From Oxalobacter paraformigenes (lineage in GTDB: Bacteria > Pseudomonadota > Gammaproteobacteria > Burkholderiales > Burkholderiaceae_D): a stretch of 64,000 nt of DNA. Below are positions 1 to 64,000 of this stretch, piece after piece. The position numbers and the translations under genes were made by a program. The notes under the pieces were generated by a model, which did not search any database, was not told where the DNA came from, and worked only from the letters and a program-made list of their open reading frames with translations. The number at the start of each line of letters is the position of its first letter. Position 1 is the first letter of the stretch. The DNA lies in contig NZ_KI392031.1 of the NCBI RefSeq assembly GCF_000158475.2, positions 731,563 to 795,562 on the forward strand. The letters are read 5' to 3'.

Positions 1-32
1 TTGGGAGAATGGAGAGGTAATTTGTACACAAG

Positions 33-61
33 CTGACCGAAGTTTTTTCATGGTGTATATT
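33..61 (+). promoter_or_regulatory. P2-class promoter, copy 1
   Basis: CTGACC at 33-38, a 17-base spacer and TATATT at 56-61. The same GCTGACCGAA box with the same spacing to a TANNNT hexamer recurs at 2433-2461 (+) and 51447-51475 (-), each time ahead of a hairpin leader and a phage-type gene. It reads as a sigma70-type promoter for the tail collar gene that follows. This is inferred from the three-way match; no start site is known. Confidence 0.5.
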
Positions 62-116
62 TTTCATGTGGCGCCCGAGTTGCGCCCGGAAAACGTGAAA
101 ATCGGAAAACCGACAC

Positions 117-149
117 AGATCCCCTTCATCTGAAGCGGGGTCTTTTTTT
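117..149 (+). terminator. Leader hairpin with T-tract before tail collar gene
   Basis: AGATCCCC...GGGGTCT can pair (one bulged C) and is followed directly by seven T, then TATGGAGAAAAG and the ATG. An upstream GGCGC...GCGCC hairpin lies near 71-87. A terminator between promoter and start codon implies either termination of upstream transcription or a read-through/attenuation leader. The 2563 and 51357 genes have the same design. Confidence 0.6.
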
Positions 150-162
150 ATGGAGAAAAGAC

Positions 163-840
163 ATGACGAAATTACCGGCAAAGGAATTGCTGGACGGTAC
201 CAAGAACCCTGAAACGACCACTGGCGAATTCCGGCTGGCGATGGGCAATCTCAGGCAGTTCCTTTTCGATCTCTTCGGCGACGAAAGTACCGACAAGGAA
301 ACGGCTCGCCAGACATTGGGGATTGATCTGACCCAGCTGAATGAGGATATCTCGAAAAAAGCGGATGCCGAGTTGGTAGAGGGGGTAGTAAAGGAGCTCG
401 TCAGTGATGTGGTCGAGCTCGCCAATGATGTGGCAAAACTTGCCGGCGAAGTAGCGAGTATCGTCGTTGCACCTGTTGGCACGATTTATGTCCAGTTTGC
501 TGGTCAATCCACCCCGGAAGACTTGTATGGCGGTACTTGGGAAAACATAAGTCCACAATATGCCGGGCAGTTTTTCCGTGCGGAGGGTGGAAATGCGGCT
601 GCATTTGGCGAATCGCAATCCCAGGGATTACCTAACCACACACATCAATTGAAGGCAACTGGCTCCGATTTGTACACCTATTATGGCGCCAATTATATTT
701 ATACAACTGCACGGGTCCAAAACTCGGTTAATGGCATGATCAATAGTATTGCTGCTGTATCAGATAACAAAATTTATGGCTCATCGACCGAGGTACGCCC
801 TGATAACAGTACTATCCGTATCTGGAAATGCATTGCATAA
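163..840 (+). CDS. Phage tail collar / tail fibre protein
   Basis: Product of 225 residues. The N-terminal ~60 residues look like an attachment region. Residues ~60-100 are heptad-like (repeated V/L with K/E/D), suggesting a trimeric coiled stalk. From residue ~104 the sequence PVGTIYVQF...GGTWENIS starts a collar-type receptor-binding fold as in phage tail fibres that carry such domains, with NHTHQ at ~158-162. ATG 163 has GGAG 10 bases upstream. A tail-fibre-assembly-like gene follows 11 bases after the stop, the usual pairing. Expected role: distal tail fibre that recognises the host surface. Three other collar proteins lie in the window (10040, 12090, 51357). Function is clear as a family; the receptor is unknown. 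Confidence 0.8.
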   Translation: MTKLPAKELLDGTKNPETTTGEFRLAMGNLRQFLFDLFGDESTDKETARQTLGIDLTQLNEDISKKADAELVEGVVKELVSDVVELANDVAKLAGEVASIVVAPVGTIYVQFAGQSTPEDLYGGTWENISPQYAGQFFRAEGGNAAAFGESQSQGLPNHTHQLKATGSDLYTYYGANYIYTTARVQNSVNGMINSIAAVSDNKIYGSSTEVRPDNSTIRIWKCIA

Positions 841-851
841 AGGAGAAAAAT

Positions 852-1667
852 ATGGAATACATCACCGTTGAAAACGGAATCATCGCCGCTCACCGATGCG
901 GAAAAGACAAACCGGAAAACGCCCTAGAAGTCCCGTCCGGATTTGCCGGATATATGGGCTTGCCCCTGTCAGCCCTGAAAGAAGACATGTCCGGCCTGAA
1001 GCCCATTTCCCAACAGCTTGCGGAAGGAGTGATTAATCTTCCCGACGGTTACAAGGTCAACAAAGCCGACAACGAATTTATCCGGATGGAACAGGCGGAA
1101 ATCGACGAAAAATATCCCATCAAAACCTATGCGGAAGAAGGATCGTTTGAGGCCATCGAGGTCAAAAAGACATTCGATCGTGACGGGAATTTCGGTTACT
1201 GGCCACCCGAAGGCACGGTTGAAATATCCGGCAAACAGCCGGACGTAACATACAAGGCGGTAAACGGAAAATGGGCGCCTGATCCAGCCAGAGCGAAAGC
1301 CAAGCGTCTGGCCGAGATCGACGAACGCTGCGAAGAAGCTATGCGAACTGTAGTGTCCAGCTATCCGGACAGCGAAAAACAGACTTTTCCGCAACAGTCC
1401 GCCGAAGCGCAGGCGTATTTGGCCGACCCGACTGCCAGCGTGCCGTTATTGTCGTCATTGGCTTTGTCAAGAGGCGTAACACTGGATGAATTGGCACGAC
1501 GTGTATTGAACAAGCACACGGTTTATTCCGTATTAACCGGCAAAATACTGGGACAAAGAAAAACGCTTCAAAACAGGGTAAAAGCCTGTTCGAGCGTGGA
1601 GGAAATCGAACAAATCGAAACAGCAATCCAGATACCCCAACAGGAACTTAACCAGTATCTTTCCTGA
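852..1667 (+). CDS. Phage tail fibre assembly-type protein
   Basis: 271 residues from ATG 852, preceded by AGGAG at 841-845; the longer reading from 828 overlaps the previous gene and lacks a ribosome site. The C-terminal half (AKRLAEIDERCE..., then YPDSEKQTF, a proline/leucine stretch and RGVTLDELARRVL) matches the layout of phage tail proteins encoded right after fibre genes, which help fold or attach the fibre. The N-terminal ~130 residues, with GYWPPEGTVEI, are not recognised. It differs from the chaperones at 11539 and 13586, so the fibre here uses a different partner. Co-transcribed with the collar gene. Confidence 0.6.
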   Translation: MEYITVENGIIAAHRCGKDKPENALEVPSGFAGYMGLPLSALKEDMSGLKPISQQLAEGVINLPDGYKVNKADNEFIRMEQAEIDEKYPIKTYAEEGSFEAIEVKKTFDRDGNFGYWPPEGTVEISGKQPDVTYKAVNGKWAPDPARAKAKRLAEIDERCEEAMRTVVSSYPDSEKQTFPQQSAEAQAYLADPTASVPLLSSLALSRGVTLDELARRVLNKHTVYSVLTGKILGQRKTLQNRVKACSSVEEIEQIETAIQIPQQELNQYLS

Positions 1668-1696
1668 AGCGGAAATTCCTTGCCTGTTTGATGGGG

Positions 1697-1729
1697 CTGT
1701 CGAAGTTCGGCAATCCCGAACTTCGGCAG
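1697..1729 (+). repeat. 14-bp stem-loop after tail module
   Basis: CTGTCGAAGTTCGG at 1697-1710 pairs with CCGAACTTCGGCAG at 1716-1729 (one G-U pair, 5-base loop). No T-tract follows, so a classical terminator is not indicated. It may stabilise the 3' end of the tail mRNA or assist Rho-dependent ends. Confidence 0.45.
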
Positions 1730-1767
1730 GAACAAAGGTGACAGAATAGAAAACGGGGTCTTCTATT

Positions 1768-2004
1768 TTACAAAGCTGGTGTTATTACGGCATAGGCAAA
1801 GGGTTCAGGTGATGTCTCGTCTGATTCGCAGGTGGTTATAACAATATCTTTTTTGGGATAGTGCGTAATAGCGAATTCGATTTTATCCCTGAGTTGATCC
1901 TGTGTATCTGTGAGCCTGCCGTTATAAAGCGCTTGTTTGAATCGCTCACCTTCTATAATTTCAATACCGTATTTATCTTTCAGTTCGGCAATTAATGAAA
2001 TCAT
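1768..2004 (-). CDS. Small hypothetical protein
   Basis: 78 residues starting MISLIAELKDKYG. This ATG (2004) has GGAAAGGGG 5-13 bases upstream, whereas longer in-frame starts lack a ribosome site. It is charged, with no membrane segment or signal; the C-terminus ends AVITPAL. It stands alone on the minus strand between two plus-strand phage modules, as small accessory (moron) genes often do. I recognise no family. Confidence 0.5.
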   Translation of the reverse strand: MISLIAELKDKYGIEIIEGERFKQALYNGRLTDTQDQLRDKIEFAITHYPKKDIVITTCESDETSPEPFAYAVITPAL

Positions 2005-2075
2005 CGTACCCCTTTCCATTTTGTCGAAAAACATAAAATTTTGGGCCGGATGCCGCCCCCGCAACCCGATTCAGA

Positions 2076-2112
2076 CGCCGCTGAAAGCGTAACTTTCAGC
2101 GGCGTTTTCTTT
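2076..2112 (+). terminator. Intrinsic terminator
   Basis: A perfect 12-base stem CGCCGCTGAAAG / CTTTCAGCGGCG (2076-2087 and 2093-2104) with a 5-base loop, followed by TTTTCTTT. It ends plus-strand transcription from the tail module and separates it from the P2 promoter at 2433. Confidence 0.75.
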
Positions 2113-2303
2113 ATTCAGGTTCAAAAGACCGGACAAACGGGTACACTGACTTGTCCGTGATGCCGGCTACATGCAAAACAGAAGTCTTGAAGCGGTCGAA
2201 CTCTTGTATTCTTTCCAGTTTGCAGAAAGTTTGTTAAATATGCCTGTTCTCCGTGTTCGACTGAAGCGTTTTCCTGAAATGGGGATAAAAACACGGCGCC
2301 AAA

Positions 2304-2344
2304 TTTGTGACAAACTGTGACTAAATCACAGCATTTTGTGACAT
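2304..2344 (+). promoter_or_regulatory. Clustered TGTGAC boxes
   Basis: Within 41 bases there are three direct TGTGAC boxes (near 2306, 2316 and 2337) and one inverted copy forming CTGTGACTAAATCACAG at 2315-2331. The inverted pair has a 5-base spacer, one short of a standard CRP site. The cluster sits in an AT-rich stretch about 100 bases upstream of the P2 promoter at 2433. It is probably an operator for an unidentified regulator; an attachment or recombination site is a less supported alternative. Confidence 0.35.
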
Positions 2345-2432
2345 CTTATTACATGTCTTTTTGCTTGCCGATGCAATAAGTTATTGATTTTGAATTGGTA
2401 AAAAGAGGGTTAAATCTTCTTTGCCGTCATGG

Positions 2433-2461
2433 CTGACCGAAGATTGAAAACGGGATAAACT
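2433..2461 (+). promoter_or_regulatory. P2-class promoter, copy 2
   Basis: CTGACC at 2433-2438, 17 bases, TAAACT at 2456-2461. It matches the copy at 33-61 in the GGCTGACCGAAG box and spacing, and likewise precedes a CATG...GGGCGC...GCGCCC hairpin. It should drive the family A carrier gene at 2563. Confidence 0.5.
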
Positions 2462-2470
2462 CATGAGGTG

Positions 2471-2538
2471 GGGCGCGTTGCGCCCTTTTTTCATGTCGCG
2501 CCTTCCGGGATATCCCAACTTCCCGGAAGGCTTTTTTT
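2471..2538 (+). terminator. Double hairpin leader with two T-tracts
   Basis: First hairpin GGGCGC-gtt-GCGCCC at 2471-2485 followed by six T. Second hairpin GCCTTCCGGGA / TCCCGGAAGGC at 2500-2510 and 2521-2531 followed by seven T, then ATGGAATGAATAAGGAG and the start codon. Both lie between the P2 promoter and gene 2563, so expression must need read-through or antitermination, or be kept low. Confidence 0.65.
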
Positions 2539-2562
2539 ATGGAATGAATAAGGAGAAACCCG

Positions 2563-4368
2563 ATGAGCGATGACTTTGAAAACTATTTTGGTTTGGCTGG
2601 CGACATGGCTTCAGGCAGCCAAAACCCGGGCGAACACAACGATTGGCTGGACAAACAGCAAAGAGAACGCGAGCGGCAACAGAAAGCGCGGGAGCGGCAA
2701 CAACCCAACCCGAACCGGACAGCCGATGGCTTCACTGCCCCCGCAACAGGCCTGACCCCGGTTTTTGACAACGAAACCGCTGTACCGAAAAGCGAGCCCC
2801 TCAAAATCGAACCGGTAAAAGCGGAAACCCCGAAACCCGGCCTTTCCCCGGCAGAAACGCCCAAACCTGCTGCATCGGGAACCGGCTTGTCCAACACCGG
2901 TACGGCTGGAACCGCCTCCCCGACAATTAACCTCTCCATCACGCCCGAAGACGCCTACACCACCTTCGGGAAGACATGGGGAGAACAAAGACTGATCGGC
3001 ATGTATGACAAGCAGCCCGTGCCGCGCCGGGAACAGCCCGAAGAATGGTACGCGGCACTGGCGCGTCGCGCCAAGCATATCCCCACCCTGAGCCCCGACG
3101 TGCAGGAATGCCTCTTCCGTTTCCACTGCCAGACCAATCCGCCATTTCGCCAGAAAATTCAGGAGGAAATCCGGCAGACGCACCGCGTCATGCCCGATAT
3201 CCGGAAGGATTCGGCCCAAAGCTCACCCCAAAGCCCGACAGGGAACACGCCGGCCATCCCTTCCGCCAGCGTGCCGGAAGAAACCGGGAAGCTGGCTCCT
3301 TCGAGTGTGGAAAAAGCCGGAGCCGGAAGACAAGGCGAAAACACCCCGGTGGAACCGGAAACAAGCCTCTTGCAACAAGCCCTGAGCGTCAACCTGCCTC
3401 AGGACATGAGCCTGAACCCGCTTATCGACTTCGTAAATGACCATGACCGGGACATACTGGGCGACAATCCTTTCTGGAAAGCCGACCCGCCCGGTCATTC
3501 CGACCTGAGCTATGGCGCTTTTGGCGAGACCCTTTCCAAAAGCGCCCAAAGCGCTCTGGGAGAAGCGAGCGCCATTCACGGCAAAGACCAAAGCCGTACC
3601 GCAGGCCTGCTCGATGAAAGCTACGCTCCCCTGATCGGAGACGTGTCAGACAACCTCGGCGCCAACAGCGCCGTCACCGGCCACGGCCGGGAAACCATCG
3701 GCGCCCCCAACCAGAGCTATTGGGTGAACTGGGAAGACGAACAGGGGCGGCAAATCCCCTTCGATCTGGCGGCCAGAGGCGTTAAACAGGGTCTGGAAGA
3801 CGCCAAAGCCCTCTTTTACTCCGGGGCGGCACTGGCCGGAGACCTCGTATACCAGCTCGTCGGAGGCGACGACAAGGCGCTGCGGCAAATACAGGTCCTG
3901 GTGGATCGACACCGGAAAGAGCGAAAAAAGAGAGAGACCCTGAGCATAAACGAACTCTACGTTGAAGGCGACGCGGAAAAGACCATGCAAAATATCACGC
4001 AGTACCTGTATCAGGAACTGGGGAACCAGATAGTGAACGTGCCAGCCTATATCGTACTGGGCCATCTGAAAACCTTTGCGGAGCTGACGGGCGTCTCGAC
4101 GACGGTCATGGCCGCACAGATACACGGCGACATCCGGGAAAAGACGGGAGAGGGAAAGCCGGTGGAATCGGTCCTGTACGCTGTGCCGCTGGGCTTGATG
4201 AGCGCGTTACGCATGCCGTTCCGTCAGGCGGGGGCATTGAAAGGGGCGCAGGAGGTGAGGAATTATGTGGGGGGCCTTCTGGTCGGCTTCGGGGTGCATA
4301 TGGCTCAGCAGGAGCAGGAAAAAATGATTGTCAGGAAATTTGGTGATACCACTAGCCAAAGTGATTAG
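2563..4368 (+). CDS. Family A carrier protein with variable C-terminal tip
   Basis: 601 residues with AAGGAG upstream of the ATG. Residues ~20-330 are Pro/Ser/Lys/Gln-rich and mostly low-complexity, with one ordered-looking segment around 135-210. From ~340 an ordered region begins (SAIHG...DESYAPLIGDVSDNLG), continues through YLYQELGNQIVNVPAY and ends in apolar segments near residues 530-590 (SVLYAVPLGLMSALRMPF, GGLLVGFGVH). The last ~20 residues form a charged tip that differs from the tip of the partial copy at 5337. The MAAQIHGDIREKTGEG stretch recalls phage large polyvalent or ejection-type proteins, a loose resemblance. It is followed by a secreted Sel1 protein. Inference: virion-associated or exported effector carrying an exchangeable tip; no catalytic motif is visible. 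Confidence 0.6.
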   Translation: MSDDFENYFGLAGDMASGSQNPGEHNDWLDKQQRERERQQKARERQQPNPNRTADGFTAPATGLTPVFDNETAVPKSEPLKIEPVKAETPKPGLSPAETPKPAASGTGLSNTGTAGTASPTINLSITPEDAYTTFGKTWGEQRLIGMYDKQPVPRREQPEEWYAALARRAKHIPTLSPDVQECLFRFHCQTNPPFRQKIQEEIRQTHRVMPDIRKDSAQSSPQSPTGNTPAIPSASVPEETGKLAPSSVEKAGAGRQGENTPVEPETSLLQQALSVNLPQDMSLNPLIDFVNDHDRDILGDNPFWKADPPGHSDLSYGAFGETLSKSAQSALGEASAIHGKDQSRTAGLLDESYAPLIGDVSDNLGANSAVTGHGRETIGAPNQSYWVNWEDEQGRQIPFDLAARGVKQGLEDAKALFYSGAALAGDLVYQLVGGDDKALRQIQVLVDRHRKERKKRETLSINELYVEGDAEKTMQNITQYLYQELGNQIVNVPAYIVLGHLKTFAELTGVSTTVMAAQIHGDIREKTGEGKPVESVLYAVPLGLMSALRMPFRQAGALKGAQEVRNYVGGLLVGFGVHMAQQEQEKMIVRKFGDTTSQSD

Positions 4369-4401
4369 TCATTGCGTTATTATTCAACTTTAGTTCTCGG
4401 T

Positions 4402-4435
4402 GGGACAATCTGAACATAATGGACAAGCTTGTCCC
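4402..4435 (+). repeat. Stem-loop with conserved loop upstream of Sel1 gene
   Basis: GGGACAA...TTGTCCC arms flank the sequence CTGAACATAATGGACA. The hairpin at 6210-6240 has the same loop but a different, perfectly paired stem, which indicates that the structure is conserved. Each lies just upstream of a Sel1 start codon. It could be an RNA regulatory element, or a promoter region in which CATAAT is the -10. Confidence 0.4.
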
Positions 4436-4450
4436 GCTTCCTGCTGAACC

Positions 4451-5344
4451 ATGAAACCTGTCATTAAAACCTTTTTCCTTTTTCTGTTCCTGATCCCGGT
4501 TTTTTCCGTACAGGCCGACAATGCTGCAAAAGGAGACCGGCTTTACAAGGCAGGAAAATACGAAGAAGCCTTGAGGCATTACCTTAAACCGGACGCACAG
4601 GAAAAACCGGAAGTCATGAACCGGATCGGTTATATGCATAACTACGGGAGAGGAGTTGAAAAGAACACATCAATTGGTGTCCAGTGGTATAGAAAAGCGG
4701 CAGAACTGGGCTTCGCCAAATCGCAATACAACCTCGGGCAGTGTTATCAGTTTGGAACCGGCGTCAAAAAAAACCTGAACGAAGCCATCAAGTGGTTTCG
4801 GAAATCGGCGGAACAGGAATACGCCGATGCCGAAAGAAAAATAGGATATCTGACAGTAACAGGAACCGGGGTCAAACAGGATTTTGGCGAAGCGATGCAG
4901 TGGTTCCGCCGGGCTGCCGGACATGGCAATATCAGGGCCTATGCCGATATCGCGCATGCCTACGCAGAAGGGTACGGCGTCAAAAAAAACAAGAACCGGG
5001 CGGTGCAGTACTACATCATGGGGGCGGAAAAGGGTGACCCTGAAGCGCAGTACTGGCTGGGGCGGGCTTATCAGCTGGGCCGGGGCATCAAACACGATTC
5101 CGCACGGGCCCTTTACTGGCTGAACAGGGCGGCCGACAACGGCAATACGCTGGCGATGGATGCGCTGACGCGAATCTACAATTCGGGGGCGCTTGACCAG
5201 CCCATCGATCACGAGCTGGCAGCGAGATGGGCTGAAAAGGCGATTGAAACCCGGAAGCAAACCGGAGAGAGTGATCCGGACCTGGTGAAACGGCTGCGGT
5301 TTTTCGGGGTCGATGTTGACCGGATGAAGAAACCGCATGAATAG
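4451..5344 (+). CDS. Secreted Sel1-repeat protein (candidate immunity, family A)
   Basis: 297 residues. Signal peptide at residues 1-22 (basic start, hydrophobic core, VQA|DN cleavage), with no lipobox cysteine. The rest is about six Sel1/TPR-like repeats of ~36 residues with the A..LG..Y..G.GV..D...A..WY.KAAE pattern. Sel1 solenoids bind partner proteins, and in some type VI secretion systems Sel1-type periplasmic or lipoproteins neutralise a cognate effector. The gene lies 82 bases after the family A carrier and its stop overlaps the start of the orphan carrier module at 5337. Paralogue: 6258. Fold is certain; the immunity role is inferred from position. Confidence 0.75.
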   Translation: MKPVIKTFFLFLFLIPVFSVQADNAAKGDRLYKAGKYEEALRHYLKPDAQEKPEVMNRIGYMHNYGRGVEKNTSIGVQWYRKAAELGFAKSQYNLGQCYQFGTGVKKNLNEAIKWFRKSAEQEYADAERKIGYLTVTGTGVKQDFGEAMQWFRRAAGHGNIRAYADIAHAYAEGYGVKKNKNRAVQYYIMGAEKGDPEAQYWLGRAYQLGRGIKHDSARALYWLNRAADNGNTLAMDALTRIYNSGALDQPIDHELAARWAEKAIETRKQTGESDPDLVKRLRFFGVDVDRMKKPHE

Positions 5345-6173
5345 TAGTCTTAGCGGACTGGGAGAAAACAGCGCCATCCACGGAAGCGGGAACAAGAGAA
5401 CTCCCGCAGGACACGCTGACGAAAGCTACGCTCCCCTGATCGGAGACGTGTCAGACAACCTCGGCGCCAACAGCGCCGTCACCGGCCACGGCCGGGAAAC
5501 CATCGGCGCCCCCAACCAGAGCTATTGGGTGAACCGGGAAGACGAACAGGGGCGGCAAATCCCCTTCGATCTGGCGGCCAGAGGCGTTAAACAGGGTCTG
5601 GAAGACGCCAAAGCCCTCTTTTACTCCGGGGCGGCACTGGCCGGAGACCTCGTATACCAGCTCGTCGGAGGCGACGACAAGGCGCTGCGGCACATACAGG
5701 CCCTGGTGGATCGACACCGGAAAGCCGGCGCAAACCGTCCCCGACTGTCCATAGACCAGCTCTACGTCGAAGGGGACGCGGAAAAAACCATGCAAAATAT
5801 CACGCAGTACCTGTATCAGGAACTGGGGAACCAGATAGTGAACGTGCCGGCCTATATCGTACTGGGGAAGTTGAAAACCTTTGCGGAACTGACGGGCGTC
5901 TCGACGGCGGTCATGGCCGCACAGATACACGGCGACATCCGGGAAAAGACGGGAGAGGGAAAGCCGGTGGAATCGGTCCTGTACGCCATTCCGCTGGGTT
6001 TGATGAGTGCGTTACGCATGCCGTTTCGTCAGGCGGGGGCGTTGAAAGGGGCGCAGGAGGTGAGGAACTATGTGGGCGGGCTTTTGGTCGGCTTCGGGGT
6101 GCACAGGGCTCAGCAGGAGCAGGAACGAAAGATTGTGGGGGGTTATGGAAATAGAGAAAAACGAGGCAATTAA
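5337..6173 (+). CDS. Orphan C-terminal module of family A carrier
   Basis: 278 residues that match residues ~330-601 of the 2563 product almost base for base, from SAIHG onward, including YLYQELGNQIVNVPAY and GGLLVGFGVH. The Pro-rich N-terminal half is missing. After AQQEQE the last ~16 residues diverge (RKIVGGYGNREKRGN instead of KMIVRKFGDTTSQSD). ATG 5337 overlaps the Sel1 stop in ATGAATAG, so coupled translation is possible, but no strong ribosome site is seen. It may be a silent donor cassette for tip exchange or a short protein in its own right. A second Sel1 gene follows 85 bases later. Confidence 0.6.
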   Translation: MNSSLSGLGENSAIHGSGNKRTPAGHADESYAPLIGDVSDNLGANSAVTGHGRETIGAPNQSYWVNREDEQGRQIPFDLAARGVKQGLEDAKALFYSGAALAGDLVYQLVGGDDKALRHIQALVDRHRKAGANRPRLSIDQLYVEGDAEKTMQNITQYLYQELGNQIVNVPAYIVLGKLKTFAELTGVSTAVMAAQIHGDIREKTGEGKPVESVLYAIPLGLMSALRMPFRQAGALKGAQEVRNYVGGLLVGFGVHRAQQEQERKIVGGYGNREKRGN

Positions 6174-6209
6174 AATTTACTTTTTACTTTGTCTGTATTG
6201 ACCATCATG

Positions 6210-6240
6210 AATAAGCCTGAACATAATGGACAGGCTTATT
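6210..6240 (+). repeat. Perfect stem-loop upstream of second Sel1 gene
   Basis: AATAAGCCTG at 6210-6219 and CAGGCTTATT at 6231-6240 form a perfect 10-base stem around the loop AACATAATGGA. The loop is identical to that at 4402-4435 while the stem differs and still pairs. There is no T-tract, so it is unlikely to be only a terminator. Confidence 0.45.
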
Positions 6241-6257
6241 CTGTTTCTCATCGAACC

Positions 6258-7151
6258 ATGACACCATTTATCAAAACGATTTTCTTTGTTTTTCTGTTGT
6301 TCACGGGACTACATGCATTAGCCGGCAATGCCACAAAAGGAGATCGGCTTTACAAGGCGGGAAAATATCAGGAAGCCCTGACGTATTACCTGACACCGGA
6401 CGCACAGGAAAAACCGGAGGTCATGAACCGGATCGGTTATATGTATGACTACGGTCAAGGCGTTGAAAAGGACGCATCAATTGGTGTCCGATGGTACAAG
6501 AAAGCGGCAGAACAGGGGTATGCAAAAGCGCAATTTAACCTTGGACTGTGTTACCAGTTTGGTAACGGCGTCAAAAAAGACCTGAACGAAGCGATCAAGT
6601 GGTTTCGCAAATCAGCAGAACAGAGTCATGCTGATGCGGAAGCAAAAATGGGTTATTTGACAGTGACAGGAACCGGTATCAGGCAAGATTTCCAGCAAGC
6701 TATGAAATGGTATCGGTTGGCAGCGGAACATGGAGATACCAGCGCGTATTATCAGATCGGCCTCTTCTATGCCCAAGGCAACGGCGTCAAAAAAGACAAG
6801 AACCGGGCGGCACAGTACTACATCATGGGAGCGGAAAAGGGCGATCCCGAAGCGCAGTACTGGCTGGGGCGGGCTTACGAGCAGGGGCGCGGCATCAAAC
6901 ACGACCCGGAAAGAGCCCTGTACTGGCTGAAGCAGTCGGCAAACAAGGGCAACTGGCAGGCGATGCGCGAGCTGTCGGTGATTTACGGCTCGGCTTTGCT
7001 GGGACAGGCGATTGATGAAAAGCTTGCCCTGCAATGGGGAGAAAAGGCGGAGGAAACCCGCAGAAAGAACGGGGAAACCAATCCAGACGTGGAAAGGCGC
7101 TTGCGGTTTTTCGGCGTCGATGCCGACAGGCTAACGAAGGACGGGCAGTAG
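6258..7151 (+). CDS. Secreted Sel1-repeat protein (candidate immunity, family A)
   Basis: 297 residues from ATG 6258 (MTPFIKTIFF...); the context GAACCATGA matches the start of the 4451 paralogue, which supports this start over the upstream one at 6189. Signal peptide ends ALA|GN near residue 22, with no lipobox. About six Sel1 repeats follow and the C-terminus (LRFFGVDADRL) is conserved with 4451. It is highly similar to 4451 with scattered changes in the repeats, as expected if each copy binds a different tip. Probably periplasmic. Confidence 0.75.
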   Translation: MTPFIKTIFFVFLLFTGLHALAGNATKGDRLYKAGKYQEALTYYLTPDAQEKPEVMNRIGYMYDYGQGVEKDASIGVRWYKKAAEQGYAKAQFNLGLCYQFGNGVKKDLNEAIKWFRKSAEQSHADAEAKMGYLTVTGTGIRQDFQQAMKWYRLAAEHGDTSAYYQIGLFYAQGNGVKKDKNRAAQYYIMGAEKGDPEAQYWLGRAYEQGRGIKHDPERALYWLKQSANKGNWQAMRELSVIYGSALLGQAIDEKLALQWGEKAEETRRKNGETNPDVERRLRFFGVDADRLTKDGQ

Positions 7152-8104
7152 CCGCACTTGCCGGAACGGGCCGGCAGGGGGTATTTCCCCGGAAGTGTCT
7201 TTGCCGCGGTGGCTGGCGTTCCGTCAGGGGAGGCCGGAAGACGGAGGGCCGTGTTTGACAGACGGGGGAAGGCTTTTAAAGACAGCATCCGTCAGTAAGG
7301 CGGTTTCAGGAGACAAAAAGACGGCAGGATTTCAAGGCAGGGACGGGCAACGCCGGTTCGTTCCCGGAAAAGGAAAGGAAACCGGCCCTGTCTGCAAGCG
7401 GCAGGGCGATTCCGAAGGCGATTCCAAAGAGAGGGGCTGGCCGAATCAGCCAGCCGGAAAGCCGTTGTCCCTGCGGTATGGGGGGCTTTGCGGGCGATTC
7501 GATGGCCGGGGCGCTTGTTGACGCTGTCGCCGGCTTGCCTTTGCCGGCCGCTTCAGTCAGCCGGGAGGGAACGGGTGCGATTCCATGCCCCTTGCCCCTG
7601 CATGCTGGCTGGAAGCAGGCAATCGTTTTCCGCAAGTTGAACGGTTCGGCTTTTTTCTTTTTCCGGCCGGTTTGGCGTATTTTTTCATGAGGCAAGGCCC
7701 TGTTCTGTATGGCGGCCGGTTTTTCCCGGTTCGGCACTGGCGGGCAACTCCTTTTGCGGGTCGGGGAATACCGTTTAAGGGGCTTTCCGGTTTTTTTCTC
7801 CGTTTCGGTCCGGATAGAACGCCGCTTTTTTCATGGGTTTCTTTTTGCGGTGTTGCCGGAAGGAGCGTGCGGGGCCGCCTGTTTCCGGCGGGTTCCGGAC
7901 GTATCGCGGAGCGGAATGTCGTCCGTTTCATGTGTCGTTTTCTGGCGAATTAAGGGGTTGACAGACGGATTTTCGGGAAAAAGGAGGGCGGCCAAACGAA
8001 AAAACGCCTTGTTCCGCTTTTCCGTTTGCGGTTTTGTTCTCTTTTAAGGTGTTGATTTTTATGGGAATTTTTTTAATCAGGCGTTTTTCGCGGAAAGCGT
8101 TTTG
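7152..8104. other. Gene-free GC-rich stretch
   Basis: Short open frames on both strands have no ribosome sites and no recognisable products. The stretch is rich in CCGG and TTTTCC words. I see no repeat array or RNA gene; it ends at the P1 promoter. Confidence 0.4.
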
Positions 8105-8153
8105 CATAAATGTGCCGGAAATGTCCGGAGACGGTTGATACCGGATTTATAAT
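8105..8153 (+). promoter_or_regulatory. P1-class promoter, copy D (capsid block)
   Basis: CATAAATGTGC (8105-8115) and CGGAAATGTCC (8116-8126) in tandem at an 11-base period, TCCGGA at 8124-8129, then 18 bases and TATAAT at 8148-8153. The other three copies (27337-27395, 31616-31664, 55567-55615) keep exactly the same 18-base distance. The start site would be near 8160, giving a leader of ~320 bases before the capsid gene. The 11-base direct repeats look like helix-phased activator sites. Confidence 0.6.
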
Positions 8154-8259
8154 GCAGGGGTGCCACACACAAGGGCAAGAGGCCGGCAAGCGGCACACGC
8201 TCTTCTCTTGTATGGCACGTGCAGGGAAGGCGGGAACGGCCGGGTTTCGAGGCCGTTTT

Positions 8260-8346
8260 GCCGGGGGTCGCGTCCCGGCGCCCGGGGTTTCCGCTTTTCC
8301 GTCCACATCGTAATTTGTCGCCGTATCGCCGGGGGTCGCGTCCCGG
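8260..8346 (+). repeat. Direct repeat in capsid 5' leader
   Basis: GCCGGGGGTCGCGTCCCGG occurs at 8260-8278 and again at 8328-8346. Each copy can fold (CCGGG/CCCGG). Both lie in the predicted untranslated leader of the capsid gene and could control mRNA stability or translation. Confidence 0.5.
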
Positions 8347-8478
8347 TAGCGCATGAAGCGGGTTTGAAGTCGCCGAAGCCAGTGTCGCGTCTGGCAATGT
8401 CCGTTTCCAACAGCAGGGTTTGCGTCCTGCGCCGGTGTGAAAGACAGGTTTTTCATTCTTTCATATTAGGAGCGACAG

Positions 8479-9528
8479 ATGCCAATATCATCTACCGACT
8501 TGCAGGCGCTGGGCAAATCCACGCTTGACGATTATCTCAAAAACGAACCGATCGACCAGGTGTCGGTCGATATTCCCCTGCTGAAAAAGCTGATGAGCAA
8601 GCGCAAGCCGTTTGCCGGCGCCAAGCAGAATGTGACGGTCAATATCCGCAAATCCCACGATTCCAATTTCGCCTGGGCGTATGGGGAAGAACCGGTTTCC
8701 TTCAACAAGCGCAATACGCTTGAAAACGCCGCTTTCCCCTGGCGTCGCGCCGTGGACGGTTTTTATATCGCCCACGATACGCTGTTTGCCAACGGCATCA
8801 AGGTGAGGGAAGGCAAGAGCAGGGAATACAAGCTGGAAGTCAGCGAAAAGAATCAGCTGACCAATCTGTTGAACGAACAGACCGACGCGTTCCGTACCGG
8901 TTTTTCGGAAAAACTGTCGATGGAACTGCACCGCGACGGTACGGCCTCCGACGATGCCGTGACCGGTCTGGATGCGCTGGTTTCGCTGAAACCGGAAACT
9001 GGCGTAGTCGGCGGCATTGACCGTGAAACGGCTGTTTACTGGCGCAACAATGCGGCCACCGCCATTGCCGCTACCGGCAACGGAAATCTGGCAACCGCGA
9101 TGGAAGGCCAGTGGCGCCGCTGTATCCGCAATGGCGGCAGCCCCGATTTCATTCTGGCCGGTTCCGCCTTTATCGACGCTTACCGCCAGTACGGGGTCAC
9201 GGTGACGAACAACGCGAATGCCGGTGCGGTCAAGCGGCTGGATGCCGGTATCGGTTCCGGTTCTTCGACGGGCCTGTATTTCAAGGGCGTTGAAATCATC
9301 TGGGATCCGCAGTTCGAGGCGCTGGATGCGCTTGAATCGCCGACGATTCCCTGGGAAAAACGGTGTTACTTCATCAACACCAAGTATCTGGAATTGCATG
9401 ACGACACGATGGATATCGTCTCGCCGACCCGTCCGTACAACATTCTCGCGCTTTATCAGATGGTCAATCTCCGTCTGGCGCTGGTGTTGAAACGCGCCAA
9501 TGCGCATTCCGTCATGTCGATTGCCTGA
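8479..9528 (+). CDS. Phage major capsid protein
   Basis: 349 residues, AGGAG 8 bases before the ATG. It has the features of a capsid subunit: N-terminal arm, an E-loop-like segment around residues 55-90 (FAWAYGEEPVSFNKRN), a central domain with conserved glycines, and a C-terminal strand-rich end (VSPTRPYNILALYQMVNLRLALV). It should assemble the icosahedral shell around the scaffold encoded at 29935. First gene after a P1 promoter, and it heads the structural operon that runs to 19374. Notably portal and scaffold are not adjacent but lie 19 kb downstream, an unusual order for tailed phages. Assignment rests on overall character and context. Confidence 0.75.
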   Translation: MPISSTDLQALGKSTLDDYLKNEPIDQVSVDIPLLKKLMSKRKPFAGAKQNVTVNIRKSHDSNFAWAYGEEPVSFNKRNTLENAAFPWRRAVDGFYIAHDTLFANGIKVREGKSREYKLEVSEKNQLTNLLNEQTDAFRTGFSEKLSMELHRDGTASDDAVTGLDALVSLKPETGVVGGIDRETAVYWRNNAATAIAATGNGNLATAMEGQWRRCIRNGGSPDFILAGSAFIDAYRQYGVTVTNNANAGAVKRLDAGIGSGSSTGLYFKGVEIIWDPQFEALDALESPTIPWEKRCYFINTKYLELHDDTMDIVSPTRPYNILALYQMVNLRLALVLKRANAHSVMSIA

Positions 9529-9604
9529 TCATAAGGCTTTCGGCGTGTGCCGCCGGGCGACCGGCGGCCCTTGTTCCCCTCTTTTCAGTAAAAAGGAAAA
9601 AAAG

Positions 9605-9934
9605 ATGACTCCATTGTATGAAATCCGCATCCGCCGCGATGCCCATACGGTAACCCCGATTACCGTGCCGGAATACGAACTGCCGCTTTTGCAGGAGATT
9701 TTCGGTATTGAAAACGTCCATAACGCCGACAAGAAACGTGTCGATGAAGCCGGTTGCGGCTCGCCCGCCGGGTCTTTCAAGGCAAGCGGGGACGAGTATG
9801 AACGCTTCTGCGCCAAATACGGCGTTGAACTGGTCGAACAGGTTTTCGGGAAGAAGGGTTCCCGTGCGTTTGAAAAAGCGGTGGCCGATTCGACAACGAA
9901 ACCGGCGGCGAAAGGCAGGCAGGCTGCCGTCTGA
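9605..9934 (+). CDS. Small phage head protein (hypothetical)
   Basis: 109 residues from ATG 9605 (MTPLYEIRIRRD...), preceded by AAAGGAAAAAAAG. It starts with a strand-rich module containing VPEYELPLLQEIFG and ends basic and Ala-rich. It lies between capsid and tail-fibre genes where podoviruses often encode small head-completion or decoration proteins. I do not recognise a family. Confidence 0.55.
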   Translation: MTPLYEIRIRRDAHTVTPITVPEYELPLLQEIFGIENVHNADKKRVDEAGCGSPAGSFKASGDEYERFCAKYGVELVEQVFGKKGSRAFEKAVADSTTKPAAKGRQAAV

Positions 9935-10039
9935 GGTGAACGCGGACTGGCCGGGACAGCCGTAAAGGCGGGGCCTTGAGGGATTCTCGCGCCAGATTGC
10001 ACAGCAAAAACGCAGGGAAAAGAAGAATGGGAGGAAACG

Positions 10040-11542
10040 ATGGCACAGCCACCCGCCTATAACCGGGAAAAGAATTTCACCTTGAACAGCGGTCGCGAAA
10101 CCGACCATTCGGCCTTGAACGCCGAGCTGGACCGGGCGTCGAATTCGATCAACGATATCCGGGCGAATCTGGCGATTTTGCAGGCGGACGACGGGAAGTT
10201 GCGTCCGTTTGTGGTGACGGCGGATTCGATCAGCGAGGAATTGAGAATTTCGCTGGTGGAAGGCGTCGTGATGGACGCGCAGACGATGCTGGACGAATCG
10301 AAAGCGGCTTCGGAAGCCTCGGAAGCATCGGCGGAAAAAGCCGGGGAAAGCGAGGCGGCAGCGGCGGCCAGTGCGGTGGCGGCAGCGGTTTCGGCCGAGA
10401 AAGCGGCCGGATTGGCCGCTCATGTACAAGGCAGGGCGGACGAGATTGTCCGGACAGCCAGCGCACAGGCGCAAACGTGTGCCGCAGAGGCGGCGCAATC
10501 GGCGCAAAGCGCAGCGGACAGTGCGACGCAGGCGCAATCGGTTTGCGAGCTGATCAATGATCGGGTCGGGGAGATTGTGGAGCAAGCCGCGAAAGCGGCC
10601 GCCTGCAGCGCGGCAGAGGCGGAACAGTCAGCAGACGAAGCGGCGCTGTATGCCGCCGTTGCCAGCCAGCGAGGTATTCCGGTCGGAACGGTGGTGATGT
10701 TTTCGGCTTCCGAAGCGCCCGCCGGTTACCTGAAATGTGATGGCGCGGCTGTCGGGCGGGACACGTATCCTGACCTTTTTGCGGCGATTGGAACCGTCTT
10801 CGGAGCCGGGGATGGGGAAACCACCTTCAATCTGCCGGACATGATCGGGCGGTTTGCCGAGGGGAGTTTGACACCGGGGACAGTGAAGGAAGCGGGGTTG
10901 CCTGATGTTACGGGGACTATCAGGCTGTCGGACAATTCACAGATTAACGCGGTTGAAGCAGACAAGATAGCAACAGCTAACGGAGCGTTTTCCAGAGTAC
11001 GGACGAATTCGCCAACCGCGTATTCAACCGCTTCTGTTGATGTTGCCACTACCAATAAATATGATCGTGTCGATTTTAGCCTTGCCTCCCAAAATCCCCT
11101 GTATGGCAACTCCGACACTGTCCAGCCTCCGGCATTGACGCTTTTGCCCTGTATCAAAGCCTTTGACGCGGCAGTGAATCCCGGGCTGATCGACGTAACG
11201 GAACTGGCAAACGAGGTGACAACAAAGACGACACCGGCACAAGCGGCAAATGCGGCCATGCCGTCAAGCACATTCGTCCATTTATCCCTGGCTGCGTCAG
11301 GTAATGATTACACCGCGCCGGCAGACGGTTACCTGTCTTTGGCAAAGCAGGCCGGTGCAGCGGGCCAATACGTTGCTATGTATGGCGCTTCTGGCATCCA
11401 GAGCGTTATGTGGGCGACTGGAGCAAGCCAGATATTTGCCATGATACCGGTGAAGAAAGGAAACGTTATGAAGGTGAATTATAGCGCTACAGGAACGACA
11501 GATTCGTTTGTTTTTGTCTATGCGGAGGGAGCGAAGCCATGA
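10040..11542 (+). CDS. Tail fibre with collar domain, copy 1
   Basis: 500 residues, GGGAGGAAACG before the ATG. Residues 1-70 (MAQPPAYNREKNF...DRASNSINDIRANL) form the attachment end. Residues ~75-210 are a very Ala/Glu/Ser-rich coiled coil. A collar domain follows at ~213-275 (PVGTVVMFSASEAPAGYLKCDGA...YPDLFAAIGTVFG), then a unique receptor-binding end. Residues 1-210 are nearly identical to the 12090 product while the distal end differs, so the two genes arose by duplication with tip replacement. Its stop overlaps the next ATG (ATGA), coupling it to its assembly protein. Confidence 0.85.
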   Translation: MAQPPAYNREKNFTLNSGRETDHSALNAELDRASNSINDIRANLAILQADDGKLRPFVVTADSISEELRISLVEGVVMDAQTMLDESKAASEASEASAEKAGESEAAAAASAVAAAVSAEKAAGLAAHVQGRADEIVRTASAQAQTCAAEAAQSAQSAADSATQAQSVCELINDRVGEIVEQAAKAAACSAAEAEQSADEAALYAAVASQRGIPVGTVVMFSASEAPAGYLKCDGAAVGRDTYPDLFAAIGTVFGAGDGETTFNLPDMIGRFAEGSLTPGTVKEAGLPDVTGTIRLSDNSQINAVEADKIATANGAFSRVRTNSPTAYSTASVDVATTNKYDRVDFSLASQNPLYGNSDTVQPPALTLLPCIKAFDAAVNPGLIDVTELANEVTTKTTPAQAANAAMPSSTFVHLSLAASGNDYTAPADGYLSLAKQAGAAGQYVAMYGASGIQSVMWATGASQIFAMIPVKKGNVMKVNYSATGTTDSFVFVYAEGAKP

Positions 11543-12090
11543 AATACGGAATAGCAGAAAACCACCAATTTGTCCTGATCGACGACGATCTCACGAGATT
11601 GGAAAACACGCTGGCTTTCATGCCGCCATACAAAGTGGAGCAAATAGCCGAATACGCGGACGATGAAGTCGAACAGGGCCACAACGGAAACTGGTACGAA
11701 AAAGGGCACGCCCCGCAAAAGCCGCTAAACGAAGCGAGAAGCGCAAAGCTGGCCGAACTGAACGCCGCCTTTGCCGAAGCCTCGGCCAATGCCCACTGCC
11801 GCTCTTCTCTCGGCTTTGAAATCAATGCCGACGAAACCGCCAACCGCAACGTCACCAGCCTGATCGTCGCCCTGGAAGCGGCCGGAGAGGAAACCGTGCC
11901 GTTTTGCGCCTTTGACAACCGCTTTCACGACGTGACGCTGGCCCAGTTGAAGACGATGCAACTGGACATCATCGCGAACGCGAGAGCGCTTTATGCGAGA
12001 AAGTGGGCCTTGCGCGAAGCGATAGGGAAAGCGGCGTCCGTTGAAGAACTGGACGCGATAACAATCGTTTTTTCAGGGGAGCATGCATAA
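11539..12090 (+). CDS. Tail fibre assembly protein, copy 1 (DUF4376-like)
   Basis: 183 residues. The N-terminal ~75 residues (MKYGIAENHQFVLID...YEKGHAPQKPL) are nearly identical to the 13586 product. The rest (CRSSLGFEINADE..N...L, FDNRFHDVTL..L, then a helix ending SVEELDAI) follows the DUF4376 pattern found next to fibre genes in many phages. Start overlaps the fibre stop (ATGA) and its stop overlaps the next fibre start (TAATG), so all four genes are translationally coupled. Likely chaperone for the preceding fibre. Confidence 0.75.
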   Translation: MKYGIAENHQFVLIDDDLTRLENTLAFMPPYKVEQIAEYADDEVEQGHNGNWYEKGHAPQKPLNEARSAKLAELNAAFAEASANAHCRSSLGFEINADETANRNVTSLIVALEAAGEETVPFCAFDNRFHDVTLAQLKTMQLDIIANARALYARKWALREAIGKAASVEELDAITIVFSGEHA

Positions 12091-13589
12091 TGGCCCAACC
12101 TCCTTCTTATGAGCGGCAAAAGAATTTTGCCGACGACTTCGGCAACGAGACCGACCATTCGGCCATAAACGCCGAGCTGGACCGGGCGTCGAATTCGATC
12201 AACGACATCCGGGCGAATCTGGCGATTTTGCAGGCGGACGACGGGAAGTTGCGTCCGTTTGTGGTGACGGCGGATTCGATCAGCGAGGAATTGAGAATTT
12301 CGCTGGTGGAAGGCGTCGTGATGGATGCGCAGGCGATGCTGGACGAATCGAAAGCGGCTTCGGAAGCCTCGGAAGCGTCGGCGGAAAAAGCCGGGGAAAG
12401 CGAGGCGGCTTCGGCGGCCAGTGCGGTTTCGGCAGCGGCTTCGGCAGAGAAAGCGGCGGGATTGGCCGCTCATGTACAAGGCAAGGCGGACGAGATTGTC
12501 CGGACAGCCAGCGCACAGGCGCAAACGTGTGCCGCAGAGGCGGCGCAATCGGCGCAAAGCGCAGCGGACAGTGCAACGCAGGCGCAATCGGTTTGCGAGC
12601 TGATGGATGAACGTGCCGGGGAAATCGTTCAGACGGCAGCAAGCGAAGCCAGGTCGCATGCGCAATCGGCAGAAGAATCGGCCGTCGCAGCGCAAGTCCA
12701 TGCGGAAATTGCGAACCAGCGCGGGATCCCGGTCGGAACGGTGGTGATGTTTTCGGCGTCCACCCCGCCGGCGGGCTATCTGAAATGTGATGGCGCGGCC
12801 GTCGGGCGGGACACGTATCCCGACCTTTTTGCGGCGATTGGGACGACTTATGGAGAAGGCGACGGAGAGGCCACCTTCAATGTGCCGAATCGGGAGGGAT
12901 ACAAAAGAATTGACTACAGTCCCGAGACTACCACCCTAATCGCTCCTGGCGATGGCTACATCTTCGCGCAGGCGAGCACGTCACTTGGCGGATTTTATCT
13001 CAGAAACACGACAAAGGACATGCTAAGCGAAACCCTTGCGGAACGCGAATGGGGACTGGGGACATTTGTCCCCTGCTGGAAGGGAGACACCATAACCGTT
13101 CGAGTGTGGCAGGCCACCATCAACTTGTTATACTTTGCCTCCTCAAACCTCCAGCCGTTTGACGGGGCAGACAAGGGGTGCCTCTGCATTAAATCTTTCG
13201 ATGCAGCGACCAAACCCGGGCTGATCGACGTAACGGAACTGGCCAATGAAGTGGCCGGGAAAGCCGACAAGACACAGGTCGCCAATCTGGCCATGCCCTC
13301 GGGATCACTTGTGCCACTGACCCCATCAAAAGGCGGAACCTACACCGCCCCTGCCGATGGTTACTTCTGTTTTGTGCATGGGCCGGCCAACAACACGGGA
13401 CAACTGTACATACAGCTACACAATCAGACAACGGGATTCCGGTATCAGACATCGGCTGCTTCGCAAAGCGGGGACTGGAATGTGGGCTATCTGCCTATTA
13501 TCCGGGGGCAAACCCTGAGGCTGAGTTACGGAATAGAACTGAGTGGCGACAGCTTGTGGTTTTTCTATGCGCAAGGGAGCCAGCCATGA
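12090..13589 (+). CDS. Tail fibre with collar domain, copy 2
   Basis: 499 residues, ATG overlapping the previous stop. Same layout as copy 1: attachment end, Ala-rich coiled coil, and a collar domain starting at about residue 213 (PVGTVVMFSASTPPAGYLKCDGA). The sequence departs after THYGEGDGE-like collar residues: from about residue 265 onward it shares only LIDVTELANEV with copy 1. DNA identity is very high at 12150-12600 versus 10100-10560. Two fibres with one base and different tips would widen host range or form mixed fibres. Confidence 0.85.
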   Translation: MAQPPSYERQKNFADDFGNETDHSAINAELDRASNSINDIRANLAILQADDGKLRPFVVTADSISEELRISLVEGVVMDAQAMLDESKAASEASEASAEKAGESEAASAASAVSAAASAEKAAGLAAHVQGKADEIVRTASAQAQTCAAEAAQSAQSAADSATQAQSVCELMDERAGEIVQTAASEARSHAQSAEESAVAAQVHAEIANQRGIPVGTVVMFSASTPPAGYLKCDGAAVGRDTYPDLFAAIGTTYGEGDGEATFNVPNREGYKRIDYSPETTTLIAPGDGYIFAQASTSLGGFYLRNTTKDMLSETLAEREWGLGTFVPCWKGDTITVRVWQATINLLYFASSNLQPFDGADKGCLCIKSFDAATKPGLIDVTELANEVAGKADKTQVANLAMPSGSLVPLTPSKGGTYTAPADGYFCFVHGPANNTGQLYIQLHNQTTGFRYQTSAASQSGDWNVGYLPIIRGQTLRLSYGIELSGDSLWFFYAQGSQP

Positions 13590-14188
13590 AATACGGAATA
13601 GCAGAAAACCACCAATTCGTGCTGATCGACGACGATCTCAAGAGATTGGAAAACACGCTGGCTTTCATGCCGCAATACAAAGCGGGGCAGATAGCCGGAT
13701 ACGCGGACGATGAAGTCGAACAGGGCCATGACGGAAACTGGTACGAAAAAGGGCACGCCCCGCAAAAGCCGCTGGATGAGGCGAGAGCCGAAAAGCTGGC
13801 TGAACTGAACGCCGCCTTTGCAACCGCATCAGGGCAAGCCCACTGCCGCTCTTCCTTGGGTTTTGAAATCGACGCCGATGAGGTGGCGAACCGCAACATC
13901 GAAGGGCTGACCCTTGTCTTGCAACCGGGAGAAAGCACCTTGTTTCGTGCCTACGACAACCGTTTTTACGAAGTGACGAGAGAGGAGCTGGAGACGATGC
14001 GTAAAGAAATCGTGGTCAACAGCCAGAAACTCTATCAGGCAAAGTGGACACTTGAGGCGGCTATTACGGTAGCGGAATCCATTGAGGCGCTGGACGCTAT
14101 TGCCCTCTCGCCTGACGCGCTGGCTGAACTGGCGGACGTGTCAGGAGAGAACATCGGGGCAGGAGGAGATCATGGGCAGACGGTGTAG
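13586..14188 (+). CDS. Tail fibre assembly protein, copy 2 (DUF4376-like)
   Basis: 200 residues from ATG 13586, overlapping the fibre stop in ATGA. N-terminal third nearly identical to the 11539 product; the C-terminal half (RNIEGLTLVLQPGE..., YDNRFYEVTREELETM) diverges together with its fibre, as expected for a matched chaperone. It carries ~25 extra C-terminal residues, and the gene end overlaps the next start at 14172. Confidence 0.75.
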   Translation: MKYGIAENHQFVLIDDDLKRLENTLAFMPQYKAGQIAGYADDEVEQGHDGNWYEKGHAPQKPLDEARAEKLAELNAAFATASGQAHCRSSLGFEIDADEVANRNIEGLTLVLQPGESTLFRAYDNRFYEVTREELETMRKEIVVNSQKLYQAKWTLEAAITVAESIEALDAIALSPDALAELADVSGENIGAGGDHGQTV

Positions 14189-14417
14189 GCAAATCCCGAT
14201 AGCGGTCGATCAGTTCGTGAACACGCTCTTCGGAGGCTGGGCGGACGAGACGATATCCAGCGTGGCGTGGCGCAAGCGGTGTGAAAGCAAGGGCTGGGCC
14301 TTGCTGCGGGCGCTGATCGACACGCTGTTTTTCTGGCAGGACAACCATTGCCGGTCGGCTTGGGAATCGGAGAAAAACCGCTTGCAGTGTCCGCCGGAAC
14401 TGAGGGAAGGGAAATGA
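14172..14417 (+). CDS. Small conserved phage protein
   Basis: 81 residues from ATG 14172 with AGGAGGAGAT directly upstream, which fixes the start inside the previous gene's end. It contains IAVDQFVNTLFGGWADET and a helix RALIDTLFFWQDNHC. This D-Q-x-x-N-x-L-x-G-G-x-x-D-E-T pattern is common in small phage and prophage proteins of proteobacteria with no agreed function. Stop overlaps the next start (ATGA). Confidence 0.6.
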   Translation: MGRRCRQIPIAVDQFVNTLFGGWADETISSVAWRKRCESKGWALLRALIDTLFFWQDNHCRSAWESEKNRLQCPPELREGK

Positions 14418-14650
14418 TGAATGATTTGATGGCGATACTGATCCAGATGGCGGTGGGTCTTTTGGCCTTGCAGGTGGCGGCGCTGGTCTGGTTCGGAACC
14501 CGGGCGCTTGTCGCGCTCGGGAAGCTCCTTGAGACCGTCGCGGTATCGCGACAGGATGCGCAGGAAACGTTTTCGGTCATGGAGGCGCGTATTGCCCGGC
14601 TGGAAACGCGCTGCATGATGGTGAATCTGGGTGCGGGAGAAAAGGCATGA
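14414..14650 (+). CDS. Single-pass membrane protein, possible holin or spanin
   Basis: 78 residues. A hydrophobic segment at ~8-33 (MAILIQMAVGLLALQVAALVWF) is followed by a helical charged tail (RQDAQETFSVMEARIARLETR) that may form a coiled coil. Size and topology suit a small phage membrane protein such as a holin or inner-membrane spanin, but there is no endolysin next to it, so the role is open. It overlaps both neighbours by 4 bases. Confidence 0.55.
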   Translation: MMNDLMAILIQMAVGLLALQVAALVWFGTRALVALGKLLETVAVSRQDAQETFSVMEARIARLETRCMMVNLGAGEKA

Positions 14651-15345
14651 ACGGTCTGAGCCAGCGTTATCGCACGCTCGGGGAATTGCTGGCCGAGCTG
14701 AAGGCGAGACTGGGTTTTGTGGCGCAGGGCCCGGCCTCGAACAACAATAATCCGGTGATGATTTCGTTTTTGCAGGAAGCGCACGAGTATGTTTACGATC
14801 AGCTGAATCCGACGCCGATGCGAAAGAAGACGGTGATTACTCTCGAACAGGGATCGTCTCTGTATGACTGGCATAACGATGAGGAGGATGAAAACATCGA
14901 TCCCGGTCTGGTGAAGTCGCTCTGGATTATGGATGGCAGCGAGCGCTTTCCGCTTTCGCAGGGTATTGCGGAGAAGTGCCGGGAAGACGAGACACGCTCC
15001 ATGCCTGTCCGGTACGACACGATCGACGGGCAGATCGAACTCTGGCCGGTTCCGGACAGGGCGTATGGCCTTCTGGTGGAATATATCGCCAGCCGGCCCC
15101 GCTTCGCGCAGTCTTCGGATCGTCCCGGCGTTTCCGACCGGCTGGTGCTGCTGTATGCGCTGGTGAACGCCAAGGCGCATTTCCGGCACCCGGACGCGCA
15201 GTCGGTCGCTGCGCTGTTTGCTTCCCAGATGCGGCGTGAACGGGTCAAGCAACATGAAAACCGGCGTTATTTCCTGAGCGGCTGTTACCGGTCGGAAAAA
15301 ACCGTGACCGGTTCCGGCGGCGATTACCGCTTCACCCCGGAGTAG
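14647..15345 (+). CDS. Head-tail adaptor protein
   Basis: 232 residues. The layout (YRTLGELLAELKARLGF, MISFLQEAHEYVYDQL, then a strand pair and a C-terminal helical region rich in Arg) resembles podovirus adaptor proteins of the P22 gp4 / DUF6682 type that bind under the portal. It is followed after 3 bases by the gp10-like stem gene, the usual order. Family assignment is by pattern only. Confidence 0.6.
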   Translation: MNGLSQRYRTLGELLAELKARLGFVAQGPASNNNNPVMISFLQEAHEYVYDQLNPTPMRKKTVITLEQGSSLYDWHNDEEDENIDPGLVKSLWIMDGSERFPLSQGIAEKCREDETRSMPVRYDTIDGQIELWPVPDRAYGLLVEYIASRPRFAQSSDRPGVSDRLVLLYALVNAKAHFRHPDAQSVAALFASQMRRERVKQHENRRYFLSGCYRSEKTVTGSGGDYRFTPE

Positions 15346-15348
15346 AAC

Positions 15349-16785
15349 ATGGCGACGATTACGTTTAACAAGTTCGATCTGGGGATCGATTTGCGGAAAT
15401 CGGCTGCCGTTTCCGACGCCAACCGCTTGCGGGAAATGAAAAACGCCTATGTCACGACCGGGCTGGCGACCGCCAAGCGCCCCGGATTTGTGAAAATCGC
15501 GACGCTGGAGGCGGGAACGCAGGGATTGTCTGCCGCGCTGGGAAAATTGCATACGTTTTATGGCGGAGCGGAAGAAATCACGCATGCCAATCCGCTTTTC
15601 AAGGCAAACAGGCTGGTGTGCGCCGAGGAAGTGACGGACGATATCACGAACGAAACGTCCCATGCCGCCGTGCACAAGGCGGTGACGGATGTGCATTATG
15701 CGGATGTGTTTAACGGGTGCCTTTATGTGTCGGCGCAGCATGGTGACGTCTGCCGCCATCATTATCTGGAGGAGGACGGGATCACGCAGGTAACCGATGC
15801 GGCTTGTCCGCATACGCGGACGGCGATCAAGAGCGCTTCGAAAATTTTTTCGATCTCGCCTGACGGTTCGACGGTGCGTTATTCGAAAACGGGCGATCCG
15901 ACGGTCTGGACGGAAAAGGACGACGCGGGGTTTCTCCCGACGGGTTTAAACGCGATGGGCAACCGGGAAGCCAACGCGCTGGGCCTTTATCGCGGCAATC
16001 TGGTGGTGCTCATGCGGGATGGGGCGCAGGTCTGGATGGTGGATCCCGATCCGACGGCGATGAGTCTGGTCGAGACGGTCGAAAATGTCGGTTCGTCCTA
16101 TCCGCAATCGCTGGCGACGGTGGCGGGCGATTTGTATTTCCTCTCCGATTTCGGTTTCCGTTCGATTACGACACAGCAGCTGGTGGCCCGGCTCGATGAT
16201 CTGGATATCGGTTCGCCTGTCGATATGCTGGTGCGGCCGTGCCTGAAAGCGCTTAAAGGGACGCCGAAAGCGGTGTATTTCTATGGAACGGGGCAATATC
16301 TTTGCGCGATCGACCGGCAAATGTTCGTGTATTCGGTGTCGAGAACGTCGAAAATCGCGGCCTGGAGCCGCTATGAATTGCCCTTTACGGTCGATGCGAT
16401 GGATGAGCTGGATGGGGTGCTTTATCTGCGCAGCGGCGACGATGTGTACAAGCTGGATGAAGAGGCGCATACCGATGACGGGAAAGAGTACGAGGTGATT
16501 CTGGAATTGCCGTACATGAATTTCAAGACGCCGGGCGTGCTGAAACGGGTTTACGGCGTCGATCTGGTCATGCAGGGGGAATGTTATTTCTCCATGGGCT
16601 TCGATGTGCGGAATTTCGAGGCGGTAACCGATGAAGTGCGTGTCGCGGGCAATACCTACGGCGGCGGCCTGATTCCGCTGGAAGTGGCGGGAACCGAATT
16701 CGCGCCGCGTTTCAGGAATGTGACGGATCAGCCGTTCCAGCTCGATGCGCTGACGATTTATTACGAACCGCTGGGGGTGCTATGA
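15349..16785 (+). CDS. P22 gp10-like tail stem / DNA stabilisation protein
   Basis: 478 residues starting MATITFNKFDLGIDLRK. The N-terminus refers to an RLREMKNAYVTTGLATAKRPG segment, followed by a long all-beta region with repeated blade-like motifs (YSKTGDPTVWTE, GNLVVLMRDGAQVWMVD, YFLSDFGFRSI). This suits the beta-propeller hub that closes the portal channel in P22-like phages. Located between adaptor and ejection-type genes. Stop overlaps the next start in ATGA. Confidence 0.7.
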   Translation: MATITFNKFDLGIDLRKSAAVSDANRLREMKNAYVTTGLATAKRPGFVKIATLEAGTQGLSAALGKLHTFYGGAEEITHANPLFKANRLVCAEEVTDDITNETSHAAVHKAVTDVHYADVFNGCLYVSAQHGDVCRHHYLEEDGITQVTDAACPHTRTAIKSASKIFSISPDGSTVRYSKTGDPTVWTEKDDAGFLPTGLNAMGNREANALGLYRGNLVVLMRDGAQVWMVDPDPTAMSLVETVENVGSSYPQSLATVAGDLYFLSDFGFRSITTQQLVARLDDLDIGSPVDMLVRPCLKALKGTPKAVYFYGTGQYLCAIDRQMFVYSVSRTSKIAAWSRYELPFTVDAMDELDGVLYLRSGDDVYKLDEEAHTDDGKEYEVILELPYMNFKTPGVLKRVYGVDLVMQGECYFSMGFDVRNFEAVTDEVRVAGNTYGGGLIPLEVAGTEFAPRFRNVTDQPFQLDALTIYYEPLGVL

Positions 16786-17234
16786 AACTGGTTTTTTTAA
16801 AGCCCGAAGAAGTGGCCGCCGTCTGGGACGAGATCGCCCCGCAGTTTCAGCGGGTGGTGTCGAAAGCCTGTCACGGCGAATTCACGGTGGACGATCTGTA
16901 CCGGATGGCCTTGTCGGGGAATGCGATTATCGGGGTGGCGCGGGAAGAAAACGGGAAAGTGGCGATGGTGATGGCTTTCCAGTTCGTCCTTTACCCGTCG
17001 GCAACAGGGGTCAATGTGCTGGCGATGGCCGGGAAGAATCTGAAACAGTTCATGGGCCAGTTCCTGCCGCCGTTCAAAACCTTCTGCCGGGAGATGGGAG
17101 CGGACTGGATCGAATGCGCCGTGTCGCCGGGAATGGAAAGGATGCACCACCGGCACGGATTTGAGACGGTGTACCGGAATTTGAGAATGAGCGTGAAGGA
17201 AGACTGTCCGGACGCCGGAAGGGAAGCGGGATGA
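16782..17234 (+). CDS. Phage GNAT-like protein, copy 1
   Basis: 150 residues. A GNAT-like layout is visible: strand with IIGVARE, a central VMAFQFVLYP strand, a helix FKTFCREMGADWIE, and C-terminal RHGFETVYRNLRM, the usual end of a GNAT fold. No clear Q/R-x-x-G-x-G/A acetyl-CoA loop is present, so the catalytic role is uncertain. It is a tandem paralogue of 17231. Both sit inside the structural operon, which suggests a virion or maturation role rather than small-molecule acetylation. Confidence 0.55.
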   Translation: MKLVFLKPEEVAAVWDEIAPQFQRVVSKACHGEFTVDDLYRMALSGNAIIGVAREENGKVAMVMAFQFVLYPSATGVNVLAMAGKNLKQFMGQFLPPFKTFCREMGADWIECAVSPGMERMHHRHGFETVYRNLRMSVKEDCPDAGREAG

Positions 17235-17665
17235 GATCGCATTTTTATCTGAATGAAGACGACCTGTTAAACGACTGGGCACGTCTTGCGCCCCTGTTTC
17301 AGCGTGTTGTCGAACGGGCCTGCCGCGGGGAATTCGATGTGGCCGACCTGAAAGCGATGGCGCTGAAAAAACGCGTTGTGATCGGGGCGTTTTTCGATGA
17401 GAGAGAGGAGCCGCTTTTAGCCTTTGCCTTCGAGTTCCGGTACTACCCGAAAAAAACGGCGGTCAACATTCTGGCCCTGGGCGGCAAACGGATGGACGAG
17501 GTGTTTTCGGTCTTTCTGGAACGGTTCAAGCAGTGGGCAAAGAAAGCGGGGGCGGATTTTATCGAGGCGTCGTGTTCACCGGCCATGACACGATGTCTTT
17601 TGCGGTATGGCTACGTAAACGCCTACCGGCAGTTACGACTTGATTTGGGAGGGGAAACGACATGA
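17231..17665 (+). CDS. Phage GNAT-like protein, copy 2
   Basis: 144 residues, homologous to 16782 throughout: shared L.P.FQRVV..AC.GEF...DL..MAL, then VNILALGGK and FKQWAKKAGADFIE, and end R.GYVNAYRQLR. Four-base overlaps with both neighbours. The pair probably acts as a heterodimer or with split roles; no active-site residue can be named. Confidence 0.55.
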   Translation: MRSHFYLNEDDLLNDWARLAPLFQRVVERACRGEFDVADLKAMALKKRVVIGAFFDEREEPLLAFAFEFRYYPKKTAVNILALGGKRMDEVFSVFLERFKQWAKKAGADFIEASCSPAMTRCLLRYGYVNAYRQLRLDLGGETT

Positions 17666-18672
17666 TTATTTTGACGAAATTCAACGGTTATCGCGCTGAC
17701 GGACGCAGACTTTACTTCAAGGGCGGAGACGGCGGGGCCGGGGAAATGCGGAAAATGGAAGAGGAACGCCAGGCGCGGATCGACGCGGCGATCCAGGCCA
17801 TTAACGATATTTTCGATCCGCCGGCAACAAAGCGGGGCGTCAACCCGGCGACATCGTTTGACCCGTCGAAGACCTACTATAACGCCGATGGAAGCGTGTT
17901 TACCGGGGCCGTATCGGGAAAAGGAAGCGGTGGGCTGAAAGTATCCAAAACGCTGCCTTACGGCATCACGCCGCCAGGAGCCTTCCAGCTTCCGGCTTCG
18001 GTTGCGAATGCGGCGTTGGCGTCCGGCGGAAAAGGGGGCGGAATCCGGTTTGAGCCCTATCAGACGATCAACGGCCAGAAATGGAATATGGGCAAGGTAA
18101 GAAGTGCGCTTGCCAATGGGCGGCTTTATACGGGCGTCGAGACTGTCCAGCCGGAAAACAAGCGTCTGAAACTCTATGAAGACCAGCGCGACGCGGTGTA
18201 CCAGATCAATTCGAAGGATGTGAACCGGCAATATGGCGACGCCGAGCGGAACAACCGTTTCGGTCTGGCGCGTCATGGACTCATGGGCGGTTCGGTCGAT
18301 GTCGATTCCAACGCGCAACTGCAGGAAAAAACCAATGAAGGCCTGATGAAAGCGAGCGGCATCGCCGACAGCGCGGCAGCCAGCCTGAAGGCCAAAGATG
18401 AAAGTGCCCGGCAAAACCTGATTTCGATGGCGCAGTCCGGCATCGACACGGGAACGGCACAGCAGATGGCGATAGAAAGGCTGAACACGACGGCGCAGGA
18501 AGCGGAAGGCGCACGCGCCGGCGCTTCGGTTGGCGACCTGTTCGGCAATATGACGCAGGCTTATTTGCGGTACAGGAAACTGAACGGGGACGAAACGGCC
18601 CTGTCTTTGAACGGGAACAATCAGGGCGGTTTGTCCACGCGCACAAGTTATGACGGTTATACCAGCCGATAA
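17662..18672 (+). CDS. Probable ejection / internal virion protein
   Basis: 336 residues. N-terminal 130 residues are Gly/Ser-rich with DPSKTYYNADGSVF. The middle (RLKLYEDQRDAVYQINSKDVNRQYGDAERNN) and C-terminal part (AQLQEKTNEGLMKAS...AQEAEGARAG) are long amphipathic helices. The end is polar and disordered (SLNGNNQGG). This suits podovirus proteins packaged inside the capsid and ejected with DNA. Placed between gp10-like/GNAT genes and another ejection-type gene. No sequence family recognised. Confidence 0.5.
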   Translation: MIILTKFNGYRADGRRLYFKGGDGGAGEMRKMEEERQARIDAAIQAINDIFDPPATKRGVNPATSFDPSKTYYNADGSVFTGAVSGKGSGGLKVSKTLPYGITPPGAFQLPASVANAALASGGKGGGIRFEPYQTINGQKWNMGKVRSALANGRLYTGVETVQPENKRLKLYEDQRDAVYQINSKDVNRQYGDAERNNRFGLARHGLMGGSVDVDSNAQLQEKTNEGLMKASGIADSAAASLKAKDESARQNLISMAQSGIDTGTAQQMAIERLNTTAQEAEGARAGASVGDLFGNMTQAYLRYRKLNGDETALSLNGNNQGGLSTRTSYDGYTSR

Positions 18673-18693
18673 ATTTCAAACAGGGAGAACACT

Positions 18694-19374
18694 ATGTGGG
18701 AAGCCATTGCAGCGATGGTCGCTTCGGCGGCCTTGCAACAGATCAACAACAGCGTAACGTCGTCCAGGCAGAACAGGATAGCGCAGGAAGCGATGAAACG
18801 GCAGCGTGATTACCAGAGGCAGGCGGAGAAAATCGCCCTGGACAACGCCAACGATTACCAGCAGGATACCCGGGCCGACAATCAGGAAAAAATCGCGGAC
18901 GAACTGACGGAAAATTATTACAAACCGGTCGAGGCGGCCCAGACGGTCAACGCGCTGAATGCGACGACGCAGGGCAATGTGTCGCAGGACTATCAGCAGG
19001 CCAAGTCGGCGTCCGACGCCTTCCAGCAAAAAACGGCGCATGAACTGGCTCGCCTTTTGGGCCGCCAGAACAGCGCCTATCGCCTGCGGCAGAACGAGGC
19101 GATCAAGATGGCGGGCAACGCCAACGAAATTGCCCGGATCAACAATTTCGCCAGAGGACGATATGACGTCGATAAATACGCGATCGAGGCGGCCGGGCGG
19201 CCCGATCCCCTGTTGCAGCTCGGTTCGCAAATTCTCGGCATGTACGGGGCCGCTTCGTTACGGGAAGCCACCAAGACCGGAGTGACCGATACGACGGGCG
19301 GGGTGACGAAAACGGCAGCGAACGGGTTTTCGCCCGGTGATGTGTTGGCAAGCGGCAGGTCATTAAGCGCCTGA
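18694..19374 (+). CDS. Probable ejection / internal virion protein
   Basis: 226 residues, GGGAGAACACT before the ATG. A short apolar start (MWEAIAAMVASAALQQI) is followed by ~130 residues of helix rich in Q, N, K, D (AMKRQRDYQRQAEKIALDNANDYQQD), a small apolar segment (LLQLGSQILGMYGAAS) and a Gly/Thr tail. It resembles P22 gp7 or T7 gp14-type internal proteins in size and composition. Last gene of the operon; an intrinsic terminator follows. Confidence 0.55.
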   Translation: MWEAIAAMVASAALQQINNSVTSSRQNRIAQEAMKRQRDYQRQAEKIALDNANDYQQDTRADNQEKIADELTENYYKPVEAAQTVNALNATTQGNVSQDYQQAKSASDAFQQKTAHELARLLGRQNSAYRLRQNEAIKMAGNANEIARINNFARGRYDVDKYAIEAAGRPDPLLQLGSQILGMYGAASLREATKTGVTDTTGGVTKTAANGFSPGDVLASGRSLSA

Positions 19375-19419
19375 GCCTATGCTCATGACCGGTTTCCAGA
19401 CCGGAGGGGCAACTTGTGG

Positions 19420-19446
19420 AAAAGCCGGTTTTTACACCGGCTTTTA
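19420..19446 (+). terminator. Intrinsic terminator of structural operon
   Basis: AAAAGCCGGT / ACCGGCTTTT stem with a short loop, ending in TTTTATTTT. It closes the capsid-to-ejection operon. Confidence 0.8.
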
Positions 19447-19669
19447 TTTTCCAAAAGAGATGTTTTATAAACTTGTTGTATTGTTGCGACGATACAGGTT
19501 CGTGTGCCGGGATTTTATTGCCTGATGCCAGACAGGAACGGTATCCTGTTATCGTTAACCGGTTTTTATCCCTGTCGATGAGGCAAACAGGATTTTGCAG
19601 CAGCAGTATGGCCTGACAAGGGAAGGAAATGTGAAGGAATCAGTGTCATAAAACGGGCAATATCGGTAT

Positions 19670-20059
19670 ATGAAAAAAATGACTCTGTTACTGTCGCTTG
19701 TATTCAGTATCCTTTTAGCTGGCTGTGCCACAACAGCGAATTACGAAAAAATACTCAATTCGTGGCTCGGCAATACGGAAGAACTGCTCATACAAAAATG
19801 GGGAGTTCCGGATACGGTTTATGAGAGCGGCAACAGAAAATATCTGGTTTATTACCGACAAAATACCGTGTATTTTCCCGGTACCCCGCCCACTTATCAA
19901 TCCTGGTATGACAGTCTTACGCAAACGGTAACCACCACACAGACAGGCGGCTATTCCGGGCGAAGCTTCAATTATTACTGCAAAACAACCTACACTGTTG
20001 AAAATGGACGGATTATTCACTGGCAGTGGCAAGGAAACGCCTGCACGGCTTATGAATAA
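19670..20059 (+). CDS. Small outer-membrane-type lipoprotein
   Basis: 129 residues with a type II signal peptide and lipobox LLAGC (Cys19), followed by ATT, so probably outer membrane. The mature part has WLGNTEELLIQKWGVPDTVYESGNRKYLVYYR, a pattern seen in SmpA/OmlA-like (BamE) folds where a helix is followed by GxPxxxxxxxxxxWxY, though loosely. Cysteines at the C-terminus may form a disulphide. Base composition is more AT-rich than the phage operon. Lies alone after the operon terminator, consistent with an accessory lysogenic gene. Confidence 0.65.
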   Translation: MKKMTLLLSLVFSILLAGCATTANYEKILNSWLGNTEELLIQKWGVPDTVYESGNRKYLVYYRQNTVYFPGTPPTYQSWYDSLTQTVTTTQTGGYSGRSFNYYCKTTYTVENGRIIHWQWQGNACTAYE

Positions 20060-20833
20060 CATAACGTACCGGTAAATACGATAACGTACAGGCCGGTTTT
20101 CCCCACGGCACGCGGCAAACTGCACAACGGCACATTAGGTCGCCGTCACAAAAGACGCAACAGTTTGTATGACAGCTCTGGTGCGGACTGGAGGGGATCC
20201 ATACGGCAAGGCGGGCCTCTTTCTGGCCAGCTGCATCAGCGGAGAAGGAACGATATCCCGTATGGAGAGCCGATAGGGATCCCGGCCATGTGGCAAACGG
20301 TTCAGATTCGGTTGTTTGCTGTCTGGGAAATCAGTTTGGGAAATCAGTTGCGCCGCTTGCTTTAAGGACGCCTGTTTTCTGAAACAGGGTTGTCCGGTAC
20401 AGGAAGGGTTATTTTGGATTCTTATCGGTTTCTGAACCGGTTGGCGGATACGCTTTTGGCGGAATATTGGAGACGTCGCGGGAACGAATGGGCAAGCGCG
20501 CGGATTTCAGCGTTTTGCGGTGCCATGCCGTCAGCTCACGTTTTCTTTTGAAAACAGGACAGGTTTTTCTGAAAACGCGGAATGCATATTCTGGAAAATA
20601 CCGGTTTGTGAGGAAAAAAGGAAAGGACACCCTGACTTTGTGAGCTTGTACAGATTTTCAGTCTTTTCCCGGTGCAATGGAAAGTCCTGGGAAAAAGCCA
20701 CGGTAAAGTAATCAATATCTGTAACGTTGCTTATGGCAACAGGGTGGTATTTCATGTGCAAACCGTGTCATTCGGTAATTCAGGTTTATCGTTTCTGTCG
20801 CTGATTTTCAATTTATCAACCACTATTTTTCTT
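20060..20833. other. Gene-free stretch before ankyrin gene
   Basis: No open frame here has a ribosome site or recognisable product on either strand. There is no convincing RNA gene. It may hold decayed sequence and the ankyrin promoter. Confidence 0.35.
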
Positions 20834-21889
20834 ATGGAAGAGCTGTTTCGACTGGTACGGGATGAAAACGACATTGACAAGGCCTTGTCTCTGGTTCGTT
20901 CGGGTTACATGCTGGAACCGTCTTATAGGGACAAATACAATTCCGGTCTCTTGTTTTACGCAATTTGGCGAAAAAGCCCGGTATTGGTAAAAGCACTGGT
21001 AGAAAAAGGCTTTGACGTGAATGACAGGTTGCCCGGTAGCACGACTTCCCTGATGTGCGCGGTCAAAAACAACGCTATTGATATTGCCGGATACCTGCTG
21101 GAGAAGGGGGCGGAGTTGGAGGCGTGTGACGAGGAAGGCTGGACGGCTTTGATTGCGTCTTCTTCTTTCAAACATGTCGATATGATGCGTTTTCTGGTTG
21201 AAAAAGGCGCCGATATTCGGGCAAAGACCAAATGGGGCTATACCGCCCTTTTCTATGCGGTGATAAAAGGCAGTCTGGCCGAGGTCCGATACCTGACAGA
21301 CAAGGGGGCCTGTGTCAATGACAGGAACAATAGCAGTCGAACCGTACTGATGGACGCGGTAAAAAGAAACGACGCGGCAATGGTTCGTTTTCTTGTGGAG
21401 CGGGGGGCGGATGTCAGGGTACGGACAACTTCGGATTATTGCGTGCTGGAAGAGGCGGCATGTTGGGCAAATGCGGAGATTGTCCGGCTGTTAATAGAAC
21501 ACGGCGCGGATGTCAATAATGTCGATACGGCAGGAATGACCCCGTTGCTGTATGCCGCCATCTACGATAATGCTGAAGCAGCCCGGGTGTTGATAGAAAA
21601 CGGAGCCGACCTGGAAGCCCGCGAACGGAGTAAAGGTTTTACCCCTTTGCTTTATGCCTGTCATTTGCTCAAGCCGAAAATCGTGCCTTTATTGGTTGAA
21701 AAGGGCGCGGAGTTGAATGCAAAAGACAAGAAAGGCAAGACGCCATTGGCGAATGCCTGCAAAAAAGGCGGGCTTGAAATAGTGAAGTGTCTGGTGGAGC
21801 ATAAAGCCGATTTACGGGTTGGCAACAGGAAAATACAGGATGTGGTAAAAGACAAGGCAATTAAGCAGTATCTTTCCGAATGGGCCTGA
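20834..21889 (+). CDS. Ankyrin-repeat protein
   Basis: 351 residues from ATG 20834 (MEELFRLVRDENDID); upstream in-frame codons read unlike protein, and no strong ribosome site is visible, so the start is uncertain. About nine ankyrin repeats of ~33 residues cover residues ~35-340, with the G.T.L..A.......V..L...GA....... pattern (e.g. GWTALIASSSF, GMTPLLYAAIY, KGKTPLANACK). No signal peptide or membrane segment, so probably cytosolic protein-binding. It begins a plus-strand accessory cluster with 21944 and 23275. Confidence 0.75.
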   Translation: MEELFRLVRDENDIDKALSLVRSGYMLEPSYRDKYNSGLLFYAIWRKSPVLVKALVEKGFDVNDRLPGSTTSLMCAVKNNAIDIAGYLLEKGAELEACDEEGWTALIASSSFKHVDMMRFLVEKGADIRAKTKWGYTALFYAVIKGSLAEVRYLTDKGACVNDRNNSSRTVLMDAVKRNDAAMVRFLVERGADVRVRTTSDYCVLEEAACWANAEIVRLLIEHGADVNNVDTAGMTPLLYAAIYDNAEAARVLIENGADLEARERSKGFTPLLYACHLLKPKIVPLLVEKGAELNAKDKKGKTPLANACKKGGLEIVKCLVEHKADLRVGNRKIQDVVKDKAIKQYLSEWA

Positions 21890-21943
21890 ATGATTGTATA
21901 AAACGCGTATGGAATTGGATAATCCCTGTAAGTGACCGCCATC

Positions 21944-23266
21944 ATGTCAATGCATGCGATAGAAAGTTTGGTGGAATATTCCGTGATAAGCGTAGCGACC
22001 GCTTCGCCTGTTCCACCTTTGGCACAAAGTATTTGTTACAGTCTTTATCATCTTCAGAACCAGCTGGATTGCGGGTACACGGTCTTGCGGGTACGGGATG
22101 AGCTGGAACAACTCGGTTATCTCTCTCTTTTGCCGCCGGAGCAATTGCCCGAACCGGAGCGTAGCGAGGCAATGGGGCTGGCCGCAGAGGGCGGTTTCCT
22201 GAAAGGGGATACGTATGTGGACGGTCGCTCCGGGAAATGCTGCGTCACCGCCGGGTCTGCGTTATGGGAGAAACTGTCCGGGTCGGGCATTCTTCCGTCT
22301 CCGGCAAACGCGGGACTTCGCCTGCTTGATCCCTTGGAACTGGCGGAACAGATTGTCCCTCTGGCTTTCAGGGCGCTTGCCGAAGGCGATAAAAGGGGAG
22401 CCGATACCCTGGGGCATTGGTATGCGTTCTTTCCCCTGTTTTGCGTGGTGGAAGGTTGGGACGATGACAATGCCCCCGAACCGGAAAGAATTCAGGCGCT
22501 GCTCCGGCTGCTGGCCGTTCCCGAAGCGTTTGAAGTGGCAGGCATGTATGGAAATGAGATGGATTTCGGTTTTGAAGAAGAGGGCATGTCTTTTCTTGCC
22601 GGTTGGGAGACTCCCTATAACCAATGGAAAGCGCAACAGGAATCTCTGTTCCCGGCGTTTTGCAAACGCATGGTGTACGAATGTATCGGAAAGCATGATT
22701 TTGCGGAAGCCGACCGTTTCGCTTCCTGTATGAAAGACGAACTTTCATGTTTGCTCCACCGTTGCGTAGCCGGTTACGCTTGCCACCAGTGGCTGAAGAC
22801 GCAAGAGCCGGGCACCTTGCCTCCGGAAGGCCTGCTCTCTCTGCCTGAGGTCAAAGAGGGGTTTGAACGCTTGAGCGGACTGCCGTTGCCGGAACAGGCA
22901 CTTGCCACGTGCCGTATTTACCTGTTGCAGACGATGGTGTTGTCGGGTGATTATCCGGCTGCCATCGAAATGCAGCAAGCCCTGTTTACGGAAGCCGTCG
23001 GCAAACTGGAACAATACCCCGAAGGAGAGGAAAAACAGATACAGCAAATCGCATTGGCCCTCAGTTACTACCAGATGCTGTACACCAATCTTCCGGAAGA
23101 GTATCCCTCCCGGAAAGAATGGATGCGAAAAGGCTTTCCGGGATTGATGGAATTGTCCGACGCCAGACGGAGATGTGAGGAACTGCTCTCCGGAATGCCG
23201 CAAATGGCCGATACGCTGCAAGAGTATATGGAACAATGTGATGTCCTGGCGCACTATCTTGGCTAG
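21944..23266 (+). CDS. Hypothetical helical protein
   Basis: 440 residues from ATG 21944; a GTG at 21932 is an alternative. All-alpha appearance with acidic stretches, many W/Y/C residues (e.g. WYAFFPLFCVVEGWDDDN, RCVAGYACHQWL) and a C-terminal helical part ending DVLAHYLG. No signal, membrane segment or catalytic motif. It is separated from 23275 by 8 bases, with TAGGAG bridging the stop and the next ribosome site, so the two are probably co-translated. I do not recognise the family. Confidence 0.6.
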   Translation: MSMHAIESLVEYSVISVATASPVPPLAQSICYSLYHLQNQLDCGYTVLRVRDELEQLGYLSLLPPEQLPEPERSEAMGLAAEGGFLKGDTYVDGRSGKCCVTAGSALWEKLSGSGILPSPANAGLRLLDPLELAEQIVPLAFRALAEGDKRGADTLGHWYAFFPLFCVVEGWDDDNAPEPERIQALLRLLAVPEAFEVAGMYGNEMDFGFEEEGMSFLAGWETPYNQWKAQQESLFPAFCKRMVYECIGKHDFAEADRFASCMKDELSCLLHRCVAGYACHQWLKTQEPGTLPPEGLLSLPEVKEGFERLSGLPLPEQALATCRIYLLQTMVLSGDYPAAIEMQQALFTEAVGKLEQYPEGEEKQIQQIALALSYYQMLYTNLPEEYPSRKEWMRKGFPGLMELSDARRRCEELLSGMPQMADTLQEYMEQCDVLAHYLG

Positions 23267-23274
23267 GAGCGGTT

Positions 23275-23721
23275 ATGAGCATGCCTTTCAGGAAAGTCAG
23301 GATGGTATTGTCGCTGCTGTTTGTGGCGGCATGCGCCTGGGGGCAGGCGACGGATGCGAGGAATTTCACCTTCACTTCGCAAACCGTAGTGAAGACCAAT
23401 TTGCCCAAACTGGCTCCCTGCTTGTTTGAGTTGCAAGGGATATTGAGGGAACGGTTCGGGCAAAGCGCCATCATCGGCGGGATGCGGGCAAGCGGCCCTT
23501 CGGTTATCGAACTTTGGACAGATGCCGAATTGGAAGGCAAGGCGCATTACATACTCAGGATATCGGCCAGGAGACTCTCGATTAAGGGAGCGACGCAGGA
23601 AGCCATTCAATGCGGACTGAAGGCTCTGGATAAAATCCTGCGGGAGGAAACGAACCATACGGCGAACAGGCAAATAGCCCCTCGCCGTATTGAGAGCGTT
23701 TCCGGCAGCGATTGCCCCTGA
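23275..23721 (+). CDS. Exported GH20b-like domain protein, no catalytic domain
   Basis: 148 residues with a signal peptide (~1-28, VAACAWGQA). The mature part follows the small alpha/beta domain that precedes family 20 glycosidase barrels: a strand with I.LWTD, then AHYILRISARRLSIKGATQEAIQCGLKALDKIL. The usual PRF.WRG start of the catalytic barrel is absent and the protein ends shortly after, so it is either a stand-alone carbohydrate-binding or adaptor domain or a truncated hexosaminidase. It ends 10 bases from the convergent gene 23732. Domain call is from pattern memory. Confidence 0.55.
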   Translation: MSMPFRKVRMVLSLLFVAACAWGQATDARNFTFTSQTVVKTNLPKLAPCLFELQGILRERFGQSAIIGGMRASGPSVIELWTDAELEGKAHYILRISARRLSIKGATQEAIQCGLKALDKILREETNHTANRQIAPRRIESVSGSDCP

Positions 23722-23731
23722 TGCCTTGCGA

Positions 23732-25018
23732 TTATCCCATCAATGTGATTTCTTCCACCTTGCCGTTTTCGATGGCGGCATACAGGACATGTCCGGCAAA
23801 CGTATCGTCCGTGTCGTGGAAGAAGAGTTCCAATTCGTAATGGATAGAGCCGTCTTCCTTTTCCCGGGTCTCTATATGAACAGATTGCAGTTCGATTTGG
23901 GCGGCGAGGGCCTCTTTGGATAGCGCCGGAAGGTCGCCGTCCTCACGCCATGCGTTTGCTGTTGGAAGCAATTTGTCTGCCATGCGCAATTGCCAGCTGG
24001 TTTCACCTTCTTTTCCCAATTCGTTCAGGTAGCCGCCGATGGCTCGCAGATGTTTCCGGACAAGGGGTTCGTGCGGACAGCGGGATTCCGTTGTTTTACC
24101 ATATTGCTTCCTGACGAGTTTGACAGCCTCATTTAAGCATTCTATTTTCGTGTTGGTCGAAAGCGAGGGCATTTCCCCAAGTCGCTCGTATAACTCCAAT
24201 TGTTTTTCAAACGGGCGAAAGGCAGGCTTTGCGCCAATCTTGATATCAAGATAGGTGTCGTAGGTTTCAGATTTTTCTCGGGTCATATCTCGTTCAATGC
24301 GGTTCAGCCTGTTTTGTGCTTCATTCATGCGGGTAATAATGCCATCGACCCGTTTCACCAATTGACGCACCTGCCCGGGCGTTTTTATTTTGCACTTCCT
24401 TGCGGTTTTTTCTACACACTGCGTATAGTATGAAATGGTGGCCATCAGGATGGAGATGTTCGTGTCGGCACGTACCAGCTCGTCTGGCAGTTGGAACTGG
24501 CTCACAAGATCGTATATTTCGATTTTATATGGAACGAGCCTGCCAATCTTTTCTTCGACAGACAGCCCTTTGTCACCCCATATCGTGTCGCACTCCCGGA
24601 TGATGGTTTTGATTTTGCCGGCATTGATCTCATCCAGGCAACGTTGTTCCAGCACTTCGTCCACCCTGGGCGGCAGGCGTTTTTTGAGGGATCTTATTTT
24701 CTTTTGAAGTCTGTTGACATAGGCCTGCTGCTCCGGCGGGAGTCGCGGGTTCTTGCTTCTTGTCGTTTTTTCTTCGATGGCAGGAAATGTCCTGGTCGGT
24801 GTACCCAAAGGGGCGATGGCGATATGCAAATCTGCCTTCTTGCCCCAGATTGCCGCTTTATGCCCTTCGGGAGTCCGATAGCCGCGAAACCATCTTTGGA
24901 GCGTGTCGAGCCAGAATTCCGCATGGATTTCCAAGGTGATATCGCATAGGCCGGCCATCGGCTTTGCCAAATGGAAATTCCAGCTGTTTTTACCGTTTGT
25001 TGGTTTCTTTTTCATCAT
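23732..25018 (-). CDS. Hypothetical protein with immunity-like C-terminal domain
   Basis: 428 residues from ATGATG at 25013-25018. N-terminal ~70 residues (NSWNFHLAKPMAGLCDITLEI...) are strand-rich. The middle is helical and basic (RLQKKIRSLKKRLPPRVDEVLEQ; RMNEAQNRLNRIERDM). The last ~75 residues (ELELFFHDTDDTFAGHVLYAAIENGKVEEITLMG) resemble DUF2262/DUF6985-type domains often found in bacterial immunity-like proteins. The start lies inside the end of the upstream frame (24990), a coupling arrangement. Last gene of a minus-strand set whose two upstream members are frameshifted. Confidence 0.55.
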   Translation of the reverse strand: MMKKKPTNGKNSWNFHLAKPMAGLCDITLEIHAEFWLDTLQRWFRGYRTPEGHKAAIWGKKADLHIAIAPLGTPTRTFPAIEEKTTRSKNPRLPPEQQAYVNRLQKKIRSLKKRLPPRVDEVLEQRCLDEINAGKIKTIIRECDTIWGDKGLSVEEKIGRLVPYKIEIYDLVSQFQLPDELVRADTNISILMATISYYTQCVEKTARKCKIKTPGQVRQLVKRVDGIITRMNEAQNRLNRIERDMTREKSETYDTYLDIKIGAKPAFRPFEKQLELYERLGEMPSLSTNTKIECLNEAVKLVRKQYGKTTESRCPHEPLVRKHLRAIGGYLNELGKEGETSWQLRMADKLLPTANAWREDGDLPALSKEALAAQIELQSVHIETREKEDGSIHYELELFFHDTDDTFAGHVLYAAIENGKVEEITLMG

Positions 25019-25387
25019 GCGGATTGTGAAGTTTATGGATTTGCTCTGGATAACGCTTTTTTAGCCCATTCGCAAAATGGCCGAAAGCCGAAACAAACCG
25101 CTCAGTTATAGGGAGATTCATGACGGGTTTTTCCCTGGGCGATCGTTTGGCACCCCTGTTCATCCCGGGTTTCGGTATTCGGATGGCTTCTTTAAATGCG
25201 TTCATGTTCTTTCTGAAGCAGTTAACGGGCGAAACGCCGTTTATTTTGAAATCATCATTTTCTTCCGTGTTCCGTTTGAGAGAACAAACCGCACCGTCCG
25301 CTTTGAAGTGCTGTCTGAACCCGGGCGAATGGCGTTTGCCTTTAATGGTAACATCCTTGAATGGGTACCGTTTTTTAATAAGCCCAT
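24990..25387 (-). pseudogene. Frameshifted small gene upstream of 23732
   Basis: From ATG 25387 the reading frame is wrong after two to three codons; one inserted base would join MGL to IKKRYPFKDVTIKGKRHSP and an unbroken basic protein of ~130 residues ending PHDEKETNKR. In the data the long frame has no ATG until 25205. It overlaps the next gene's start by 29 bases, as in a working operon. The plus-strand frames over this region are shadows. Whether this is a mutation or a sequencing error cannot be told. Confidence 0.4.
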
Positions 25388-25430
25388 CGCCGCAATTCAG
25401 CGTGTTGCGCAGGTATGTTAGAGTTGGCGT

Positions 25431-26007
25431 TTACTTCATGGCATCCACGAATTCGGATAGCTTGCGGTTCTGTTGCCTGTATGCGCTCCCTGTCTCTTGC
25501 GTCTGTTTGGCTTGTTGCCGTTCCTTTTGCCGGACTTTTTTCAAGCTCAGGGATGCGTTTTGCAAGTCCTCATTCTTGCGTTCCAGTGTCTTCCTTGCCG
25601 CTGCCGAAAAGAGAAGCGGCACTTTCGGCAATGTGGGCGGCTGCGGTGGTTGCCGCCCCTTTCAGATTCCCGGTCTGGATTTCTTTTTTCGCCTGTCCGG
25701 GTTCCTTCCTCGGCGTTTCGTGCTGCTGCAAATCCGCAACCTCCGCTTTGAGGCGGCCGGCGAATTTCGGTATGTCGCGATAATACTGCTGTGTGGCGTT
25801 CGTGAGTCGCCGGCAGATACGCAAGACGGCGCAATACGCGGCAAAATAGGCATCTGGCCAAACACTTTCATCCGCCACGCCAGGAATGGGCGGTAACTGG
25901 ACGCCGGCCACATTTGGCGGCGAGGCAGGGCGCTTTGGGGACGTTTCCACACGAAAAACGAAGCGTAACGAACACGGTGACAGTCTTTCGCCAGGCTTTG
26001 CCCACAT
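25431..26007 (-). pseudogene. Frameshifted gene, helical C-terminus
   Basis: One frame gives GVADESVWPDAYFAAYCAVL, then KFAGRLKAEVADLQQHETPRK and AAHIAESAA. Near 25610, in a CTCTTTTC run, the sense continues in the next frame as LFSAAARKTLERKNEDLQNAS and a coiled-coil tail ending LSEFVDAMK. A single extra base in the T-run explains the break. Start near 26007 is tentative. No family recognised; presumably first gene of the minus-strand operon. Confidence 0.45.
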
Positions 26008-26255
26008 TTGCCATCTCGCTATCTGTTTGTTGGATGAATCGGCAACCGGTAAAGGGGGGATCAATGACGCCGTCTGCCCGCATGAAAAGCGTGCTTTTTC
26101 AGGGGGGCAAGGGAAAAGAGGGGAACCGGCGTCAATGGAAAAGGCCGGTTGGGCAGAACGCCGGGTTTTTCACGGGGGGCACGATCCGTTTGGCTTTGAG
26201 AAGAAGCGGTAAGGGTGTAAAATAATGGTCACATCCGTGTCCCCTTTCCGTATTC

Positions 26256-27038
26256 ATGATTTCTCCCTCGATCAGGAAGTCTCTTCTTTTTGCAGCGGTT
26301 TTGTCCTGTCTCCTGCCGGTCTCGTCCGTTTTGGCCCGCTCCGGTTCCGCTCTGGTCGATCCTGTGCTGGAAAATACGCCCTTGCCGGACTACCAGTATG
26401 CGCCGGGGGGAGAGGATACGCCTGAAGCCTGGTTGCCGGTGATGGACGGGCAGGGGTTTGCCGGCGCGAAACCGGGATCGACAAGGGAAGCGCGCCTGAG
26501 AAAGCAGAAAGTCGAGGAAGTGCTCCGCAAGAATCCGGATATGCCCGATTATATGAAGAAAGCCTATCGCGCCTATCAGGAGACCGGAGACAGGAATATC
26601 CGCCGTTTTGCCCAGGCCGCGTCCGAGTTCCAGAAGCAGGAGTTGCGCGAACAGCTGATGCAGCACATCGACGATCCCGAAAAGCTGAACCGGATGATGT
26701 CCGCCCTGTATGGCAAGCCTTACGTTCCGTACAAGGCGGTGGGGCAGAGCGGGTACGTCCTCAATCAGGAAACCGGAGAAATCCTGAAGGGCAACGACGC
26801 CCTCTCCAGCGCCTACCGCCGGAAACTGGCGGCGCAGGCCGCCGGCAAAAAAACGGCTTCTTCCCGGCGGCGCGAATCCCGGCGCGGAAGGACGTACCGT
26901 GAAGATCGCGATGGCGGCCCTTCCCAAAACATGAAAGCGGATTATCTGGCTGCCCGCCAACGCGCTGTCGATGCCCATCGTCCCGATCTGGTGGAAGAAC
27001 TGGACAAGGCGGCGGTCAAAAACGGGTTTTTCGACTGA
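26256..27038 (+). CDS. Secreted hypothetical protein
   Basis: 260 residues with a signal peptide (1-27, SSVLA|RSG). The mature protein begins Pro/Gly-rich, then has helical stretches (RKNPDMPDYMKKAYRAYQETG; QKQELREQLMQHIDDPEKLN) and a very basic segment (TASSRRRESRRGRTYRED) before a helical end. No ribosome site is obvious. It precedes the portal block but a terminator and the P1 promoter separate them, so it is a separate unit. Not recognised. Confidence 0.55.
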   Translation: MISPSIRKSLLFAAVLSCLLPVSSVLARSGSALVDPVLENTPLPDYQYAPGGEDTPEAWLPVMDGQGFAGAKPGSTREARLRKQKVEEVLRKNPDMPDYMKKAYRAYQETGDRNIRRFAQAASEFQKQELREQLMQHIDDPEKLNRMMSALYGKPYVPYKAVGQSGYVLNQETGEILKGNDALSSAYRRKLAAQAAGKKTASSRRRESRRGRTYREDRDGGPSQNMKADYLAARQRAVDAHRPDLVEELDKAAVKNGFFD

Positions 27039-27181
27039 AGCGCCGGCGGTTTTTGCCGCCGGTGAGCAGGTCATGGCCATCTTTCCTTCCCTTGCGTTCC
27101 CTCAAAGCCGTTTTTCCGGAAAACGCTATGCTTGAATCCTGCTCCATATTTTCAGCTGTATTTCTGCTCTTTCCTCTTTCA

Positions 27182-27206
27182 CCGCGCTTTGGGCGCGGTT
27201 TTTTTT
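27182..27206 (+). terminator. Intrinsic terminator
   Basis: CCGCGC / GCGCGG stem with a short loop followed by eight T. It ends transcription of 26256 ahead of the P1 promoter. Confidence 0.75.
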
Positions 27207-27336
27207 CGGCCGGATCCGGATGCCCTGTCCGGTTTGCCTGATGTCTTTTGCGCGTTCAAGCCTTAAATGGTCAAATGAAGGGGCGGTTTTTGTCTCTTTT
27301 CCGACACAACAGGCCTTGTTGTCTTAGGGTATAAGC

Positions 27337-27395
27337 CATAAAAAGCCAAAAATAGGCCATAAAAGTCCGGATAGGGTCTGAATATGCGGTATAAC
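27337..27395 (+). promoter_or_regulatory. P1-class promoter, copy C (portal block)
   Basis: CATAAAAAGCC (27337) and CATAAAAGTCC (27358) lie two 11-base periods apart with a weak middle copy. TCCGGA at 27366-27371 is followed by 18 bases and TATAAC at 27390-27395. A GGTCTGA box sits in the spacer as in copies A and B. The start site would be ~30 bases before the portal ATG. Confidence 0.65.
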
Positions 27396-27429
27396 GGAAG
27401 GTGTTCATATCATCATTTGTGGAGAATAA

Positions 27430-29877
27430 ATGCGTATCACATTCAGGGAACAGCCCGAAACGGATCCGCTGGCCAGAAAATGGTCGAAACGCGTATCGGA
27501 AGCGCGGCGGCACTGGGACGCTTTTCACCGGCGTATCCGGCACAACCGGCAGATCGTTTCCGGTCTGGACTGGAGCCGCGATCCGGCCAGCGAGGAGTTC
27601 TATTTGCACCGCGCCAATCTGATTCACAGCACGATCATGGGGATTTTGCCGGGCATTTATGCCCGCAATCCCGAAATTTCCGTCAAGCCCCAGCACGCTT
27701 CACGCGATTTGAAGCTTCTTTGCAAAACGATCGAGACAGTGACGAACCGTTATCTGGACGAGGCGAATCTGAAGCAGCGGGCCAAGGCGACGGTGCGCGC
27801 CGCGCTCACCTGTTCGTTCGGCGTCCTGAAGGTAATGTATCAGCGGAAAATCCAGTCCGATCCGCTGATTCAGGCGCGCATTCAGGACAGGCAGGACAAT
27901 CTGGTGCGTGCCCGCGGGCTGGCCATGCAGTTGCAGGAAGACGGGCAGGGGGGCGATGCCGACAGCAAGCGGGAAGAAATCCGCCAGACAGCCGCGTCGG
28001 CTGAAGAAAAGGCCGAAGTCGTGAAAACGGAAGGACTGGTGATTGACCGGGTCATGACGGAACATCTGCTGGTGGATCCGGCCATTGCCGAATTCTGGGA
28101 TTACGAACAGGCGGACTGGATGATCCAGACCGTTCCGATGAAAAAGGCGGTCGCCGAGGGGTTGTACCGGCTCCGGCTCGACAAGGCGACGGTTTACCGG
28201 CATCAGGGTGAAGGCGTTTCCGGTTCGGGACGGATTTTCGAGGGGCAAACGGGGGGCGCAGACGACGATGCGCAAATCTGCATTCTGGAAATCTGGGACA
28301 AGCAGACGCAGCGCGTTTATACGATGGCTGAAGGCTGTGATTTCTGGTTGCGCGAACCGTATAGTCCGCCGAAAGTCGGCGAGCGCTGGTATCCGTTTTT
28401 CCTGTTGCCCTTCCAGACGGTGGATGGCCAGTTCATCGGCCCGTCGATCGTCGATTTGACGGAGCGCTTGCAAAACGAGCATAACACGGCCCGCGACCGC
28501 TATAACGAACACCGCGACCTGATCAAGCCGGGTTATATCGCCAGCGCCGAAATCAACGAGCGGACGCTGAAGCGCTTTTCCGATTCGGAACTGGGGGAAA
28601 TCACCCTGATCGATTCGGACGGGCAGCCGATCCAGCAAGCCATCATGCCCAAATCCTATCCGCCGATTGATCCGGCGGTTTACGACACGTCGGCCGTGCG
28701 GCTCGACTGGGAAATGGTGACCGGCCTTCAGGACGCTTCCCGCGCCTCTATCGTCAAGCCGAAGACAGCGACGGAGGCGAATATCCTGCAACAGTCGTTG
28801 TCCGGCCGTATTTCCGAATTCAGGGATCAGGTCGAGGATTTTCTCCAGCAAATCGCGCAATACACGGCCGAAATCCTGATTCAGGAACTGGACGTGAAAC
28901 AGGTCGAAAAAATCATGGGGCCGCACAAGACGGGCCTGTTGCCGGATGTGTCGGCAGGCGGCAACGGCTTGCCGGTGCCAGGCGTCGTCGAACTGGCTTA
29001 CGACTGGCCCCGCTTGTCGAAAGACGAGGTGTTCGAACTGGTTCAGCTGAAAATCCGGGCCGGCACGACAGGCATTCCGGACGATCTGGACAGGCAGGAA
29101 GCCTGGACGCGGCTGTTGCCGGTCATTCAGCCGCTGATCGGCCAGATCATGCAGTTCCAGCTGGAAGGGATCAACCCGACCGCGCTTGTCAGCCTGCTGA
29201 AGGAAACGGTATTGCGTTTCGACGACAAGCTCGATCTGGACGCGTTTGTCCCGAATCTGGAGAAAAAAGCGGCTCCTGAAAGCGGTGCGGCACTTCCCGC
29301 GCAACCGGATGGAGCGGGTGTTTCGTCTTTGCCCCCCGAACCGGGGGCGGCCGATGGGGCCGGGGCGGAGGCTATGAACGGCATGCCGGGCGAAGTGTTC
29401 GACAGACTGGCCGCAGGCGATGAGGTTTTTGCCGGAGGCGGAAGCGGCATGCCGCTGGCGTCCGTTTCCGGCTTGCCGGACAGTCCGGAAAAACCGTCGG
29501 GCGCTCAGGTGAAACTGTCGCCTGAAGCGGCGAAATTCCTGCCGGAAGCCCTTTTGGCCCTGCTGGGGCCGGAAGCGCTTCCCGACGGCATGGCCGCGGG
29601 CGACCCCGGCAAGGCGACCGGAGGGCCATTGCCGGCCGGGCCGGAAAACGCAGCTTCTCTGGCGCACGCGGGAAGTCTTGCCGGATTGCCGGAACAGGCG
29701 GGTGTAAAACGGCTGGCGGCCATCGCGCCGCTTTTGGAAGAACGGGTGCCGAAAGAGGCGCGGGACGACGGCGGAAATCCGCGGAACGCCCTTTTGAAAG
29801 AGCGCATGCAAAACATCATGAACCGCCGGAAAAAACGGGAAACGAAAACGGATAAAACGGATCGTCCGGCCAGCTGA
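27430..29877 (+). CDS. Phage portal protein
   Basis: 815 residues, GTGGAG upstream of ATG. The start (PLARKWSKRVSEARRHWDAFHRRI...) and middle (DLTERLQNEHNTARDRYNEHRD, then a DWEMVTGLQDASR / KTATEANILQQSLSGRI segment) match P22-like podovirus portals. The portal forms the 12-mer DNA gate and terminase dock. After residue ~600 a long Pro/Ala/Gly-rich extension (PDGAGVSSLPPEPGAADG...) runs to the basic C-terminus (MNRRKKRETKTDKTDR). It may take the place of the P22 barrel or be a disordered tail. First gene after P1 copy C. Confidence 0.8.
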   Translation: MRITFREQPETDPLARKWSKRVSEARRHWDAFHRRIRHNRQIVSGLDWSRDPASEEFYLHRANLIHSTIMGILPGIYARNPEISVKPQHASRDLKLLCKTIETVTNRYLDEANLKQRAKATVRAALTCSFGVLKVMYQRKIQSDPLIQARIQDRQDNLVRARGLAMQLQEDGQGGDADSKREEIRQTAASAEEKAEVVKTEGLVIDRVMTEHLLVDPAIAEFWDYEQADWMIQTVPMKKAVAEGLYRLRLDKATVYRHQGEGVSGSGRIFEGQTGGADDDAQICILEIWDKQTQRVYTMAEGCDFWLREPYSPPKVGERWYPFFLLPFQTVDGQFIGPSIVDLTERLQNEHNTARDRYNEHRDLIKPGYIASAEINERTLKRFSDSELGEITLIDSDGQPIQQAIMPKSYPPIDPAVYDTSAVRLDWEMVTGLQDASRASIVKPKTATEANILQQSLSGRISEFRDQVEDFLQQIAQYTAEILIQELDVKQVEKIMGPHKTGLLPDVSAGGNGLPVPGVVELAYDWPRLSKDEVFELVQLKIRAGTTGIPDDLDRQEAWTRLLPVIQPLIGQIMQFQLEGINPTALVSLLKETVLRFDDKLDLDAFVPNLEKKAAPESGAALPAQPDGAGVSSLPPEPGAADGAGAEAMNGMPGEVFDRLAAGDEVFAGGGSGMPLASVSGLPDSPEKPSGAQVKLSPEAAKFLPEALLALLGPEALPDGMAAGDPGKATGGPLPAGPENAASLAHAGSLAGLPEQAGVKRLAAIAPLLEERVPKEARDDGGNPRNALLKERMQNIMNRRKKRETKTDKTDRPAS

Positions 29878-29934
29878 GCGGATGGGGGCGTCCGGCGATG
29901 GCCGCGCCCGGATTTTTTAAAATGGGGAGTCTGA

Positions 29935-31083
29935 ATGGAAAACGAAGAAATGCATGAACAGAACTGGCAGGATAATGAGCGGGCGGAACCGGCGGATGGC
30001 AGCCTGCCCGGCAACGCGATGGAAACGGAGGGCGACGGCGACGCTTCCGGAAAAGAAGGCGATTATGCCGCCGGGGAGGGCGGAAGGGAATGGAGGGCCG
30101 GGCCTGACGCCAGGGCGACCGATTCCCCGAATGTGAAGAAATTGCTGGATGAATTGACTGACGATGGTTCGGAAAGCGGGAGTGGCGCGGAAGCGGACAC
30201 GGCCGCAAACCCGGCCGCTGACGGCGCGGGCCTGAACGCCTTGCCGGAAAAAGAGCCGTCTGCCGGCGGCAAAAACAGGGCGCGTTCTGCCGAGGAAGAA
30301 GAACTGGAATTGCTCGGGACGGTCAAGTCCGAACGGGGCCGCGAACGCATCAAGTCGATCATTTCGGCGCGCCGGGAAGCGGAGTCGCGTCTGGAGGCGT
30401 CGGAATCGGCCGTGAAAGTGTTTAAAGATATTATCCACTCAACCGGCATGGAGATGGAAGATGTCGCCGCGACGCTCAACTACGGCAGACTGGTTACGCA
30501 GGGCGATCCGGCAAGCCTTCAGGAAGCGCTGGGCATTCTCGAGCGCCAGCGGGAAGAACTGTGCCGCCGTCTGGGCATTGAAGCGCCGGGTGTCGATCTT
30601 TTTGCCGATGTGCCCGAAATCAAGACAGCGCTGGAGCGCAAGGAACTGAAAAAGGAACATGCCTTGCGTCTGGCGGAAACGGAAAGGGCCGAACGCGCCG
30701 TCCGCGAACGGAACCGGGAAGAATATGAAAAGGCGTACATGGCGGTGGATGCCGTTTCCAATGTGGCTGAATTCATGAAAACGATGGGAATGTGTTTGCA
30801 GCCCTATACCGGCGAAGCGGATCATCAGGCCAAGATGCTGAAGATGTTCGACTACATGTCGTCTCCGGGCTGGGCGGACAGTTTTATCGCCAACGTGCCC
30901 CAGTCAATGTGGGCCAGCCATATCAAATACCTTTACGAGAATCTGGCGGTTCCCGCGCCCAGACCGGCCGTGACGGCGCAACCCTTGCGGAGCAGTCCGG
31001 TCGCGTCAGGACCGGTAGCGGACCGCCCGGGCATGTCGCACACTGAACGGATATTGAGGCGTATCGACGAAATGGGGCTGTAA
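29935..31083 (+). CDS. Probable phage scaffold protein
   Basis: 382 residues, GGGGAG upstream of ATG. Residues 1-120 are acidic and disordered (NWQDNERAEPADGS...), 120-300 long charged helices (RARSAEEEELELLGTVKSER; ALERKELKKEHALRLAE), and a C-terminal basic helix (SHTERILRRIDEMGL) suits capsid binding. Position directly after the portal is where scaffolds normally lie. The capsid itself is 20 kb upstream. Assignment is by composition and position. Confidence 0.6.
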   Translation: MENEEMHEQNWQDNERAEPADGSLPGNAMETEGDGDASGKEGDYAAGEGGREWRAGPDARATDSPNVKKLLDELTDDGSESGSGAEADTAANPAADGAGLNALPEKEPSAGGKNRARSAEEEELELLGTVKSERGRERIKSIISARREAESRLEASESAVKVFKDIIHSTGMEMEDVAATLNYGRLVTQGDPASLQEALGILERQREELCRRLGIEAPGVDLFADVPEIKTALERKELKKEHALRLAETERAERAVRERNREEYEKAYMAVDAVSNVAEFMKTMGMCLQPYTGEADHQAKMLKMFDYMSSPGWADSFIANVPQSMWASHIKYLYENLAVPAPRPAVTAQPLRSSPVASGPVADRPGMSHTERILRRIDEMGL

Positions 31084-31615
31084 ACGGCCGGGGCGCTTGC
31101 CGGCGGCCCGTTTTCCGCCATCGGAAACGGCCTGAGGCCTGCCTGAAAAGAGAGGCGACATACCCCCGGCAAGGACGCTTTTTCCCTGCCGGAGGCGTGT
31201 GGAAAACAGGCGGCCGCTTGTGCAAAACGGGATCGGGGAAGGACTGGCCCGGGTATAAGGCCCTTTTTTCTGTTGCGCCTTCTCTTTTGGTTCCGGAAAG
31301 CCGGCGTCCTCTCCTGCCGGGGAGGGGCGCGGAAACGGCCGCGGCTCTTTTTGCCTGTCCGTTTTGGCGGGGCGGGTTTGCTGTCCTGCTTTCCGGTTTT
31401 CCTGTCGGGGCTCCCTTCTTTTGCGGAGCCTTTTTCATCTGAACGGCGTGTGCCTTGCCGCCTGAAAAGGCCCAATGTGTCCCGGCAGCCGGGACGCGGT
31501 TTTCCGCCTGCTTTTTTCAAAACCGTCCGTTTCCGGAGGGCGCCCCGGGCAGTACCGACGGCAAACGCCGTTTTCATGCGGGAACCGTTTGCGGGCCGGA
31601 AATCTTGCGGGACGA
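31084..31615. other. Gene-free stretch after scaffold
   Basis: No supported gene. It holds a terminator at 31409-31435 and then runs into the P1 promoter copy A. Confidence 0.4.
31409..31435 (+). terminator. Intrinsic terminator of portal block
   Basis: GGCTCC / GGAGCC stem with a 10-base loop followed by five T. It closes the portal-scaffold transcript. Confidence 0.65.
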
Positions 31616-31664
31616 CATAAAAGTGCCATAAATGTCCGGAAACGGTCTGAAACGGGAGTATAAA
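31616..31664 (+). promoter_or_regulatory. P1-class promoter, copy A (terminase block)
   Basis: CATAAAAGTGC (31616) and CATAAATGTCC (31627) in direct tandem, TCCGGA at 31635-31640, 18 bases containing GGTCTGA, and TATAAA at 31659-31664. Nearly identical to copy B at 55567 over the whole 49 bases. Confidence 0.65.
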
Positions 31665-31834
31665 TAAACAGGTGGACACAGGTATGGCCGGAGACGGGCG
31701 AAAACGGGAAAGCGCAATCGGGTGCTTTTTCCGGTTTGTCCGGCGGCCGGTCAATGGCCCGCTTTGGCGTGACATATCGACAAGGCGGCTGAAAGGCCGG
31801 GGGAATGAAAGAAAAACCCGTGAAGGAGAAAAGA

Positions 31835-32416
31835 ATGAAGAAAACGTGCAGCCGTGCCATAGCGACGTCGCGAGCCGACAGCGGCCGGACGATGTCGCGG
31901 CGCTTTGCGACACGGAACAGCCCGTTTGACGCAGCGGGAAAAGCCGGGGAGCGGCCGGTTGATCCGGAATGGCCTGAAGATCTGTTTTTGATGAACCGGT
32001 TTTACGGGAAGGCTGTTCTGGAACCGTTGATTAGGGTGCTTCGGGAGGATGTGGCGGGTGAAAAAAGCGGCTTGCTGGCAGAAACGCTTGAAAAGGAAAT
32101 GCAGGCAAAAAAAGGCTGCATCCGGGGCGACGCGCTGTGGGAAATCCTGAAAAACGGGCTGGGCATGGCGTGTGCGGTCCATCTGATTGCCGGACTGGAC
32201 GGTTTCGGCGGGCTGGGGCTGTATGACGACCGGATTATGGCGCGTTTTGCGCAAGGCCGGAAAAGACCGGCCCAAACGGCCACATCGTGTTGCGGCAAGT
32301 CCGGGGGAATGGAAAGTCCCGGCAGGGAAAAAATCAGGGAGGCCACCCGGGGTTGCCGGGATCGGGCGTCGGGAAAGGAGGAAAACCGTTGGCGAGGGAA
32401 GAGGGAAAAAAACTGA
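31835..32416 (+). CDS. Hypothetical phage protein before small terminase
   Basis: 193 residues from ATG 31835, with GAAGGAG 8 bases upstream. Basic Ser/Arg-rich start and end, and a helical core (EDLFLMNRFYGKAVLEPLIRVLRED; ALWEILKNGLGMACAVHLIAG). First gene after P1 copy A and overlapping the small terminase start, so part of the packaging unit. Family not recognised; the basic ends would allow nucleic-acid binding. Confidence 0.5.
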   Translation: MKKTCSRAIATSRADSGRTMSRRFATRNSPFDAAGKAGERPVDPEWPEDLFLMNRFYGKAVLEPLIRVLREDVAGEKSGLLAETLEKEMQAKKGCIRGDALWEILKNGLGMACAVHLIAGLDGFGGLGLYDDRIMARFAQGRKRPAQTATSCCGKSGGMESPGREKIREATRGCRDRASGKEENRWRGKREKN

Positions 32417-33033
32417 AGCCGGGCGTGGGGGAAGCGCAGCCGGAAGCGCCGGGGATAAGGGGGATGGAACCGGATGGCGGCGAACTGACGGCGCGGCAAC
32501 GCCGTTTCATTGATGAATATCTTATTGATCTGAATGCGACGCAGGCGGCGATTAGGGCAGGATACGCGCCTTTAGGCGCACGCCAGCATGCTTGCCGGTT
32601 GCTGGCGAAAGAGGAAGTGAAAAGGGCGGTTTCCGACGCGATGGAAAGGCGGCAGGCCAGAACGGAGCTGACGGCTGACGAGGTGATCGCGGATTTGCGC
32701 GAACTGCGGGATATCTGCATGGGACGCAAGCCGGTGAAGATCATGACGATTGTGAAAAACGCGCGGGAAGGCACGGCCGAGCCGGTGGAAGTGGAGGGCA
32801 TGATGTTCGAGCCCGCTTCGGCCAACCGGGCGCTGGAAATGCTGGGCAAGCACATGCGATTGTTTGCCGACAGGATGGACATGACATCCAACGGCCAGAC
32901 ACTGCAATCAGGCGTTTTGCTGGTGCCGTCTGTCATGTCGGAGGAAGAGTGGATCGGAAACGATCCGGCGTCCGTTCGGAAAACGGCCGGAAAACAGGAC
33001 GGGAAGGGCGCGGGGACGGGCAGTCCGTATTGA
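32389..33033 (+). CDS. terS: Small terminase subunit
   Basis: 214 residues from a TTG at 32389, chosen because AAAGGAGG lies 7 bases upstream; ATG 32464 is a weaker alternative that would still keep the domain. LTARQRRFIDEYLIDLNATQ... followed by AIRAGYAPLGARQHACRLL is the Terminase_2 helix-turn-helix that recognises packaging-start DNA. The middle has oligomerisation helices (ADEVIADLRELRDI). The C-terminal basic tail may contact TerL. It overlaps the end of 31835 by 28 bases. Confidence 0.8.
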   Translation: MAREEGKKLKPGVGEAQPEAPGIRGMEPDGGELTARQRRFIDEYLIDLNATQAAIRAGYAPLGARQHACRLLAKEEVKRAVSDAMERRQARTELTADEVIADLRELRDICMGRKPVKIMTIVKNAREGTAEPVEVEGMMFEPASANRALEMLGKHMRLFADRMDMTSNGQTLQSGVLLVPSVMSEEEWIGNDPASVRKTAGKQDGKGAGTGSPY

Positions 33034-33183
33034 CGGCGGGCGCTCGTTCCGGAAAGGTTTTCCGGCCGCGATTGGAAAAGCTTTCCGCAGGGTGCGGAAA
33101 CGGCCGATGCACGCCGGATGAACCGGCACGGCATCGGGGAAATTCTCCGTTGGGAGATCACAGGAAATGAAAGGATGTTGACG

Positions 33184-33729
33184 ATGAATTTAAACGATAT
33201 TTACGGTTCAAACGACGCTTATCGGGGCGGGGATGTTTATCAGCCGCTGATTGCCCGCTTGCAGGAGATCGCGGCCAGACGGGCGAACGATTACCGGGCA
33301 GCCGCCGATTCTTCCCCACTGCGCCGGATGGAACTGGCCGGAAGTCAGGGCGGCCAGTTGCCGGGCCCGGAGGCGGCGCAGGCCATGCACGAATGGGCTG
33401 CCCGCCAGAACATGGGGGACGGCGCCCGCGACTGGATGCATGAAGGCGGCATGATGGAACAGGAAATGCAAATGCCGCCGCCGGAACAGTACGGCCCGGA
33501 CAGGACGCATTACATTCCGGCCGGTTCCACGCCGCTGTCACGCCTGTCGGAACGGATCGAGCGGATGGGGCTGGTCGGCGGCGGATCGCCGGAAAGCCGG
33601 CAGGCCATGCTGTATGCGCAGGGCGGCGTGCCGGGCGGCCGTCGCCGCCGCGTGTCGTATGACGATCCCGCTTCCTATCTGTTCAGGACAGCGGTCGATT
33701 ACAGCGACGGGGAAGACGGACAAGGGTAA
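33184..33729 (+). CDS. Hypothetical phage protein between terminase genes
   Basis: 181 residues from ATG 33184 (MNLNDIYGSND), with AAAGG nine bases upstream. Gln/Met/Gly-rich and mostly disordered (GGMMEQEMQMPPPEQYG). Contains LSERIERMGLVGG, which resembles the scaffold C-terminus (ILRRIDEMGL), so both may bind the same capsid site. Basic RRRRVSYDD near the end. Function unknown. Confidence 0.5.
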   Translation: MNLNDIYGSNDAYRGGDVYQPLIARLQEIAARRANDYRAAADSSPLRRMELAGSQGGQLPGPEAAQAMHEWAARQNMGDGARDWMHEGGMMEQEMQMPPPEQYGPDRTHYIPAGSTPLSRLSERIERMGLVGGGSPESRQAMLYAQGGVPGGRRRRVSYDDPASYLFRTAVDYSDGEDGQG

Positions 33730-33762
33730 GGATGGACAGAACTGGCCCTTTTTTTACGGACT

Positions 33763-33809
33763 GAACGGAGCGGGAAAACGGTGGAAACCCCCGTTTTCCC
33801 GCTCCGTTC
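33763..33809 (+). repeat. Perfect 19-bp inverted repeat before terL
   Basis: GAACGGAGCGGGAAAACGG at 33763-33781 pairs without mismatch with CCGTTTTCCCGCTCCGTTC at 33791-33809, with a 9-base loop. No T-tract follows. It sits 30 bases upstream of terL. Possible roles: packaging-start (pac/cos) recognition, RNase III processing, or a translation brake on terL. Confidence 0.6.
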
Positions 33810-33839
33810 GTACCTGGCCGGTTTTTCACGAAGGAGACA

Positions 33840-35312
33840 ATGATGGAAACCGACTCATCCGGTGCGGAAAAGATCACTCCGGTTGAAAGCGGAACCGGAA
33901 AGAAAGCGGAAGAATCCGGGAAAACGGGCCCTCGGGTGATCTGGCAACCGTTGCCGGGCAGCCAGACGCGTTTTCTGACCTGTCCGGTCTTCGAGGCGCT
34001 TTTGGAAGGCACGCGGGGCGGGGGCAAAACGGATGCGCTTTTAATGTCGTTCGCCCGGTATTGCGGACGCGGGTTTGGCGAGCACTGGCGCGGCGCGCTT
34101 TTCCGGCTGACCTACCCTCAACTGGCCGATGTCGTCGCCAAATCGAAACGGTGGTTCTATTCGATCTTTCCGGGCGCGAAATTCAACGAATCGGAATACC
34201 GCTGGACATGGCCGACCGGGGAAATCCTGTATTTCCGCTATGGCGCAACCGAAGACGACTACTGGAATTACCACGGCCATGAATATCCCTGGCTTGGATT
34301 CGAGGAGCTGACGAACTGGCGCAACCTGTCTTTTTTCGAGGCGATGATGTCCACCTGCCGGTCGTCGTATCCGGGCATGCCGCGCATGATCCGGGCCACC
34401 TGCAACCCCTTCGGCGTCGGCCATGCCGCCGTCAAGGCGCGCTACAGGATCGGCGAAGTCTCGGCCGGCGTCATTATCCATGAACCCGGACAGCAGCCCC
34501 GCGTGCGCATCCATTCGTCCATTTACGAAAACGACCATCTCCTGAAAAACGATCCCGACTATCTGCCGACACTCGAGGCGATTTCTGACCCCAACCGGAA
34601 AAAGGCCTGGTTAAACGGCGACTGGGATATCCATGTCGGTTCGTTTCTGGAAGGGGTGTGGGACGCGGCAAAACACGTGACCGAACCGTTCGCCATTCCG
34701 CCATCCTGGACAGTCTGGAAGGCGATGGACTGGGGATATGCCGCGCCCTATGCCGTTTACTGGTTCGCCATGAACCCGGACGGCTGCATTTATTTGTGGC
34801 GCGAACTGTATGGCGCCGGCGAAAAAGCCGGGCAGGGCAGCCGGGAAGACGCTGCCGACGTCGCCCGGAAAATCAAAAAAATGGAAGAGCGGGATGAACG
34901 TTTCGGCTACGACTACCGGATCAATCTGGCCGACCCGTCGATCTTTTCCAAAAACGGCACCGACCGTTCCATCGGACAGATATTCCGGGATGAAGGGATA
35001 CGTTGGCAGGAGGCGTGGAACGCCAAAGGTTCCCGCGTCAACGGCGCGCAGGAAATCATTCGCTTGCTGGCGGAAGGCAAACTGAAAATCTTTTCGACGT
35101 GCAAACACTGGCTGCGTACCGTGCCATCCCTGCCGCCGGACGAACTGAACCCGGAAGACGTGGACACGACCGCCGAAGACCATGCCTGGGACGCCACACG
35201 CTATGGCGTCATGAGACGCCGCCGTTCCCCCGAAACGCCGCGGCCGGCCAATGACGGGCTGGACGACGAAGCCGACATCGGCGACGACGGCAGGCATTTC
35301 ATACGGATATGA
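33840..35312 (+). CDS. terL: Large terminase subunit
   Basis: 490 residues, AAGGAG before ATG 33840. N-terminal ATPase: Walker A GTRGGGKT at 57-64, Walker B-like YPWLGFEEL at 149-157 with the catalytic Glu, and CNPFGVG as motif III. C-terminal RNase H-like nuclease: DWG at 297-299, ADPS around 365 and the AEDHAWDATRYG end with acidic residues near 455-460. It powers DNA translocation through the portal and cuts concatemers. Length is normal for the family, with no frame damage. The carrier gene follows 59 bases later. Confidence 0.9.
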   Translation: MMETDSSGAEKITPVESGTGKKAEESGKTGPRVIWQPLPGSQTRFLTCPVFEALLEGTRGGGKTDALLMSFARYCGRGFGEHWRGALFRLTYPQLADVVAKSKRWFYSIFPGAKFNESEYRWTWPTGEILYFRYGATEDDYWNYHGHEYPWLGFEELTNWRNLSFFEAMMSTCRSSYPGMPRMIRATCNPFGVGHAAVKARYRIGEVSAGVIIHEPGQQPRVRIHSSIYENDHLLKNDPDYLPTLEAISDPNRKKAWLNGDWDIHVGSFLEGVWDAAKHVTEPFAIPPSWTVWKAMDWGYAAPYAVYWFAMNPDGCIYLWRELYGAGEKAGQGSREDAADVARKIKKMEERDERFGYDYRINLADPSIFSKNGTDRSIGQIFRDEGIRWQEAWNAKGSRVNGAQEIIRLLAEGKLKIFSTCKHWLRTVPSLPPDELNPEDVDTTAEDHAWDATRYGVMRRRRSPETPRPANDGLDDEADIGDDGRHFIRI

Positions 35313-35371
35313 AGACAAAAGGGTCAACGGGAAATACCGTTTACCCGAAACAACACAGAAAGGAACCCCTC

Positions 35372-37033
35372 ATGGAAACAGCCACCCCCCGGAACGCTGA
35401 CAGCAGCCAGAACCCCTTCGGGCAGACATTTGGAGGAAGCGACATCCCTCCGCCGAAACGGTCGCTCCCGCCGGACGCGCTCAGGCTCTATCACGGCCTT
35501 CAGCGCTTTATGAACCCTCCTTCCGCTTCCGGCCCGACGCTTGCCTCTTTCAAGACCGCCACCGGCTCTTTCGGCTCGGGCAAGCGGAACCTTTCGCCCG
35601 AGCCGGCCCGGCAGGCTTCGCCCGGCCTCTCTTCCAAGATCGGCCCTCATACCTTTTCCGATAAAACCACGCCTGCTGTTTCAAACAGCGCGACGTCTTC
35701 CGCCATAAGGCGAGCGGAAACGTCTTCTCCCCCGGCATCCTCTTTCGGAAGGGATAACGCGGCTTTCAAACCGGTTTCTGCCGCTTCGGACACTTCCTCC
35801 GTTACCGATCCCCGCACCGCCGACGCCATCCTGTACGGGAGCGATACGTCTTCGGGAAATTCCTCCCGCTTCCGGTCTCAAGACAACGCGTCCGACTATG
35901 CCCTGGCAGCCGGAAACGAAGGCTTTCATATGCCCGCTGAAATCCATCCCGGCCTCATCGCGTCCGGCTCGCCCCAACAGCAAGAGCGCACCCGGCAGGA
36001 AAGCGTCCGCCTTCAGCACAGTCTGGGAAACGAAGGCTTCACCCTGTCGCCCGACACCCCTGAACAGGCGGCCCGGTTCAAAGAAGCGCTGGAAGCCGGG
36101 GGAAAACAGGCGGGAGCGATGCTGTCGGGACAGGAAAGGGAAACCCGCCTTGCCTACGGCATGCCGGCAGAAGGCGAAAGCACCCAAAGCGCATGGGGAA
36201 CCTATATGAATGCCAAACGAAAGAGCGACACAGCCACCCATGACGACGAGGCAAGATACCTGAACCGGCTGGCCGGGAGCGGCTATGGCACAGGCATCAC
36301 CGATCTGTCCCATTCCCTGATCGCGGGCGGATACGATGCGGGCAGCAAGGCGCTGACCTATGGCTATCTGGTCACCAAACCCCTGACCTTTATGTGGGAT
36401 AACGACGTCTATACCGATCCACAAAGCGGCATCACCTACAAAGACGACCTGAGCGCCTACCTTGGCTATCCGGCCAGACGTTTGCTCCACGAGAAGAAAG
36501 AAGCGGAAAAAGCGGCGAGAAGCGAGGCCTACCAAAACGCGAGCCTCACCCAACCCGGCTATCTTCCCGTCAAGGCCGTGGGCACCGTCATGGAAGACCT
36601 CATCACCACCCTGGTGATGCTTTACCTGACCCGTCAGGCCGGGCTGGGAAGCGCGACCGCCGTCAGCATGGCGATCAGCGCCGTCAGCGACTACAGCGGC
36701 GGGTACGACAGGACGGTAGCCGAATGGATGGACAAGCCGCAGGGGGAGATCGGACAAAACCGGGTGTACCGTGAGCTGAGAAGGCAGGGCATTACCGACA
36801 CCCGTGCCCGGTTCATCATCGGGCATACGTTAGGGGAGAAGCAGGCGAAAAGGAGTGCCCTGGCCGGGGCGTTGCGGGCTTATGCCGCTTCGAGGGTGGC
36901 CGGGATGACTCGCACCGGGAAGGAAGGCGAAATGTTGAAGTTTGTTCAGGATGAAAGCGCTAACTGGGGTATTAATCAGGGAATGGACATGTTCAAGAAG
37001 AACGTTCTTGATAAGGATAATAAGAAACAATAG
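35372..37033 (+). CDS. Family B carrier protein with variable C-terminal tip
   Basis: 553 residues from ATG 35372, chosen for AAAGGA upstream; the frame is open from 35309. Residues 1-240 are Ser/Thr/Pro-rich and disordered. An ordered part starts around 280 (NRLAGSGYGTGITDLSHSL...). Then a region copied downstream in the array begins at EAEKAARSEAYQ. It has an apolar helix TTLVMLYLTRQAGLG, RELRRQGITDTRARFIIGH and RAYAASRVAGMTRTG. The last ~35 residues (starting EMLKFVQDESAN) are the variable tip, hydrophilic and AT-rich. No N-terminal signal. It lies right after terL and before a Sel1 lipoprotein. Inference: phage-linked effector or ejection protein with exchangeable tip; no enzymatic motif seen. 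Confidence 0.6.
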   Translation: METATPRNADSSQNPFGQTFGGSDIPPPKRSLPPDALRLYHGLQRFMNPPSASGPTLASFKTATGSFGSGKRNLSPEPARQASPGLSSKIGPHTFSDKTTPAVSNSATSSAIRRAETSSPPASSFGRDNAAFKPVSAASDTSSVTDPRTADAILYGSDTSSGNSSRFRSQDNASDYALAAGNEGFHMPAEIHPGLIASGSPQQQERTRQESVRLQHSLGNEGFTLSPDTPEQAARFKEALEAGGKQAGAMLSGQERETRLAYGMPAEGESTQSAWGTYMNAKRKSDTATHDDEARYLNRLAGSGYGTGITDLSHSLIAGGYDAGSKALTYGYLVTKPLTFMWDNDVYTDPQSGITYKDDLSAYLGYPARRLLHEKKEAEKAARSEAYQNASLTQPGYLPVKAVGTVMEDLITTLVMLYLTRQAGLGSATAVSMAISAVSDYSGGYDRTVAEWMDKPQGEIGQNRVYRELRRQGITDTRARFIIGHTLGEKQAKRSALAGALRAYAASRVAGMTRTGKEGEMLKFVQDESANWGINQGMDMFKKNVLDKDNKKQ

Positions 37034-37075
37034 AATGCAACAATAAAAGAAATACCCACTTCTTTCGAAACCAGT

Positions 37076-37984
37076 ATGGCTAAAAAAATATTCTTTCTCA
37101 TTTTAACCGGTAGTCTGTTATTCTTTTTAACAGCCTGTGAAAAAGAACAAGCAAAAGAGATTGTCAGTGAAAAAGAAGGGATGGAATATTATCGAAAAGG
37201 GGAATATAAAAAAGCGTCTCCTTTACTACGAAGGTCGGCTGATTCAGGAAATGCAGCCGCCTATTATTATCTTGGTTTAATCCACTTGAAAAGCAAGGGC
37301 AAGGAAGAATCTGGTAAAAATGCTTGTAACTGTTTTGTCAAATCAGCTGAAAGCGGATATCCCAAAGCTTACCTGAAAAGTGCCGGTTGCTATCTTACCG
37401 GAACAGGAGTTGAACAGGATTTCAAGAGTGCGTTCGAATGGGGGAAAAAAGCAGCCGATACAGCCGATGAAATCCGGATGGACGACAAGGACAGACTCTT
37501 TCTGGCTTTACTGATGGGAGGCATGTATGCCAATGGAAAAGGTACCTTGCAGGATTTTTCCGAAGCGGCGAAGTGGTATAAAAAAGCGGCCGAAATGGGA
37601 GATGCAACAGGGCAAAGCATGATGGCGTTCTTTACCTATTCAGGCAGAGGCGTACTGATGAACAGGGAAAAATCCCGATACTGGGCGGAAAGGGCAGCGG
37701 CACAAGGTTCGCCGTATGGTGAGGTTATTTTGGGAATGCTCAGCCAATACCGGGAAAACCCCGATATGAAAGAAGCCATGCACTGGTACAGAAAAGCGGC
37801 CGGACAAGACAATAAAGTGGCTTATTACCAACTGGGCGTGATCTATGAAAAAGGGCTGGCAGTCAAACAGGACCTTGCCAAAGCCCATCATTACTATCAG
37901 CTGGCCGCGCAAAGCGGAAGAGACTATATTGTTCAGGAGCTTATCGACTTCGAGGCACGGCACAAGCTGAACAAAAAAGATTAA
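37076..37984 (+). CDS. Sel1-repeat lipoprotein 1 (candidate immunity, family B)
   Basis: 302 residues. Type II signal with lipobox FLTAC (Cys21), followed by E, so outer membrane is likely under the Lol rule. Then ~7 Sel1 repeats (GNAAAYYYLGLIHLKSKGKEE..., DFSEAAKWYKKAAEMGD, DLAKAHHYYQLAAQSG). Lies 42 bases after the first carrier tip. Somewhat AT-rich like that tip. Periplasm-facing solenoids of this kind can bind and block an effector; cognate pairing is inferred from order. Confidence 0.8.
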   Translation: MAKKIFFLILTGSLLFFLTACEKEQAKEIVSEKEGMEYYRKGEYKKASPLLRRSADSGNAAAYYYLGLIHLKSKGKEESGKNACNCFVKSAESGYPKAYLKSAGCYLTGTGVEQDFKSAFEWGKKAADTADEIRMDDKDRLFLALLMGGMYANGKGTLQDFSEAAKWYKKAAEMGDATGQSMMAFFTYSGRGVLMNREKSRYWAERAAAQGSPYGEVILGMLSQYRENPDMKEAMHWYRKAAGQDNKVAYYQLGVIYEKGLAVKQDLAKAHHYYQLAAQSGRDYIVQELIDFEARHKLNKKD

Positions 37985-38023
37985 TCCCGGTTTTCCCATT
38001 TCAAAGCCCGTCTGACCGAACGG

Positions 38024-38176
38024 GCTTATGCCGCTTCGAGGGTGGCCGGGATGACTCGCACCGGGGAGGAAGGGGCATTTACCAAGGAAGTTCAGAATTA
38101 TTTTTCAGATAAAATTGTTGGGAAAATACTGGAAAGAGGAATGCATTCTTTAAATGAAGAAGAAAATAAGCCATAA
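38024..38176 (+). pseudogene. Orphan tip cassette 2 (family B carrier end)
   Basis: Frame AYAASRVAGMTRTGEEG matches the last conserved 17 residues of the family B carrier, then continues into a new ~33-residue tip starting AFTKEVQNYFSDKIV and ending NKP-stop. There is no start codon or ribosome site, so it is not a gene on its own. The junction falls in the descending arm of the preceding Sel1 terminator-like repeat (ACGGGCTT). Next comes Sel1 gene 2, 26 bases later. Confidence 0.7.
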
Positions 38177-38202
38177 TAATCAAAATTAACTTTTCAAAAA
38201 AA

Positions 38203-39168
38203 ATGAGAATCGATCCTTCTTTTATAAAAAAATGTGGTTTTTTTATTTTGGCCTTTATTTTTATTTCTGGATGCCAACCAAATACAAGTGATGGAATACA
38301 TTTTTATAAAGACAAGCAATACGAACGAGCCTTTTCTTTATTAAAAAAAGAAGCGGAAGATGGAAATGGACAATCCCAGTATTGCCTTGCAAAAATGTAT
38401 GAAGAAGGATTGGGTGTAAAACCCGATGACAGAAAAGCGTTGCATTGGTATAAAAAAGCTTCTGAAAATAATGATGCGTTGGCTCAGTACGAGCTTGGGC
38501 AAGCATACTATCATGGAAAAATGGGATTAAAAGCTGATCCGAAAGAAGCGTTTAGATGGTATCTCAAAGCCGCTGAAAATGGCAACACTGAGGCACAAAA
38601 AAAAACAGGTATTTACTATTTTGTTGGGAAAGAAGTTGGTCGTGACAATGTAAAAGCTTTAAAATGGTTGAAAAAATCTGTTCAAAATAAGAATAAACAG
38701 GACAAGGAGATATTTTATTATATTGGATCGATATATTATACAGACGGAAAAGGTTTAAAAGATACGGCTGAAGCAGCAAAGTGGTATAAAAAAGCTGCAG
38801 AATTAGGTGATCCGGATGCACAGGCCGTATTGGGCTTGCAATATTATTCTGGGCAAGGAGTTACAAAAGACTTGAATAAAGCAAGATATTGGGCCGAAAA
38901 AAGTGCTGAAAAGGAAAACGATCAGGGAGAATTATTGCTTGGCATGATCTATGATTTTTCCGGAAACACCGATCGGAACGTAGAAAAAGCCCTAAGATAT
39001 TATGAAAAATCTGCAAAAAAAAATAATGGGGCAGCATATTATTTTCTTGCTGAACATTATAGAAATGGGGATGGAGTAGAGAGAAACAGATCACTTGCGT
39101 TAAAATATTACAAGCGTGCACTTGATGAAGGTTTTTATTCAGCAAAAGAAAAAATAGAAGAACTTTAA
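38203..39168 (+). CDS. Sel1-repeat lipoprotein 2 (candidate immunity, family B)
   Basis: 321 residues. Lipobox FISGC (Cys24) followed by Q. About eight Sel1 repeats (DGNGQSQYCLAKMYEEGLGVKP and so on). Strikingly AT-rich across its whole length, unlike the conserved carrier segment but like the tip just upstream, pointing to recent joint acquisition. No ribosome site better than weak AAAAAA. Followed after 8 bases by Sel1 gene 3 with no tip between. Confidence 0.8.
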   Translation: MRIDPSFIKKCGFFILAFIFISGCQPNTSDGIHFYKDKQYERAFSLLKKEAEDGNGQSQYCLAKMYEEGLGVKPDDRKALHWYKKASENNDALAQYELGQAYYHGKMGLKADPKEAFRWYLKAAENGNTEAQKKTGIYYFVGKEVGRDNVKALKWLKKSVQNKNKQDKEIFYYIGSIYYTDGKGLKDTAEAAKWYKKAAELGDPDAQAVLGLQYYSGQGVTKDLNKARYWAEKSAEKENDQGELLLGMIYDFSGNTDRNVEKALRYYEKSAKKNNGAAYYFLAEHYRNGDGVERNRSLALKYYKRALDEGFYSAKEKIEEL

Positions 39169-39176
39169 AATGAAGG

Positions 39177-40196
39177 TTGAAAATTTTTAATTTTTCAAAA
39201 ATAAAGAAGAGATCTTGTTTCCTGTTATCCTTTTTATGCATGCTTTTTGTTCTTTCAGCGTGTCATAAAGAGGAAAAGGTAGCAACGGATAAAAAAGAAA
39301 GCGTTCAGCTTTATTTGGACGGTCAGGTTAAAAAAGCTTTTCCATTGTTAAAAAACGAAGCCGAAAAAGGAGATGCTCAAGCGCAGTATTATCTGGCAGA
39401 AATATACGAGGAAGGAAAATCGGTAAAACAGGACAATGAAAAGGCTTTGTATTGGTATCGTCAATCGGCTGAAAAGAACCATGCCTTGGCGGAATACAAA
39501 CTGGCTGAAGCATTCCGTCATGGAAAACTGGGTCTAAAATCCGATCGCAAAGAAGCGTTCAAATGGTATCTGAAAGCGGCAGAAAACGGTAATGCAGCCG
39601 CACAAAAAACCGTGGCCGGATATTATCTGGAAGGAGAGCCCATCCCGAAAAACCATGCCGAAGCGCTGAAATGGTTTAAAAAGGCACAAGAAACCCGAAA
39701 AGACGACAAAGAACTGTATACCAAAATAGGGATAATGTATTACAGTGGATTAGGAACCTTGAGAGACACCAGCGAAGCGGCAAAATGGTTTGAAAAAGCG
39801 GCCATACTTGGCGATTCGCATGCTCAATCGGTATTGGCAGTACAGTACTACTCAGGTCAAGGCGTCCTGATGCACAAGGAAAAAGCGAAATACTGGGCCG
39901 AAAAAGCGGCGGCTCAAGGTAACGATGTGGGAGAATTCATTCTTGGAATGCTCTGTCATTATCGGGATATACCAGATATGAAACAGGCTGTTGCATGGTA
40001 TAAAAAAGCAGCAGAAAAGAATAATGAGGCTGCTTTACACGCATTAGCTGTGCTTTATGAACAAGGCAATGGTGTCAGACAAGATTCAACCAAAGCCCAT
40101 CATTACTACCGTCTGGCTGCGCAAAGCGGAAAAGATTATACGATCAAGGCATTGGCTGACTTTGAAGCGAAAAACAAGCTGGAAAACAGGCCATAA
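39177..40196 (+). CDS. Sel1-repeat lipoprotein 3
   Basis: 339 residues from TTG 39177; later ATGs would cut the signal peptide. Basic start, hydrophobic core and lipobox VLSAC (Cys29). About eight Sel1 repeats. It is the only member of the array not preceded by a carrier tip, so it either shares the tip of gene 2 or lost its own by deletion. The 5' third is AT-rich and the 3' part less so. A strong terminator follows. Confidence 0.75.
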   Translation: MKIFNFSKIKKRSCFLLSFLCMLFVLSACHKEEKVATDKKESVQLYLDGQVKKAFPLLKNEAEKGDAQAQYYLAEIYEEGKSVKQDNEKALYWYRQSAEKNHALAEYKLAEAFRHGKLGLKSDRKEAFKWYLKAAENGNAAAQKTVAGYYLEGEPIPKNHAEALKWFKKAQETRKDDKELYTKIGIMYYSGLGTLRDTSEAAKWFEKAAILGDSHAQSVLAVQYYSGQGVLMHKEKAKYWAEKAAAQGNDVGEFILGMLCHYRDIPDMKQAVAWYKKAAEKNNEAALHALAVLYEQGNGVRQDSTKAHHYYRLAAQSGKDYTIKALADFEAKNKLENRP

Positions 40197-40217
40197 TTTT
40201 CATTTCCAATCCGTTTA

Positions 40218-40248
40218 AAACCCGTCTGAATGATCAGACGGGTTTTTT
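40218..40248 (+). terminator. Intrinsic terminator after Sel1 gene 3
   Basis: AAACCCGTCTGA / TCAGACGGGTTT, a perfect 12-base stem with a 4-base loop and T-tract. Related GTCTGA-type terminators follow Sel1 genes 5 and 6, showing that the terminator is part of the repeated cassette. Confidence 0.85.
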
Positions 40249-40252
40249 ATTG

Positions 40253-40781
40253 ACCGAAGCAAGCTGAAAAAGCGGCGAGAAGCGAGGCCTACCAAAGCGC
40301 GAGCCTCACCCAACCCGGCTATCTTCCCGTCAAGGCCGTGGGCACCGTCATGGAAGACCTCATCACCACCCTGGTGATGCTTTACCTGACCCGTCAGGCC
40401 GGGCTGGGAAGCGCGACCGCCGTCAGCATGGCGATCAGCGCCGTCAGCGACTACAGCAGCGGGTACGACAGGACGGTAGCCGAATGGATGGACAAGCCGC
40501 AGGGGGAGATCGGACAAAACCGGGTGTACCGTGAGCTGAGAAGGCAGGGCATTACCGACACCCGTGCCCGGTTCATCATCGGGCATACGTTAGGGGAGAA
40601 GCAGGCGAAAAGGAGTGCCCTGGCCGGGGCGTTACGGGCTTATGCCGCTTCGAGGGTGGCCGGGATGACGAGAACGGGAGAAGAGGGAGCGGGAACTTTG
40701 ATCTGGCAGGATACCCTTATAAACATGGGATTCGATGGAGTATCAAATTATTTGAAAAAAGAAGAAAAAAGTAAAAAATAA
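40253..40781 (+). pseudogene. Orphan family B carrier module with tip 3
   Basis: Open frame from 40253 reproduces the last ~140 residues of the 35372 carrier almost base for base, from AEKAARSEAYQ to RVAGMTRTGEEG, then a new tip (AGTLIWQDTLINMGFDG... ending KKEEKSKK). The first candidate starts (GTG 40338, ATG 40350) lie well inside the conserved segment and lack ribosome sites, so it is probably silent. It would serve as donor for homologous replacement of the carrier end. Sel1 gene 4 follows 40 bases later. Confidence 0.7.
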
Positions 40782-40821
40782 TATATTGTATAATATCAAA
40801 ATCAATTTTTAGTTTTTGAAT

Positions 40822-41706
40822 ATGAAAAACAAAATATTTTATTTTTTGATTCTATTTTTTCTCTCTTTTTTAGTTTCTTGTGAAAAAAAATCAAGTATTT
40901 CCAGTGAAAAAGAAGGGATGGATTATTATAAAAAGGGAGAATATGAAAAAGCGTTACCTTTATTAGAAAAATCGGCTAATTCAGGAAATGCTAAAGCATA
41001 TTTTTATCTGGGTGAGATATACAGAGATAAAGACATCTCTACGTCCTGCAGAAATTACAAGAAAGCTTCCGAAGGAGGATACAAAGAAGCTTTTTTCAAA
41101 GTAGGGTTATGTTATTATGTCGGCGAAGGAATTGAAAAAAACGATTCAGAAGCTTTTAAATGGGCAAAGAAAGCAGGAGACGAACTTAACGAAATTCAAC
41201 TTAGCAATGATGATAAAAAACATTTAATGCTATTCATAGGAGATTTTTATCTAACCGGAAAAGGAACCTTGCAGGATTTTTCCGAAGCGGCGAAATGGTT
41301 TGAACAGGCGGCGGAACTGGGTGATGAAAGAGCGCAAGCGACAATGGCTTTCTTTTATTACTCAGGTCAGGGCGTCCTGATGAGCAAGGAAAAATCCAAA
41401 TACTGGGCCGAAAAAGCGGCGGCTCAGGATAATGAAATAGGTGAGTTTGCGTTAGGAATGCTTAACCAGTTTAACGATCCTCCGGCTATCAAGGAAGCCG
41501 TTTACTGGTATGAAAAAGCGGCTGAAAAAAATCATGAAGGGGCGCAATACGAATTGGGCGTGATCTATGAAAAAGGCGTCGGTATTGAACAGGATTTGGC
41601 CAAAGCCCATCATTACTACAAATTAGCGGCAACAAGCGGACGCAGCTATCTTGTTGAAGAACTGTCAAATTTTGAAAAAAGGCACAACTTGAAAGGAACA
41701 CCTTAG
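40822..41706 (+). CDS. Sel1-repeat lipoprotein 4 (candidate immunity, family B)
   Basis: 294 residues from ATG 40822. Lipobox FLVSC (Cys20) followed by E. About seven Sel1 repeats. The first ~440 bases are AT-rich. From about 41262 (AAGGAACCTTGCAGGATTTT) the DNA becomes GC-richer and matches Sel1 gene 1, so the gene is a mosaic made by recombination between paralogues. Follows tip 3. Confidence 0.8.
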   Translation: MKNKIFYFLILFFLSFLVSCEKKSSISSEKEGMDYYKKGEYEKALPLLEKSANSGNAKAYFYLGEIYRDKDISTSCRNYKKASEGGYKEAFFKVGLCYYVGEGIEKNDSEAFKWAKKAGDELNEIQLSNDDKKHLMLFIGDFYLTGKGTLQDFSEAAKWFEQAAELGDERAQATMAFFYYSGQGVLMSKEKSKYWAEKAAAQDNEIGEFALGMLNQFNDPPAIKEAVYWYEKAAEKNHEGAQYELGVIYEKGVGIEQDLAKAHHYYKLAATSGRSYLVEELSNFEKRHNLKGTP

Positions 41707-41723
41707 CCTTGTGCCAAAACCAG

Positions 41724-41952
41724 GGGAAGCGAGGCGTACCAGACACGGCTTCCCCAACCCGGGTTACCTGCCCGTCAAGACGTGGCCGAATGGATGGACA
41801 AGCCGCAGGGGGAGATCGGACAAAACCGGGTGTAGTGGGGGGAAGGCGAAATGTTAAAAAATATGCAAGACTATGTTTTCGACAAAGTCACCGATGCCTG
41901 GATGAACGGCACCGAAAACCCTCAATCCGATTCAGCTCATAACCGGCCATAA
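41724..41952 (+). pseudogene. Eroded carrier module with intact tip 4
   Basis: Pieces of the family B carrier survive: EAYQ...QPG-like codons, then a jump to VAEWMDKPQGEIGQNRV and a stop (GTGTAG at 41831-41835). The tip frame 41842-41952 remains open: EGEMLKNMQDYVFDKVTDAW... ending AHNRP. It shares EGEMLK..QD with tip 1. Two internal deletions explain the loss. Sel1 gene 5 follows 42 bases later. Confidence 0.65.
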
Positions 41953-41994
41953 CGGCATGATAGAATAAAAGCCTCCTGATTTCTGTACGGTCAC

Positions 41995-42903
41995 ATGTTG
42001 AAAAAGATATTTTCCCTGCTGGTAACAAGTGTCCTGTTTTTTTCTTTAACCGCCTGCGAAAAAGAAAAGGCAAACGGGATAATCAGCGAAAAGGAAGGCG
42101 TCGAATATTATCGAAAGGGAGAATATGAAAAAGCGCTTCCTTTATTGCAGAAAGCGGCCGATTTCCGCAATGCGGCCGCTTTCTATTATCTCGGGTTGAT
42201 GCAAAGGGAAGGAAAAGGCGTTGAAAAAAATTACGGAAAATCTTGCGAAGATTTTCTGAAAGCGGCAGAAGGTGGATATCAGGAAGCTTATCTGTTGAGT
42301 GGCATTTGCTATCGGGTGGGAGATGGCTTCGAAAGAAATGATAAAGAAGCGTTCAAATGGGCCAAAAAAGCAGCGGATACGGTTAATGAAAGTCAAATGG
42401 ATAGCGAAGATATAGTGGTGTTATCCGTATTTCTGGGCGACCGTTACTTTGCAGGAGAAGGAACCTTCCAGGACTTTTCGGAAGCAGCGAAATGGTACGA
42501 AAAGGCAGCCATGCTGGGAGATCCCAGAGCACAGGGAGTTCTGGCTTTTCTTTATTACTCAGGAAAAGGCGTTCTGACCAGCAAGGAGAAAGCGAAATAC
42601 TGGGCTGAAAAGGCTGTAAAGCAGGGTGATGATATGGGGGAATTTACTTTGGGAATGTTTAATTTCCTAAAAGAACCAGCCGATACTGAAAAAGCAATTT
42701 ATTGGTATGAGAGCGCATCGAACAAGGGAAATTACTGGGCGCAACAGTCTCTGGGCGTTATCTATGAAGAAGGAACCGGGGTAGAAAAAGATATAACCAA
42801 AGCCCACCACTACTACCGTCTGGCTGCCAAAAGCGGCAAGGAAGCCATGCTAAAAGCGCTTGCCGACTTCGAGGCGCGGCACAAGCTGAAAAACACTCCC
42901 TGA
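41995..42903 (+). CDS. Sel1-repeat lipoprotein 5 (candidate immunity, family B)
   Basis: 302 residues. Lipobox SLTAC (Cys21) followed by E. About seven Sel1 repeats, same length as genes 1 and 6 and close to both (EKEGVEYYRKGEYEKALPLL; DFSEAAKWYEKAAMLGD; ITKAHHYYRLAAKSG). Base composition intermediate. Follows tip 4 and ends before a GTCTGA-type terminator. Confidence 0.8.
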   Translation: MLKKIFSLLVTSVLFFSLTACEKEKANGIISEKEGVEYYRKGEYEKALPLLQKAADFRNAAAFYYLGLMQREGKGVEKNYGKSCEDFLKAAEGGYQEAYLLSGICYRVGDGFERNDKEAFKWAKKAADTVNESQMDSEDIVVLSVFLGDRYFAGEGTFQDFSEAAKWYEKAAMLGDPRAQGVLAFLYYSGKGVLTSKEKAKYWAEKAVKQGDDMGEFTLGMFNFLKEPADTEKAIYWYESASNKGNYWAQQSLGVIYEEGTGVEKDITKAHHYYRLAAKSGKEAMLKALADFEARHKLKNTP

Positions 42904-42926
42904 TTTTCTTTTCCGATCCGTTTAAA

Positions 42927-42957
42927 AACCCGTCTGATTATTCGGATGGGTTTTTTA
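42927..42957 (+). terminator. Intrinsic terminator after Sel1 gene 5
   Basis: ACCCGTCTGA pairs with TTCGGATGGGT (one mismatch or wobble), followed by six T and ATTGACCGAA, the same context as after the terminator at 40218. Confidence 0.7.
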
Positions 42958-42970
42958 TTGACCGAAACGG

Positions 42971-43105
42971 GCTGAAAAAATGGCGGGAAGCGAGGCCTGC
43001 CAAAATGCGGGCTTCCCCAATCCCGGCTCTTTTCCCTCAAGGTGTCGTTGTCGTGGAAGGCTTCATTACCGTATTGGCGGCGCTTGGCCTGATCCCTCAG
43101 GCTAA
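42971..43105 (+). pseudogene. Degenerate carrier fragment, no tip
   Basis: AEKMAGSEACQNAGFPNPG aligns with AEKAARSEAYQNASLTQPG of the family B carrier; after one frameshift QGVVVVEGFITVLAALGL aligns with KAVGTVMEDLITTLVMLYL. The rest, including any tip, is lost. From 43106 to 43591 I see nothing supportable. Confidence 0.5.
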
Positions 43106-43591
43106 AGACGGCAACGAAAGCCCCGCCACGGCGGAAATACGCCTTCCTTGGATAACGGCCTGGCCTTTCCCCGGCGATTCCGGTCAGGGCGGCAGGCGAC
43201 TGGGGCGGTTACGCGGGTGAATGGGGACAACCTGACAAGCCTTATCGCCCTATCGGAAGAGGGAGCGGTGAAAAAACCGGTCTGTGCCCGGTTGAGACAG
43301 ACAGGAGAAACGATCCGGGTGCCCGCCCTGATGTGGCGGACGCCAACGCGGCAGGAGAAGGCACGGAAAGGCCTGTTTCCGCTCTCGCCGGTCAGGTCGG
43401 TGGGCCGTTCGGGAAGCGGCCGGGCCGGGAAGGCCGGCTTTGTGTTTGAGGGGAGGATAAAACCGGGTATCCCGCTTTGAGGGACAGGCAGGGAGAAAGA
43501 CTGACAAAAGTAAAACATCCCCTAAAAACGGGAAGGCAAAGCATGCCGGAATGCTAAAATACAGGCTGCCCCTAAAACGTCCTGAACAGAA

Positions 43592-44500
43592 ATGCCCAGA
43601 AAAACATTCCTCCTGATAAGCCTTATCGCGCTGTTCTTTTCTTTAACGGCCTGTCAAAGTGAAAAGGCGAAAGATATCCCTGCCGAAAAAAAGGGAGTGG
43701 AGTATTACCAGCAGAAAAAATACCGGAAAGCCTTGCCTTTGTTGAAGAAATCGGCGGATTCGGGCAATGCGGCGGCGCTGTATTATCTGGGGCTGATGCA
43801 CCGGCAGGGAAACGGGGTGGAAAAAAGTGCCGGAAAAGCCTGCCAGTATTTTCTGAAAGCGGCTGAAGGCGGATACAAGGAGGCGTATCTGGCAGCCGGC
43901 CTGTGTTACCGGAAGGGAAACGGTTTCAGCCGGGACGACAGGGAAGCGTTCAGATGGGCAAAAAAGGCGGCGGATGAAACCGGCGAAAGCGGGATGAAGG
44001 ATGAAAACCGGCGCGAATTGGCGGTATTGCTGGGCGACAGTTACTTTGCGGGAGACGGCACTGTTCAGGATTTTCCGAAAGCGGCCAGGTGGTACGAAAA
44101 GGCAGCGGAACTGGGAGACACCCGCGCTCAGGGCGCGCTGGCTTTTCTTTACTGTTCGGGCAAAGGCGTTCTGATAGACCGGGAGAAGGCGAAATACTGG
44201 GCGGACAAGGCAGTCTCGCGCAAGGACGATATGGGGGAGTACACGCTGGGAAGGTTGAGCCTTTTGGACGAACCGCCCGACATGAAAAAGGCGGTTTACT
44301 GGTACCGGAAAGCGTCGGATCAGCGCAATCCCTGGGCGCAACAGGCGCTGGGCGAGATGTATGAGGAAGGAAAGGGCGTCAAACGCGATCTGGCCAAAGC
44401 CCGTTATTACTATGGACTGGCGGCAAAGAGCGGAATGGAAGAGATGAAAAAGGCGCTTGCCGGATTTGAGGAACGCCACACGCCCAAAAAACCCGCCTGA
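43592..44500 (+). CDS. Sel1-repeat lipoprotein 6 (candidate immunity, family B)
   Basis: 302 residues. Lipobox SLTAC (Cys21) followed by Q. About seven Sel1 repeats. GC-rich like the surrounding chromosome, in contrast to genes 2 and 4, so it is probably the oldest member of the array. No tip survives upstream. If immunity proteins, this one would be a retained orphan. A strong terminator follows. Confidence 0.8.
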   Translation: MPRKTFLLISLIALFFSLTACQSEKAKDIPAEKKGVEYYQQKKYRKALPLLKKSADSGNAAALYYLGLMHRQGNGVEKSAGKACQYFLKAAEGGYKEAYLAAGLCYRKGNGFSRDDREAFRWAKKAADETGESGMKDENRRELAVLLGDSYFAGDGTVQDFPKAARWYEKAAELGDTRAQGALAFLYCSGKGVLIDREKAKYWADKAVSRKDDMGEYTLGRLSLLDEPPDMKKAVYWYRKASDQRNPWAQQALGEMYEEGKGVKRDLAKARYYYGLAAKSGMEEMKKALAGFEERHTPKKPA

Positions 44501-44519
44501 GTTTTTTCCGGAACGGGAA

Positions 44520-44551
44520 AAGCCTGTCTGAACCGGTCAGACAGGCTTTTT
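44520..44551 (+). terminator. Intrinsic terminator after Sel1 gene 6
   Basis: AAGCCTGTCTGA / TCAGACAGGCTT, perfect 12-base stem with a 5-base loop and T-tract. Ends the array. Confidence 0.85.
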
Positions 44552-45064
44552 CGCGTTTTGGCCCGCGGAACCGGCCGCCTGGCGAGCCACGGGCCAAAGC
44601 CCGGATCGTTCCGGATGGGCTTCGCCGCGAAAAACGATGCGCTTCCCTTTTCCGCCCGCGTTACGGCAGACTGAACCGGGTCGCCCTGAAAAGCCTGCCC
44701 CAACGCCCGGGGCGGGGCGATTTCCGCGCCGGTCATGTCTTTTTTGAAAGACGCACAGGAAAAAACGGTCAGGAAAATGCCCGCGGAAAATGTTTCCACC
44801 GGGACAGGCGTTGACGATGCCGGCGTAAAGCGCTTGAATAGACCACATGGCGGCGGTTTGCGACACGCGTTTGGCCGCGATATCGCCGGAATGCGGAAAA
44901 AGAAACGGAAAACGCGGGAAAATGCCGGCCGGAAAAGCCGCTCCCCGGGCCCGGTTTCCGCTTGGGCGGCAAGGGTCGCCGGCGGGAAATTGTCAGGCTG
45001 TAAGGGGAGTGGACAGGGGATAAGACCGGTAATTTTGGCGCGAATGAAGAAAGGAAGGCATGGA
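44552..45064. other. Gene-free stretch
   Basis: No supported gene; the GNAT frame extends into it upstream but without ribosome site or plausible protein sequence. Confidence 0.4.
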
Positions 45065-45556
45065 ATGGAAATTAAGGTACGTCAATACCGGCCTGGCGAC
45101 TTGCCGGACATGATCCGGATATGGAACGAAGTGGTGGAAGAGGGCATCGCGTTTCCTCAGGAAGAACGGCTGGACATGGCAACAGGCGCCGGCTTTTTCG
45201 GCGACCAGTCCTGTTGTGGCGTGGCAGAAGAGAGCGGAAGCGGCAAAATTTTCGGTCTGTACATCCTGCATCCCAATAATGTCGGCCGGTGCGGCCATAT
45301 CGGCAATGCCAGTTATGCCGTCAGTTCGGAAAGCCGGGGACGGCATATCGGGGAAAAACTCGTGAAGGATTCCCTGATACAGGGCAAAAGGATCGGTTTC
45401 CGCGTTTTGCAGTTCAATGCCGTGGTCGCGACGAATCGCCATGCACGGCATCTTTACGAAAGGCTGGGATTCACGCAACTGGGCGTCATTCCGGGCGGTT
45501 TCCGCATGAAAGACGGCGATTATGAGGATATCTGTCCCTATTATCGCCTGCTGTAG
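45065..45556 (+). CDS. GNAT family N-acetyltransferase
   Basis: 163 residues from ATG 45065 with AAGGAAGG 8 bases upstream. Starts MEIKVRQYRPGDLPDMIRIWNEV, typical of single-domain GNATs. The acetyl-CoA loop is SRGRHIGEKLVKDSL (R-x-x-x-I-G), and the end has ATNRHARHLYERLGF, the usual fourth motif. Substrate cannot be told; the closest general type is phosphinothricin or small-molecule acetyltransferases. Stands alone after the Sel1 array. Confidence 0.8.
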   Translation: MEIKVRQYRPGDLPDMIRIWNEVVEEGIAFPQEERLDMATGAGFFGDQSCCGVAEESGSGKIFGLYILHPNNVGRCGHIGNASYAVSSESRGRHIGEKLVKDSLIQGKRIGFRVLQFNAVVATNRHARHLYERLGFTQLGVIPGGFRMKDGDYEDICPYYRLL

Positions 45557-46220
45557 GACATGGCTGGCCGTGGAAGCCGGCGGTTTGCCGGGAAAGGCGG
45601 AAAAAACGCGCTGATCGCCCGCGACGGTATGTGGCAAGTCCGGCGTGGGAGAGCTGTTCGCCTGCCTGCCATCCGCGGGCGGTTTATGGCCTTTGCGGGC
45701 AACCGGGGAAAAAAGGACACGGATGAGGGGCCGGGCTGTTCGGTTTTTTCCGGAAAACAGGGGGATGTCTGGCCCTGTCCTGCCGGGTTCCGGGTGCGGC
45801 CTGAGACCGGCGGGGCAAGGCGTCAGATGATACGAAAAACGTAGCAAACATTTTGTTTAATAACGTCATGTCCGCTTCCGGCGCGGTCTGGCGTAGCCGG
45901 CGAAGGGCCCTGTCGAAGGCGGGATGGTTGCGGGCGCGCAGGTTCAGGCAAAACGGGGGGCAGGCGGGAAACGGGCGGTATCGGCCCTTTTCCGGGATCT
46001 TGTCGGGAAAACCGGTTTTCCCGGAAAACGCCTCGCCAATGACCCGGAGGGAGCCAGCCCGGTTGACGGGGGCATCGCCGAAGCAGGGCGGGGTGGCGGA
46101 CGGAGGGAGGCGGCAGGGCCATCGTCCGGCGAACGGATGGCGACCCGGAAAACGGTGGTTTGAAAGCCGGGCCGTCCGGCTTCTTCAGGCGCGGGATGTG
46201 GGGAAGAACCGTTCGCCCTT
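45557..46220. other. Gene-free GC-rich stretch
   Basis: Only frames without ribosome sites or recognisable products. No repeat or RNA gene seen. Confidence 0.4.
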
Positions 46221-46694
46221 TCAGTCAAGGTTGACGGGTTTCAGCGCCGTGGTATGCTTGATTTCGCTCAATACGAACGAGCTTTGCATTTTGGCGATGC
46301 CCTTGATGCGGGTCAGTTTTTCAAACACGAAGCGGTCGTAGGCCTGAAGGTCTTTCACGACGACTTTCAGGAAAAAATCGTGAATGCCGCCGATGGAATA
46401 GCACTCCATGACTTCGTCCACATCGCGGATGGCTTCCCGGAACTGGCGGATATGCCCGTCGTCGTGCACGGACAGGGTGACGTTGCAGAACACGACAAGG
46501 GGAAGCCCGATCTTTTGCGGATCGACCAGCGCCACATAACGCTTGATAATGCCTTCTTCTTCCAGCCGCCGGATGCGTTCGTAAATAGGGGTTTTGGAAA
46601 GGTGCAGTCGGGAAGCCAGCGCCTTCATGTTGATTTTGGCGTCATTCTGGAGCGCTTCCAGAATCAGCCGATCGGTTTTGTCCAGTCGGGTCAT
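46221..46694 (-). CDS. Lrp/AsnC family transcription regulator
   Basis: 157 residues. N-terminal winged helix-turn-helix (LDKTDRLILEALQNDAKINM, then LASRLHLSKTPIYERIRRLEEEG) and a C-terminal RAM ligand-binding domain (IRQFREAIRDVDEVMECYSIGGIHDFFLKV). Such regulators sense amino acids and often control a divergent exporter. Here the EamA transporter is divergent, with 292 bases between the start codons. Likely autoregulated from that region. Confidence 0.9.
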   Translation of the reverse strand: MTRLDKTDRLILEALQNDAKINMKALASRLHLSKTPIYERIRRLEEEGIIKRYVALVDPQKIGLPLVVFCNVTLSVHDDGHIRQFREAIRDVDEVMECYSIGGIHDFFLKVVVKDLQAYDRFVFEKLTRIKGIAKMQSSFVLSEIKHTTALKPVNLD

Positions 46695-46986
46695 GGTTTT
46701 TTTTCCTGCCGGTTTGCCTCCGGAGCGGGCGGAAATGTCCTGTGGATGGCAAAAAGGCCGATATTCAGGAATATTTCCCTGATTTTGTTTCCGGTATGGT
46801 GTATTTTACGGCATTCCCTATAATGAATGGAAACTTTATCCGGCCTGATCCGGGTAAAAAGGCGGGAAGAGGGGCTTTCCGTTCCGGGCGATGCATTGCG
46901 GCGGAAAAAACAGGACACTTCCGGCGGTTTTCAGGAATATGAAGAGGAAAGGGGAACGGCCGCAAGGCGTTCCGGTTTCGTGGACA

Positions 46987-47883
46987 ATGGCGTTTAAAAG
47001 AACATTTTGGTTTCATCTGATCGCGCTGGTGACGGTGGCGATCTGGGGCACGACCTTCGTATCGACCAAGGTGCTGATCCGGAGCGGGCTGACGCCAGTG
47101 GACATTTTCTTTTACCGGTTTGTGCTGGCGTATCTCTGCATCTGGATCATCTCGCCGAAAAGGTGGTTTGCCGACAGCGTAAAAGATGAACTCTGGCTTG
47201 CCGCGGCCGGATTTTGCGGAGGCGCCCTGTATTTTGTCACGGAAAACACGGCGCTTGATTTGACGCTGGTCTCGAACGTCTCGCTGATCGTGTGCATTGC
47301 GCCTCTTTTGACCGCGTTTCTCGTCATCCTCTTTTACCGGAACGAAAAAGTCCGCAAAACCCTTCTGGCCGGTTCGGTCATGGCGCTGGTGGGCGTGGCG
47401 CTGGTCGTATTCAACGGGCATTTCATCCTCAAACTGTCCCCGGCGGGCGATCTCCTGACCGTGGCCGCCGCGTTTTCGTGGGCCTTTTACTGCCTGATCC
47501 TGAAGCGGCTCGACCTGCGTTATCCCACGCTCTTCATTACCCGCAAAGTCTTTTTCTACGGCGTGGTGACGCTCCTGCCTTTTTTGCCTTTTCTGCCGCT
47601 GCATTTCGAGGCGGCCATTTTCATGCAGCCTGCCGTCTGGACAAACCTCCTCTTCCTGTCGCTGGTCGCTTCCATGCTGTGTTTCATCATGTGGAACATG
47701 GCCGTGAAAGAACTGGGCCCCGTACTGGCGACCAACTACATTTACATCGTTCCGCTGATTGCGATGCTCACCTCGGCCGTGTTGCTCGGCGAACCTGTCA
47801 ATACGGTCATGCTGGGAGGATGCGCGCTGATTCTGGCGGGCGTTTTTCTGGGGCAGCGCCGTTCGCCGCCTGAAAAGCCCTGA
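46987..47883 (+). CDS. EamA-type (DMT) transporter
   Basis: 298 residues from ATG 46987; ATG 46939 would add 16 basic residues and cannot be excluded. Ten hydrophobic segments in two EamA halves (VAIWGTTFVSTKVLI at the first, AAAFSWAFYCLILKRLD at the start of the second). Inner-membrane exporter of metabolites or amino acids. Divergent from an Lrp-type regulator, which suggests amino-acid efflux induced by that regulator. Confidence 0.85.
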   Translation: MAFKRTFWFHLIALVTVAIWGTTFVSTKVLIRSGLTPVDIFFYRFVLAYLCIWIISPKRWFADSVKDELWLAAAGFCGGALYFVTENTALDLTLVSNVSLIVCIAPLLTAFLVILFYRNEKVRKTLLAGSVMALVGVALVVFNGHFILKLSPAGDLLTVAAAFSWAFYCLILKRLDLRYPTLFITRKVFFYGVVTLLPFLPFLPLHFEAAIFMQPAVWTNLLFLSLVASMLCFIMWNMAVKELGPVLATNYIYIVPLIAMLTSAVLLGEPVNTVMLGGCALILAGVFLGQRRSPPEKP

Positions 47884-48649
47884 ACCGTTTGTCGCCTTGC
47901 CGTGTCCCGGCCCGGTTCCGTTGGCTAGTGACGGGGCCGTCATTCCTTTTCGCGCACCCCCCACAAATCGGACAAGGCGTCCGCCGGATGAGCCCCGGGA
48001 GCGTGGAGGGCGAAAGCCGTTTTCACGGGTTATGCTGGCGACGCCCATCAGACGGAAGCCTTTCCTTTTTCGCGCGCGGCAAAAAAGCCACAGATGGGCA
48101 ATCATGCAAAAACCCGGTCTTGCCGGAGCGCGTGTCCCTTTGCAGGCGAATGCCGGAGCGTCCGGCCTGCCGCAGGCGCTCCGGCCTGAAGAAGCCTCAT
48201 GAGGCCCCTGTCCGGCGCCTTTTGCCCGCCCGAAACGGCAGCGGTGCCGGGCCGGCCCCGCCGTTTGCCGGACGGGGCGGGAAAGCGTGCCGGCCTGCCG
48301 CAAAGAGCCGGAACCGCCGTGTTCGATAGCCGGCTGTTTTCCCCGGCGGGCAAAGCGGGCCGCTTGCCGGGCAGGCTGAAGCGGCGTTTTCCCTGTTTTC
48401 CCGCTCTTTTGGAACCGCCCGGTTTTGCCGGTGTGCCGGATGAATGGCGAAAGGGGGCAAATGGGGCGGGCCTTTTCCATGCCCGGCGAAGAGGGCGGAA
48501 AAGGCAGACGACGTTTTCCGGTGGAAGCGTCGGAAGCGGCCGTCCGGCAAAGGCGGACAGAAAGGGGAAAGCCGGAATGCGTTTGGCCGCCGTGCCGGCA
48601 GCCATGTTCCGGTTTGCTGCCGCGTCGGTTCGGCAGACAGGCTTTTACG

Positions 48650-48693
48650 ATCGGCGGCAAGGGGGAAAAGAATCGGCGGCAAGGGGGAAAAGA
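48650..48693 (+). repeat. Tandem 22-bp repeat, two copies
   Basis: A 22-base unit beginning ATCGGCGGCAAGGGGG is repeated exactly once in tandem (48650-48671, 48672-48693). Confidence 0.7.
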
Positions 48694-49471
48694 GACAGGG
48701 AAAAGACAACAAGGTGAAAAGGGCAAAGAGGAAAGAGCGGAGGCTGGAGAGCCGGAAAAGGCAATGATGAAAAGCGCAAGGGCCTGTGAAGGTACACAGG
48801 ATAAAAAAAACGGCCCATCAAGTCTGGCCTTCAGGTTGGACAAATCGCCTGCCGGAACTGGCAGGTGATTATCGTGCGGTCTTGCGGGCCCTTCAACATC
48901 AAACTTTGATCGTTATGCCGAAAGGCCGTTTCAACAATACCCTTCCGACGGTATCACTCAGACCGAATGCAAACTATAAAGGAGAAAAGGTTTGGCGTGT
49001 CGTGTCACTCGGATCGGCAAGCATAAGAAACGTCAAACAGGCTGAACATCCTCTTGTGGCAGGAAAACCGGAAGAGAAATGGCAAGCCGGGGGTTCGGGA
49101 CATCTCATAATACGGGGCGGTTACGACGCGCTGGCAGGGCCATTTCCAGTCCACGGCTTGCCCTTTGAATTGATGATATGGCTTTTTGGCTTTTAAAAGG
49201 AATTTGAGCACATTTTATAAGCGTTTTTTTATCACTTTAAAGGGATTTTTTCGTTAAATCGGACGCCATGTCGATCTACTTGCGGATCAGACCAAACGTC
49301 CGGTGATATTTCCGGGAAATTGCCCCAAACCCGCCTGAATTAAAGCTTGTCGGCTTTTTTAGACTTTTTTTACCGGGTTTGATCCAGACATCCCCCTGCT
49401 GCCTGTCTCCTTCCCCGGCCACAGCCGCTTGCCGCCGCGCCGGAACCGGTTGCCGGTGACGGTTGAGGGGA

Positions 49472-49505
49472 GAGGGAAGAGGGAAGAGGGAAGAGGGAAG
49501 AGGGG
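49472..49505 (+). repeat. 7-bp tandem repeat
   Basis: GAGGGAA repeated four times from 49472, then GAGGGG. It lies just beyond the stop of the minus-strand gene 49569. Confidence 0.7.
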
Positions 49506-49568
49506 CTTTATCGGGCGCTTTGCGTCCGGGAACGTTTATCCGTTTCGCGAAAGGGCGGCCAGCGGTTT

Positions 49569-50003
49569 TCAGGCGATCAGCAAAAGGGTTCCCACCGCCA
49601 GCACGGGCAGGCAGCTTGTCATGAAGCACATGGCGGCGACCGCTGCCCGCCACCAGGTGTCGCGGGAAGTCGAGGCGAAAAGAGACGACATGACCGCTGC
49701 CGGAACCAGCAGGCAGGCAAAGGGGATACCGCCGAAAACAAGCATCGTGGTGTCTTTTCCCACCATCTTGATGAACACGATATCGGCAACCCAGCACACG
49801 GCAAGCGCCGCATAAAAGCGCCACAAAAGCCGGGCAGGCAAAGGTTGCAGCAGGGCTATCGTCAGGAAAGCGCCGCCCACGACAAAGAGAAGCAGGGTAA
49901 AAAAAGCGAACGTGGTCAGGGGAGAATGGAAGTGGAGAACGATGCCGAAGCTCGCCAGCCAGAAGACAATCAGGGGCGCGTAACGCAGCAATCTGCTTTT
50001 CAT
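49569..50003 (-). CDS. Small inner-membrane protein, four segments
   Basis: 144 residues from ATG 50003 (MKSRLLRYAPLIVFW), with CAGGAAACAGG upstream; the longer frame to 50204 has no ribosome site. Four hydrophobic segments at about 9-24, 31-52, 66-80 and 88-140 (the last a pair split by STSRDTWWRA). Conserved-looking DIVFIKMVGKD between segments. No family recognised. Confidence 0.65.
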   Translation of the reverse strand: MKSRLLRYAPLIVFWLASFGIVLHFHSPLTTFAFFTLLLFVVGGAFLTIALLQPLPARLLWRFYAALAVCWVADIVFIKMVGKDTTMLVFGGIPFACLLVPAAVMSSLFASTSRDTWWRAAVAAMCFMTSCLPVLAVGTLLLIA

Positions 50004-50643
50004 GGATACCTGTTTCCTGTAAAAACCGGGCCGTTTACCGGATTCCGTGCCTGCCGGCGGCAGGATTGGCGACAGTAGCCGACCCGTCAGACAACTGGCA
50101 CGGAAGGAATTTGCCGGTTTTTCCGTTATCCCGTCCCTTTGGCGCGCCATAGCCGTTTTCCGCCTTTGTCTGGAAATCCCGTCAGGAAGTCCCTGCCGGT
50201 ACACAGCATGCCACAGCCTGCCCGCTTTTTACAAGCCATCCTCTCCATCACGCCGGACAAAAAAACGGGAGGCAAAAAGCCCGGCAGGAAGCGGCAAGCC
50301 GTGCCCGCGCGTCTTTTATCCGGACAGGGGCACGCCTTTCATGGCCGGTTTCGTATGGACAGCCAGCACAAAAGCGAGCCGGCGCAGACCATAAGTCCGC
50401 CCTGCCGGAAAGACGCGGCAGGCGGCGTTTCCGGCGTCGCCTGACGGCTGGCGGGTAAAGCGCGGGCGTGAAACAGGACGCGGCGGCCAGTACGGTCGCC
50501 TTGCCTTTTGAATCCCGGTATGGCGGCGGCGCGGCCGAACCGTGCCGGGCACGTGCTGACAATCAGGGGAGAGCCGTTTCCGGCAGGCGGCCGGAAAGCC
50601 CGCCGCTTTATCCCGGAAATGCCCGCCGGATTGTCTGGCCCGT
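50004..50643. other. Gene-free stretch
   Basis: No supported gene on either strand; no repeat or RNA structure stands out. Confidence 0.4.
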
Positions 50644-51357
50644 TCAGTACTTGATGCAGGCCGTCAGGGCGATATTGCGCGGACGCGTTTCGCTGCCCCC
50701 CGTCCAGGTCGTGGCAATCGGCGCATGTTCGGCCACTTCCATGACTTGCGGCGTCCAGGAATACACGCCGGAACCGAACTGCACCTTCGGGATATCCAGA
50801 AACCCGTGATTGTGATTGCGGATTTCATCCCCCTGCACACTGCCCAGCGGCCGGCCGTCGTCGAGGCCGCGGCCCTTGTCCAGACAGCGGATGAATTCGC
50901 CGCGCAGATCGGGCAGCCGGAAAGTCGTCATGCCGTTGTCGCCGGAACCGAAAGCCGTGCCGATGGCGGCAAACAGATCCGGATACGCCGCCACCAGCAG
51001 CATCGACCCGTCCGCGACCAGCCAGCCGTCGGGAGGCGTTTCCGAACACAGGTAAAGCACGGAACCGGGCGGCACGCCGTTTTCTCCCCTGGACGGATAC
51101 AGCGATTCAAGCCAGGGAAGCGGCGTCGCGTTTTCACCGGTTCCGCCTTGCATGGCGTTTTCTTTCAGGAGCGCCAGCAACTGGGGCGACAACCGCGGAT
51201 CCGGTTCGGACGGAATAGCCGGCTGGCGGGCCGTTCCATCGCTGTCCATGAGGTTTTTCAGACAATCGCGCAACTGGCAGAACGCTTCGCGCAATTCTCC
51301 CGGCGAGCGGGGTTTCCGGTGGGTGTTGATCCAGTCGGTTTCGGTTTCTCGGGCCAT
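50644..51357 (-). CDS. Isolated phage tail collar protein
   Basis: 237 residues from ATG 51357, with GGAGAAA upstream. N-terminal helical part (TDWINTHRKPRSPGELREAF) resembles fibre attachment ends. A full collar domain starts near residue 95 (PPGSVLYLCSETPPDGWLVADGS...YPDLFAAIGTAFGSGD) and ends RPRNIALTACIKY, with NHNHGF as in collar proteins. Same domain as 10040 and 12090 but without the Ala-rich stalk. No other phage gene lies beside it; its P2 promoter and hairpin leader match those of 163 and 2563. Confidence 0.8.
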   Translation of the reverse strand: MARETETDWINTHRKPRSPGELREAFCQLRDCLKNLMDSDGTARQPAIPSEPDPRLSPQLLALLKENAMQGGTGENATPLPWLESLYPSRGENGVPPGSVLYLCSETPPDGWLVADGSMLLVAAYPDLFAAIGTAFGSGDNGMTTFRLPDLRGEFIRCLDKGRGLDDGRPLGSVQGDEIRNHNHGFLDIPKVQFGSGVYSWTPQVMEVAEHAPIATTWTGGSETRPRNIALTACIKY

Positions 51358-51368
51358 GATTTCTCCAT

Positions 51369-51398
51369 AAAAAAGCCCCCCTTCAAAAGAAGGGGGGC
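51369..51398 (-). terminator. Leader terminator before isolated collar gene
   Basis: On the minus strand GCCCCCCTTC-ttttGAAGGGGGGC then six T, ATGGAGAAATC and the start codon. Perfect 10-base stem. Same layout as the leaders at 117-149 and 2500-2538. Confidence 0.75.
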
Positions 51399-51446
51399 AA
51401 AGTGTGTTTGAAAACGGTTTCGGGCGCAAAAAGCCACCCGGAAGAT

Positions 51447-51475
51447 ATGGTATCAGCGATTGTTTTTTCGGTCAG
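51447..51475 (-). promoter_or_regulatory. P2-class promoter, copy 3
   Basis: Minus strand CTGACC at 51475-51470, 17 bases, TACCAT at 51452-51447. The -35 box overlaps the TGA stop of the beta-lactamase gene 51472, so the promoter is built into the gene end. Confidence 0.5.
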
Positions 51476-52437
51476 CTCCGGTCACGGTTTTTTTCTTCCG
51501 CGGGGAAAAGAACGGTTTTCCGCGTTTTCACCGGTTTTTTTGGCGCGGTGAAATGCCGCCATGTCACACGGGCGATGTCCGGGATCATTTTTTCCGTCAC
51601 GGCTTTCGGTTCCTTGCCGTGAGAAACGAATACCGTGACAAAGACCGGCTGGCCGTCCGGCAACACGATAATGCCCATATCGTTGATCGTCATGCCCTGT
51701 TTCCGGTAAAAAGCCGTCGAAGTGCCTGTCTTGTGGATCAGCGGCGTTTGCGGGGGCAAACTGCTTCTCAGGCGTTCAGGAGAGAGCCCCGAATTTTTCA
51801 TGGCGTTCCAGAGAAAAGCGTGCGTTCGGGGTTTCAGCAGTTTCTTTTCCTCGAAAAGGCGCAACAGCCGTGTCGCCGCTGCCGGCGTCGAGCTGTTTCG
51901 GAACGGGATAGGCCAGTCGCCGTGCATTGCCCGCTCGGTCGTGGCGACCGTCATGCCGGCAACGCCGTGTCGCCTGAGGAAAGCCGTAACCTTTTCCGGG
52001 GCGCCCGCCAGCCGCAGCAGGATGTCGCAACCGTTGTTGTCGCTGTCAGTCATGGTCGTGCGCACGATTTCGGCAAGGGGAATGAAAACGGTCTTTCCTT
52101 TCCGGTACCTGTCCCGCAAGGGGCTCCAGGTGCCCGGACGCAATTCGGAACGGCTGATTGCGATGCGTTTTTCCAGCGACAGCTCCCCCCTGTCCACCCT
52201 GTCCAGTACAGAGAGCGCGATGGGAAATTTATAGACGCTTTGCATCGGGAAAAGGGCATCGGCCGCGATAGCGGCTCGTTCCGTGCCGCCGGCATTCCCG
52301 ACGGTCACCCCGATGTGTGCCCGGTGACCGGCGACAAGCGCGCCGATTTTTTCCTGAAGGGATTGCGCCTGGCAGGCAAACGACAGGGCGAATGCCATCC
52401 ACAAACCCGGCATAAGGGCGGCGAGGCGTTTTTTCAT
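51472..52437 (-). CDS. Class A beta-lactamase, subclass A2-like, copy 1
   Basis: 321 residues from ATG 52437 (MKKRLAALMPG), signal peptide ending near ACQAQ|S. Serine hydrolase motifs: S67-V-Y-K70, SDN at 132-134, E168 in TTERAMHGDW, and KTG at 236-238. The ERAMH...FRNSSTP stretch follows the omega-loop pattern of the PER/VEB/CfxA group (subclass A2) rather than TEM-like EPELN. Acts in the periplasm on beta-lactams. Related to copy 2 at 53638, but diverged, with a longer basic C-terminus. No regulator is adjacent. Confidence 0.85.
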   Translation of the reverse strand: MKKRLAALMPGLWMAFALSFACQAQSLQEKIGALVAGHRAHIGVTVGNAGGTERAAIAADALFPMQSVYKFPIALSVLDRVDRGELSLEKRIAISRSELRPGTWSPLRDRYRKGKTVFIPLAEIVRTTMTDSDNNGCDILLRLAGAPEKVTAFLRRHGVAGMTVATTERAMHGDWPIPFRNSSTPAAATRLLRLFEEKKLLKPRTHAFLWNAMKNSGLSPERLRSSLPPQTPLIHKTGTSTAFYRKQGMTINDMGIIVLPDGQPVFVTVFVSHGKEPKAVTEKMIPDIARVTWRHFTAPKKPVKTRKTVLFPAEEKNRDRS

Positions 52438-52852
52438 AAGGCAAACACAGGCGACAAAACAGTCAGCGGAATTTTCCCGGCAGGCGAAAACACGCCATCC
52501 GGCCTGACCGGCATTGTAGCGCGGCAAGCTGTCAGGGCACGGAAAGGGATGAGACAAGGCTGTTTTCCGTCAAAAAGAGGCCGGAAAACGGGCTGGCGCC
52601 AGCTTTTTTCAGGGGAATTTTGGCGGGCGCCAGTCTGTTTGTCCGGTTCGAAAGAACCGGAAAACCGGAACCGGATGCGGCATGGCGCCGGCCTGACGGT
52701 TTGGGAGAGGAGAAAGACAGGGCGGACTGACCGTCTGAGGGGGCAGTCCGGTGTTCCCGGAAAACAGGCGCTTCAGGAAAAAAGCGGCAGGGCGCAAAAC
52801 GCGTGTTCCCGCCCTGATTGCCGCGCCTGTCCCGACGGCCTGAAAACGGTCT
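52438..52852. other. Gene-free stretch
   Basis: Holds the upstream region of the first beta-lactamase; no gene or clear repeat seen. Confidence 0.4.
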
Positions 52853-53035
52853 TTACGACGCGCTTCCCCAGGTCATGTTCATCAGCGCGAGATTGGCGCT
52901 GCGCTCTGTTTCGCATCTGGCGCAAAACTGAAAGGATTGCTGGCAGACGGGTACCGCTGCCGCGGCGCTGTCGCGTGCCATTGTTTCTCCACAGTTTTCG
53001 CAAACGGGGCCGTTTGCCGGCTTGTTTTTTTTCAT
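52853..53035 (-). CDS. Small zinc-ribbon-like protein
   Basis: 60 residues from ATG 53035 (MKKNKPANGP). Two knuckles, VCENCG and CARCE, with a further Cys between (VPVCQQS), suggest a zinc-binding fold. Lies 62 bases downstream of the cold-shock gene, after a terminator, so expression by read-through or from its own promoter. Function unknown. Confidence 0.6.
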   Translation of the reverse strand: MKKNKPANGPVCENCGETMARDSAAAAVPVCQQSFQFCARCETERSANLALMNMTWGSAS

Positions 53036-53057
53036 GGGGTTTGGGTGTCCTGAAAAC

Positions 53058-53083
53058 AAAAAGTCCCGTTGCCGGGACTTTTT
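53058..53083 (-). terminator. Intrinsic terminator of cold-shock gene
   Basis: AAAAAGTCCCG / CGGGACTTTTT, symmetric, so active in both directions. Lies 14 bases after the cold-shock stop. Confidence 0.8.
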
Positions 53084-53097
53084 GGCGTGGGGCCGGA

Positions 53098-53301
53098 TTA
53101 AACCGGCTGGATATTTTTGGCCTGCGGCCCTTTTTGGCCTGCGCCCGTTTCAAACCTGACCTTTTGCCCTTCAGTCAGCGACTTGAAGCCGCTGCCCTGA
53201 ATTTCGGAGAAATGGGCGAAAAGATCCGCGCCATGACTGTCAGGCGTGATGAAACCGAAACCCTTTGAATCGTTGAACCATTTTACAGTACCTGTTTCCA
53301 T
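53098..53301 (-). CDS. Cold-shock (CspA-family) protein
   Basis: 67 residues, single cold-shock domain. RNP1 KGFGFI at 13-18 and RNP2 DLFAHF at 26-31; [13 protein letters not shown] and QAKNIQPV are family signatures. Binds single-stranded RNA and DNA and melts mRNA structure. The 336 bases upstream hold no gene and may be a long 5' leader as in cold-inducible family members; I see no specific element. Confidence 0.95.
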
Positions 53302-53637
53302 CTGGAATTCCTTAAAAAATAATAAAAGAAGGGCAAACGCCCGTTTGGCAAGATAATCAAGGAAGACTGGTGAGACGATGAAGAAACTGTGAAAAACAGT
53401 ACAACGAGGCCAACTGAATCCGGAACTTGAAAATATTGTTCAGGCATATTAACACGAAAACGGACTGGCGGGTGAAATAAATCGGAAAAACCTGACCGTA
53501 CCGGTTCCGGACAGGACACGGCCCGAAAGCCCGCAGCGGTTTCGGGCAGAAATATCGCTTTTGCCGTTTTGGCGGCCGCCCGCAAGGCAGCGGAAAAAAC
53601 CGCCTTGAAGCCGCGGTGACCCCGAAAGACCCGAACG
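53302..53637. other. Gene-free stretch upstream of cold-shock gene
   Basis: Between the beta-lactamase stop and the cold-shock start. Probably contains the csp promoter and leader; no gene seen. Confidence 0.45.
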
Positions 53638-54609
53638 CTACTCGTCGAGCCGGAAAAGTTCCCGGACGCCGTGCCGCGCCGCAGCCAGGGGATTTTCGGA
53701 TGGGTGTAAACAGGATTCCCATGCCGCTCTGGAGAGGGCCGCAATCGTTTTTTCCGTTTCCAGTATGGAGTCTTTCGCTTCGCTGATAAAAACGCTGATC
53801 AGAACAGGCCTGCCGTCGGGCAGCATGATGATGCCGATATCGTTGACGCTCATTCCCCCGGCAGGGGATACGGCGCCGGTGCCGGTTTTATGGATCAGCG
53901 CCGTTCCGGCAGGGAGCGGATCGCGCAGCCGGCCGGGCCCCGTCAGGGTATCCCCCATCAGTTTCCAGAGCAGTTCCTGACTGGACGGCTTCAGCAGTTT
54001 CTTCCGGTAAAACAGGCGCAGCAGGCGGTTGGCGGCGGCCGGGGTCGCCGTATTGCGGAACTGCTTTTCCGGGTCACGGTGCATATCCGCTTCGGTAGCG
54101 CCGATTTCCATGCCCGTAATGCCCAGTCCCTTTATATAGCGATCGACCGCTTGCGGGCCGCCCAGAAGGCGCAGCAGGATATCGCACCCGTTATTGTCGG
54201 ACAGGGTGATGGTATCGCTGAGGATTTCCCGGAGCGGGATGGCGACATTCGCTTCCGGATATTTTTCCCGCAAGGGGCTGTGCGTGTCGGGAAGCAGATC
54301 GGAAGGGGCGAGAAAAACGGGATCGTCCAGATTCAGGCGTCCCTTGTCCACGCTGTCGAGCACGGCCAGCGCGACGGGAAACTTGACGACGCTTTGCATC
54401 GGAAACGGTTTGTCGGCGTTATGGGCCGCTTTCACGGCGCTGCCGCCGGATTCGATGGCCACGCCCACCTCGGCTTGCGTCTGTTTGACAATCGCATCGA
54501 CTTTCGCCTGCAAGGCCGGCGCTTCCGGAGGCTGGGCCAGCGCGAAAGCGAACGGACAAAGCGCGGCAAGTGCCACGCACACACAGTGGATCCAATTTTT
54601 TTTCATCAT
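53638..54609 (-). CDS. Class A beta-lactamase, subclass A2-like, copy 2
   Basis: 323 residues from ATGATG at 54604-54609. Signal peptide ends near FALA|QP. Motifs: S73-V-V-K76, SDN at 137-139, E173 in GATEADMHRD, KTG at 241-243. FRNTATPAAANRLLRLF parallels copy 1. Overall related but clearly diverged, so an old duplication or two acquisitions. The two genes are on the same strand with the cold-shock and zinc-ribbon genes between them. Hydrolytic spectrum cannot be told from sequence. Confidence 0.85.
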   Translation of the reverse strand: MMKKNWIHCVCVALAALCPFAFALAQPPEAPALQAKVDAIVKQTQAEVGVAIESGGSAVKAAHNADKPFPMQSVVKFPVALAVLDSVDKGRLNLDDPVFLAPSDLLPDTHSPLREKYPEANVAIPLREILSDTITLSDNNGCDILLRLLGGPQAVDRYIKGLGITGMEIGATEADMHRDPEKQFRNTATPAAANRLLRLFYRKKLLKPSSQELLWKLMGDTLTGPGRLRDPLPAGTALIHKTGTGAVSPAGGMSVNDIGIIMLPDGRPVLISVFISEAKDSILETEKTIAALSRAAWESCLHPSENPLAAARHGVRELFRLDE

Positions 54610-55060
54610 GGGACTATCCGGAAAGGGGCAAACCGGGCAAGACACAGAAAAACGGGCATCCCGGTCGGTAAAACGGGAAAAGGTTTGCAGGACGGCATTT
54701 TAACCCGGTGTGCGCGGCAACGGAACAGGGAAGCGTCCATAAACACGGAGACAGCCTTTCCCGCAAGTAAAGGCAGCGGGAAAAGGCCGGACACCGGCTG
54801 GCGGATGAATCCGGTTTTCGCCGGGTAAAAACCCTGTTCGGATTCCGCGTTTTCCGGAAAATGTTCACCTGGTTTCAGGCTGCCGGTGTGCCTGCGCCGG
54901 ACCTGCCGGCTGGAAAAACGGTTTGCCGGAAGCCGCCCGGACGGTTTTGCCGGACGCTTCCGCGCTTTCCCGGCAGCGGCATCCGGTTTCTTTTCTGCGG
55001 GGGAACCGCAGAAGCCCGCCGCATCGTCCCGAACGTCCGGAGCGGAAACGGAACCCGCAA
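54610..55060. other. Gene-free stretch
   Basis: Long open frames run through here only because the adjacent octanucleotide repeat has no stops. No supported gene. Confidence 0.45.
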
Positions 55061-55300
55061 ATCCTCAAATCCTCAAATCCCGAAATCCCGAAATCCCGAA
55101 ATCCCGAAATCCCGAAATCCCGAAATCCCGAAATCCCGAAATCCCGAAATCCCGAAATCCCGAAATCCCGAAATCCCGAAATCCCGACATCCCGACATCC
55201 CGACATCCCGACATCCCGACATCCCGACATCCCGACATCCCGACATCCCGACATCCCGACATCCCGACATCCCGACATCCCGACATCCCGACATCCCGAA
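55061..55300 (+). repeat. Octanucleotide tandem repeat, 30 units
   Basis: Two ATCCTCAA, then 13 ATCCCGAA, then 14 ATCCCGAC, then one ATCCCGAA: 30 units of 8 bases in 240 bases. All three plus frames are open across it. Blocks of pure variants show expansion by slippage in steps. It lies ~270 bases upstream of P1 copy B. Confidence 0.95.
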
Positions 55301-55566
55301 ACGGTTTGGCCAACGCGCTGTGCCCGCTGACAGCGCCCATGCCGGTATCGTTTCGGGGGGGCGACAAAACACGAACGGAGGGAAGGCACAGGACGCGGCG
55401 TTCCCGCAAAGAGCCCTTCATCCCGATTTCCGTCCAGCCCGGCGACCCGGCCGTTTTTTCCATGCGCTGGCGGGTACGGGATGTATTTTTCAGACCTTTT
55501 AATGTCTGAAAATCCCTGGATTCCTGTCTTTTTTCCACCGGCGCCATCTGTTTCGCCGGAAAGAAT

Positions 55567-55615
55567 CATAAAAATGCCATAAATGTCCGGAAACGGTCTG
55601 AAACAGGTGTATAAG
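55567..55615 (+). promoter_or_regulatory. P1-class promoter, copy B (isolated phage gene)
   Basis: CATAAAAATGC (55567) and CATAAATGTCC (55578) in tandem, TCCGGA at 55586-55591, 18 bases with GGTCTGA, TATAAG at 55610-55615. Near identical to copy A at 31616, 24 kb away, though host genes surround it here. Confidence 0.65.
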
Positions 55616-55804
55616 AATGAGAGGCTTTCCGTTTTTCGCTTTCCGGCAGACTGTTTTGGCGGCGCGGCTTGCGCGCGGCCGGGATTTTCGGGTCTGGCGG
55701 AACAAACGGAAAGGGCTCTGGCCGGAAAGGCCGCCGGAAAACGGTTTTCCGGCCTTCCGAAAAACCGGAACGATAACGCGTTCCGATCATGTAAAGGAGT
55801 TTTT

Positions 55805-56287
55805 ATGAATAGTTTCATGAATGGATTTTTCAGGGCGATGGCCATGCCGAATACGGCGGACAACCTGTATGCGGCGGGTTCGGCGCTCAGCAAATGGATT
55901 GCCGAGCAAAGGGAAAAATCCGCTGCAAAAGAGCGTTTTGAAAAAAGTATGAACATGGATGCGCCCGTCTTGCGCAAAACCGTGCCGGCCGCCACAGGCG
56001 GGACGAATGCCGCACGGGGCGCGAACCGCACGCTCTTTGGCGACATATATGCCGGCGGATCGGCCGGTTCGGGGACGGCTCCTTCAGGGCAGCAGGCGCC
56101 GGACGGGTATGAATTCGTCAACCGCCACCAGAATGAATCGGACAGGATGCTCAGAGAATTGCATCATGGACTGGTGGATTTCATGAACAGCGGCAATCCC
56201 GATCCGAATGCCGCAGTCGGGAACAATCCGGTGGCGCCGCGCGGACGCCATGTCGAAAATCCCGTCATCGACAATCGCCGCCGCTAG
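55805..56287 (+). CDS. Isolated probable phage protein
   Basis: 160 residues, AAAGGAG 6 bases before the ATG. Starts MNSFMNGFFRAMAMPN, then a helix SALSKWIAEQREKSAAKERFE, and a Gly/Asn/Pro-rich polar remainder. Composition resembles the small virion-type proteins at 18694 and 33184. Only gene behind P1 copy B, so assigned to the phage regulon by its promoter. No family recognised. Confidence 0.5.
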   Translation: MNSFMNGFFRAMAMPNTADNLYAAGSALSKWIAEQREKSAAKERFEKSMNMDAPVLRKTVPAATGGTNAARGANRTLFGDIYAGGSAGSGTAPSGQQAPDGYEFVNRHQNESDRMLRELHHGLVDFMNSGNPDPNAAVGNNPVAPRGRHVENPVIDNRRR

Positions 56288-57836
56288 GGAAGAGGCGGTT
56301 GCCGGCACACCTGCCCGGGCGCTGCGATATCGCCGGGAAAACAGGGGTCTAAAGGCAGCGCGGCCTTTGGGGAGCTGATGCCGGGCGAAAGCGGCGCTTT
56401 TTCGGGGAAGACGCGGATTGTCCCGTTTGCCGGTGGCCGGGGATGGACAAGCCGGCAAAGACGGTTTCCTGTCCGGCAGCGGGAACGGCCGGAGGGCCAG
56501 CCGGCATACCGGAGCGCAAACGGCCAAATCGGGCCGGACGGCCTTTTCCTTTCTGATCCGCGGTAAAAACAGATGGCCCGGTCTGCCCGCGAAAGGCCGG
56601 CTCGGAAAACACATCCGTTTTTTCGGGAAAAGGCGGGTTTTGGCGGGAGATGGCCTCATCCGTTTCATCAGGCCGCTTTTCGGAAAACCTCTCTCCGGCT
56701 GTGGACGATGGCTGGCGGCCGCCTCGCCGTTTCAGCGGGTGCCGTTTCCCCGCAGGCGTTTCCAAAAGAGCGGGCGGCTGTCGGAAGGCGGCTGGCAAAG
56801 GCCGCCTCGCATGCGGGCCGGAAACGGGCAGCGGGGGGTGACGGGCGGCAAGCTGTCCTCATGGCATGGGTCTGAGTCTGTCTGAACCGCATTCCTGCCG
56901 CGTCTGCCGGATTGCCAAAAGAACGGGCCCGGTACGCCATGACAGGGCCGGGTCACCGGCGGGGAAAAAGGGCGGGAGCGGTCGCCGCTTTCACGAATGG
57001 GCGGGACAGGGAGAGGTCAGAGACGGGATGAATCAAAAAGGCGGAAAAGGGCGTCAAACCCGCCTGCCTACCGGGTTTTAAGGTTTTGGTAAAAAATGGT
57101 GATTTCCGGGCGGTTCGGGTGAAAGGGCGGGAAAAAGACGGGAAATCCCGCTTTGGATCGGGAAAAAATCCTTATTAAATCGCCGAAAAATACCCTTCAG
57201 ACGATTCACAAGGCCTTTTTATCGGGCATGGTGACTGAAAATACTGGCCGGAAACCCGATCCGGTTCATCCGGAAATCAGGCCCGCCGTACTAGCGGGCC
57301 TTGCGGTGAGAGGCCGTTTCCCGCTTCCGGCAAAGAGCGGGGCCGAAACGGAGCGTCGCATTCGTTTTCCCGTGTCTTTTCCCTTTCCCCGTTGCCCTGT
57401 CTGTTTTCCTTGCCCGCCGGATGGCTGCGGAAAAGCCAGCCTTTGCTGAGGCAGGAGGAAAACGCTTCCTGAACGGCCGGAAAAACCCGACGACCCGCCG
57501 GAAACCGCGGGCGGCCGGAAAGAAGCCGGGAAAAAGCGGGGAAAAGGGCGCTTTGCAAATGAACGGGAAGCGGCGGGATGAACAGGGCGCCTGCCCGCTG
57601 AAAAAGCCGGCAACGGCATTCGCTTCGGGAGAAACAGGCCGTTGCGGTCAGGGGACGGCCTGTCCCTTGCGCAACCGGCGCGGGGTTCAGGCGCGGAAAA
57701 AGGTATCCCTTCGCCGTTTCGCCCACGGAAAAGGCCGTCTCCGCATTTGACGGACTCGTCACGTCCGTTCCGTTGCCGCCGGCCATCGGACGGGAAAGCC
57801 GGACGCGGCCGGAGGAAAAAGCCGGAGAAAAAACCC
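56288..57836. other. Gene-free GC-rich stretch of 1.5 kb
   Basis: Many overlapping frames on both strands, none with a ribosome site or recognisable product. A short GGCCCGC/GCGGGCC hairpin near 57280-57300 is the only structure noted. Confidence 0.4.
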
Positions 57837-59039
57837 TCAGATATAGTCCGAAATATACGGTTTTTCCGGAATCAGCGCATTGTCCAGCAGCCGGAGCGTC
57901 GCCTCGTCGGCTTCGATCCGATCCAGTTTTGCCAGCTCGGACGCCCGCTTGTAGCCCAGAAGCAATGTCGTCAGGGTGCCGATCGACATGGACGCCCGGC
58001 GTTCCGCCTCTTCGTTTGAGAGCGTGCCCTTGCCGTCCCGGAAGGAAACGGTGAACGGGCGGTCGTTCCATTCCAGAAACGGATCGGAAATGACGAGTGT
58101 GATTTTCCCGGCCGCTTCCGGCTCGAAGCGGTAATTTTTCAGGAACATTTCCACATCGACGATCCGGCCCATGATATAAGGCCGGATCGTTTCCCGGATA
58201 TCGCTGTCTTCCAGACTGAACGCGATGGGTTCGCTGAAATAATTGCTGCCGCCGACTTCGTTTATCATGGATTCATGGGCGCTGACGTATTTCATCAGGC
58301 CCTTCCGGGCTTCGCTGTTGATGTAAATCATTTCCCGGATGGACATGACGTCGTCCCGGATCAGATAGACCATATAACCTGTCGGCCGGTCGGCCGCATC
58401 GTAATAGACGGCGACTGCCGTGTCATCCTCGTTCCAGCGCCAGTATTCTTCCCAGGCCAGAGGGTTGCGGAACAGGCAGCCGTGCGTCTGTTTCGCGAAC
58501 CGGGTGTGCAGTTTCATGAAATCGGGATTGTCCCAGGGCACCCGGCGCACATAGCCCGGCACGTCGATAAGTTTCGGAAGCTGGACGTCCCGTATGCGGT
58601 ACGACATCTTGTCGGAGACGATTTCCCAGCCGCGCTTGCGGTAGAGCGGAATCGAATACGGATAAAGCAGGGTGAGCGATTGCCCGTTTTTCCGCATTTC
58701 CGTCAACCCCCGCTTCATCAGCCTCGACATGAGGCCCATCCCGGAATATTCCGGATAAGTGGCGACACTGGTTACGAAGCCGATGGGATATACAACCGAA
58801 TGGATGTTCATTTCCAGCGGATAAACGGCGAACTGGGAAACCAGTTCGCTGCCGTCGAAACAGCCCCAGACATTGGCGCGTTCCAGAATCGGGAATTTCG
58901 ACTGCTTGATGTCGTCTTCTTCCCAGCCGTATTCCTGAAGGGTTTTTTCCGTGACCTGAAAGGCGTAACGGAGCAGCGCGTTGTACTGATCCAGATGTTG
59001 CGCCGACAGGGCCTCGATATGAAAATTGCTTTTGACCAT
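57837..59039 (-). CDS. Eis-like GNAT acetyltransferase
   Basis: 400 residues from ATG 59039 (MVKSNFHIEALS), with CAGGTG upstream. Two GNAT units followed by an SCP2-like C-terminal domain, the Eis layout and length. The acetyl-CoA loop is VTSVATYPEYSGMG at 89-102. The protein ends ISDYI, with its terminal carboxylate free as in Eis, where it acts as base. Eis enzymes acetylate amines such as aminoglycosides or peptides; the native substrate here is unknown. Confidence 0.8.
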   Translation of the reverse strand: MVKSNFHIEALSAQHLDQYNALLRYAFQVTEKTLQEYGWEEDDIKQSKFPILERANVWGCFDGSELVSQFAVYPLEMNIHSVVYPIGFVTSVATYPEYSGMGLMSRLMKRGLTEMRKNGQSLTLLYPYSIPLYRKRGWEIVSDKMSYRIRDVQLPKLIDVPGYVRRVPWDNPDFMKLHTRFAKQTHGCLFRNPLAWEEYWRWNEDDTAVAVYYDAADRPTGYMVYLIRDDVMSIREMIYINSEARKGLMKYVSAHESMINEVGGSNYFSEPIAFSLEDSDIRETIRPYIMGRIVDVEMFLKNYRFEPEAAGKITLVISDPFLEWNDRPFTVSFRDGKGTLSNEEAERRASMSIGTLTTLLLGYKRASELAKLDRIEADEATLRLLDNALIPEKPYISDYI

Positions 59040-59323
59040 AAATTCACCTGATTTTCCCGCGCCGTTTTGGGGCGCGTTTTCAGCCGGCCGGCCCGGATGC
59101 GGGTCTTGCCGGCAACCTGATTTTTTCAACCGGGCCTGCCGCCCGGTTCGCGGAGGGCCTTTCAAGAGGCGTCTTTAAAACAGGGCAAAAAGAAAGGGAA
59201 TGGCGCAGGCCTGCCGTCCGCTTTCCGGCGCAAAAGCGGTGTATTCGCGCTTTTGCCGGGCTTCCGGGGTCTTTTCAGCGGAAAAGACCCCGAAGGGACA
59301 GGGAAGGCAGTTGAAAGCCGGTT

Positions 59324-59647
59324 TTAATCGTTTGACAGATACGCCTGATCGACCGTTTGAAGAGTGAATGAAAAAGAAACATCGCCGTTTCGTCCGGCAA
59401 CCGTTTCCCTGCGGCTTTCCGCCGGGCGGAAAGGAACGGGAAAACAGTCGCCGTCCGTCAGTTCTTCAACAGGAAGCCCCGTTTTGCAGGCGAAGCGAAA
59501 CGGGCCATTCCCGCCTGTTGCCAGTATAGAACGATAAAAACGGGACAGGGCCGTTTTCATCAAACGAAACGTTTTTTCCGGGCGGATTGCCATAGCGAAG
59601 CGGGAAGCGTCCGGCAAACGGATGACGATGGAACCGGTATCCATCAT
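59324..59647 (-). CDS. Small hypothetical protein
   Basis: 107 residues starting MMDTGSIVIRLPD; strand-rich with a central helix (KTFRLMKTALSRFYRSIL). It reads like real protein, but no ribosome site is evident and both flanks are non-coding. No family recognised. Confidence 0.4.
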   Translation of the reverse strand: MMDTGSIVIRLPDASRFAMAIRPEKTFRLMKTALSRFYRSILATGGNGPFRFACKTGLPVEELTDGDCFPVPFRPAESRRETVAGRNGDVSFSFTLQTVDQAYLSND

Positions 59648-59798
59648 AGCACACCGGCCGTTTTTCCGCAGAAAGCGGCGGAAAAGGCGCGATGGTGGCG
59701 ACCGCGGGAAAGCACCGCAGACCGGGGAGAGAAGAAGCCTTCGCTTTCCGGGGAAGTTTCATCCGGCGGAAAAACCGGCAAAACCGGCAAAAGCCCGG

Positions 59799-60440
59799 TC
59801 AGAAAAAATCCTTTTTCAGCCGCCAGGCCTGCCGCAGATAGTCGCGGGCCCGCTTTTCGGCTTCGGCGCTCCGGCTGGCAAAACCGTCGGCACGGGGAAG
59901 TTCGGCGGGGCTTTTCAGGCCGCAGGCATCAGCCATGAAATTTTTCAGAATGGAGAGGGGATCCGTTTTCATGCGGGTAGCCAGTTCGATGAATTCGAAC
60001 GGAACGGGGACGGGATAAGGTTCCGTATTGTCCGAGACGAAGCGGCCTCCCTCGCCGGGCACAAGGCCGCGGGGCGCGAGAAAACCGTCGGGATTTTTTG
60101 CGTTGCGCCAGCCGATGCAATTGAGATTGTAAGGGCTGTCGATATATTCATAATCGTCGAGATCGAAAGCGCGGCGCAGCGTCTGGTCAGGATAGGCGTC
60201 GAAACGGTAAAGGCTTCTTGAACGCGGGGTGCCGGACGTTTTCCGGCGAACCAGTCTGGCCAGTCCGATAAGGCCGGTTTCCTCACCGCTTTCCTTCAGG
60301 CGCTTTTCCCATTGCCGGACATTGACCGGATCGGCTGGCAAAAGCAGTTCCCTGTCCTGATAATCGACAACCAGTTTCTCGCTGTTGTCCGTGACAAGAA
60401 CGCTTTTCAGGCGTGCATCATAATAAAGTGTGGGTCTCAC
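59799..60440 (-). CDS. Hypothetical protein
   Basis: 213 residues from GTG 60440 (VRPTLYYDARLKSVLVTD); the upstream in-frame sequence is basic and low-complexity, so the GTG is preferred. Alpha/beta in appearance, with DDYEYIDSPYNLNCIGWRN and PVPFEFIELATRMKTDP, and a basic helical end (ARDYLRQAWRLKKDFF). No signal or membrane segment. Not recognised. Confidence 0.6.
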   Translation of the reverse strand: MRPTLYYDARLKSVLVTDNSEKLVVDYQDRELLLPADPVNVRQWEKRLKESGEETGLIGLARLVRRKTSGTPRSRSLYRFDAYPDQTLRRAFDLDDYEYIDSPYNLNCIGWRNAKNPDGFLAPRGLVPGEGGRFVSDNTEPYPVPVPFEFIELATRMKTDPLSILKNFMADACGLKSPAELPRADGFASRSAEAEKRARDYLRQAWRLKKDFF

Positions 60441-60698
60441 GAGTGTTCCGGTCGGCTGGGAGTGAATCGGGTGGCGTCCTGTCGGGCGCGTTTTTGCCGC
60501 TTGCGCGGGCAACGCGGAAATGTAACGGAAAAACGGAAACTTGGCAATGCGTTGCCTCATGCCGGAACCGGAAAAAGCGGGCCGGCCCGGAAAAGGCGAA
60601 AAAACGCGCCGCCCCGGAAAAAACCGGCAAAAAAGCCTGGAAAACGCAATAAAAAAGGAACGGGATTCTCCGTTCCTTTTGGGTTGCCAGCTGGCGGC

Positions 60699-61061
60699 CT
60701 AGCGGATAACAATGACGCGTTTGACGTCGATTTCAGGCGCGCGCATCAGATCCTTGTCAACCTTGCCCTGGATTTCGACTGCCGTATTGGCGTCGACGCG
60801 CTGGCCGGCGAAATCCTCCTCATCAATTTCCACCTGAATCGTGCCGGTGCCGTCGTTGAACTGGTACATGTCGTCCGAGAGGCGGGACGTGATTTTTCCG
60901 CGCAGCGTCACCCGGACGTCGTCCACCGGATTTTTCAGGATCTCGGCGACATTCCGGTAGGAAGCGGCCTGATTCGGGCCGACATACTGGGCGTGCGCCG
61001 CGCTGGCGGCGCACAGGACGCCGGATGCGACGAGCAGACTGGCCGCGATTTTCTTGAGCAT
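60699..61061 (-). CDS. Periplasmic OB-fold stress protein (YgiW/YdeI type), copy 1
   Basis: 120 residues from ATG 61061, AAAGGAG upstream. Signal peptide 1-24 (ASAAHA|QY). Mature OB-fold of the BOF family: YVGP..., KNPVDDVRVTLRGKITSRL, YQFNDGTGTIQVEID, VDANTAVEIQGKVDKD and IDVKRVIVIR. Family members protect against peroxide, acid and cationic peptides. First of three tandem paralogues, each in its own unit. Confidence 0.85.
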   Translation of the reverse strand: MLKKIAASLLVASGVLCAASAAHAQYVGPNQAASYRNVAEILKNPVDDVRVTLRGKITSRLSDDMYQFNDGTGTIQVEIDEEDFAGQRVDANTAVEIQGKVDKDLMRAPEIDVKRVIVIR

Positions 61062-61387
61062 TTTTTCTCCTTTATCCATCGTAAAAAAACGGGTTGATAA
61101 AAAAAACGGTACCGCCATGGCGCGTGTGACACACAAAACGACAGCAAACTCATAAAGCCCACAAGGCTTGCGCAACCGTTGCCTGTCCGGCAAATTGTCC
61201 GGTTGCCGCCGGCCGGCGGCAAAAACCGCTAAAACGGCTGAACCGGCCGGCCGGGTTTACCGGGCCGCCCGCGCGCAAACGGGCAGCCAGAGGCGGCTGG
61301 CGGAAACGGTTCCGCCAAAGCGGCAGACAGGAAGGGAAGTCTGGCCATTTCCTGCCGCAAACGCCGGAACCGGCCAAAAGCCGGAGA

Positions 61388-61777
61388 TTACCGGATGACC
61401 GTCAGGCGTTTGACGTCGATCTTCGGCTTTTGCATGAGATCCTTGTCCACTTCACCCCAGATTTCAACCCGGGTATTGGCGTCAACGCGCTGGCCGGCGA
61501 ATTCTTTCGGGCCGATCTTGACGTCGATCGTGCCGGTGCCGTCCGTGAACTGATACATCTTGTTCGACACCTGCCTTGCAATGGTGCCTTTTAAGGAAAC
61601 ATACACGTCGTCCACCGGATCTTTCAGGATTTCGGCGACGTTTTGGTACTGTTTGACCTGGCTTGGGCCGACGTACTGGGCCTGCGCCGTATTCATGGCG
61701 CACATGACGCTGGTGATGACCAAAAACACGGCGCCGCAGGCAATGGCGAAAGAACTGATAGCTGTTTTCTTGAACAT
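61388..61777 (-). CDS. Periplasmic OB-fold stress protein, copy 2
   Basis: 129 residues, signal peptide of ~33 residues ending TAQA|QY. Same fold as copy 1, closest to it (KDPVDDVYVSLKGTIARQV; YQFTDGTGTIDVKI; VDKDLMQKPKIDVKRLTVIR). The 326 bases between it and copy 1 hold no gene. Confidence 0.85.
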   Translation of the reverse strand: MFKKTAISSFAIACGAVFLVITSVMCAMNTAQAQYVGPSQVKQYQNVAEILKDPVDDVYVSLKGTIARQVSNKMYQFTDGTGTIDVKIGPKEFAGQRVDANTRVEIWGEVDKDLMQKPKIDVKRLTVIR

Positions 61778-61856
61778 GATCGCATCCTTTGCAAAAGGTT
61801 GAAAAAGGAAAGGTTGTCCCGGTGTTTTCCGTTCGGGCCGTCAGCTGGCGAACGCC

Positions 61857-62240
61857 TTATCTGGCCTGTGCCGGAATGCCGATCCGCTTGACGTCGATTT
61901 TGGGCGGTCTCAGGGCGTCCGTATCGACTTCGCCGGCAATCTCGATCACGGTATCCGGGCCGATCCGGCGTCCGGCAAACACGTTTTCGTCAATATCGAC
62001 AACGATGGTGCCGGTCTTGTCGGCAAACTCGTATTCATCGTGTTTCAGCTGTTTGGTCAGCTTGCCTTTCAGGATAACCGCTTCGTCGTCAACCGGATTT
62101 TTCAGCACGGATCTGACGGTGGTCTTGGCCTTGATGCGGGTCGGGCCGACATACTGGGCGCTGGCGGTGGAAGAAACGGCCAAAAGGCCGATGGAACAGG
62201 CCGCGGCAAGCAGGCCGGTCAGCAGTTTTCTGGAAATCAT
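61857..62240 (-). CDS. Periplasmic OB-fold stress protein, copy 3
   Basis: 127 residues, AAAGGAGTG upstream, signal peptide ending ASA|QY. KNPVDDEAVILKGKLTKQL and YEFADKTGTIVVDID place it in the same family, but it is the most diverged copy and ends GIPAQAR. The three differ mainly in charged surface residues. Confidence 0.85.
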   Translation of the reverse strand: MISRKLLTGLLAAACSIGLLAVSSTASAQYVGPTRIKAKTTVRSVLKNPVDDEAVILKGKLTKQLKHDEYEFADKTGTIVVDIDENVFAGRRIGPDTVIEIAGEVDTDALRPPKIDVKRIGIPAQAR

Positions 62241-62836
62241 GAAACACTCCTTTGGTTTGTCGGGTCAATAACAGGGTCGGTACAGCCTTTGCAAGACGTC
62301 GTTTCATAACGACAGTTCATCTTAACGTATTTTGGAAAACGGTGCAGAGGCCGCTTCAAACCGGCGCCTGCCCTATTTTCCTATTATGGTTCCGGCAAGA
62401 CATGAAAGAATGGGGAATATCAAAAGAAGCCCATATCGGAACCAATCCGAAGCCTTCCTCCGGTCGCGAATACGCCTGCCGGAAAAAAACCGTTTCAGGC
62501 AGCACGCGGGCCGTGCCGGCGCCCTGCCGCAAGCGTTTGCCCGATGCCGGGAAAGCCGGACGGAAGACGTGCCCGCGCCGCTTTTTCCGGCAATGCGCCG
62601 CTTGCAAACCGCGTGCCGTTTCCGCTTCGCCAAGGCGCTTTCGCGCACCGGGACAAAAGACGGCCTGACAAACCGGCAAGACAAGTCGAAAAACCGGATG
62701 AAAACGTTTAAAATAGCGGTTTTATGATACCGGCAAGGGCAGATGCCCGGCCATTCGCGCCGGTTTTTTGAGCAACGGGCAAGGCGATGAGAACGCCAGC
62801 GGCTCATGCCGCCGGCGGGCTGTCAGGAGAATTCAC
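62241..62836. other. Gene-free stretch between divergent genes
   Basis: Holds the upstream regions of OB-fold copy 3 and hldD; no gene seen on either strand. Confidence 0.45.
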
Positions 62837-63820
62837 ATGTATATCGTCACAGGCGGCGCCGGTTTCATCGGCAGCGCCATGATCTGGAAACTGAACCAGA
62901 TGGGGATCGACGACATTTTAGTCGTCGATAATCTCGCGTCCAGCGAAAAATGGCACAACCTCGTCAACCGGAAATTCACCGATTATCTGCACCGTGACGA
63001 ATTCCGGAAAATGCTCGAGGAAAACCGCCTGCACCGGGAAATCGACGGCATCATCCATCTGGGCGCGTGTTCCGCCACCACCGAACGCAATGTCGATTTT
63101 CTGATGCAAAACAACGTGAAGTACAGCGAAATGCTGTGCCGCCGGGCGCTGGAGCGGGGCGTGCGCTTCATCAACGCCAGCAGCGCGGCAACCTATGGCG
63201 ACGGATCGCTGGGCTTTTCCGACAGCATCGAGACGACGCTTCGCCTCAAACCCCTGAACGCCTACGGTTGGTCGAAACAGCTCTTCGACCTCTGGGCGCA
63301 CCATGAGGGGTGCCTGGGCAGCATTGCCAGCGTCAAATTCTTCAACGTGTACGGCCCGAACGAATACCACAAGGGCGACATGAAAAGCGTCATCTGCAAG
63401 GTTTTCGCCGACATCAAAAAAGGCTTGCCCATCCGCCTGTTCAAATCGGACAACCCGCAATACGGCGACGGCGAATCGTTCCGTGATTTCGTGTACGTGA
63501 AAGACTGCGTCAACGTCCTGTACTGGCTGCTGGAACATCCCGAAGCCAACGGCATCCTGAACATCGGTTCGGGAAAAGCCAGAAGCTGGAACGATCTGGC
63601 CCATGCCGTCTATGCGGCCATGAAACTGCCGCCGCAAATCGAATATTTTGACATGCCCGAAACACTGAAAGGCAAATACCAGTACTTCACGCAGGCCGAC
63701 ATGGGCTGGATGGAAAAATACGGTTGCGACGTGCCTTTCCATACGCTGGAAGAGGGCGCGGCCGACTATATCCGCCAATACCTGATGAAAGACGATCCCT
63801 ATCTCGAACAGATCCTGTAA
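62837..63820 (+). CDS. hldD: ADP-L-glycero-D-manno-heptose 6-epimerase
   Basis: 327 residues from ATG 62837, AGGAGA upstream. Extended SDR: NADP-binding TGGAGFIG at 5-12, ASSAATYGDG before the active site, and YxxxK at Y143-G-W-S-K147. FFNVYGPNEYHKGDM and RDFVYVKDC are HldD signatures. Makes the ADP-L,D-heptose used for the LPS inner core in the cytosol. Normal length. Its sequence is nearer to the type I recall from sulphate reducers than to enterobacterial RfaD. No other LPS gene is visible in the window. Confidence 0.93.
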   Translation: MYIVTGGAGFIGSAMIWKLNQMGIDDILVVDNLASSEKWHNLVNRKFTDYLHRDEFRKMLEENRLHREIDGIIHLGACSATTERNVDFLMQNNVKYSEMLCRRALERGVRFINASSAATYGDGSLGFSDSIETTLRLKPLNAYGWSKQLFDLWAHHEGCLGSIASVKFFNVYGPNEYHKGDMKSVICKVFADIKKGLPIRLFKSDNPQYGDGESFRDFVYVKDCVNVLYWLLEHPEANGILNIGSGKARSWNDLAHAVYAAMKLPPQIEYFDMPETLKGKYQYFTQADMGWMEKYGCDVPFHTLEEGAADYIRQYLMKDDPYLEQIL

Positions 63821-64000
63821 AAGGGAAACGGGGAAAACGCGAAGAGGAAAACCGGAATGGCTTTTCCGCGGAACGCTTCCCCGCGCGAACCGGCATTCCC
63901 GAAGCTTAGGCAGCCGGGACAGAACCGGCTGGATTCGGAACGCCTGAAGCCACCGGGTTTTTCCCGAAAAAAGCATGAGCCGGCAACGGTTCCGGTTCGG

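Follow-up and report, generated by a model that had tools for sequence, protein, structure and literature searches.

A perfect 19-bp hairpin ahead of terL in a podovirus-like gene cluster of Oxalobacter, a candidate intercistronic RNA element

Introduction

Long stems between phage genes are familiar from RNase III sites of the kind found in the early region of T7, which serve intercistronic processing and are often imperfect duplexes, the duplex length favoured by RNase III being about two helical turns. The Oxalobacter hairpin described here resembles them as a long stem between same-strand genes that is probably read through, and differs in being a perfect duplex whose cleavage is our proposal. 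It also shares with intrinsic (Rho-independent) terminators a G+C-rich stem after the end of a gene and, in its relatives, weak T-tails, whereas the stem in the DNA analysed has 19 bp and no adjoining T-run.

The terminase region of phages harbours other elements of interest. The pac site of P22 (PMC9611059) is a 22-bp asymmetric sequence located within terS; the Oxalobacter hairpin lies in the terminase region too, but is a palindrome outside terS and is not conserved in relatives. The cabRNA of staphylococcal phages (PMC10686824) is likewise a structured RNA of the terS-terL region with predicted hairpins, about 400 nt long, or less than 50 nt in other phages, and is sensed by a CBASS cyclase; unlike the Oxalobacter hairpin, which sits in a gap, it arises inside coding genes. 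A literature search combining terminase, RNase III, stem-loop, phage and transcription terminator returned no report.

Results

The window analysed is a stretch of 64,000 nucleotides (positions 731563-795562 of its contig) from the 2.49-Mb genome of Oxalobacter paraformigenes. It carries a podovirus-like cluster (8479-37033) common to Oxalobacter genomes (L116, L120, L145-L148 and L158-L163), in which the hairpin is surrounded by phage-type genes: the major head protein at 8479, tail-fibre genes from 10040, an SU10-type adaptor at 14647, the portal at 27430, terS at 32287, an ORF that we call Y, and terL at 33840. On the forward strand, the longest form of the terS ORF spans 32287-33033 (Pfam Terminase_2 and PHROG matches), its true start probably lying further inside; Y spans 33118-33729 with a likely start at 33184 and has no family match; and terL spans 33840-35312 (PHROG matches, with a Pfam match under its cut-off), preceded by AAGGAG at 33831-33836, read in the sequence as its likely ribosome-binding site.

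The original prediction had placed a perfect hairpin in a 110-base gap between the small and large terminase genes. The hairpin, at 33763-33809 on the forward strand, is as described: its 19-bp arms (33763-33781 and 33791-33809) are exact reverse complements separated by a 9-nt loop. The gap of 110 bp before terL is there as well; it separates Y from terL, so that Y intervenes between the two terminase genes. The description of the hairpin as free of a T-tract holds for the stem itself, with two T in the next eight bases, and not for its surroundings: a run of five T (33822-33826) starts 12 bases after the stem and overlaps the 3' arm of a weaker outer stem predicted by folding (forward strand, 33738-33747 with 33816-33825), and a run of seven T (forward strand, 33749-33755) stands upstream. 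A weak fold over the stop codon of Y before these seven T was matched by 80 of 200 shuffles (z -0.16) and was discarded.

Folding set the hairpin apart from shuffled sequence both as RNA (47 nt, -39.8 kcal/mol, z -9.15) and as DNA (z -9.56), none of 200 shuffles equalling it in either case, and the RNA fold of the surrounding 113 nt gave -56.3 (z -6.71). As RNA the hairpin is predicted to form 21 pairs, two extra G-C pairs being added above a one-base bulge, a duplex of the roughly two helical turns expected of an RNase III site. In a 464-kb genome sample made up of the window and twenty 20-kb stretches, a count of perfect hairpins with stems of 11 bp or more and loops of 3-15 gave 37, of which this one is the longest and two of 15 bp are the runners-up; 23 of the 37 have at least four T in the next eight bases or at least four A in the preceding eight, against two and two for the 19-bp hairpin. 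Searches of the window with Rfam covariance models at the gathering score and for tRNAs gave no match. A repeat element was also considered and rejected, since the best genome match outside its own place has an E-value of only 0.037.

Within the genus, four genomes were found with the order terS-Y-terL, and the position of the hairpin is kept in all of them, in gaps of 104-145 bp before terL: the stem has 19 bp in the window genome (G000), 11 in O. formigenes HC-1 (G003, NZ_CP018787, locus L116), 10 in G001 and 10 in G012. Of the 13 genus genomes, these four are also the ones with relatives of Y. The hairpins of G001 and G012 have both arms identical to each other and a sequence unrelated to that of the window hairpin, although the aligned part of TerS retains 66-79% identity.

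Between the window and HC-1, the whole Y-terL gap aligns better than 500 shuffles. The two arms of a 9-bp core, AGCGGGAAA at 33769-33777 and its partner at 33795-33803 (forward strand), are identical in the HC-1 alignment at 18 of 18 positions. Of 16 pairs compared, nine are invariant, two are changed on both sides, one becomes G-U, and the four lowest, formed in the window, are unpaired in HC-1. The actual structure pairs at 87.5% in this alignment against 44-59% for slid structures; with two alignable sequences only, the covariation did not beat its shuffle control (130 of 500). Two of the 13 genus genomes contain the core pattern GCGGGAAA-N(0-30)-TTTCCCGC, each at one place and in each case before terL. 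The reversed pattern used as control also has one match, in G000, so that the core motif alone is not rare and the evidence lies in its placement before terL in two species.

To judge what this retention means, the divergence of the cluster itself has to be considered. Comparison of G000 with G003 gave dN/dS of 0.07-0.22 in 10 of 11 cluster genes, the value for gene X being undefined. Seven have dS of 1.05-1.71, near those of three flanking host genes (dS 1.17-1.39, dN/dS 0.12-0.23), and the remaining three are fast-changing, with saturated dS of 2.4-3.5. At cluster-gene dS of 1.05-3.5, gap sequence under no selection is expected to be much altered, and the retained core would point to selection. 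A neutral or DNA-level palindrome with no RNA function, either a chance or mobile-element remnant or the binding site of a regulator, would account for the four lowest pairs absent in HC-1, as if the palindrome had recently grown, and strand-switch repair can perfect palindromes; we consider it unlikely, given that the hairpin belongs to no repeat family and that its core has stayed in place in a second species.

G000 and G003 have the cluster next to the same host genes; the flanks of the G001 cluster, on the downstream side, matched no such genes. Tyrosine-integrase matches in the genome come no nearer than about 125 kb beyond the window. The host-like dS, the low dN/dS and the lack of a nearby tyrosine integrase together suggest that the cluster is old, maintained and vertically inherited. 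A defective phage and a gene-transfer-agent-like system are among the things that it may be, the integrase search having covered the tyrosine type.

Several other features of the cluster and its vicinity were recorded. A tail-fibre gene and its partner stand in tandem copies at 10040-14188 (10040/11539 and 12090/13556), and both pairs match one single HC-1 pair within the stretch compared. A motif like R-x-x-[DE]-x-M-G-[LI], often at the extreme C-terminus and perhaps a capsid-targeting tail, is shared by a scaffold-like protein, Y and a G001 protein encoded after terL (window 29935-31083 and 33118-33729; L120 8547-9437 and 10984-11919). From 35309 to 44500 runs a row of Sel1-repeat genes, several with lipoprotein-like starts, alternating with C-terminal copies of a protein Z, residues 390-556 of which, for example, are repeated at 40236-40736 with 87% identity; HC-1 has a similar row (L116 6361-11227). 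It looks like a series of orphan toxin-tip and immunity cassettes, a function that is our guess. A 13-bp hairpin with CCGTCTGA arms (40217-40246) recurs with its flanks, inverted, at L130 9221-9250 and is thus part of a dispersed repeat. Finally, the word GCCTGTCTGAA (e.g. 44518-44550), which we take to resemble neisserial DNA uptake words, occurs five times in the 464-kb sample, where permuted words average 0.23 occurrences and never exceed 3, a weak excess, and the closer neisserial word GCCGTCTGAA occurs twice, within its control.

The T-tails of the hairpins bear on termination. Directly after the window stem there is no T-run (2 T of 8, tail score 2.04). The tail of HC-1 reaches 5 T of 8 and a score of 4.29 counted from the T's closing the stem, or 4 of 8 and 3.2 after it, and those of G001 and G012 have 5 T of 8 directly after the stem with a weak score of 2.54. 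Elsewhere in the cluster, five hairpins at gene junctions reach 5.08-6.01 when the count starts at the T run that closes the stem, or 3.04-5.64 after the stem, and these strong-tailed hairpins occupy matching places in the window and HC-1. The terL hairpins are thus tail-poor, that of the window most of all, though those of its relatives do include some T.

A leaky (attenuating) intrinsic terminator after Y, stopping transcription in part and lowering the amount of terL message, with the five T past the outer stem as its tail in the window, would fit the weak T-tails at the same place in HC-1 and in G001 and G012 (4.29 and 2.54; 5 T of 8 each) as well as the strong-tailed hairpins at matching places elsewhere in the two clusters. 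It would also fit the wide occurrence of the core stem in viral contigs, where we met it in 76 stretches, many near-identical; 56 of the 76 have at least five T in the nine bases after the stem or five A in the nine before, and none of the stretches fetched has a related terL beside it. The window stem, without a T-tail and much longer than required, speaks against such a terminator, which we regard as a serious possibility that falls short of being probable. That the hairpin far exceeds the length required of a terminator is a fair statement about the window stem; the relatives' hairpins at the same place, with their 10-11 bp and weak T-tails, would fit an origin in termination. A terminator on the minus strand was rejected, the T-run being absent on that side.

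A terminator scan reported no forward-strand site in the Y-terL gaps of the window, HC-1 and G012, its loop limit of 8 itself excluding the hairpins of the window (9) and G012 (11), and one minus-strand site within the gap of G012. The same three gaps yielded no promoter-like site in a scan limited to the sigma-70 consensus, the sole HC-1 match being upstream of the gap (L116 4353-4381). It follows that terL is probably reached by read-through, and that a full terminator in the gap would cut it off.

We then compared the locus with other terL loci, drawn from 100 related genomes, the window genome among them and 7 having a match, from viral contigs (80 of 182 kept) and from named genomes (23 loci). 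Among 109 rows, the six Oxalobacter rows with the gap, which stem from four genomes and include repeats (L009, L010, L011, L012, L096 and L116), were set apart, and six others fell outside the measured set (L050, L059, L060, L106, L117 and L118). The 97 left, repeats included, represent 80 distinct 400-bp junctions; their terL is 65-79% identical in 96 cases and 28% in one. The gap from the upstream ORF to terL is at most 20 bp in 94 of them, and a junction hairpin of at least 8 bp is found in none of the 97, the searched junction being short where the genes abut. The three long-gap loci (L083, L095 and L112) have no hairpin either; by eye, the upstream ORF had been wrongly chosen in L095, where terS is directly upstream of terL, and L083 and L112 seemingly have another small ORF in the gap. 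When the 250 bp before terL were searched with loops of up to 15, two of the 97 loci (L027 and L036) showed a 10-bp hairpin about 219 bp away, and loops of up to 19 added an 11-bp hairpin in L024 and L026.

These comparisons bear on the suggestion of the original prediction that the hairpin lies where phages often keep packaging signals. A DNA site for packaging or TerS binding, of the pac or cos type, would suit a location in the terminase region, where many such signals sit; it is very unlikely here, as all 97 measured relatives lack the hairpin at the junction and two of the four Oxalobacter genomes carry one of unrelated sequence. Hence it is no packaging site that has been kept along with this terminase, and the comparison does not support the suggestion.

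Discussion

The poor tails of the terL hairpins, together with the lack of a visible promoter for terL, lead us to prefer narrowly, over a leaky terminator, an intercistronic mRNA hairpin that transcription passes through and that is afterwards processed by RNase III or protects an RNA end. We hold this reading tentatively, as possible rather than probable; it makes plausible the alternative offered in the original prediction, an RNase III site that sets the terL message apart. A role as RNA is supported by the place of the hairpin in four of four genomes, by the intact HC-1 core (18 of 18) despite dS of about 1 or more, by the 21 RNA pairs, by the mere two T among the eight bases after the window stem and by the presence of an encoded RNase III. 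Against it count the absence in HC-1 of 4 of the 16 pairs, the unbeaten shuffle control (130 of 500) and the relatives' weak T-tails (5 of 8), which suit a weak terminator.

With processing or protection, a single message would run through terS, Y and terL, transcription presumably crossing the gap, and its Y-terL part would fold into a helix of about two turns. The helix would be cut by RNase III, or would block exonucleases. Either way the terS-Y message would be parted from that of terL, whose 5' end would fall just before its ribosome-binding site, and the cell could make TerS and TerL in unequal amounts. Elsewhere among related phages, terL adjoins terS directly, probably with translational coupling; Y and the gap seem to have come between the two in the Oxalobacter cluster.

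A broader reading would make the cluster a domesticated, integrase-less, vertically inherited particle system resembling gene transfer agents, and the hairpin a lineage-specific RNA element replacing terS-terL translational coupling and setting the dosage of TerL; we think this improbable as a whole.

Taken alone, the hairpin is an element of an ordinary kind and of unusual length. Its setting suggests how an additional gene can come to separate terS from terL in a phage packaging operon where the two are normally joined directly, an RNA structure then bridging the break. Should the cluster prove to be a particle system that is maintained and does not move, the hairpin would offer a simple handle on its packaging motor.
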